DNA of 25,581 nt from a virus: the IMG/VR virus record IMGVR_UViG_3300033388_002016, positions 1 through 25,581 of that record, one strand, 5' to 3'. Of the stretch, positions 1 through 25,581 are shown in pieces. Position numbers and translations under genes: made by a program. The notes beneath the pieces are model-generated. The model saw only the letters and a program-made list of their open reading frames with translations. It was not told the origin of the DNA and did not search any database. Numbering within the stretch: the first letter of the stretch is position 1; each line of letters opens with the position of its first letter.

Positions 1-1
1 A

Positions 2-118
2 ATGGACATCACCTGGCAGGGCAAGGAACAGTCGCACCTCGCGGTTGGCTCCATGTCTATGAACGCTTGCCTCATCGACGACCTCGGTGGGTATCGCGTC
101 CTTTCAACGGAGACCTAA
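2..118 (+). CDS. C-terminal fragment of capsid-region gene (partial)
   Basis: The reading frame enters from the left edge and ends at TAA 116-118, leaving about 38 residues that finish in ...GGYRVLSTET. The ATG at position 2 is probably internal, because the window starts there. In T7-type phages the gene directly before a hairpin and the tail tubular A gene is the major capsid protein, so by position this is most likely the capsid C-terminus. The fragment is too short and too weakly conserved to prove it. A 93-aa gene starts just behind its stop, with its GGAG ribosome-binding sequence inside the last codons here. Confidence 0.55.
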   Translation: MDITWQGKEQSHLAVGSMSMNACLIDDLGGYRVLSTET

Positions 119-119
119 A

Positions 120-401
120 TTGAAAACACTACTCAAATTTGCTCTCCGGTTCCTTCCTTGTGCGTTTGATGCGACTCAAATGAATCGTCTTCAGATCGGC
201 ACAATCACTGTCTGGGTCTACAAGTCAGCCGTGGACAATCTCGCGACCATTATCACCAGTGCGTATTTCGATCCACACGCACCGCTGCTTAATAACGGCG
301 ACATTATCTTCATTGCTGATACGAATGTTCCAACGATCGACATGGCAACCGTCACTAGCGTTTCCAAAGCTACGCCGGTTACTGTCCTGAACGGAACTTA
401 G
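120..401 (+). CDS. small virion-associated protein of the capsid region, 93 aa, TTG start
   Basis: The protein is rich in beta-type sequence and follows a pattern I recall from small phage proteins encoded beside the capsid gene: W-x-Y-x-S, then LATI...AYF, then L-x-x-GDII, then V-T-S-V...PVTV. Its function is not known; a head-associated or decoration role is an inference from position. I chose TTG at 120 because GGAG lies 7 bases upstream within the end of the previous gene. The in-frame ATG at 180 has no ribosome-binding sequence, and a longer GTG form from 87 would overlap the upstream gene by 32 bases. The frame is open from about position 60, so a +1 frameshift fusion to the upstream protein cannot be excluded. 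Confidence 0.65.
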   Translation: MKTLLKFALRFLPCAFDATQMNRLQIGTITVWVYKSAVDNLATIITSAYFDPHAPLLNNGDIIFIADTNVPTIDMATVTSVSKATPVTVLNGT

Positions 402-412
402 AACCAGTAAGC

Positions 413-464
413 AAAGGAGTCGGGCCGGGGTTAGCTAGTCTAGCCTCGGCCCTATTTGCATATG
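413..464 (+). promoter_or_regulatory. Shine-Dalgarno separated from its start codon by a hairpin
   Basis: A near-perfect ribosome-binding sequence AAAGGAG (413-419) precedes the gp11-like gene, but 42 bases lie between it and ATG 462, and no other ribosome-binding sequence is visible nearer. The 31-nt hairpin 422-452 fills most of the gap. If folded, the effective spacing to ATG 462 falls to about 11 nt (420-421 plus 453-461), or 5 nt to the alternative TTG 456. This resembles the known phage T4 gene 38 arrangement, where a hairpin brings the two elements together. Confidence 0.55.
422..457 (+). terminator. GC-rich hairpin between capsid region and tail genes (possible intrinsic terminator)
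   Basis: Arm 422-434 (GGGCCGGGGTTAG) pairs with 440-452 (CTAGCCTCGGCCC) over 13 base pairs, two of them G-U, with a 5-nt loop CTAGT. It is followed by TATTT, a weak U tract. The position matches the terminator that follows the capsid gene in T7 (T-phi), which supports a partial terminator that lowers tail-gene expression relative to capsid. The poor U tract makes termination uncertain. Confidence 0.5.
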
Positions 465-1100
465 GCTGAAGCGGATCGTTTAGAAAACTCAAACAAGGCG
501 TGTCTCGCCGCAGGCGTCAATCCCATAACAAGTTTCACCCAGGGAACTGCCGAGGCAATTTTTTGCAACGAATGGTACGAGCTGATCGTCTTGGCCGAGA
601 TTTCGGTTTACAAGTGGCGCTTCGCTACCAAGACTTTTGACCTGTCTCCGAACATTCTCGCCGATCCTCCTGATACTCGGTACAACATCGCGTACCAGAT
701 CCCGAATGATGTGCTGTCTGTTGATACGCTTCTGGTCAATGACGGTGGTTCGGCCGCGTCGAACCGAAGTCGAGTAATCGACTACGATCGTTTTCAAGAT
801 CAGGTTCACACGATGGACACGGAAAACGATGTCGTATTTTTGAAGTATCGCTACCGCGCTGATGAATCCCTTTGGAATCCTTACTTCCGTTTGCTTGTCG
901 TGTACCGGCTGGCGACGATGCTTTCATTCTCTATTGCTCGCAGGGAAGGTGTTGCAGGTTCACTAAAGAATCTGGCTGATGAGCACTACCGCAGAGCAAG
1001 GACCGAAGACGCTCAGGCTCAGACTAACCAGAAGGTCAACCTCCGTAAGATCGTTCGGAATAGGTCAGGGAGTCTCGATAGATTCTGGCGGCAGCGGTAA
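462..1100 (+). CDS. tail tubular protein A (T7 gp11-like adaptor)
   Basis: This 212-aa protein is close in length to T7 gp11 (196 aa) and lies directly before a clear gp12 homologue. Family-like features are an N-terminal stretch A-C-L-A-A-G-V-N-P-I, an early N-E-W-Y-E-L region, K-W-R-F-A-T-K, and a C-terminal helical part (R-L-A-T-M-L-S...R-R-A-R-T-E-D-A-Q-A) ending in basic residues. In T7 this protein forms the ring joining the portal to the nozzle. Start: ATG 462 (TTG 456 is possible); neither has a nearby ribosome-binding sequence, see the hairpin entry. Its stop TAA shares one base with the next start (TAATG). Confidence 0.85.
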   Translation: MAEADRLENSNKACLAAGVNPITSFTQGTAEAIFCNEWYELIVLAEISVYKWRFATKTFDLSPNILADPPDTRYNIAYQIPNDVLSVDTLLVNDGGSAASNRSRVIDYDRFQDQVHTMDTENDVVFLKYRYRADESLWNPYFRLLVVYRLATMLSFSIARREGVAGSLKNLADEHYRRARTEDAQAQTNQKVNLRKIVRNRSGSLDRFWRQR

Positions 1101-3301
1101 TGCCTTTCTTCCGCAATTTCCAAACCAACTTTTCAGGTGGGTTGTTGTCCGAGTCGATGCTTGGTCGCGTCGACCTGGCTCAGTACGAGAACGGTTGCAG
1201 AGAGCTCACTAACTGGTGGCCGAAGGTCACTGGTGGTATGCGCCGTCGACCGGGTTCGATCTTCCTTGCCGAACATGAGTTTGCAGTCCGCATCGAGGCT
1301 TTCATATTCTCGGAGACTCAGACTTACCTATTCGCGTTCTGCTGGAGTGGTGTCGATACCGCTGACGATCAGATCAATATCTATGACGAAGTAACCGGCA
1401 CCCTCATCGATACGGTTCAGATTACTGGCATTGCGTGGACCGACGTGATTATCAAAACGATGTCGATAACGCAGACGGCTGATGTCATGTTCCTCGCGCA
1501 TGAGCTTTGGAACACGGTAATGATTCGCCGCACTGGTGCATCGTCCTTCGTTCAGGAAGCATACGACTTCGAGGGCGTTGGACTTAATAATGATTATCCG
1601 AAGGCTATGCCTTTCGTTAAGTTTGAGTCGCTTGCCAATGCGATCGAAGTCAACGGTAAGGATGATGGCGACAGCGTTACCATTACATCCAATGAGCAAA
1701 TATTTGAAGCTCGTCATGTGGGTCGTGCAATCCGCTATCGCGGCAAGCAGATTTTCATTGATTCTGTTGCAGCTCCTCCATCGTTCACTGCGACCGGCAC
1801 GATCCTCGAGGACTTAGATCCGGGTGCGGTGCTTCAGTTTGAAGCAAACGATGCTGCGAGTGATTTTGAGATTGATGAAATAATTGTAGGTCGTGACTCT
1901 GGCGTGAAAGGCCAGGTCATCGATAAATCGACCAACGAAATTACTATCGGAATGATCGGCGGTCTTTTCCCACCCCTATCGAGTGAACAAGTTGAGGGGC
2001 TTACCAGCGGAAATGTCGCAACGATAACAGCAAACTCGAACGTGAATCCGGTGCTGAGTAGAGATTGGGATGAGGAAGCTTTCACTCCGACGCATGGTTA
2101 CCCTTCCGTTATCGAGTTCCACTCGCAGCGCCTTTGGCTTGCAGGTAGTTCCTCACTTCCAGCCCATATCTTCGGGTCGAGGGTTGCTGCGTTTTTTAAC
2201 TACGATGTAGGAGATGCGTTCCCTGCCGATTCAATTCAAGTGGTGATCTCTGACAAACAAGTAAACAAGATCAACGACATTGTTAGTGGTCCTCATCTAC
2301 AGGTATTTAGTGATGCCGGCGAGTTCTACGCTCCGCAGAGTGAAAATGAGCCGTTACAGCCAGAAACATTCAACCTTATTAAGCAAACTCGCTACGGAAC
2401 CAAAAGCCTAATCGAGCCAAAACTGTTCGATGAATCTACGATATTTGTGCAAGCGCAGGGAAATGCGGTTCGTGAGTTCATTTGGGTATCCGGTATAGCC
2501 GGCTACGCATCTGAACCTATCTCGCTCATCGCTGAAGAATTTGTCACTGGCGTTACCGAAGTCGAAATTTTGTACGGTGGCTATGATCGGCCAGAGCAGA
2601 TTGCATTCTTCGTCAAGAGTGACGGAGACATAACTTGGTATCACGCATCTCGCCAAGAACAAATAAGATCATGGGGAATTTGGCAAACCCAGGGCAACTA
2701 CTTATCTCTGACAGTGATCGAGGACAAGCTGTACGCATTGGTCGAGAGGGCGACCGGCAGATTCCTCGAACGCTTTGAACTCGATGTCACTCTCGATTCT
2801 GCGGTTCAGGCAACTGACGCATCGAAACAGATATGGACTAGCGATGCTCCGCACTTGACCAACGAGGTTGTTCAGGTCGGAACCAGTGTTGACCAGTCGG
2901 CCCACGACCCTGATTACTATCTCGGTGAGTTCACTTATATCGCTGATACGATTAACCTTGATCCGATCAGTAGGGATAACATCACGATCGGCTTGGGCTT
3001 CACATCGACGCTTGAGATCATGCCGATTGAAATTAAGGATCAGGGAGGCGTAACGGGTGGGGTTCCAAAACGGATTATCTCGGCTGATGTTTACGTTGCA
3101 TCAACGGCGGCAATTCAGCTCGAAGGCAACCGGATAACAACCTTCCTCGCACAAAATGACTTGGGCGTGAAACCTGAACCGATTACCGGGTTGCAGAAAT
3201 TCTATCTGTTTGGCTACGACGAACGGCCAACGCTGACAATCGTGAACGACATACCAGTGCCATGTGAGGCGCTTGCTCTTGCGGCAGAGGTGGAATACTA
3301 A
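1100..3301 (+). CDS. tail tubular protein B (T7 gp12-like nozzle)
   Basis: The 733-aa protein (T7 gp12 is 794 aa) has the family's N-terminal pattern: F-S-G-G-L-L-S-E-S-M-L-G-R-V-D-L at about residues 12-27, then Y-E-N-G-C and G-G-M-R-R-R-P-G-S by residue 53. The middle carries the typical H-S-Q-R-L-W-L-A-G-S segment, followed by F-N-Y and D-A-F-P-A-D, and then an E-F-Y-A...Q-T-R-Y-G segment. It is the expected product next to gp11: six copies make the tail nozzle through which DNA leaves. Translation is coupled at both ends by TAATG overlaps. Confidence 0.92.
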   Translation: MPFFRNFQTNFSGGLLSESMLGRVDLAQYENGCRELTNWWPKVTGGMRRRPGSIFLAEHEFAVRIEAFIFSETQTYLFAFCWSGVDTADDQINIYDEVTGTLIDTVQITGIAWTDVIIKTMSITQTADVMFLAHELWNTVMIRRTGASSFVQEAYDFEGVGLNNDYPKAMPFVKFESLANAIEVNGKDDGDSVTITSNEQIFEARHVGRAIRYRGKQIFIDSVAAPPSFTATGTILEDLDPGAVLQFEANDAASDFEIDEIIVGRDSGVKGQVIDKSTNEITIGMIGGLFPPLSSEQVEGLTSGNVATITANSNVNPVLSRDWDEEAFTPTHGYPSVIEFHSQRLWLAGSSSLPAHIFGSRVAAFFNYDVGDAFPADSIQVVISDKQVNKINDIVSGPHLQVFSDAGEFYAPQSENEPLQPETFNLIKQTRYGTKSLIEPKLFDESTIFVQAQGNAVREFIWVSGIAGYASEPISLIAEEFVTGVTEVEILYGGYDRPEQIAFFVKSDGDITWYHASRQEQIRSWGIWQTQGNYLSLTVIEDKLYALVERATGRFLERFELDVTLDSAVQATDASKQIWTSDAPHLTNEVVQVGTSVDQSAHDPDYYLGEFTYIADTINLDPISRDNITIGLGFTSTLEIMPIEIKDQGGVTGGVPKRIISADVYVASTAAIQLEGNRITTFLAQNDLGVKPEPITGLQKFYLFGYDERPTLTIVNDIPVPCEALALAAEVEY

Positions 3302-3840
3302 TGGCTGACGGTGGTGCAACTTTCTATATAGCAATGGCGGCAATGGCGGCGGGAGCCGTTGTTACTACTCTTGACCAGATCGAGGCGAACAAACGTCGTG
3401 AACAGATCCTTGAGCAAGAGTTACGCGCGCTCGAGCTGAAGGCGCTTGATGATGAGAATGCAAGACTGATTCAGTTACGCCTGGCTAACGAACAAATGCT
3501 TGTTGCTAACAGCGGCATCGAGGCGTGGGCTTCCCCGTCACTGATTGCCGCGCGTGCTTTCAATTTCCAGATGGGCTTTGAAGATACTGCAAACATTCGA
3601 TTCAATAAGTTTTCTGCCCGAGCTGGCGTCTCTGCACAGATTGCAATTCTAAAAGCCAACAGCAGGGCAGTGGCTACCGCAGGAATCTTTGAGGTTGCTG
3701 CCATTGTCGCTGGCGGCTTGAATGCGCGAGCGCAACTGACGAAGACAACGACAACCAGCGTGAGCGCACAAGGGTTGCCGCACTCGCCTATTCCGACCCA
3801 ACCTAAAACACTGACTGTATTCGGGAATCCAAGTGGCTAG
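3301..3840 (+). CDS. internal virion/ejection protein (T7 gp14-like)
   Basis: At 179 aa it is close to T7 gp14 (196 aa) and sits between the gp12- and gp15-like genes as in T7. Residues 8-24 form a small-residue-rich hydrophobic helix (F-Y-I-A-M-A-A-M-A-A-G-A), followed by a charged helix with E-Q-I-L-E-Q-E-L and then N-S-G-I-E-A-W-A-S-P-S-L. A second hydrophobic helix lies near residues 125-137. In T7, gp14 is ejected first and forms the outer-membrane pore of the DNA transfer channel. The stop overlaps the next gene's GTG start by 8 bases. Confidence 0.82.
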   Translation: MADGGATFYIAMAAMAAGAVVTTLDQIEANKRREQILEQELRALELKALDDENARLIQLRLANEQMLVANSGIEAWASPSLIAARAFNFQMGFEDTANIRFNKFSARAGVSAQIAILKANSRAVATAGIFEVAAIVAGGLNARAQLTKTTTTSVSAQGLPHSPIPTQPKTLTVFGNPSG

Positions 3841-6454
3841 AGAAACCAGAAAAATCGGAATACGCACAGCGCAGGTCAGGCTACCGACATCGCAAAGCTT
3901 TGGCCCTGCTTTGGTCAAAACTGCTGCGAGCTTTGCTGATCGTGAATTTGCGAAGCTGGCCGACACGCGAACGCAGGAAGCAATCGTTGCTGCCAATGCG
4001 CTTAACTTCGAGCGTGACGGTGACGGCAACCTCATGGCGCCGACTGTGCCGATTGGTGAGAACGGCCTGCTCGCGCCAAGCATCTACGACCGCAAATACA
4101 CTCAGATGGTCGGCCAGCGTTATCTGCAACAGTTGTCGATTGACGTATCTGAGAACATTAACAAGATAGCTGCCGACAACCCGTTTGAACCTGATAAATT
4201 TCGAGCCCTTGCAGAAGGCTACGTTGCAAAGGTCACTGAGCTTGCACCTGATTACCTGAAGGCTGATGTCAACAACACGGCACAGGTGAAGATGGTTGAG
4301 CATTTCAATCACATCATTCGTGTAAGAGCCGAGCGCGATCACTCTGAGGCAAGAGGCTTACAGCTTCAGACTATTGACGGTCTCCAAGACGAAGTATCCG
4401 CCTACATTGCTGGAGGTGCTGATCAGGTTACTGTCGGTGCCGCCCAACTCAAAGTTCGAGCAGCTATCGAGCAGGGCGATGAGTTCAATTACTGGCTTGA
4501 TGATGAAAAGCAACTCATGGTCGATGCAACTGATCGTCTGTTTGCAGTCGCCACCATTAGCAAGCTGATTACCAGTATTCCGCAGAACGATCATGTTGCT
4601 TACTCCGATATGAGGGAAGCGTTACAAAGCTTTGCTCGGGGCGAAGGCGATTTCCCGATGGTGAACGAGCTTGGCGAGGTCGTTCATATCCCATTAGATG
4701 AAATGCCAATTAACCAAGCCGAACGAATTGCTATCGCTGATTTTGCAACTGGCATTCTCAATGACCAAGAGGGTTCATTCACGAACACTTTGGATGTGAG
4801 AGTCCAGCGAGATTGGGAGGACTTTTTCAATTGGTATTCACCACACGCGATGAAGTCGCTGACGACCGGAACGCCTATTGATATGAAAAGACTTGAGCGC
4901 GAGTTCAATAGGGCTCATATCAATGTTGTGACGAAGGGGTATGACGACACTCTCAGGGAAAAGATTCGCCAGCTTATGACGGATCAAGTTTCTCGCGGCT
5001 CTGGTGCACCGACGGCATTCGAGAAAGCATTCATTCCAGGTTGGATTGAATGGCACGCTCAGATGAATGAAGAACAAGAGAGATTGCGTAACGGCGTTCC
5101 GCGATCCGATTTTACGGAAGAACAACTCAACGATCATTGGCAGGCGGCTGTTCAGAAAATCGGCAACATCCCGGGCGGATACAGAGAGCAGAACAAGGGA
5201 GCTGCACAGCAGGTCAATCCGTTCTATACGGCGCTGACCGGCAAGGAGATGACGCGCGAGTATTACGCCGATGTGATTGACAATCCAGACAGCCCTGAGT
5301 GGCAAAGGCTTGAGAGTGTCGTTCCGCAGCGCATGGCGCGTATTGGTATCTGGCCGGACGAGCTGAGAGATACGATCATCGGACGGCTGATGAATCCAGA
5401 GGGTATGAATCAGGACACGCTTGATTCGACGTTGAGGCTTGCCCGCTTGTTTTGGGATCAGCCGACATTCAGGCGCAACATCATGGATGACTCTGCCATT
5501 GGTGGGGATCTCGGTCGTATGCTCAATTCAGTATTCAACAACAGTGGCCGCATACAGGTTGGGGATCTGCAAGAGAAAATGGAGAGATTCAGCGATCCCT
5601 CTTATTCGCCCTACCAAGATTGGATGAAAAGAGATGGAGAGTCGAAAACAGCGTTCATGAATGCCGCCAGGACGATCATCGAAAACTCACTTGAAGCAAA
5701 CTGGCGCTCACTTTGGACGCAACAGGGCCGCATAGCTGCACCGGAATTTGATTGGAATATGTTTGGAGACAACATTCCTTCTTTGCCGCTTGAGATTATG
5801 CGACAGGTAGAGCTCAAGTTGCAGGATCACGCTGGCGACATCAACGAGAAAAACCCGTCAGAGTTCATGCCGTTCATCGCCCAAGTGGTGAAAGAGGTAA
5901 TGAATGAAAACGACTACGGCACTACGAAGATTGGATACGACGCTAATCGATACACCAATTACAACGACACCGTTTGGTGGAAGCCGAAGACGTGGTTTGA
6001 TCTTAAACCAGTATGGGGAATTGCTTCTCGACCTCCTGAGAACTTTGCGGTTCACACAGAGGGAGTTCGCAGGGGCAGCCGAAATACAGAGCTGATGGAG
6101 TTTGTGTGGAAAGATTTTCAATCCGTTTTGGATGCTGCTGCCGAAGCGCGCGGCATGGATGAAACCTTTATCGCCGGAGTGAATGCAGGGCTTGTATATG
6201 ATTCAGCTCTCTCTGCTGCTCAGAGCAACGCTGGCGTATTCACTCGAACCTGGCGGATCGTACTTGTCGCCGACGATGGGCAACGAACAGAAATTCTCAC
6301 TATGGATGGTCTGTTTGATGGCCGGCCACTTCCGTTCAATCTCAATAAAGCAAGAAACGAATATAACAAGGTCATTGCAAAACGACGAGCTGATACATCG
6401 GCGCTTACTCAGATAGAGAGGGCCGCGGCCAAAGGGATTCCGATCTCACCGTAA
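3833..6454 (+). CDS. internal virion/ejection protein (T7 gp15-like)
   Basis: The 873-aa protein (T7 gp15 is 747 aa) starts at GTG 3833, eight bases inside the preceding gene; there is no good ribosome-binding sequence, so coupling to the upstream gene is likely. Sequence features are a basic N-terminus, then long stretches of soluble helical character with many acidic and basic residues and no membrane segment. The last third has W-W-K-P-K-T-W-F-D-L and a D-D-G-Q-R-T-E-I-L-T strand-like region. The gp15 assignment rests mainly on order and size; in T7 gp15 forms the periplasmic tunnel together with gp16. Confidence 0.75.
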   Translation: MARETRKIGIRTAQVRLPTSQSFGPALVKTAASFADREFAKLADTRTQEAIVAANALNFERDGDGNLMAPTVPIGENGLLAPSIYDRKYTQMVGQRYLQQLSIDVSENINKIAADNPFEPDKFRALAEGYVAKVTELAPDYLKADVNNTAQVKMVEHFNHIIRVRAERDHSEARGLQLQTIDGLQDEVSAYIAGGADQVTVGAAQLKVRAAIEQGDEFNYWLDDEKQLMVDATDRLFAVATISKLITSIPQNDHVAYSDMREALQSFARGEGDFPMVNELGEVVHIPLDEMPINQAERIAIADFATGILNDQEGSFTNTLDVRVQRDWEDFFNWYSPHAMKSLTTGTPIDMKRLEREFNRAHINVVTKGYDDTLREKIRQLMTDQVSRGSGAPTAFEKAFIPGWIEWHAQMNEEQERLRNGVPRSDFTEEQLNDHWQAAVQKIGNIPGGYREQNKGAAQQVNPFYTALTGKEMTREYYADVIDNPDSPEWQRLESVVPQRMARIGIWPDELRDTIIGRLMNPEGMNQDTLDSTLRLARLFWDQPTFRRNIMDDSAIGGDLGRMLNSVFNNSGRIQVGDLQEKMERFSDPSYSPYQDWMKRDGESKTAFMNAARTIIENSLEANWRSLWTQQGRIAAPEFDWNMFGDNIPSLPLEIMRQVELKLQDHAGDINEKNPSEFMPFIAQVVKEVMNENDYGTTKIGYDANRYTNYNDTVWWKPKTWFDLKPVWGIASRPPENFAVHTEGVRRGSRNTELMEFVWKDFQSVLDAAAEARGMDETFIAGVNAGLVYDSALSAAQSNAGVFTRTWRIVLVADDGQRTEILTMDGLFDGRPLPFNLNKARNEYNKVIAKRRADTSALTQIERAAAKGIPISP

Positions 6455-9400
6455 TGGCCAACAAGATACAAGACATCACTGGGCTTGCACCTCCGAGTTT
6501 TAGTAAGCACGCTCCGCGTGAAGGTAGCTGGCTCGGATCTGTTCGCAACGCTTATATGCTGGACACATCGATCGGCCAGGCCGTCATGTTTGCGGCAACG
6601 GCGAATGCGTTTGGCGTGCCTCTAACTCCAGCGGACAGGCGACTCGTTCCCGGCTATAACCCGTATCTTGGCGATGAGCTAAAAGGCTTCGAGTCTTTTT
6701 TCGATGAGTTCTCTGAATCTACCTCGCCCGAAGAAACCGCGATGATCAAGCAGATGGTCGAGAACAATCTTGATCTTCGCACTCAGCTCGAGGATTGGGG
6801 TGGCACTCGTTTGTTCACCGGCCTGCTCGATCCTGTCAACCTGATACCCGTCCCTTTCGCATTGGGTAAAGGGTTCGCTGAAGGTGCCAGAAGATCATTG
6901 AAAGTCGGCGTTCCTATCGTCGGCACTACTGAGGCGATTCGTCACGCCATAGATCCAACCTCTACGCCGGAAGAAACCGGGGCAGCGATCCTTGCTGGCT
7001 CAGTGTTCATGGGGTTGATTGGCGGTGCTGTCGGCACGATTCCAAAGAACACGATGCGTCTCGATGTCGCACTCAATAAGCTGATTCCTCCGGCTGGTAC
7101 AACCTCGATGTTCGCTGGCGTTCCTCACTCTGCTGGCGGATCTCCGAAGAACCTGTTCGCTCGAGTAACCGCCGCACTCAAGTCGGCCGCCAGTTACGGC
7201 GACCCTGCATGGAAGCAGGTTGATCCTGAAGATGTAAGCGTTCACATAGACGATAGTTTCCCAGATCGCAAACTGATTACCGTTCGGCACAAAGACGGCG
7301 CCGAGCTCGTTACCGCGTGGCACGTTGGCGACGAGCTGCAAATCGGTATTGAGGTTCCAGTCGAGTTACGCCGGCAGGGACTCGGTTCCTTTGCGATGCG
7401 TGAAGCTCTCAAGTACGCGGAGAATAACGGCCTGATAGTGACGGCTCACGGCAGCGTGTCAAAAATGGCGTTGCAAATGTTTAAGGGCTTAGAAGATCAG
7501 GGTTTCAACTTCAAGGAAAACCCGAACTTCAAAACTGATCCTGATGGGACTCGAGTCTCTACCGACGGCGAGCCGCTGTTTGTAATTGATCGTCTCATTG
7601 ATCCTGATAAGAAGTTCATCCCGAAAGAAGCGCGGGACGCTATTGATGACCTGAACGGTCAGGCCGACAGAGCTAACATTGAAGTCAAGATCCTCGATGA
7701 CGCAATCGAGGTAATGACGGCCAAGTGGAAAGACGCGCCTACCGCTGGCGGTGCGAAGACTAAAGCGAAGGCTGCTCTCAGGCAGCTCGTTGAGCAACGG
7801 GCGCAACTGAAGCGCGATGCGATAATCGCGACCAGGAATGCACAGGACATAAACATCAAAGCTGTGCAGATGCTCGATCAGCAAACAATCAAGGATTGGG
7901 ATCTGTTGCCTACCGGGTACAACACCATTCTTGGCAAGCTCGATCAGTTCCCGTGGTGGACGCTGATGAAAACCCCGTTCCGCGATCTCGCGCCTGAACT
8001 TGGCGTGAAGTATCAGATGTTCGCATTGCGAATGGCGTCGACTCCCGGCCTGAACAACAAGGGCAACAAGCTCGGCCACAACACAGGCGACAGTGTTGAG
8101 AATTTGGTCATTGAATACACCGGCAGGTGGCTCGGTGCTACTCGCGAAGCGCAACGGATCTACCGCGTTTACACAGGCCACGGCGAATCATCCGGACAGG
8201 TCAAGTATTTCTTTATCGACCAGCAGCAACGAGTCAACGGAAAGCTTGATGAGTGGAGCGGCAAGGACGCGCCTACCGAGACGCCTGAAGGCAAGCTCAC
8301 GATCAGGGAGTTTGATCGTCAGATCACTATGGCGATCGCCAATGGTGGCAAGCATGACGTTCCAGAGGTTGCAAAGGCCGCGGCGCTCTACATCCCGGTA
8401 CTGAAATCAATCGCTGATGAGGGCAAGAAGCTCGGCGTGTTCGCTACACAGGTCAACATCGCAAGACGCATTACAAAAGTCGAAAAGAACCTTGCCGAAT
8501 TTGATGCCAAGTGGTCTGAGAAATACCAGATCGGAGAAGCGAGCAGCCTTGAAGGTCTCGATGCTACGGTTCGACTGATAAAAACCATTCGGGAAAGCCG
8601 TCAATCAGTGAACGGTGCGAAGAACAATATGCTCCCCATGAAAGATGGGGTCAACCAAGTTGAGTTTGACTTCCCACTCAGAGAGGGCGGCAGAGAGAAG
8701 GTAACGGTTGAGGTGCTTATGAACCCGACCAGGCAGGAGCTTGCTCGATGGGGTGGCCGTGAGGTCAAACAAGTTCGCCATGCTGTTGATGAAGAAGGGA
8801 ACCTCTTTGTATGGGATGCGGAGAGCCCGGCGCTGCACGATGACTTCGGCAGTGCCGGAATAGACATAAGCCGTCATGGTGGTGTCGATGATGCTCAAGC
8901 GTCGCCAACTGAGCTATTCGATGTTCTCCACAGGGAGTTCGCGGAGGAACTTAGGTTCGCAGAAACCGGCGAAGACCTGAGCATTCACAGGAATGCCGAT
9001 GACTCCCGAGACTTCTTCCCGATACCGAACAGGGTGCTTGACGAGCTCGAGGCCAAAACGAACCTCATGGATCTTCCTGAGCTGCCGCCTGGGTTGGCAG
9101 ACCTGCGTAACAAGCTTGAGCTTGAGAAGATGGACCTCGAGGACATGGCGCAGGGTTACATCGATGCCGACAATCCGAACTTCATCCACAGAATGTGGCT
9201 CGCCGAAGAAGTGAAGGCACAGGAAGTGAGGCTCAAGGAGATCCTGACTCGCGAGTTCGAAGCGAAACCGAAGCAGGTATTCAGAGACGCAGACGGAAAT
9301 GCCATTCCTGAGCATCCGGATATTATTCGCGCTCGGGTCAATGAAACGTATGCGTCGATCTTGCATGAGGCAGAGACAGGCAACAACGGAGCCTACGCAC

Positions 9401-11124
9401 CAGACAACACGAACAGTCGCAAGTGGCTTGAAGGCCGCAAGGCGGCGATCGAGGATGGTTCCTACCGTGACGCCAATGGCGCACTGTCTGCCCGGACTGC
9501 CAAGAAACAGATTGAAATCATTGACAAAAAACTTGATCGAATCAGGGAGGGTCAAACAGTCAATGGAGCGTCCGGCCCTTTAATTGCACGCCGACTTGAT
9601 CTTGACGATACAGAGCTGCTTGGTCTGAATCTCATCGAGAGTGACATCACCACATGGATGCAGCACTACGTTATGCGTACTGCTCCGATGATTGAAACAG
9701 CTCGTATCTTTGGTGACGCTCGCGCTCAGACTCACATTGATGATCTGTTCCAAGAGACCATGCTTGCAGCAGCCAATGAACCTAATCTCAAAAAATCAGC
9801 CAAAATGGTTGAGGAAGCCGAACGAGCTCGAGTAGCAATGAGCGAGCTGCGAGACATTGTGCATGGGACTTATCAGATCCCCGACAACCCCGACGCGATC
9901 ACCCCTCGCCTTCTCCGTATGCTTCGCAACTTCAACATTCTCGGTGCGATGGGTCGCTCAGTTCTTATGGCCCTCGGTGATACTGGCAATATCGTCATGT
10001 CTCAGGGCTTGCGCCGTTCGTTCGGTTACGCGGTTGAGCAGTTTTCTTCCGGCCTCACTGACGGAAGTATCCATATGATCCGTAAAGAGGTTGACCTGGC
10101 CGGCTCGGTTAGCGAAGTCATTCTCGGTATGCGCTACCACCAGATGACAGACTTTGGCGTTGCCGTTGGCACGTCGAAGTATCCGGGCTTGCAAAAGTTT
10201 GAGAAAGGTCTTGCTCAAGCCTCGCAACGATTCTTCCTCTATAACCTTCTCGGTCCGTGGACGGATATGGCGCGTCGTTTCTCTGGCGGTATGTTGCAGT
10301 CTCGCTTGATTGAAAACTCGATACTGTGGAAGGCCGGTAATTTGGCCGACGATGAAATCACGATTATGAATCGGCTTGGCATCAACCGTGAACAGGCGAT
10401 CCAGTTCGCTGACGAGTGGGAAGCAAGCGGCAGTCTCAAGCACAAGAATATGTTTATTGCCAACACCTCAGAATGGGTAAGTGAGCAGGGAACTCGCACC
10501 TTCCGCGCCGCCATGAACAACGAGATCAACCGGATGGTGCCGACGCCGGGGGCGGTGGATAAGCCGAAGGCGCTACTCAAGGGTGAGTGGTGGAAAGTGA
10601 TCGGTCAGTACCGGGGATTCAGCATCGCCGCTACGCACCGGATCATGGGTGCAGGTATCCACCAGAAGGGTATGCAAAAGTACGCAGGATTCGCCTCGAT
10701 GGTTGGCATTGCCATGATGGTCGATGCCTTCAAGCGCCCTGACTACATTGAATTGACGATCGAGGAGCAGATACTTCGAGCTGTGGAATTGAGCGCAGTT
10801 ACCGGAATAATCCTCGACGTAAACGACATGGTTGAGCGCATGACTGCTGGCGGTTTTGGCCTACGGCCTGCACTTGGCATGGATATAAGGGAGCGCGCAC
10901 CCAATTGGGCGAACAGAATGGGTACGATAGGCGCTGTTCCTAACCAATGGCTGACACTCATGTACGGTTTGACCTCTGACGACGCTGAGACAGACGATGC
11001 GGCCAGGGCGATCCGTTACATGATTCCATACAACAATCTCATCTGGTGGAACTCGGCATTCAACAGGATGCAACGATCATCAGTAGATGCAATTGAAGGC
11101 TTTTCTGACGAGGACAGACGATGA
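6454..11124 (+). CDS. large internal virion/ejection protein (T7 gp16-like) with embedded GNAT-like domain
   Basis: With 1556 aa this is the largest gene here (T7 gp16 has 1318 aa), in the gp16 position. The N-terminal 200 residues contain hydrophobic segments (L-A-G-S-V-F-M-G-L-I-G-G-A-V-G near 180). Residues about 255-355 look like a GNAT acetyltransferase: strands, then V-E-L-R-R-Q-G-L-G-S at 303-312 (the acetyl-CoA loop R/Q-x-x-G-x-G), a helix, and a GLEDQGF end. Residues about 730-815 form another compact module ending V-R-H-A-V-D-E-E-G-N-L-F-V-W-D-A. The C-terminal 400 residues carry hydrophobic helices (V-G-I-A-M-M-V, A-V-T-G-I-I-L) suited to channel formation. I do not see the N-terminal lytic transglycosylase known from T7 gp16. 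Start by TAATG overlap. Confidence 0.82.
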   Translation: MANKIQDITGLAPPSFSKHAPREGSWLGSVRNAYMLDTSIGQAVMFAATANAFGVPLTPADRRLVPGYNPYLGDELKGFESFFDEFSESTSPEETAMIKQMVENNLDLRTQLEDWGGTRLFTGLLDPVNLIPVPFALGKGFAEGARRSLKVGVPIVGTTEAIRHAIDPTSTPEETGAAILAGSVFMGLIGGAVGTIPKNTMRLDVALNKLIPPAGTTSMFAGVPHSAGGSPKNLFARVTAALKSAASYGDPAWKQVDPEDVSVHIDDSFPDRKLITVRHKDGAELVTAWHVGDELQIGIEVPVELRRQGLGSFAMREALKYAENNGLIVTAHGSVSKMALQMFKGLEDQGFNFKENPNFKTDPDGTRVSTDGEPLFVIDRLIDPDKKFIPKEARDAIDDLNGQADRANIEVKILDDAIEVMTAKWKDAPTAGGAKTKAKAALRQLVEQRAQLKRDAIIATRNAQDINIKAVQMLDQQTIKDWDLLPTGYNTILGKLDQFPWWTLMKTPFRDLAPELGVKYQMFALRMASTPGLNNKGNKLGHNTGDSVENLVIEYTGRWLGATREAQRIYRVYTGHGESSGQVKYFFIDQQQRVNGKLDEWSGKDAPTETPEGKLTIREFDRQITMAIANGGKHDVPEVAKAAALYIPVLKSIADEGKKLGVFATQVNIARRITKVEKNLAEFDAKWSEKYQIGEASSLEGLDATVRLIKTIRESRQSVNGAKNNMLPMKDGVNQVEFDFPLREGGREKVTVEVLMNPTRQELARWGGREVKQVRHAVDEEGNLFVWDAESPALHDDFGSAGIDISRHGGVDDAQASPTELFDVLHREFAEELRFAETGEDLSIHRNADDSRDFFPIPNRVLDELEAKTNLMDLPELPPGLADLRNKLELEKMDLEDMAQGYIDADNPNFIHRMWLAEEVKAQEVRLKEILTREFEAKPKQVFRDADGNAIPEHPDIIRARVNETYASILHEAETGNNGAYAPDNTNSRKWLEGRKAAIEDGSYRDANGALSARTAKKQIEIIDKKLDRIREGQTVNGASGPLIARRLDLDDTELLGLNLIESDITTWMQHYVMRTAPMIETARIFGDARAQTHIDDLFQETMLAAANEPNLKKSAKMVEEAERARVAMSELRDIVHGTYQIPDNPDAITPRLLRMLRNFNILGAMGRSVLMALGDTGNIVMSQGLRRSFGYAVEQFSSGLTDGSIHMIRKEVDLAGSVSEVILGMRYHQMTDFGVAVGTSKYPGLQKFEKGLAQASQRFFLYNLLGPWTDMARRFSGGMLQSRLIENSILWKAGNLADDEITIMNRLGINREQAIQFADEWEASGSLKHKNMFIANTSEWVSEQGTRTFRAAMNNEINRMVPTPGAVDKPKALLKGEWWKVIGQYRGFSIAATHRIMGAGIHQKGMQKYAGFASMVGIAMMVDAFKRPDYIELTIEEQILRAVELSAVTGIILDVNDMVERMTAGGFGLRPALGMDIRERAPNWANRMGTIGAVPNQWLTLMYGLTSDDAETDDAARAIRYMIPYNNLIWWNSAFNRMQRSSVDAIEGFSDEDRR

Positions 11125-12059
11125 CACAAATTACGATTCCGAACGAAGCAATCACGGTTACTTATGCCGTAGTTGCACCTTCGACTGGCCCATTTGTTGT
11201 GCCATTCACTTTCCTCAGACAAGAAGATGTCCGCGCGATTGTCACCGATACCAATGGTGATGAAACGACCCTGTTAATCGTCACTGACTTCACTTTTACC
11301 GACCTCGATTTTCCCGTCGGGCAGGAAGGCATTGGCTATACAGGTGGCGAGATAACGCTTCTTTCGTCCATTGGTGCTGACGGCGATACAGAGATCCGAA
11401 TCTTCAGATCCACCGTCATCGACCGCTCTGCGAACTTCCCGAGAACTGGCCCGATCGATATGGCGATCATGAATGATGAGCTGAACGATCACATCGCTAT
11501 CATGCAGGAGCTCTCTGCCGGGATAACGGCAATTCTGGTTCTGCCAAACGGTGTTGTTGAAGGTCAGCTACTTCGGTGGAACGAAGCATTTGACATTTGG
11601 ACGGCAGATGCTCCGATCTCAATCCTCGGCGTCGATGATGTTGTCTTTGAAACCTTGTCCGGCAAGCTGTACCTCAAGACACCTGAGACTGGAAACATTC
11701 AGCGCCAGGTTGGTTACAACGCGATGGCCCCGCAGCTCGAGGACGGAGCGTACACCTTCGACGACATAGGCAACGGTGGCATGATTCTCAATGAGGATGC
11801 CGACGCTGAAACATGGACAGTTGATATTGATTCGGCCGTCGACGACGGTGCACTTTACGGCCTGTCCAATGAGGGCGCCGGCGACGTTACCCTGCTGGTG
11901 GGTGCTGGCGTTACGATGGTCCACATAGCATCGGACGGAACTCGAACTACCAAGTTAGCGACATTTTCTTGGACACTACAGACAGGATTCTTGGGTTCAC
12001 TTTGGAAGCGCAGCACCACAGAATTTTGGTGGTGGGGTACAACTAACATAACGGCATGA
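11121..12059 (+). CDS. tail fibre anchor protein with T7 gp17-type N-terminal domain
   Basis: The first 140 residues follow the phage T7 tail fibre N-terminal pattern: a beta-rich start with F-V-V-P-F-T-F-L, then V, G-Y-T-G-G-E-I-T-L, R-I-F-R-S-T-V-I-D-R and N-D-H-I-A-I-M-Q-E-L, the last being the helix that ends this domain. The remaining 170 residues are glycine- and aspartate-rich beta sequence (D-G-A-Y-T-F-D-D, E-G-A-G-D-V-T-L-L-V-G-A-G-V-T) without a recognisable enzyme. At 312 aa it is shorter than T7 gp17 (553 aa), so it probably anchors the separate receptor-binding proteins encoded next. ATGA overlaps join it to both neighbours. Confidence 0.85.
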   Translation: MTQITIPNEAITVTYAVVAPSTGPFVVPFTFLRQEDVRAIVTDTNGDETTLLIVTDFTFTDLDFPVGQEGIGYTGGEITLLSSIGADGDTEIRIFRSTVIDRSANFPRTGPIDMAIMNDELNDHIAIMQELSAGITAILVLPNGVVEGQLLRWNEAFDIWTADAPISILGVDDVVFETLSGKLYLKTPETGNIQRQVGYNAMAPQLEDGAYTFDDIGNGGMILNEDADAETWTVDIDSAVDDGALYGLSNEGAGDVTLLVGAGVTMVHIASDGTRTTKLATFSWTLQTGFLGSLWKRSTTEFWWWGTTNITA

Positions 12060-12547
12060 GCATAATCCACCAAGCGCCGGGGCTAGTAATTGGTGGTGCT
12101 AGTGGGCCGTGGGTAACTATAGGTACTCTCGGTAGCCCGGTTGAGATACACGTTGCTTCCGGTTCGACTTGGCACGAAAGGCTTTGGGGCCGCTTATCTG
12201 ATTCCATACCCCTTGGCCTATTTAACGGATACCTGAATTTTACTGATAATGGATCTGGCAGTTTTCCATGGACACAAACTCTTAATGTTGGCCTGGTCCA
12301 CTATGATCCAAGGCTTGACTACGATGAAGATGCGTGGTGGTTCCGATGGAATCATGTAGACAATACTGGAGTTACGATGTCTATCAACGGAGCTTCATTT
12401 AATGTTTTCACTTCTGCTGATACCGCATTTATCGGCATGGCGGGTGCTGGCGGAGCTGCGGTTACAATCGTATTCGATTGGGCAACGGCTGCCGATGTAG
12501 GTTCTATTGTTCACACTGTTTACTTCAGGCTAATCTTTGACTTATGA
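12056..12547 (+). CDS. putative receptor-binding/tail fibre accessory protein 1 (MSIIHQAP N-terminus)
   Basis: This 163-aa protein is rich in aromatic, glycine and beta-forming residues and has no signal peptide. It starts with the octapeptide MSIIHQAP, which also starts the next protein and nothing else in the window. The body (W-H-E-R-L-W-G-R-L, D-A-W-W-F-R-W-N-H-V-D) suggests a small carbohydrate- or surface-binding beta-sandwich, an inference from composition only. It lies between the fibre anchor and a propeller-like protein, joined by ATGA overlaps. GC content is visibly lower than in the ejection-protein genes, as is common for exchanged host-range genes. Confidence 0.65.
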   Translation: MSIIHQAPGLVIGGASGPWVTIGTLGSPVEIHVASGSTWHERLWGRLSDSIPLGLFNGYLNFTDNGSGSFPWTQTLNVGLVHYDPRLDYDEDAWWFRWNHVDNTGVTMSINGASFNVFTSADTAFIGMAGAGGAAVTIVFDWATAADVGSIVHTVYFRLIFDL

Positions 12548-13590
12548 GCATAATTCACCAAGCACCTAACATCTTCGTTGACGATCTTGGCGGTGCAGAT
12601 CCTTCCGGCAATAATCTTGTATGGCCAATAGATGCGTCTTCGCGTTTGTACCACACTGTAACTGGTACACCGCCCTTTTCTGTTGAAGCGGAGATCGCAA
12701 GATTTGTCCGAGGAAAAGTTGGACAAATGATTGCGTTTCATGTCGGTGGCAGCGGCGCACTTGAGCATAATTACACTTCTCCTGACGGTGTAGTTTGGAC
12801 TGACCGAAGTGCAGACCTTGCAAGCCCCTGGAATTTATCACCCGGATTTACGTGTCAGACACTTTTCTATTTACGAGTTGCGGGTTTGTGGTTTGCAAAG
12901 TCGGTAGTTGGTAGAGATTATTTCACCAGTTCAGATGGGATTACTTGGGTCGAAAGAACATTTCCCGGCTCTGGATCACATACCCTTAACGAAGATGCCT
13001 ACATGACAGACGGTGTTCATGACTTTGTTCTTGACGACGACGTTTTGTGGGCAACACAAGACGGAATAAGTTGGGCGTCACGCGGCACGCAATCTAGTTG
13101 TCAACACGTTGTATATACACCGGATATATCACCGCGTTACTGGTGTCTTGGAGGAGTAAACGCAACCAACGTAAGGGTTAGAAGTTCTGCAACTGGTGCG
13201 GTAGGAACATTTTCCGATAACACTGCATCAGAAACCAGTCTAGAGGCAACGGCAATAAACTGGAATCAGGTCAATAGCCTTGCACACTCAGTCAGTATTG
13301 GTAAGACAGTTTTTGGCAGACAGGTAACGGGAACAGGTACAGCAGCAGCATTAACCGCATACACCGATGACATGGTGAATTGGACAGAAACTCCTGCGAT
13401 GGCAAGAGGGTTCGGGATGAGGTATTCAGCAACACTAGGCATCTTTGTTAATATGTCATTCAATTTTGCTACGGCTTTTATAGGAAAATCGAGTGACGGC
13501 ATTAACTGGACACAGACGCAGTATGAAGTGTTTCCCCAAAATGTTAATCACTTCTCAGCAGATCTATTATCGAGTTACGGTTCACCATGA
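12544..13590 (+). CDS. putative receptor-binding protein 2: beta-propeller with S-x-D-G-x-x-W repeats
   Basis: The 348-aa protein starts with MSIIHQAP like its neighbour, then carries a repeated short motif: TSPDGVVW (78-85), TSSDGITW (128-135), TQDGISW (171-177), a degenerate SSATGAVGTF (about 214-223), YTDDMVNW (273-280) and SSDGINW (316-322). Spacing is about 43-59 residues, as expected for one motif per blade of a six-bladed propeller. Such D-G-x-x-W repeats are known from extracellular propellers and phage tail proteins. A host-receptor-binding role is inferred from position. ATGA overlaps at both ends. Base composition is AT-richer than the structural genes upstream. Confidence 0.68.
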   Translation: MSIIHQAPNIFVDDLGGADPSGNNLVWPIDASSRLYHTVTGTPPFSVEAEIARFVRGKVGQMIAFHVGGSGALEHNYTSPDGVVWTDRSADLASPWNLSPGFTCQTLFYLRVAGLWFAKSVVGRDYFTSSDGITWVERTFPGSGSHTLNEDAYMTDGVHDFVLDDDVLWATQDGISWASRGTQSSCQHVVYTPDISPRYWCLGGVNATNVRVRSSATGAVGTFSDNTASETSLEATAINWNQVNSLAHSVSIGKTVFGRQVTGTGTAAALTAYTDDMVNWTETPAMARGFGMRYSATLGIFVNMSFNFATAFIGKSSDGINWTQTQYEVFPQNVNHFSADLLSSYGSP

Positions 13591-14048
13591 AAAATCTAAT
13601 TATTGAGCGTGAAGCTTCTACCGAGTTTGAGACGATGGGCCGACTGTCGTGGCTCGAAGAAGGTGGGGTTATACAGATCCATTGTGTTGAGCAGGAGTGG
13701 CGCCCGACCATGCCAGGTGGCGAGTCGAACAACTCATGCGTGCCGGCTGGCCGTTATGATCTTGTCAAACACGTTCGCCCGAATGGTGATGAAGTGTTGG
13801 CTCTGGTGAACCCGGGCCATGCCGTGTACTACGAGGATCTGGATCGTCCGTCTTCGGTCGGCCGCTTCCTGATCCTTTTGCACAGCGGCAACACATCGGC
13901 TGACGTTGTTGGTTGTATTGCTCCCGGCCTGAGTCGGAACGATAACTTTGTCGGGAGCTCGAGGGACGCCATGAAGAAACTCATGGAACATATCGGTGGT
14001 GAGGAAGCCGTTCTCAATATCACTTGGCAAGACGGAGAACCGGAATGA
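13587..14048 (+). CDS. DUF5675 family protein, candidate cell-wall lytic enzyme of the lysis cassette
   Basis: The 153-aa sequence matches the DUF5675 pattern as I recall it: R-L-S-W-L-E near 19-24, an I-H-C-V-E-Q-E-W segment (31-38), S-C-V-P-A-G-R-Y-D-L (50-59), Y-Y-E-D-L-D-R-P, and a core L-L-H-S-G-N (97-102) followed by D106 and G-C-I (109-111). The H-x-G-N...G-C arrangement recalls the His/Cys active site of L,D-transpeptidase-type folds; that likeness is my inference. It precedes the holin-like and spanin genes and no other lysozyme, amidase or transglycosylase is encoded in the cassette. It could therefore be the endolysin. It has no signal peptide. Confidence 0.7.
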   Translation: MKNLIIEREASTEFETMGRLSWLEEGGVIQIHCVEQEWRPTMPGGESNNSCVPAGRYDLVKHVRPNGDEVLALVNPGHAVYYEDLDRPSSVGRFLILLHSGNTSADVVGCIAPGLSRNDNFVGSSRDAMKKLMEHIGGEEAVLNITWQDGEPE

Positions 14049-14272
14049 ACGCACCATCCAGCACCATCAAAGCAGCAGGCGGCATCGGCGCGATCGTTGC
14101 CCTTTGCTTCATCGCACTGGCAGTCATCTCGCCAGATGCTTACAAGGCCATGCCACCGGGCGCGAGTGAAACCGTGATCGTTGCATTGTCCACACTCGGC
14201 GGTTACTTCAAGAAGGAAAAGGTAATCACCGTCGCCAAAGCAGTAGCCAAAAAGGTTAAGAAAAAGAAGTGA
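14045..14272 (+). CDS. small holin-like membrane protein
   Basis: This 75-aa protein has one clear membrane helix (about residues 11-29, G-G-I-G-A-I-V-A-L-C-F-I-A-L-A-V), a weaker hydrophobic stretch (about 41-54), and a strongly basic tail ending K-K-V-K-K-K-K. Size, topology and charge fit a phage holin. It lies between the candidate endolysin and the spanins. I chose ATG 14045 because it overlaps the upstream stop as ATGA and has GGAG 7 bases before it; a longer form from 14024 would start inside the upstream gene. A pinholin or other small membrane protein is possible. Confidence 0.7.
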   Translation: MNAPSSTIKAAGGIGAIVALCFIALAVISPDAYKAMPPGASETVIVALSTLGGYFKKEKVITVAKAVAKKVKKKK

Positions 14273-14676
14273 AGATATGGGCTTATGTCGCGCTCGCGGC
14301 TCTAATCATTGGCGCTGCAGGTGCAGCGGCAAAGGGTCTCCACTCTGCCGGCTACAACAAGCGTGACCAGGAAGTGCAACAAGACATCATCGATGCACAG
14401 GTGAGAGCAGCAGAGGAAGCGGAAGCTCGATGGTCGGCGGCAGTGGTAGCAGCAACGGAAGCCATTAGAATTGAACAGGTAATCGTGGAGAGGATTCGTG
14501 AAGTTGAAATTGAGATCCCCAAAGTGGTTGAACGCATCGTGGAGCTTACCCCTGAGTGTGCTGATCTTGGCCCTGCTTACGCAGGGATGCTCAACAACCA
14601 AGTACGTGCCGGTAACGGAATACAAATTGCCTCCCCTGCCGACGCTGCTAATGGCGGACTGCAAAGCCCTAACTGA
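14269..14676 (+). CDS. Rz: Rz-like inner-membrane spanin
   Basis: The 135-aa protein has an N-terminal signal anchor (about residues 4-21, A-Y-V-A-L-A-A-L-I-I-G-A) and then a long charged, alanine/glutamate-rich coiled coil (about 35-95). This is the i-spanin architecture: anchored in the inner membrane and spanning the periplasm to meet the o-spanin during lysis. The diagnostic feature is a second, lipoprotein-coding frame inside its 3' half (Rz1, 14498-14800). Start is GTG 14269, overlapping the holin-like gene's stop as GTGA. Confidence 0.85.
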   Translation: MKIWAYVALAALIIGAAGAAAKGLHSAGYNKRDQEVQQDIIDAQVRAAEEAEARWSAAVVAATEAIRIEQVIVERIREVEIEIPKVVERIVELTPECADLGPAYAGMLNNQVRAGNGIQIASPADAANGGLQSPN

Positions 14677-14800
14677 GTACGTTTCGGGCGACATCGAGAA
14701 GATCCTTGTGACTCATGGCCACAACGTACTTGATGCGTCGACGTGCCGGGCAAGGCACAATGCGCTGGTCAAGTATCTCAGGGAACAGGACGAACTCTAA
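14498..14800 (+). CDS. Rz1: Rz1-like outer-membrane spanin lipoprotein, overlapping Rz
   Basis: In another frame, 100 codons start inside Rz and run 124 bases past its stop. The N-terminus is basic (M-K-L-K-L-R-S-P-K-W), followed by a hydrophobic core (P-L-S-V-L-I-L-A-L-L) and T-Q-G-C with the acylated cysteine at residue 31. The -3 position is threonine with leucine at -4, slightly off the usual lipobox. A proline-bearing segment K-Y-V-P-V-T-E-Y-K-L-P-P-L-P follows, as in other Rz1 proteins. Start GTG 14498 has GGAGAGG just upstream; TTG 14504 is an alternative. The pair fuses outer and inner membranes at the end of lysis. Confidence 0.85.
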   Translation: MKLKLRSPKWLNASWSLPLSVLILALLTQGCSTTKYVPVTEYKLPPLPTLLMADCKALTEYVSGDIEKILVTHGHNVLDASTCRARHNALVKYLREQDEL

Positions 14801-17373
14801 TGCCGCGCAGTGTACGAAATACTCAACGAGGTGTGCATCGGCCAAGCCCCGAGGATCTTGAACGGATCAGGCTGCAACAGCTCCTCGGCGATGTCTCCAC
14901 CTCTCTTGAAGACATTGTGCAAAATGACATCATCGATGTTGGTGCGAACGCGACCGAAGTAAACCTACTCGACATATCTTTGCAGGGGCCAACGATCGGA
15001 CAAGCATTGCTTTCTGACGGCGGCGGTGTTGCGAGCTGGCAGGATCTTCCTGATCCTATGACGTTCGGTGCATATCAGGGTGAGTTTGACGCGAGCATTG
15101 GTACGTTCCCGGTCACACTTAACATGGGCGATTGGTTTAACTGCACAGTCGCCGGCACTGTTGACGGTCAGGCGTTCATCATCGGTGATCTACTAATCGC
15201 CCTAGTCGATACGCCAAGCACCACAGTCTTTGCTGCCAACTGGACAATCGTTCCGAACATATCGGTTACGGATCACACGCTGCTGACCAACATCGGTGTC
15301 AACACGCACGCCCAGGTCGACACGCATATTGCTGATACTGATATTCATTTCAGTGATGCACCAAGCGACGGCGAAACGTATGTTCGAGTTGATGCCGCAT
15401 GGGTGCGTGAGTCTGGTGTCGGCGGGCTACTCAGTTCCGAGTATCGTTTCAGCACGTCGATCGTAGCGGCCGATCCCGGCTCAGGACGCTTTCGCTATGA
15501 CCATGCGACGCCGGGATCTGTCACTGAAATCTATATCGACGTTCAGAACAATAACGGTTTCGACATCTCTAACATTCTCGCCCTAATCGCAGATGGCGAC
15601 CGGCTCTATATCCAAGCAACCGATGCCAGCCAATTCCAAATCTGGAATGTGACTGCTGATGCGGTGGACAACACAGGCTGGTTCACGATCGCCGTCGAGC
15701 TGGTGGTCACTGGCACAGCACTGTCAAACGCAGCTCGCTGCGTCGTCGTCTTACAGGTTGATGGTGCGGACGTAGTTACCAAAGTCGGCACCCCTTTGGA
15801 TAATGAGGTTGCTGTCTGGACTGGTGACGGTACGCTCGAGGGTGATGCAAATCTCATTTGGGATGGAGTCACACTATCTATTATCAATGCCGCTGGTGCC
15901 GCGGCTGTGACTGTAAACGCCAACAATCCGCAAGTACGCTTTCAAGAGAATGACGCTATCGTTGATGAGGGGAACTGGCGGGTAATTGCTAACAACAGTC
16001 GGTGGAGACTACAAACAGTAACCGATTTCGCACCGACTGCTGGCGCCGCAACCGCATTTGGAATCGAGCGCACTGGAACTGTCGTTGATAGCTTTGACAT
16101 AGACGCACCAGTGTTCTCGAATACAGGAAATTTTGAAGTAGGTACTGAGATTCTTTTTGCGGAACGAGGAACCCATGTTTTCACACCAGTAGGCGGCAGA
16201 GGAATACTCTGGGCAAGAAACGACACCCCTAATGTCCTGGTTTATACAGATGACGCAGGCACAGACTGGGATTTGAGTGTTGCCGCAGGTGATGTGTTCA
16301 AGGTCGGTACTCCGGTCAATGAAGAATATGCCATGTGGACTGGTGACGGAACCTTATCAAGCAACTCAGATATTACTAATGACGGCACTTTCCTCGATCT
16401 TAATACGCTGATTGTTCGAGTCACGCAGTTCTTTAGAAGTCGAGGTTTTGACGACAGAGCAACAGCTCGGAGATGCCTATTATTTAATAATGTGACGCAA
16501 TGGGGGCCGGCAGACAACGATGAGTATTCATTTACTCGGGTATTAGAGACTGGCTCAATGGGTGCGGCTGGCGGCTCGGGTAAGACTGGCGGCGGCAACT
16601 TTATTTTCCGGGGTGATGCACACGCGTCCTTACCGGGGGATTTCACGATGAGGTCAGGTCTTGGTGTCTGGCTGAATTGGGACGAGTCTGCTGGCATAAG
16701 CACATTTTCAACGGGCATTGGCAATCCTAAGACTCTCGCCCTTACCATTGATGCCAGTCAGAATGCTTTCTTTGAAAGTGATGTAGATGTCGTGGGCGAC
16801 ATCACAACCACTGGTGATGTAATTATAGAGGAGACAGTGCCTACCGTTTTATGGACTGAAACTAACGGAACTGCTAATAACAAAAACTGGGTCATGGCTG
16901 CTGATGTCGACCAGTTCTATATACAGCTTTTCAATGATGCTATGTCAGCGGCAGCAAAAGTTTTCACTATTGATCGAACACTGAATGTTGCTGATCTGTT
17001 CTCTTTTGTTGGTGATGTAAATGTAAGTGGTGACATCGCTCCAGGTACGGTAACTGTTGATAGTGAAGTCCAACCTGTCACAAAGATCATAGATATTGGT
17101 GACTGGAACATGGACAGTACGGCGTCCCTAAGTGTTGCTCACGGTCTGACGCTGGCGAACATCAGATCAGTATTTGTCACGATACGAAATGATGCTGATA
17201 CGTTGTACACGATGTTGCCGACAATCGACACTACTGCCCTGTCAAATGAGAGAGTTGATTTTGACGGCACTAACGTCATCATGCTGAGAAGTCTCAGCGG
17301 TACTTTTGATGGCACTGACTACGATGCGACAACGTACAATCGCGGCTGGATAACAATACTGTATGTACAGTAA
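14800..17373 (+). CDS. large tail fibre/structural protein with internal repeats
   Basis: The 857-aa beta-rich protein starts at ATG 14800, sharing one base with the Rz1 stop (TAATG); a GTG 57 bases upstream would overlap Rz1 more. The N-terminal 70 residues are helical (E-D-L-E-R-I-R-L-Q-Q-L-L). Two copies of a repeat, K-V-G-T-P...WTGDGTL, occur at about residues 326-360 and 500-535. This motif is common in phage fibre and structural proteins. The C-terminal 150 residues contain G-D-V-N-V-S-G-D-I and end as a beta-rich knob-like stretch (V-S-L-type strands, N-R-G-W-I-T-I-L-Y-V-Q). No S74 peptidase chaperone is visible. Its position behind the lysis genes suggests a second fibre. Confidence 0.7.
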   Translation: MPRSVRNTQRGVHRPSPEDLERIRLQQLLGDVSTSLEDIVQNDIIDVGANATEVNLLDISLQGPTIGQALLSDGGGVASWQDLPDPMTFGAYQGEFDASIGTFPVTLNMGDWFNCTVAGTVDGQAFIIGDLLIALVDTPSTTVFAANWTIVPNISVTDHTLLTNIGVNTHAQVDTHIADTDIHFSDAPSDGETYVRVDAAWVRESGVGGLLSSEYRFSTSIVAADPGSGRFRYDHATPGSVTEIYIDVQNNNGFDISNILALIADGDRLYIQATDASQFQIWNVTADAVDNTGWFTIAVELVVTGTALSNAARCVVVLQVDGADVVTKVGTPLDNEVAVWTGDGTLEGDANLIWDGVTLSIINAAGAAAVTVNANNPQVRFQENDAIVDEGNWRVIANNSRWRLQTVTDFAPTAGAATAFGIERTGTVVDSFDIDAPVFSNTGNFEVGTEILFAERGTHVFTPVGGRGILWARNDTPNVLVYTDDAGTDWDLSVAAGDVFKVGTPVNEEYAMWTGDGTLSSNSDITNDGTFLDLNTLIVRVTQFFRSRGFDDRATARRCLLFNNVTQWGPADNDEYSFTRVLETGSMGAAGGSGKTGGGNFIFRGDAHASLPGDFTMRSGLGVWLNWDESAGISTFSTGIGNPKTLALTIDASQNAFFESDVDVVGDITTTGDVIIEETVPTVLWTETNGTANNKNWVMAADVDQFYIQLFNDAMSAAAKVFTIDRTLNVADLFSFVGDVNVSGDIAPGTVTVDSEVQPVTKIIDIGDWNMDSTASLSVAHGLTLANIRSVFVTIRNDADTLYTMLPTIDTTALSNERVDFDGTNVIMLRSLSGTFDGTDYDATTYNRGWITILYVQ

Positions 17374-17387
17374 AAAGAGAGGGCGTA

Positions 17388-17687
17388 ATGGCAATAACTA
17401 AGAGGATGTTTGTTGAGAGAGTAACAGTCCTAGAGGACGGTCAGGTTGAGATTGTCGAGAGAACACAGTATTTCGACGAGGGCTTTGTCGTGACTTCTAG
17501 GAAAGATATACGCCTGATTGATGTTGGCGATGATGTGGCGGCAGAGAGCGAACTTATTAAGGATGTTGTGGACGGCAAGCTCCACAAAAAATCCAGAAAA
17601 GACGCGAGAGATGCGGCTAAATTAGCTGAGATTGAAAAGGCTAAAGGTAATCCACCAGGACCAGAACCAGAACCAGAAGATCCATAG
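17388..17687 (+). CDS. small phage protein, charged, proline-rich tail
   Basis: I do not recognise a function for this 99-aa protein. The first half is beta-like (R-V-T-V-L-E-D-G-Q-V-E-I-V-E-R-T) followed by D-V-G-D-D, the second half is a charged helix rich in lysine and alanine, and the C-terminus ends in P-G-P-E-P-E-P-E-D-P. GAGAGGG precedes the ATG at good distance. The V-E-R-T-Q-Y and D-V-G-D-D features recall small proteins often found right after fibre genes in podoviruses, so a fibre-related or assembly role is possible. Confidence 0.6.
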   Translation: MAITKRMFVERVTVLEDGQVEIVERTQYFDEGFVVTSRKDIRLIDVGDDVAAESELIKDVVDGKLHKKSRKDARDAAKLAEIEKAKGNPPGPEPEPEDP

Positions 17688-17716
17688 GGCTAATTCAAAC
17701 CAAGTGAGGAACAACA

Positions 17717-17920
17717 ATGTACACATTGAAACTGGAACCGAAGGAAGTGCAATTGATTCAGATCGCTTTGAGGTCAGCTAACCTGAACATGGATGAGTCG
17801 AACGTGCGTGGCAAGTTGTGGATGTCAATGCAGACTCAGCTCTCTGCTCAGATGCCGATTGCTAAAGCACCAGTACCAGCACCAGACGGTGAAGGCGGGG
17901 CAGATCCAAAGGAAGACTGA
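17717..17920 (+). CDS. small hypothetical protein, 67 aa
   Basis: It has an N-terminal helical part with M-Y-T-L-K-L-E-P-K-E-V-Q-L-I and an acidic, proline-rich tail (A-P-V-P-A-P-D-G-E-G-G-A-D) resembling the tail of the previous small protein. GAGGA lies 8 bases before the ATG. The stop overlaps the next start (TGATG). No function is recognised. Confidence 0.55.
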   Translation: MYTLKLEPKEVQLIQIALRSANLNMDESNVRGKLWMSMQTQLSAQMPIAKAPVPAPDGEGGADPKED

Positions 17921-18570
17921 TGAAACATCTGTTGATCCTATTTTTATTTTTCCCATTAGTCGCACTGGCAAGTGGGGATGATCTTTCACAAACGACTGAC
18001 GTAACGACCGATGTAACGACTGACGTAACCACGTCGGTAGTCAATGATATTGCAGGCGGTGACGTCTCGGTTGTTGGCAGTACGTCCCGGGCTCTTGGCC
18101 TCGGTCGATCGTCGTTCGATGTGGATATAAATGATTGCATGGGATCAACGGCTTGGGACACACCTCTTGGTGGCAAGCAGAAACTTGTCATCAATTGGGT
18201 GTGCCTGGCTGAGTTCTACTTGAGGACAGGACAGCCTGAGCTGGCTGCTGTTGCAATCTGTAACACTGAGATGTTGAAAGAGTTTGACAACGAGGCTGCG
18301 TGTGAGGCGGCCCATGATTTTTTTATAGAAGTATCTGAGTCACTGGTAGTAGAAGAAGCAGTAATTATTCAGGACGATTCCCATTGGGAAGAAGAAGAAG
18401 ACTGGCATCAAGAACAGATGCAGATGCAGCAGGATTATGATGAACGAATTGAAAGACTCGAAGCACGAATCAATAGGCCACGACCTGTGGTGATTGACAA
18501 GGGTGCTGAACGTCGGGCTAAATCGCGTGCATCATTGGAAGGATTTGAGAAGGGAGTACCTGAACAATGA
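17920..18570 (+). CDS. secreted phage protein with signal peptide and DVTT repeats
   Basis: Residues 1-17 are a clear signal peptide (M-K-H-L-L-I-L-F-L-F-F-P-L-V-A-L-A, cleavage likely after ALA). Three tandem DVTT units follow, then a conserved-looking core with S-R-A-L-G-L-G, D-V-D-I-N-D-C-M-G-S, and W-V-C-L-A-E-F-Y. It has four cysteines that could form disulfides in the periplasm. The C-terminal third is a very acidic, glutamine/glutamate-rich coiled coil. I recall similar proteins (G-x-D-I-N-x-C-x-G-S core) in other aquatic podoviruses, without known function. It is coupled to a small membrane protein downstream (ATGA). Confidence 0.72.
   Translation: MKHLLILFLFFPLVALASGDDLSQTTDVTTDVTTDVTTSVVNDIAGGDVSVVGSTSRALGLGRSSFDVDINDCMGSTAWDTPLGGKQKLVINWVCLAEFYLRTGQPELAAVAICNTEMLKEFDNEAACEAAHDFFIEVSESLVVEEAVIIQDDSHWEEEEDWHQEQMQMQQDYDERIERLEARINRPRPVVIDKGAERRAKSRASLEGFEKGVPEQ
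17998..18033 (+). repeat. three tandem 12-bp repeats coding DVTT
   Basis: Units GACGTAACGACC, GATGTAACGACT and GACGTAACCACG lie head to tail inside the secreted-protein gene. Each encodes Asp-Val-Thr-Thr. The copies differ only at third codon positions, so they are kept at protein level and are a likely site for length variation. Confidence 0.85.
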
Positions 18571-18830
18571 AATCATGGATGTGGGGAGTAGGCGGTGCAG
18601 TGTTAGCGTCGGTTGCCATGCTATTTATTACAAATTTCCTTGCTGCTAATAAAGCGGGGGCCGATGCACTTGACGATGATAAAATCAAAGCCATCATCAA
18701 AGCGGAACTGGCTCTCGCATTAGTAGTTGACATCAATGGCGAGACATTCACCTACGGCCAAGCGTTATCGAGGATCGATCACAACCTGACCGTAGTGCAA
18801 CAGTCGCTTGCCAACCTCTCCGAAGATTAG
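18567..18830 (+). CDS. small single-span membrane protein
   Basis: The 87-aa protein has one membrane helix at about residues 7-26 (G-V-G-G-A-V-L-A-S-V-A-M-L-F-I-T) preceded by a short N-terminus, and then an acidic/mixed soluble domain (D-D-D-K-I-K-A-I-I-K, L-S-R-I-D-H-N-L). It is the last gene of the rightward block, coupled to the secreted protein by ATGA. A holin-related or envelope role is possible but not shown. Its stop TAG overlaps the stop of the converging gene. Confidence 0.6.
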   Translation: MKSWMWGVGGAVLASVAMLFITNFLAANKAGADALDDDKIKAIIKAELALALVVDINGETFTYGQALSRIDHNLTVVQQSLANLSED

Positions 18831-20134
18831 AACTTCAACCACTTCGGCCGCCACCCATTAGCTTTGACCTTCGTGATTAGCAGCTTCCGAATTGCTGTCG
18901 CTGTCGCATCCTTGAGATGAACTAGCTTCAGTTCCTTTGCGATCGCGATCAGCGTGGTCTTGTTCTTGATCCCCTTCCAGAACGTCTCGGTTGGCTGCCA
19001 GTTCTGAACATCCTTTAAGCCAATGGCCTTGGCTACCGAGTCACTGAACTCGTTGTTGTACGTCTGCCACCTCCATGCGGTGATGATAGCCAGTCGACTG
19101 AGCAGATCCTTTTCGCTCATCTTGTACAGCAGCTTGGGATTCGTATCCTTACTGATCTTGTTGAACGCTTCCTCCATTGCGGAGTAGTCCAGGCTGCCAT
19201 AGATATCTTCTTCGTAGGCTGGTCCCTTGACTGCGCCCATGTTGATCTGATCCATGCGCCAGCTATCGTGGCTGCTCAACATGCAACAGATGTTGACGAC
19301 GAGCGCCGCCTTGTTGTCGTCAAGCAGCTCGCCGCGCACGCCGTTGTGTCGGTGCTGTCTGATGTACGCGCTGAACGCTTGGGATATTTCGGGCTGCGCC
19401 TCCGGCTTGCCCGCGGATCCCTTCGCCTTCGGTGCCTTGCCGCTGTCGTTGAGCCTCTTGTAGCCGGCATGAAACTCGACCCTTCCGGATCTCTTCGGGC
19501 CGTCGTAATGCTCGAGGTCGAAGATTGCATGCTTCTCCATGAACATACCCTTTGGCCCGACCAGCCAATCTTGGATCTCCCAATCCCTCGGTCGTGTCTT
19601 GGCTGTCAGCTTGCCGTACCTGATGACATCCTTCGGCGGCGCGATCGCGAGTGCCTGGAGTGTGCGATCACCAATCTCCTCGGCGTCCGCCAAATCGAGA
19701 ATTTTCTTGGGCAGCGATCCTATCGCGAGCAACTGCTGCACCTCTCTCTCGGTCTTTGAAAAGCGTTCGCCAATTTTTTCTACAGGCATACCGGCTTTGA
19801 ACAGTTTGTTGAATGCAGCGTAGTACTGCATCGCAGTCATACCCCGTCTGTCCACATTCTCGGACAAGGAGATTTCTGTCCGTTCGCTTGGTGTTAAGGC
19901 AGTGACATCGACGCAATCGATCTCCTCGATCCCTGCCTTTGCTGCACCAAGCGTCCGGAGAAACCCCGCCACCACTTCGTACCTTCCGTCACCGTTCTTG
20001 GCCACCGATGGTGGATTGATAATCCCCCGGTGGGTGATGCTGTCCGCCATCATTTGAATGTCTTCCTTGCTGTGCTTGCTACGCACGTTCGACACTGATG
20101 GTTTCAGCTCGTCAACCTTCACTCTTATTTGCAT
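18827..20134 (-). CDS. ParB-like DNA-binding protein (orphan, no ParA seen)
   Basis: The 435-aa protein has the ParB/RepB/Spo0J N-terminal domain: I-I-N-P-P-S-V (38-44), V-V-A-G-F-L-R-T-L-G-A-A-K-A-G (54-68) in the place of the canonical G-E-R-R-x-R-A box, and E-N-V-D-R (92-96) matching the C-motif E-N-x-x-R. A helix-turn-helix (about 116-146, V-E-K-I-G-E-R-F-S...E-V-Q-Q-L-L-A-I-G-S-L-P) follows. The C-terminal region ends G-W-R-P-K-W-L-K-F, recalling mobile-element ParB types. No ParA ATPase or parS-like palindrome is seen here. It lies at the end of a recombination operon. Start ATG 20134 overlaps a tiny upstream frame. Confidence 0.8.
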   Translation of the reverse strand: MQIRVKVDELKPSVSNVRSKHSKEDIQMMADSITHRGIINPPSVAKNGDGRYEVVAGFLRTLGAAKAGIEEIDCVDVTALTPSERTEISLSENVDRRGMTAMQYYAAFNKLFKAGMPVEKIGERFSKTEREVQQLLAIGSLPKKILDLADAEEIGDRTLQALAIAPPKDVIRYGKLTAKTRPRDWEIQDWLVGPKGMFMEKHAIFDLEHYDGPKRSGRVEFHAGYKRLNDSGKAPKAKGSAGKPEAQPEISQAFSAYIRQHRHNGVRGELLDDNKAALVVNICCMLSSHDSWRMDQINMGAVKGPAYEEDIYGSLDYSAMEEAFNKISKDTNPKLLYKMSEKDLLSRLAIITAWRWQTYNNEFSDSVAKAIGLKDVQNWQPTETFWKGIKNKTTLIAIAKELKLVHLKDATATAIRKLLITKVKANGWRPKWLKF

Positions 20135-20210
20135 CTTCTTTTAACCTCTCTATGTTACCGCAGTCGCCGCACTTGTAGTCGTACTCAATCTTAGAAGGGA
20201 ATGTCGTCAT
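20112..20210 (-). CDS. possible 32-aa zinc-ribbon-like peptide bridging SSB and ParB genes
   Basis: This tiny frame starts inside the codons for the SSB acidic tip and ends inside the ParB start region. It contains Y-D-Y-K-C-G-D-C-G-N, like the first knuckle of FmdB-type zinc ribbons. A strong GGGGAG lies 9 bases before its ATG on the minus strand. Only one Cys pair is present, so it would need to dimerise to bind zinc. Short length and double overlap keep the confidence moderate. Confidence 0.42.
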   Translation of the reverse strand: MTTFPSKIEYDYKCGDCGNIERLKEDANKSEG

Positions 20211-20664
20211 CGAAATCGTCTCCCCTTGCTCCGCGCGCGATCGTGCCGGCCTGTTGGGGGCCGCCACTCCCGCTGCCCCGACTCCTCTCGCTACCGGGAG
20301 TCTCGTTTGTATCCCAACCCTTTCCTTTTTCGATGACAAATAATTCTCCCTTGACCTGTGGAACGACTACTTCCGTGATGTACCTCTTTTCTCCGTCCTT
20401 GTCGTAGGTGCGTGTCTTCAGCTCACCCTCGATGTACACGCGCGTACCCTTCTGCAGCCAGTTCTCGCAGATGGTGACCAGGTACGGGTTAAACACGACG
20501 ATGTTATGCCAACTGGTGTCCTCTTTTCTCTGACCAGAAACCTTGTCTTTCCATCTCCGTGACGTTGCGACCGAGAACTTGCACAGGTTTGTGCCGCTCC
20601 CCATCATGTGATACGTCGGCTCTTGTCCGATGTGTCCCATTAAAATGACCTTATTCAGATCCAT
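20191..20664 (-). CDS. ssb: single-stranded DNA-binding protein
   Basis: The 157-aa protein has the bacterial SSB pattern: N-K-V-I-L-M-G-H-I-G near the start, F-S-V-A-T-S-R-R-W, S-W-H-N-I-V-V-F-N, K-G-T-R-V-Y-I-E-G-E-L-K-T-R-T-Y (the OB fold), then a glycine/serine-rich linker and the acidic tip D-D-D-I-P-F that recruits partner proteins. It coats ssDNA during replication and recombination and lies near the Rad52-like annealing gene. AAGGAG is 8 bases before ATG 20664. The start lies inside the 3' end of the upstream gene, indicating coupled translation. Confidence 0.95.
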   Translation of the reverse strand: MDLNKVILMGHIGQEPTYHMMGSGTNLCKFSVATSRRWKDKVSGQRKEDTSWHNIVVFNPYLVTICENWLQKGTRVYIEGELKTRTYDKDGEKRYITEVVVPQVKGELFVIEKGKGWDTNETPGSERSRGSGSGGPQQAGTIARGARGDDFDDDIPF

Positions 20665-20863
20665 CTTTTAATCTCCTTGCCTCAAGCACTAATGTTCTAA
20701 ATGGATTTGGCCCCGGTTTCTCCTCACAGATCAGTCGATTCAAACTGACCCACTGAGCAGCCCAATAACCAAACATGAAAAATTTATATCGAGCCAGCGA
20801 ATCAAGCGCCTTAGTCAACGCTTGTCGCCGGTACTCGATTGCGTCACTTCTTGTCTGACCCAT
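20651..20863 (-). CDS. small conserved phage protein beside SSB, 70 aa
   Basis: The sequence has R-R-Q-A-L-T-K-A-L-D-S-L, then K-F-F-M-F-G-Y-W-A-A-Q-W-V-S-L-N and P-N-P-F. I recall this F-G-Y-W-A-A-x-W-V-x-L-N plus P-N-P-F pattern from small phage proteins encoded near replication genes; the function is unknown. It overlaps the upstream annealing-protein gene by 20 bases and the SSB gene by 14, so it is translated as part of the module. The middle is hydrophobic but too broken by polar residues for a confident membrane span. Confidence 0.65.
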   Translation of the reverse strand: MGQTRSDAIEYRRQALTKALDSLARYKFFMFGYWAAQWVSLNRLICEEKPGPNPFRTLVLEARRLKDGSE

Positions 20864-21578
20864 CTTTCAGCTCGGTCTTTGTCTTGAGAACCCATGACCG
20901 CATTTCAGTTGCAGTTGTTACAGGCAGACCAGCCATCCAGAGTTTGTAATTTTCCATTACCTTATCTATCGACTCTGCGTTCTTGCAGTCCTTGATCGCT
21001 TTGATGAACTTCGCTCTGTCTTCCGCGTATGCCTGTTCCGATGCGGTTGCTGTCTGATCCTTTTCCTTCTTCAGATCGGCAACGTATTTATTGTCGTCGA
21101 ACATTCCGAGGAACACGTCAGCGTTAAAGCCGAGGTGAGAGAGCAGCTTGGTCAGGCCGTCAGTCGACGCCTTCTTGTAAGCATCCGTGTCGGGCTGCTT
21201 GAATGATCCGTCCTTGTTGAGTGACTGCAACATGGCGCCACCTCGTACCGGCCCGAACTCTCGACGGTGACCTGGCGTTGCCATGCCTTCCCATTGGCCG
21301 AACTCAGACCACCAGAATGTAACGTCACACCATGCCAAGATGCGTCCGTCCGTCATGTGGATCTCACCGTACTCGTTTGCGTATCCCCATCCTTCGCCGA
21401 TGGGTCCAAACAATCTCGTCGCTTCCATAATCTGAGAATGCGCGTCGATCGCTGTGAACTTTCGGCCGAACGATACTTCCTTCGTGTGATCCACGTCGGT
21501 CCTGCTGACCTGATCCCACACCCGCATCGTTCCCTTTTCTTCGTTCGCCTTCTTGATGTCTTCCTCGCTGTCTGCCAT
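20844..21578 (-). CDS. putative Rad52-like single-strand annealing protein
   Basis: The 244-aa protein has F-G-P-I-G-E-G-W-G-Y (57-66), A-W-C-D-V-T-F-W-W (82-90) and D-A-Y-K-K-A-S-T-D-G-L-T-K-L-L-S-H-L-G-F (132-151) followed by D-D-N-K-Y-V. The A-x-T-D-G/A-L-x-x-L/A-L-x-x-x-G-F block is the signature of Rad52-type annealing proteins. Encoded with SSB and a YqaJ-type exonuclease it would anneal strands for phage recombination. The C-terminal 80 residues are a charged helical tail, possibly for SSB contact. AGGAAAGG precedes the ATG. Assignment rests on motif likeness. Confidence 0.68.
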   Translation of the reverse strand: MADSEEDIKKANEEKGTMRVWDQVSRTDVDHTKEVSFGRKFTAIDAHSQIMEATRLFGPIGEGWGYANEYGEIHMTDGRILAWCDVTFWWSEFGQWEGMATPGHRREFGPVRGGAMLQSLNKDGSFKQPDTDAYKKASTDGLTKLLSHLGFNADVFLGMFDDNKYVADLKKEKDQTATASEQAYAEDRAKFIKAIKDCKNAESIDKVMENYKLWMAGLPVTTATEMRSWVLKTKTELKDGSDKK

Positions 21579-21587
21579 TACCTTTCC

Positions 21588-21914
21588 TCATGCGTTGTTG
21601 AGCTGAAAAAATTTCGGATGATCGAGCTTGTGCTTGGCCATCCATAACCGAGCCAATCCCGGTGTCATGTTGTTGCTGAGTTTGAACAGTGCCTTGCCCT
21701 GCTTCTCTCGCAGGTCACTGTTCCATCGCATCACCTCGATGATGGTGCGGGCTGAGTATCGCTGTCGCTTGGCTGCCATTGTCAGGCCGTGCCTTTCGAA
21801 CTGCTCCCAAATGTGGTCATTAAATTGGAGCCAATGAAAGAACCCTTCGGGATACTTCTCTTTCTCCAGCGTCCTCAAAAAATCAATGTGCAAAATTTCC
21901 TGTAGCCGTTTCAT
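21588..21914 (-). CDS. widespread phage protein of unknown function, 108 aa
   Basis: Features are N-D-H-I-W-E-Q-F-E, R-Q-R-Y-S-A-R-T-I-I-E-V-M-R-W and F-K-L-S-N-N-M-T-P-G-L-A-R-L-W-M. I recall this Y/F-S-A-R-x-I-I-E-x-x-R-W plus N-N-x-x-P-x-x-A-R pattern from a family common in phage early regions, where the partner and role are unknown. The sequence is basic and mostly helical, suitable for nucleic-acid binding. Its start overlaps a 53-aa gene as ATGA and its stop lies 9 bases before the annealing-protein start. Confidence 0.68.
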   Translation of the reverse strand: MKRLQEILHIDFLRTLEKEKYPEGFFHWLQFNDHIWEQFERHGLTMAAKRQRYSARTIIEVMRWNSDLREKQGKALFKLSNNMTPGLARLWMAKHKLDHPKFFQLNNA

Positions 21915-22072
21915 TTACTTTCCCTCTCTCGTCTCATGCGACCCGCTTCCCACGCTTCCTCGGCTGCCGCCCTGCCGATTCGGTTCTCAGTGAATAGACG
22001 CATCCATTTCTTGCGATCGTCCTCGTACCCGGCTCGTCTCATGTGCGCCAATTTTTGTTTTCGATTACTCAT
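21911..22072 (-). CDS. 53-aa charged protein, coupled at both ends
   Basis: The frame ATG 22072 to TGA 21911 encodes a very basic/acidic helical protein: M-S-N-R-K-Q-K-L-A-H-M-R-R, then W-M-R-L-F-T-E-N, R-A-A-A-E-E-A-W-E-A-G-R-M-R-R-E-R-E. Its start overlaps the upstream stop and its stop overlaps the downstream start, both as ATGA, and it fills what would otherwise be a 150-bp gap in a gap-free operon. The W-E-A-G-R pattern recalls small phage proteins. Function unknown. Confidence 0.72.
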   Translation of the reverse strand: MSNRKQKLAHMRRAGYEDDRKKWMRLFTENRIGRAAAEEAWEAGRMRRERESK

Positions 22073-22320
22073 TCGCCTACCCTCAGATGAATACGGTCAC
22101 GGAGATCCCGGCCACACCCGGCGCAGGAATCATCACCCTTCTCTTTTCCGATTGAACTGTGCGTATGCCGGCATACCTTGTCGCGTTCGTAGCACCATTG
22201 GCACTGGTGACAGCTCCCGTTGTGTTCGTCGACCGTCCCCTCGTTATCGCAATCGGTGTCCGGACACTTGGCTATCCAAAGCAGATCGCGTGTTAGCTTG
22301 ATGATTGCCTTCGTACTCAT
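22069..22320 (-). CDS. cysteine-rich zinc-binding small protein
   Basis: The 83-aa protein has cysteines at 19, 24, 37, 40, 43, 50, 66 and 69 plus two histidines (52, 54), arranged as C-x4-C, C-x2-C-x2-C and C-x2-C. This suggests one or two zinc sites. Similar cysteine-rich small proteins occur in phage early operons, without known role. I chose ATG 22320 (MSTKAI...) because GGGGAG lies 9 bases upstream and the start overlaps the nuclease stop as ATGA; an upstream in-frame ATG would overlap the nuclease gene by 58 bases. Confidence 0.65.
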   Translation of the reverse strand: MSTKAIIKLTRDLLWIAKCPDTDCDNEGTVDEHNGSCHQCQWCYERDKVCRHTHSSIGKEKGDDSCAGCGRDLRDRIHLRVGE

Positions 22321-22907
22321 ATCCACTTTCTCCCCTTCTTTTGCGGTGGCCTGGTCCCTGTCTCGAGCATCCATTGGAATAATTTTTCTTTTTCAAACAG
22401 GGCGTCATCGTATGGCGGGTCGTATGGAACCTTGACCCACTCGTATCGTGTGTTGAGGTAGATCACCGACAGGTAGGCGTGCGGAGATTTGGTGATTCGC
22501 ATGGCGTGCTGGAGCTGCGGCATATACTTGGCCAGCAGATTCTCAGGTCGCCACATCATGTTTATGCACTTGGCCTCGAGCGGGATGAACGCCTCGCCAG
22601 TGCAGATGGTTAGATCATCGTCCTCCTCGGGCTCAAGCAGACCATCAGGCAGGTAGGTGCACCACGGATACTCGGCCAAGCGTAGTGGAGATGTAGGCCA
22701 ATCAGGATCGAGGAAGACCTCACGGCCCGTATCAGCCTCGAACAGCTCAAGATTGAATGGTTCCAGACGCTTCCCGATCTCGGCGGCTAGGCCGTACTCA
22801 GGCGGTGTGAGGTGGGCTTCGGTCTTTCGGTCGTAGAGTTCGGCCCATTGGCCGGCTTGGAGATGAACGGCATCGGATGCGCCGATCGTTTTACTTCTGT
22901 CATACAT
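22317..22907 (-). CDS. YqaJ/lambda-exonuclease-like recombination nuclease
   Basis: The 196-aa protein has the family blocks in order: I-G-A-S-D-A-V (8-14), G-K-R-L-E-P-F (45-51), T-G-R-E-V (60-64), P-D-G-L-L (87-91), E-A-K-C-I (111-115) and Q-L-Q-H-A-M-R-I-T (131-139). D88, E111 and K113 are the expected D...E-x-K metal-binding catalytic residues. Such exonucleases make 3' overhangs for an annealing protein, here probably the Rad52-like gene downstream. Start ATG 22907 has GAGAGG 9 bases upstream; a longer form to 22985 would cross the divergent gene start. ATGA links it to the cysteine-rich gene. Confidence 0.85.
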   Translation of the reverse strand: MYDRSKTIGASDAVHLQAGQWAELYDRKTEAHLTPPEYGLAAEIGKRLEPFNLELFEADTGREVFLDPDWPTSPLRLAEYPWCTYLPDGLLEPEEDDDLTICTGEAFIPLEAKCINMMWRPENLLAKYMPQLQHAMRITKSPHAYLSVIYLNTRYEWVKVPYDPPYDDALFEKEKLFQWMLETGTRPPQKKGRKWI

Positions 22908-22968
22908 TCGCTTAGTCCTCTCTTGACTATGAATGGTATCAGAACAGAGCCCGTGGTACTGTTGCGAA
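22908..22968. promoter_or_regulatory. divergent intergenic region between nuclease and HTH gene
   Basis: This 61-bp gap separates the leftward nuclease operon from a rightward island. It contains TTGACT at 22923-22928 but no good -10 at standard spacing. A small inverted repeat AACAG (22943-22947) / CTGTT (22959-22963) with an 11-nt spacer could be an operator. No strong promoter is recognised. Confidence 0.35.
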
Positions 22969-23151
22969 ATGTCCACAGACGTCATGAATACAGATGAGCT
23001 TGCGGCCTACCTTGAGGTAGCCAAGCAAACCCTTTTTCGGTGGCGGCAGAGTGGCTACGGTCCTGCCTGGATGCGGGTTGGCCCGCGGATTATTCGGTAC
23101 AAGGTCAGTGATGTGATGGAGTGGGAGGCGAGGCTTCGTGAGCAATCTTAG
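22969..23151 (+). CDS. AlpA/Xis-like helix-turn-helix DNA-binding protein
   Basis: The 60-aa protein follows the MerR-type HTH_17/AlpA pattern: M-N-T-D-E-L-A-A-Y-L-E-V-A-K-Q-T-L-F-R-W-R, then G-Y-G-P-A-W-M-R-V-G and I-R-Y-K-V-S-D-V-M-E-W. Such proteins act as small regulators or excisionases. Possible starts are ATG 22969, ATG 22984 and ATG 22933; none has a clear ribosome-binding sequence. It is transcribed against the surrounding leftward genes and could control the divergent nuclease operon or its own island. It overlaps the next gene by 14 bases. Confidence 0.8.
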   Translation: MSTDVMNTDELAAYLEVAKQTLFRWRQSGYGPAWMRVGPRIIRYKVSDVMEWEARLREQS

Positions 23152-23446
23152 GTTCGCAAGGCAGACGGGTACACCCGACGCTAATCAGGCCAGCATCATC
23201 GATGCTTTGGTGAAGATCGGATGCACCGTCTACGACATTGATAAGCCAGTTGATTTGTTAGTGGAGTTTCGAGGGCTTTGGCTGGTCTTAGAAGTGAAGA
23301 CGAAGAAGGGCAAGCTCGAGGACAGTCAGAAAAGATTCTTTGAAAAAGTGAAAGCGCCCGCATTCATAGTGCGGGACATTGAGGAAGCAGTAGCAGCGGT
23401 ACAAACAGCATGGAGACGCACATTAAAGTCTGTGGTCGAATCGTAG
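23138..23446 (+). CDS. small restriction-fold (VRR-NUC-like) nuclease
   Basis: The 102-aa protein has D-A-N-Q-A-S-I-I-D-A-L (14-24), D-K-P-V-D-L-L-V (35-42) and a following E-V-K motif (W-L-V-L-E-V-K-T-K-K-G-K-L) with Q later. This is the D...E-x-K core of PD-(D/E)XK nucleases and resembles small phage proteins often grouped with VRR-NUC. It may cut branched DNA. Start GTG 23138 lies inside the HTH gene with GAGG upstream. Stop TAG 23444-23446. A further short frame starts in its last codons. Confidence 0.72.
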   Translation: MSNLRFARQTGTPDANQASIIDALVKIGCTVYDIDKPVDLLVEFRGLWLVLEVKTKKGKLEDSQKRFFEKVKAPAFIVRDIEEAVAAVQTAWRRTLKSVVES

Positions 23447-23583
23447 AAGTCATCGGCTTCACTGCCGACGGTCGTGTGTGGGTGCGTGATGCCTGCTCTC
23501 AGTTCAAGATCCTGTTGAGCCAGCCCTTTGGTTCAGGCTCCAGCTCCACCGACTCGCCCTCGAGCGCGAGCTCGTCCGGGTAG
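23410..23583 (+). CDS. possible 57-aa protein overlapping the converging DUF932 gene
   Basis: From ATG 23410 the frame reads M-E-T-H-I-K-V-C-G-R-I-V-E-V-I-G-F-T-A-D and continues with V-W-V-R-D, a beta-type pattern resembling real small phage proteins, and ends in a serine-rich tail that coincides with antisense of the DUF932 C-terminus. It overlaps the nuclease gene by 37 bases and the minus-strand gene by 85. No clear ribosome-binding sequence is present, so coupling to the nuclease gene would be needed. Confidence 0.42.
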   Translation: METHIKVCGRIVEVIGFTADGRVWVRDACSQFKILLSQPFGSGSSSTDSPSSASSSG

Positions 23584-24317
23584 TCGACATCACAGAAGTC
23601 GTCAAGCAGCAGGTGCAGGTTAATAGTTTTCTTGGGCAATTCAATGAGCTGGTTTGTAGAAGCTGGCCCAAGTGCAGCCGTCACTGCATTGAAATAGCGC
23701 CACACACTTTTGTCGCCGTGGTCTGCCGACGGGTTGTGCCATTCCTCATTTACTACACGGATGCGTTTCAGATTGATGATGCCCTGGCGGTACGTCTCCA
23801 TGATGAGATGGTCAGCCGTGTAATCGTCAAGGGGTGCTTCCCGATACTCACGGAACCGTACATCTTGTCGCTTTCGCATCACTCGAACCTTCTTGATTGC
23901 CCCCTCGAAAATCTCAGGAAGCTCATTCCAAATGTTCGGCGTGTGCTTTCGCCCTACGACGATGTCCCCCGAAAAGGACAGGTTATCGCAGATGAATACC
24001 TTTGCACCAAGAGCGAGTGAAGCAATGAAAGTCTTGTCGTGTGAATTGCGAAGGGCTGCCATAGTTGCGTGAGCTGCGTCGGGATCTTCATCTTCGTGTT
24101 GGATCTGCATGAGTGCGAAGTAGTGAGCTGCTTCACGGTTCAGGAAGTGTTGAGGATTGGTGATCGAATAGCCTTGATCGAGTAGGCGGGACTCTGCCAT
24201 TTCATAGAATTGATGATGAGGTATCGGTAAGTGAGTCTGAGTTTTTTCTGGAATTGGCAAGCCCATTAGGGCGGGGTACGGAACTGCTTCGGCTCCACAG
24301 TGCATCATTAAGTTCAT
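23499..24317 (-). CDS. DUF932 family phage/plasmid protein
   Basis: The 272-aa protein has the DUF932 core: N-S-H-D-K-T-F...L-A-L-G-A-K-V-F-I-C-D-N-L-S-F-S-G at about residues 92-118 and an R-Y-F-N-A-V-T-A-A region later. The family is common in phages and plasmids and is thought to act on DNA, but no biochemical role is established. Start ATG 24317 is preferred: GAGGACT lies 7 bases upstream and its ATGA overlap joins the upstream gene; the longer frame to 24350 would overlap more. Its 3' end is overlapped by a possible + strand frame. Confidence 0.82.
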   Translation of the reverse strand: MNLMMHCGAEAVPYPALMGLPIPEKTQTHLPIPHHQFYEMAESRLLDQGYSITNPQHFLNREAAHYFALMQIQHEDEDPDAAHATMAALRNSHDKTFIASLALGAKVFICDNLSFSGDIVVGRKHTPNIWNELPEIFEGAIKKVRVMRKRQDVRFREYREAPLDDYTADHLIMETYRQGIINLKRIRVVNEEWHNPSADHGDKSVWRYFNAVTAALGPASTNQLIELPKKTINLHLLLDDFCDVDYPDELALEGESVELEPEPKGWLNRILN

Positions 24318-24511
24318 GCTGAGTCCTCTTTTGCGTTGAGTTGATCGCATTCATGTTGAGCCCAACTCTTGAATGCGAATGTGCGTATCCTGTGCTGGCT
24401 GTCGTCCCTCCGTAACAACTCACCAGTTTTCAAATCCATTATTCCATGATTGGAACTCTCCAATTCGTGAGGAGTGAACCGCTCGATATTCGGCTTGATA
24501 TTAAATCCCAT
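24314..24511 (-). CDS. small hypothetical phage protein, 65 aa
   Basis: The sequence has G-I-M-D-L-K-T-G-E-L-L-R-R and F-A-F-K-S-W-A-Q-H-E-C-D-Q-L-N, a pattern of short phage proteins with two strands and a helix (Y/I-x-D-x-x-T-G...A-x-x-x-x-D-x-L-N); no function is known. AAAGGAGG precedes ATG 24511, the best ribosome-binding sequence on this strand, so this may be a highly translated gene. It overlaps the DUF932 gene by 4 bases. Confidence 0.62.
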   Translation of the reverse strand: MGFNIKPNIERFTPHELESSNHGIMDLKTGELLRRDDSQHRIRTFAFKSWAQHECDQLNAKEDSA

Positions 24512-24520
24512 GATCCTCCT

Positions 24521-24877
24521 TTAGTTTGGCCCAACCATGATCCCTGGTGGTGCCGGTATCGTTTCATCCATTGGCCGCCACAGATGCAGACAATTCGGAT
24601 GACAGTTGATGTGATCGCTCGCGCCTACGTGCAGTTGCATTACGACGTGTTCTGGATTCCACCAAAATTTTCTTTTTATCCAGTCCATGTCCTCATAGCT
24701 TGGCGTCCTTTTGCGCCGTGATACTGATACGTGTTCCCAACCCATCCCATTTGCCCAAATAACTTTGAGCCCTTTAGGTTTGATTAAAGCTGCCCCATTC
24801 TCAACACCGCTCGGCGGGTATCCGGGTATCTGGACAAGATACTGCGACAGCTCAGGTGGGCATCCGAAATGTGGCAT
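24521..24877 (-). CDS. DUF7694-like phage protein
   Basis: The 118-aa protein shows N-G-M-G-W-E-H-V-S-V-S, then R-T-P-S-Y-E-D-M-D-W-I-K-R-K-F-W, V-M-Q-L-H-V and C-L-H-L-W-R-P, ending P-A-P-P-G-I-M-V-G. This is a pattern I recall from a conserved small phage family (I believe DUF7694) of unknown role. Its start overlaps the upstream stop as TAATG. The stop is 9 bases before the next start. Conserved histidines and the L-H-L-W-R-P block suggest a compact enzyme-like or metal-binding fold, an inference only. Confidence 0.7.
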   Translation of the reverse strand: MPHFGCPPELSQYLVQIPGYPPSGVENGAALIKPKGLKVIWANGMGWEHVSVSRRKRTPSYEDMDWIKRKFWWNPEHVVMQLHVGASDHINCHPNCLHLWRPMDETIPAPPGIMVGPN

Positions 24878-25185
24878 TACAGATCCCCCGTTAGTGCGTC
24901 GTCTTTGCGCTTGTCTCGCAGGTAGTCAGCGTGGCATTCGATACATTCCTGGCATTGCTCACCGTCATCACTGACGATCATATCCTCGCAAGTTCGACAC
25001 CAGTTTGCATTCTCCATCGCTTCCTCGAGTGAGTCAGTTCGAGCGCATTCAGGGCAATACCACTCCCACTCATCGGGTTCTTCTCTTGTTGCATGGAACA
25101 CGACTTCTTTTCTAATGTCCGCCTCGCTACCTTCCCACTCGCAACGAGTACAGATCCATCGCTCCTTCAATGGTACTTCGCTCAT
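24877..25185 (-). CDS. zinc-ribbon protein with four CxxC motifs
   Basis: The 102-aa protein has C-x2-C pairs at 12/15, 44/47, 63/66 and 78/81, plus C84, consistent with two zinc ribbons, and acidic loops between them. Small proteins of this type are frequent in phage early regions and often bind host factors or nucleic acid, which I cannot show here. GAGG and AAGG lie before ATG 25185. It forms TAATG overlap with the DUF7694-like gene. Confidence 0.68.
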   Translation of the reverse strand: MSEVPLKERWICTRCEWEGSEADIRKEVVFHATREEPDEWEWYCPECARTDSLEEAMENANWCRTCEDMIVSDDGEQCQECIECHADYLRDKRKDDALTGDL

Positions 25186-25190
25186 TAGCC

Positions 25191-25442
25191 TTACCTCGGA
25201 TTTAGTCTTTCCACCGCTTGCTCAAGGTGACGCAGCCGTTTGTTTACGATGTCGATTCGTTCACCAAGCTTGGTGTCCGTAGCGATGAGAGTATGACAAC
25301 CCTTGATCGTGGTCTTGATCTCCTCAACGATCCCGGCCTGCCACTGCAACAGCTCACGGTGCTTATGATCGAATGATTTCTTCCACGCAAGCAGCTCGTC
25401 GACATCAGCGAACAACTGAGCTCGCTGGATCTCGCCGGCCAT
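25191..25442 (-). CDS. small coiled-coil protein, 83 aa
   Basis: Residues 14-80 are almost entirely helical with charged heptads (E-L-L-A-W-K-K-S-F, I-V-E-E-I-K-T-T-I-K, I-V-N-K-R-L-R-H-L-E-Q-A-V), suggesting a coiled coil. Start ATG 25442 has GAGG 8 bases upstream and overlaps the upstream stop as TAATG; an upstream GTG adds three residues. No function recognised. Confidence 0.6.
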   Translation of the reverse strand: MAGEIQRAQLFADVDELLAWKKSFDHKHRELLQWQAGIVEEIKTTIKGCHTLIATDTKLGERIDIVNKRLRHLEQAVERLNPR

Positions 25443-25581
25443 TACCCGCACCTCGTTTCGTAGACATCGACTTCTTGCATCTTGGTGCCGATCTTGATCC
25501 GCTTACATACTGTGCTGCTGAACCTGAGCCAGATCCTCATGTCACTGTCTTTGTGCTCCCAATAACAAGTGAACTGCGACT
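25442..25581 (-). CDS. C-terminal part of an unidentified gene (partial at right edge)
   Basis: An open frame enters from the right edge on the minus strand and ends at TAA 25444-25442, sharing a base with the next start (TAATG). About 45 residues are visible, including C-Y-W-E-H-K-D-S-D-M-R-I-W-L-R-F and K-M-Q-E-V-D-V-Y-E-T. The coupling and the protein-like composition support a real gene. A 32-residue form from an internal ATG is possible but less likely. Not recognised. Confidence 0.55.
   Translation of the reverse strand, partial: SQFTCYWEHKDSDMRIWLRFSSTVCKRIKIGTKMQEVDVYETRCG

Follow-up and report, generated by a model that had tools for sequence, protein, structure and literature searches.

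Ribosome-binding sites in which a hairpin shortens the path between the Shine–Dalgarno (SD) sequence and the start codon have been described for two genes of bacteriophage T4. A review (PMC3014915) gives the SD–AUG spacing of gene 38 as reduced through a hairpin from 22 to 5 nt, and that of gene 25 (Malys and Nivinskas 2009, as described there) from 27 to 11 nt. It adds that initiation drops on destabilising changes and that the gene 25 arrangement does not extend beyond close T-even phages. No further natural hairpin-bridged ribosome-binding site was found in the literature searched, which is no proof of absence. In T7, the T-phi hairpin and its U-tract stand at the junction of gene 10 and gene 11, and the SD (AAAGGAGG) follows T-phi.

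The locus described here lies in an uncultured, podovirus-like phage. The window, meaning the whole stretch of DNA analysed, covers positions 1 to 25,581 (25,581 nt) of IMG/VR record IMGVR_UViG_3300033388_002016. The window resembles gene 25 in having an SD too far from the AUG, an intervening hairpin and a predicted bridged gap of 11 nt, and in an arrangement that is conserved within a clade and absent from more distant relatives. The two differ in linear gap (27 nt in T4, 42 nt in the window), and the phage type and gene are unrelated; unlike the gene 25 hairpin, that of the window is terminator-like, and its relatives have a non-bridging hairpin at the same junction. Gene 38 likewise has a structure that shortens the SD–AUG path, from 22 to 5 nt as against a predicted 42 to 11 nt in the window. 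The analogy with T7 drawn in an earlier note on this sequence holds for position, in that a hairpin with a U-tract occupies the capsid/gp11 junction, but a phrog_18004 gene intervenes between capsid and hairpin in the window, the SD precedes rather than follows the hairpin, and T7-type RNA polymerase was not found in the longest relatives.

Results

The features of the junction all lie on the plus strand. The window opens with the C-terminal end of a major head (capsid) protein gene (2..118), which has the same C-terminal sequence as the protein of a relative, L015; the latter was assigned to phrog_3437, a major head protein family, with an E of 2e-42, and the 38-aa capsid piece of the window (2..118) had no PHROG match of its own. 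Between the capsid gene and the hairpin is a small gene with a TTG start (120..401, 93 aa) assigned to phrog_18004, a family of unknown function found at the same place in L015, Methylophilales phage MEP301 and pelagiphage EXVC031P and kept in all three clades. The stop of this gene is 11 nt ahead of AAAGGAG (413..419; anti-SD duplex -8.2 kcal/mol), and there follow the 5' arm of the hairpin, GGGCCGGGGTTAG (422..434), the loop CTAGT (435..439), the 3' arm, CTAGCCTCGGCCC (440..452), and a 9-nt spacer, TATTTGCAT (453..461), which begins with TATTT, the weak U-tract that a terminator would have if the hairpin acts as one. The gp11-like (tail tubular protein A-like) gene, encoding 212 aa (462..1100; phrog_394, E 9e-24), starts at ATG 462, 42 nt from the last G of AAAGGAG. 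These positions, the 13-bp stem (422-434/440-452) and the 42-nt gap, reported in the earlier note, could be read directly from the sequence. It was also correct that AAAGGAG is the only SD available to the gp11-like gene, as no SD-like sequence occurs between the hairpin and ATG 462 of the window; many other window genes have ordinary SDs. Of the two starts that had been offered, ATG 462 is the better, the protein N-terminus being conserved from the Met at 462 onward, whereas the in-frame TTG 456 lies just 3 nt from the stem and is absent in L001, and it was rejected as a start. Elsewhere in the window, 18827-25581 on the minus strand encodes a ParB-like protein, a single-strand DNA-binding protein, phrog_7838 (annotated exonuclease) and a RecE-like exonuclease, and 3833-6454 encodes an 873-aa protein, unmatched in PHROG, in the internal-virion-protein region.

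The 13-bp stem comprises 9 G-C, 2 A-U and 2 G.U pairs (428.446 and 431.443), and the isolated hairpin has a calculated energy of -23.9 kcal/mol. Folding of a 106-nt region gave z = -2.3, with 5 of 200 shuffles equally good, and the stem was predicted to be paired in context with a probability of ~1.0. A permissive scan of the window for an SD, a hairpin of at least 9 bp and a start returned the junction site and two weaker sites within coding sequence, and simulated windows yielded a mean of 0.55 sites in the same scan, so that the architecture alone could arise by chance and a single sequence is not decisive. Predicted accessibility of the SD across relatives was only moderate (mean unpaired 0.16-0.81), and opening the SD, spacer and start jointly was predicted to cost 2.8-8.5 kcal/mol. 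An outer helix between the spacer and the SD region (GCAAA/TTTGC in the window) was discarded, as it appeared in some folds only and inconsistently among relatives, as was a small ORF within the hairpin initiated via AAAGGAG, for which the window has no start codon at a usable distance. The hairpin had no match in Rfam. Nor does it appear to be a shared mobile element: a 9-bp stem, GGGCCGGGG..CCTCGGCCC, was present in no fewer than 119 viral stretches, roughly half of these occurrences being within long ORFs, but a rearranged control stem was present in 105, which indicates that most of this spread is to be expected of G+C-rich stems.

Seventeen further loci encoding the start of a gp11-like protein (loci are numbered with the prefix L), together with others found later, have the same arrangement as the window. 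Sixteen distinct sequences, with gp11-like protein identities of 62-82%, were aligned. All 208 stem cells of this alignment form standard pairs, 6 of the 13 pairs show two-sided changes, and none of 500 shuffles matched the alignment on any of five measures. When the partner was shifted by a single column, pairing fell to 60-67%, a comparison that favours the unslid version in that the stem pairs were taken from the window hairpin; the two-sided changes are independent of this choice. The stem is fully paired in L015, where it has been largely replaced, and in L008, where it is longer. Retained and new G.U pairs point to an RNA rather than a DNA structure. Judged by these comparisons, in which conservation is the decisive evidence, the junction hairpin is not a chance fold.

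An SD upstream of the hairpin (-6.1 to -8.2 kcal/mol) was present in 16 of 16 clade members, and an SD downstream of it in none of the 16; as background, -6 or better is reached by 5.7% of 14-nt stretches drawn at random from the window. In all 16, the SD ends 2-3 nt from the stem and the stem lies exactly 9 nt from the ATG, while hairpin length among relatives runs from 30 to 38 nt, the length differences being only at the apex. This gives linear gaps of 41-50 nt but bridged gaps of 11-12 nt throughout, L016 being counted from GGGGAG (5' spacer 3, bridged gap 12); counted from AAGGGG, its values are 5 and 14. Identity between relatives is 34% in the 5' flank of the SD, about 90% in the arms and 79% in the 9-nt spacer. 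The upstream-SD state forms a single clade in the tree (support 96/99). No DNA similarity was detected between window positions 1-8000 and phage records, and no gp11 relatives from prophage or host were found in genome contigs.

More distant clades served as a natural control. MEP301 and EXVC031P proteins used as queries gave 80 loci each, of which a non-redundant subset was examined. Both phages have the gene order major head protein, phrog_18004 protein, hairpin and gp11-like gene, the head protein family in this order being shown for MEP301. The MEP301 clade is like the window in gene order, in a covarying hairpin and in the TATTTGCA tail, but differs in that the SD follows the hairpin: the hairpin and an SD between it and the ATG were each present in 27 of 27 loci, with a spacer of 23-25 nt, and a real SD ahead of the hairpin in 0 of 27. 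Covariation of the MEP301 hairpin exceeded shuffles on all but two of the five measures. In this clade (L171-L250, e.g. L171 at about 2260-2304) the tail TATTTGCACATTT is nearly invariant and the stem covaries, and a lower helix could form between a TGCA 5' of the hairpin and the one in the tail. The EXVC031P (SAR11-phage) clade (L251-L330) has a strong junction hairpin in 26 of the 26 loci examined and a convincing SD on either side of it in 0 of 26; in one subgroup (L311-L323), the ATG is 8-10 nt after the hairpin and an SD is absent entirely, so a hairpin near a start is by itself no proof of bridging. Vibrio phage 284E43-1 has a hairpin, a U-tract and then an SD. Among the clades compared, an upstream SD without a downstream one is confined to that of the window, and the presence of the hairpin in all three clades and in T7 indicates that it is part of the junction whether or not it bridges. 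The branching of the three clades relative to one another is weakly supported, and T7 gp11 was rejected for rooting the change in SD position as too distant, with a long branch. With the deep branches weak, either SD position, upstream or downstream, may be ancestral.

A d'Aubenton-Carafa-type score D, in our own uncalibrated implementation, gave the window about 0, T7 T-phi +3, L015 +36, L005 -23 and L016 -27. The G+C-rich hairpin is present throughout, and the U-tracts are short and variable (TATTT, CATTT, CAATT). The phage-encoded T7-type single-subunit RNA polymerase (PF00940) that characterises T-phi proper was found in none of the records searched, namely those of L015, L017, L011 and L010 (27-39 kb, maybe incomplete), MEP301 and EXVC031P, while the T7 control was detected. 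A terminator role of the window hairpin is possible on these features. The T-phi-like terminator proposed in the earlier note is matched by the tail of L015, which is clearly terminator-like, but not by the poor tails of L005 and L016 or by the polymerase search.

Discussion

The best explanation of the arrangement is that the gp11-like tail gene has a split ("accommodated") ribosome-binding site, a reading to which we assign a probability of about 78% and which draws on the conserved fold and SD, the fixed spacers, the absence of a second SD and the different layout found in relatives. The mRNA at 422-452 (31 nt) would fold into a very stable hairpin, and a 30S subunit paired with AAAGGAG at its 5' foot would leave the hairpin outside the path from SD to start, which would then measure 2 + 9 = 11 nt rather than 42 and place ATG 462 in the P site. 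We infer from the comparisons both that the ribosome uses AAAGGAG and that translation depends on folding. Like the T4 sites, the gene has its one usable SD farther from the start codon than is normal, a stable structure (predicted and comparative) between the two and a predicted bridged path of 11-12 nt; fixed spacers flanking a hairpin of variable length are the strongest clue for bridging. Of the two halves of the earlier note's reading, bridging has gained from comparison, since SD, hairpin and 9-nt spacer are conserved together, hairpins change length only at the apex and no upstream SD occurs in relatives whose SD lies downstream, whereas the T-phi-like terminator has gained little. The covariation check that it had proposed came out in its favour, with every stem cell paired, two-sided changes in six pairs and the SD never lost, and relatives lacking both hairpin and upstream SD were not encountered.

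Against bridging stand the only moderate accessibility predicted for SD and start, the subgroup of SAR11-phage relatives whose ATG closely follows a hairpin although they have no SD, and a stem that is longer and far more stable than a bridge should need; this same excess fits a hairpin that is mainly a leaky transcription terminator or an RNA 3'-end stabiliser, as T-phi is in T7, and that may bridge as well. This explanation does not exclude bridging and is a fair possibility, though less likely than not. It is consistent with the junction hairpin in three clades and T7 and with D scores of about 0 in the window (against +3 for T-phi) and +36 in L015, but the U-tracts are short and variable, L005 and L016 score negatively and searches of the longest relatives brought up no T7-type RNA polymerase. 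There is no room for a promoter ahead of the ATG, which also speaks for it and means that termination, if it occurs, would fix how much tail product is made relative to capsid. The main translational rival of bridging is a standby site, in which the upstream AGGAG merely recruits the 30S subunit beside a structured start and initiation is SD-independent, with no fixed bridged geometry. The SAR11-phage relatives that start without an SD just past the hairpin and the A/U-rich spacer would suit such a site; spacers of 2-3 and 9 nt that stay fixed while the hairpin varies in length fit a measured distance rather than loose recruitment, and we regard it as unlikely.

The near 90% identity of both arms between relatives goes beyond what pairing needs and could reflect an operator, to which a phage or host protein binds and represses gp11 translation. 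However, the loop varies in sequence and length, L015 replaces much of the stem, and neither a candidate protein nor an Rfam match was found, which makes an operator improbable. Least probable, and very much so, is that AGGAG and hairpin are adjacent by chance or mere descent and that gp11 translation is coupled to the upstream small gene. Its stop is only 11 nt ahead of the SD, and the bare architecture arises by chance 0.55 times per simulated window under permissive thresholds, but stop and start are 60 nt apart with a -24 kcal/mol hairpin between them, the SD is kept in 16 of 16, and the 5' flanks of the SD are 34% identical compared with about 90% for the arms.

With bridging as the preferred reading, the junction hairpin is probably older than its use as a bridge, because more distant phages that share the gene order have it too, either ahead of their SD or without a convincing SD, and its older role was probably not bridging. 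In the lineage of the window, an older junction hairpin would have come to be flanked by an SD at its upstream foot, with the downstream SD missing. As hairpins stand at the junction in relatives that do not bridge with them, they are likely to have some further role, for example in attenuation or in shielding the ends of capsid mRNA. More speculatively, an older capsid-tail attenuator hairpin might have become a translation bridge through a shift of the SD to its other side, such that it would limit readthrough into the tail genes and at the same time provide the first of these with its ribosome-binding site on every readthrough transcript; we put this forward only tentatively.

The origin is apparently separate from that of the T4 case, and the site would thus be an apparently independent example in unrelated phages, with a larger linear gap bridged than in T4. 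The relatives that retain the junction hairpin but have the SD on its opposite side provide a clean natural experiment. Programs that scan for SDs and starts only about 5-15 nt upstream would label the gp11-like gene as SD-less.

Follow-up and report, generated by a model that had tools for sequence, protein, structure and literature searches.

A fixed, divergently oriented regulator–nuclease unit in the recombination block of a podovirus-type phage family, with a predicted leaderless regulator start

The window, by which we mean the whole 25,581-base virus record analysed here, belongs to an uncultured, short-tailed phage of the podovirus type, as judged from a 733-aa gene similar to the tail tubular protein B genes of Pelagibacter and Methylophilales phages. 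Its structural genes lie left of position 18827 and run rightward. The called genes from 18827 to 25451 run leftward, with the exception of one short island, and comprise genes for a ParB-like protein, SSB, a PHROG 'exonuclease', small ORFs, a YqaJ/RecE-like exonuclease, a DUF932-like protein and further small ORFs. The island consists of three rightward ORFs placed between the YqaJ start (22907) and the DUF932-like stop (23499). The features of the locus are listed below; class A denotes the intergenic type shared by the window and the contigs L001, L003, L005, L014 and L015.

22317..22907, minus strand: YqaJ/RecE-like recombination exonuclease (Pfam YqaJ, 2.8e-6; PHROG 434, 1.5e-26)
22908..22968, no strand assigned: control region separating the divergent YqaJ and HTH genes; 31 of its 62 alignment columns are invariant among the class-A relatives (n=6)
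22923..22968, no strand assigned: conserved core, 30 of 46 bp invariant in the six class-A relatives
22934..22942, plus strand: TGGTATCAG, candidate operator half, with the upstream copy of a directly repeated TGGTA (20 bp spacing)
22954..22962, plus strand: TGGTACTGT, putative extended -10 (TGnTAnnnT), separated from the HTH ATG by 6 nt
22969..23151, plus strand: 60-aa winged HTH regulator (HTH_17; RdfS/BldC-like fold)
23138..23446, plus strand: 102-aa VRR-NUC/Hjc-like nuclease (PHROG 93 and 5702; fold near Hjc 2eo0 and VRR_NUC 4qbo)
23410..23583, plus strand: 57-aa third ORF, which overlaps the 3′ ends of the nuclease gene and, in antisense, of the DUF932-like gene
23499..24317, minus strand: DUF932-like gene, converging on the island

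An earlier note, made from the letters of the window, had described a rightward HTH–nuclease pair running against all its neighbours. The ORFs are confirmed, the neighbours being the leftward block 18827-25451, and position 23583, where that note had ended the island, is the end of the third rightward ORF. The HTH protein matches HTH_17 (PF12728) above the curated cut-off (37.1 bits, cut-off 27). Its best solved relative in profile searches is RdfS (PDB 8dgl, E=1e-10), which also takes rank 1 in a Foldseek search with the HTH model (pLDDT 82; E=4.7e-3), and BldC is also among the nearest folds. To AlpA (PF05930), named in the note's AlpA/Xis-like HTH label, the window protein gave no Pfam match at E<=1; the HTH of a single relative, L002, gives a sub-threshold AlpA match (14.7 vs 21 bits). 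The HTH ORF is open over 22933..23151 (plus strand). The ATG at 22969 is invariant across the six class-A relatives. As for the other candidate starts, the frame from 22933 stops before the 22969 ATG in L003 and L014, and 22984 does not correspond to a start codon in L005. On this evidence, translation almost certainly begins at 22969.

The nuclease gene starts with GTG, has GGAGG 9 nt upstream, and overlaps the HTH gene by 14 nt (23138-23151), as previously noted. Its product matches PHROG 93 'endonuclease' (4.2e-9), and the D...E-x-K motif read from the sequence in the earlier note is borne out, since D39, E52 and K54 of a PxD...ExK arrangement are invariant in 12/12 aligned relatives. The nuclease model (pLDDT 82.6, pTM 0.72) finds Hjc 2eo0 and VRR_NUC 4qbo as its top Foldseek matches with probability 1.00 and E ~0.017, every Foldseek match lying above E=0.001; a PDB profile search with the protein found nothing. 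As the curated cut-off of Pfam VRR_NUC (PF08774) is not reached (17.7 vs 23.8 bits), we place the protein in VRR-NUC by fold and motif only, and otherwise say that it would work like these enzymes. It is predicted to be, and probably is, a Holliday-junction resolvase. In one relative, L020, the slot downstream of the HTH gene is filled by a DUF1064 gene (5434-5802, minus strand; 1.3e-23), which we take to be of the PD-(D/E)XK nuclease class, and this suggests that the slot after the HTH gene needs a nuclease.

The third ORF has no family match at E<=0.1, and its N-terminal part is kept in L001, L002, L013 and L015. At this convergent end the third ORF overlaps both the nuclease and the DUF932-like ORF. 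A terminator scan of the window found no terminator there, and a stem-plus-T scan found none at the convergent ends of 11 loci including the window, so that overlapping convergent transcripts are possible. The DUF932-like ORF is open from 24350 and has its likely start at 24317; Pfam DUF932 is matched below threshold (17.1 vs 23 bits), and the protein is 60-89% identical in 11 loci. On the other side of the island, YqaJ starts at ATG 22907 (MYDRSK...) with the ribosome-binding site AGAGGA. An alternative YqaJ start at 22985 was discarded, as L001, L005 and L014 have same-frame stops just upstream of MYDRSK and the 22907 start is kept.

The relatives, all uncultivated contigs, share this arrangement. 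The HTH gene is present in 14/14 family contigs, of which about 12 are independent (L003 and L004 represent one phage, with 99.94% identity over 7.8 kb, and L021 and L022 gave equal scores), and it is divergent from the adjoining YqaJ gene in all 13 contigs that reach YqaJ. The nuclease follows the HTH gene in 13/14, L020 being the exception, and the DUF932-like gene converges on the island in 12 of the 13 contigs reaching that far, the exception being L002. Loci fetched without an HTH or nuclease query gave the same picture, with the HTH gene carried by 11/11 close (at least 60% identity) DUF932 loci and 11/11 YqaJ loci. The HTH–nuclease pair thus appears from these comparisons to be a fixed part of a phage group, rather than a travelling cassette.

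The DNA between the divergent YqaJ and HTH starts is more conserved than the third codon positions on either side. Its 31/62 invariant columns compare with 11/81 such positions in the adjoining HTH and YqaJ codons of the same class-A set (Fisher, 2.7e-6) and with 2/19 fourfold sites (0.0027), in a comparison that drew on 28 YqaJ codons. The longest invariant run is TGACTATGAATGGTATCA (22924-22941), kept in 6/6 class-A relatives, and TGGTATCA is likewise invariant in 6/6; TGGTATCAG at 22934..22942 may be an operator half. A second invariant block, TACTGTTG (22957-22964), stands at constant spacing directly before the HTH ATG in 6/6, where class A reads TGKTACTGTTG. The resulting pattern, TGKTACTGT-N6-ATG, is found at the HTH start of all six class-A relatives, and TGNTANNNT-N6-ATG occurs at 1 of 913 window ATGs, the HTH ATG itself. 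Searching viral contigs with the class-A DNA pattern returned seven stretches, six of them at the family locus; the seventh, in L051, was dismissed as a chance match inside an unrelated ORF.

This spacing resembles that of leaderless genes. An excerpt of PMC3160421 treats TANNNT about 12 bp before the start as marking bacterial leaderless genes, and TANNNT 6-7 bp before the ORF is reported from Deinococcus, where it was tested experimentally, in an excerpt of PMC12340547. This sign is present at the HTH gene, where TACTGT precedes the ATG by 6 bp in 6/6 class-A relatives and where, in the window, no Shine-Dalgarno (SD) sequence stands before 22933, 22969 or 22984, in agreement with the earlier note. 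Neighbouring leftward genes carry an SD (AAGGAG for SSB, AAAGGAGG for 24314-24511, AGGA for YqaJ). Several rightward structural genes of the window are also without a clear one, so that a missing SD alone is weak evidence. TANNNT also lies 6 or 7 bp before the start of two window structural genes, at 12056 and 12544, in both cases inside the gene row and without the TG extension. From the conserved extended -10 placed exactly 6 nt before the ATG, together with the missing SD, we infer that the class-A HTH mRNA is leaderless with its 5′ end at ATG 22969, which lends partial support to the leaderless translation suggested earlier. A sigma-70 scan of both strands predicted no promoter within the control region, and Rfam gave no match. 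A literature search on leaderless phage genes, made by topic and not by locus name, did not find the locus described.

The earlier note had also proposed a switch acting on the divergent operon through an AACAG/CTGTT repeat. Of this, a regulator at a divergent promoter is supported in part, whereas the repeat is not the operator, as its AACAG arm is kept in 0/5 other class-A relatives. AACAG-N11-CTGTT occurs once in the window, where AACAG (n=37) and CTGTT (n=27) in 25.6 kb would give ~0.7 such close pairs by chance; the CTGTT arm falls in the conserved block before the HTH ATG.

The control region exists in distinct alleles. Class B (L013, L018, L019, L020 and L022) has different intergenic DNA, GGTATGC...GGTGATACC (less clear in L020), with a longer distance to the start, and L023 represents a third type. 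AGGA precedes the HTH ATG in class-B L013, L018 and L019; L020 has GGAG further upstream, and L022 a weak GTGGAT only. The class-A sequence ATGGTATCA (window 22933-22941) was also seen on the opposite strand in L018 and L019, as GGTGATACCAT, possibly a half-site common to these two and class A.

The HTH class equals the intergenic class in 12/12 cases, the two sequences being neighbours. HTH identity to the window is 63-82% within class A and 36-42% outside it, whereas the DUF932-like and YqaJ identities overlap between classes A and B. Individual contigs are mosaic: L013 pairs a class-B HTH with the DUF932-like protein that is nearest to that of the window (89%); L014 combines a class-A HTH with a nuclease only 53% identical; and in L002 the nuclease is 87% and the HTH 43% identical to the window. 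Class A forms a clade in the HTH tree (LG+G4; support 76/97). With nominal p values under this faster model, the same clade is rejected in the DUF932-like (p 0.026) and Exo244 (p 0.013) trees and is not rejected in the nuclease (p 0.065) and YqaJ (p 0.21) trees. The class-A clade of the HTH tree and its discord with flanking genes suggest, at the level of sequence, that the HTH gene and its operator/promoter have been exchanged as one unit at a fixed place.

How the island should be understood depends on whether it moves. One reading, proposed in part in the earlier note, is a mobile accessory element (a defence or anti-defence cassette, or a moron) able to enter different sites with its own regulator and nuclease. 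It would fit the orientation of the island opposite to its surroundings, and also the outgroups that have no island between the DUF932-like and exonuclease genes. Salinibacter phage M8CC-19 (MF580956) resembles the window in its row of DUF932-like, RecE/YqaJ-type exonuclease, SSB and Erf-type annealing genes, but differs in that its DUF932-like and exonuclease genes are adjacent (~44 bp) without an HTH–nuclease island; in L025 they are ~46 bp apart, and in L024 a 60-aa ORF lies between them. L002, conversely, carries the island without the DUF932-like gene there (absent between o57 and o65). Yet place and orientation are constant throughout the family, and the pair was not found in other contexts. 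Among the 80 best of 247 nuclease relatives, 13 belong to the family and 67 are distant (L064-L130); none of the latter (0/67) has an HTH match of E<=0.01 less than 800 bp away, with one marginal neighbour (L074, E=0.04), in a search whose HTH profile may miss divergent HTHs. One scan of a genome collection with the nuclease alignment gave no relative, and in the four annotated phage regions read, the nearest nuclease homologues belong to gene rows of replication or early type. No PADLOC model matches the nuclease, and the only defence-model match of the HTH protein is a weak one to MAD1 HTH (28.8 bits vs cut-off 80). The mobile cassette is thus largely refuted, and we regard it as very improbable. 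Rather, since the outgroup genes are adjacent without the island, it is probably an old insertion into the recombination operon that has since become fixed, loss in the outgroups being the alternative.

If the island is fixed, the HTH protein could still serve a temperate phage as recombination directionality factor (excisionase), the nuclease being an unrelated passenger. Its nearest fold and profile match, RdfS, the presence of mycobacteriophage Pukovnik Xis among its profile and fold matches, and PHROG 66 'excisionase and transcriptional regulator' (2.4e-7) all point this way, whereas TIGR01764 'excise' stays under its cut-off (23.2 vs 28.8 bits). Tyrosine integrase (PF00589) was found in 0/8 records (seven family records other than the window, and that of L025) and serine recombinase (PF00239) in 0/6 including the window; the integrase-searched records may be incomplete, two family ones being 37.8 and 39.2 kb long. 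An excisionase role is less likely for want of an integrase in these searches, and we consider it improbable. A further reading concerns the conserved core, which may serve the leftward promoter instead of that of the HTH gene: it would be the promoter/operator of the YqaJ operon only, under another regulator, and the HTH protein would come from an unseen leadered transcript starting elsewhere. The longest invariant run (22924-22941) does lie nearer the YqaJ start and holds a weak leftward -10-like CATAGT, and a leftward TATAAT is conserved in class-B L013, L018, L019 and L020. Against this, TACTGTTG keeps its constant position directly before the HTH ATG in 6/6, and a leadered HTH mRNA would have no SD. 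We hold this reading to be unlikely, though worth keeping in mind.

The explanation we favour, and think reasonably probable, is that the island forms a regulatory and resolvase unit, fixed and particular to this lineage, within the podovirus recombination module. The winged HTH protein would be made from its own promoter, in class A on a leaderless mRNA beginning at the ATG, and would bind the DNA between both divergent starts, thereby limiting its own operon and setting how much the leftward YqaJ-SSB operon yields. The VRR-NUC protein, coupled in translation to the HTH protein, would act as a dimeric resolvase of Holliday junctions and other branched DNA, processing the products of the YqaJ-SSB recombination machinery. 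Relatives would swap the HTH gene together with its operator/promoter as a single allele, in the manner of phage immunity regions. A bolder version, which we think quite unlikely, sees in the leaderless winged HTH, operator and promoter an exchangeable 'immunity-like' allele, a switch without lysogeny in phages with no detected integrase. The leftward operon and the HTH–resolvase transcript might then silence each other by antisense in an excludon-like manner, given the overlapping ORFs and the lack of a visible terminator at the convergent end, so that exonuclease and annealing functions would come first and junction resolution later. One search for papers on excludons turned up nothing about such an arrangement.

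Parts of the favoured unit have known counterparts. RdfS, the directionality factor of a Mesorhizobium ICE, is a small winged HTH protein of the BldC/Xis type, and binds and represses its own promoter according to an excerpt of PMC11963761. The window family differs in having no detected integrase or att site and in the linkage of its HTH gene to a nuclease and a recombination operon. The standalone VRR-Nuc proteins psNUC, stNUC and saNUC are ~100 aa in length with the same PxD...ExK order as the window nuclease (excerpt of PMC4103454), whose fold matches stNUC (4qbo); unlike them, the window nuclease lies under the Pfam cut-off and its activity is predicted. The phage lambda regulator cI is transcribed in an arrangement of divergent promoters, and its transcription starts at the start codon or right beside it. 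The HTH gene of the window is alike in being a phage regulator at divergent promoters with its start codon at or next to the predicted transcription start, and unlike in its unrelated HTH family, its place beside a recombination operon, the lack of a detected integrase and in that its leaderless start is predicted. An excerpt of PMC9031893 names lambda cI among leaderless mRNAs.

The novelty therefore lies in the arrangement and in the contrast between leaderless and leadered alleles, not in the protein families. The locus offers a natural comparison, in which orthologous regulators at one place have leaderless-looking starts in one class and leadered-looking ones in another, and the intergenic DNA has changed to match. 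It allows tests of how leaderless starts originate, and of whether regulator-operator alleles pass between phages that lack lysogeny in the way they do between temperate ones. If the favoured explanation is true, a VRR-NUC resolvase would be tied to a dedicated control switch.

Some smaller observations concern the genes around the island. The DUF932-like and YqaJ leaders (24318-24335 and 22908-22920, minus strand) have AGAGGACT(C/A)AGC in common immediately ahead of the start codon; it looks as though a single leader was copied at the time the island came to divide the operon. In L002, a stretch open in frame with the HTH gene (55-432, plus strand) resembles an HNH-type endonuclease (PHROG 2340, 7e-12) and is possibly part of an HNH-HTH fusion. 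The ParB-like gene (window 18827-20134, minus strand; also L001, L020 and L021) aligns in two pieces, ~2-214 and 210-435, which a variable stretch separates in relatives. Finally, a homologue of the window ORF 24521-24877 (DUF7694), which in the window lies upstream of the DUF932-like gene, is placed between the ParB and SSB genes in L005 (691-1029), an instance of local gene shuffling.
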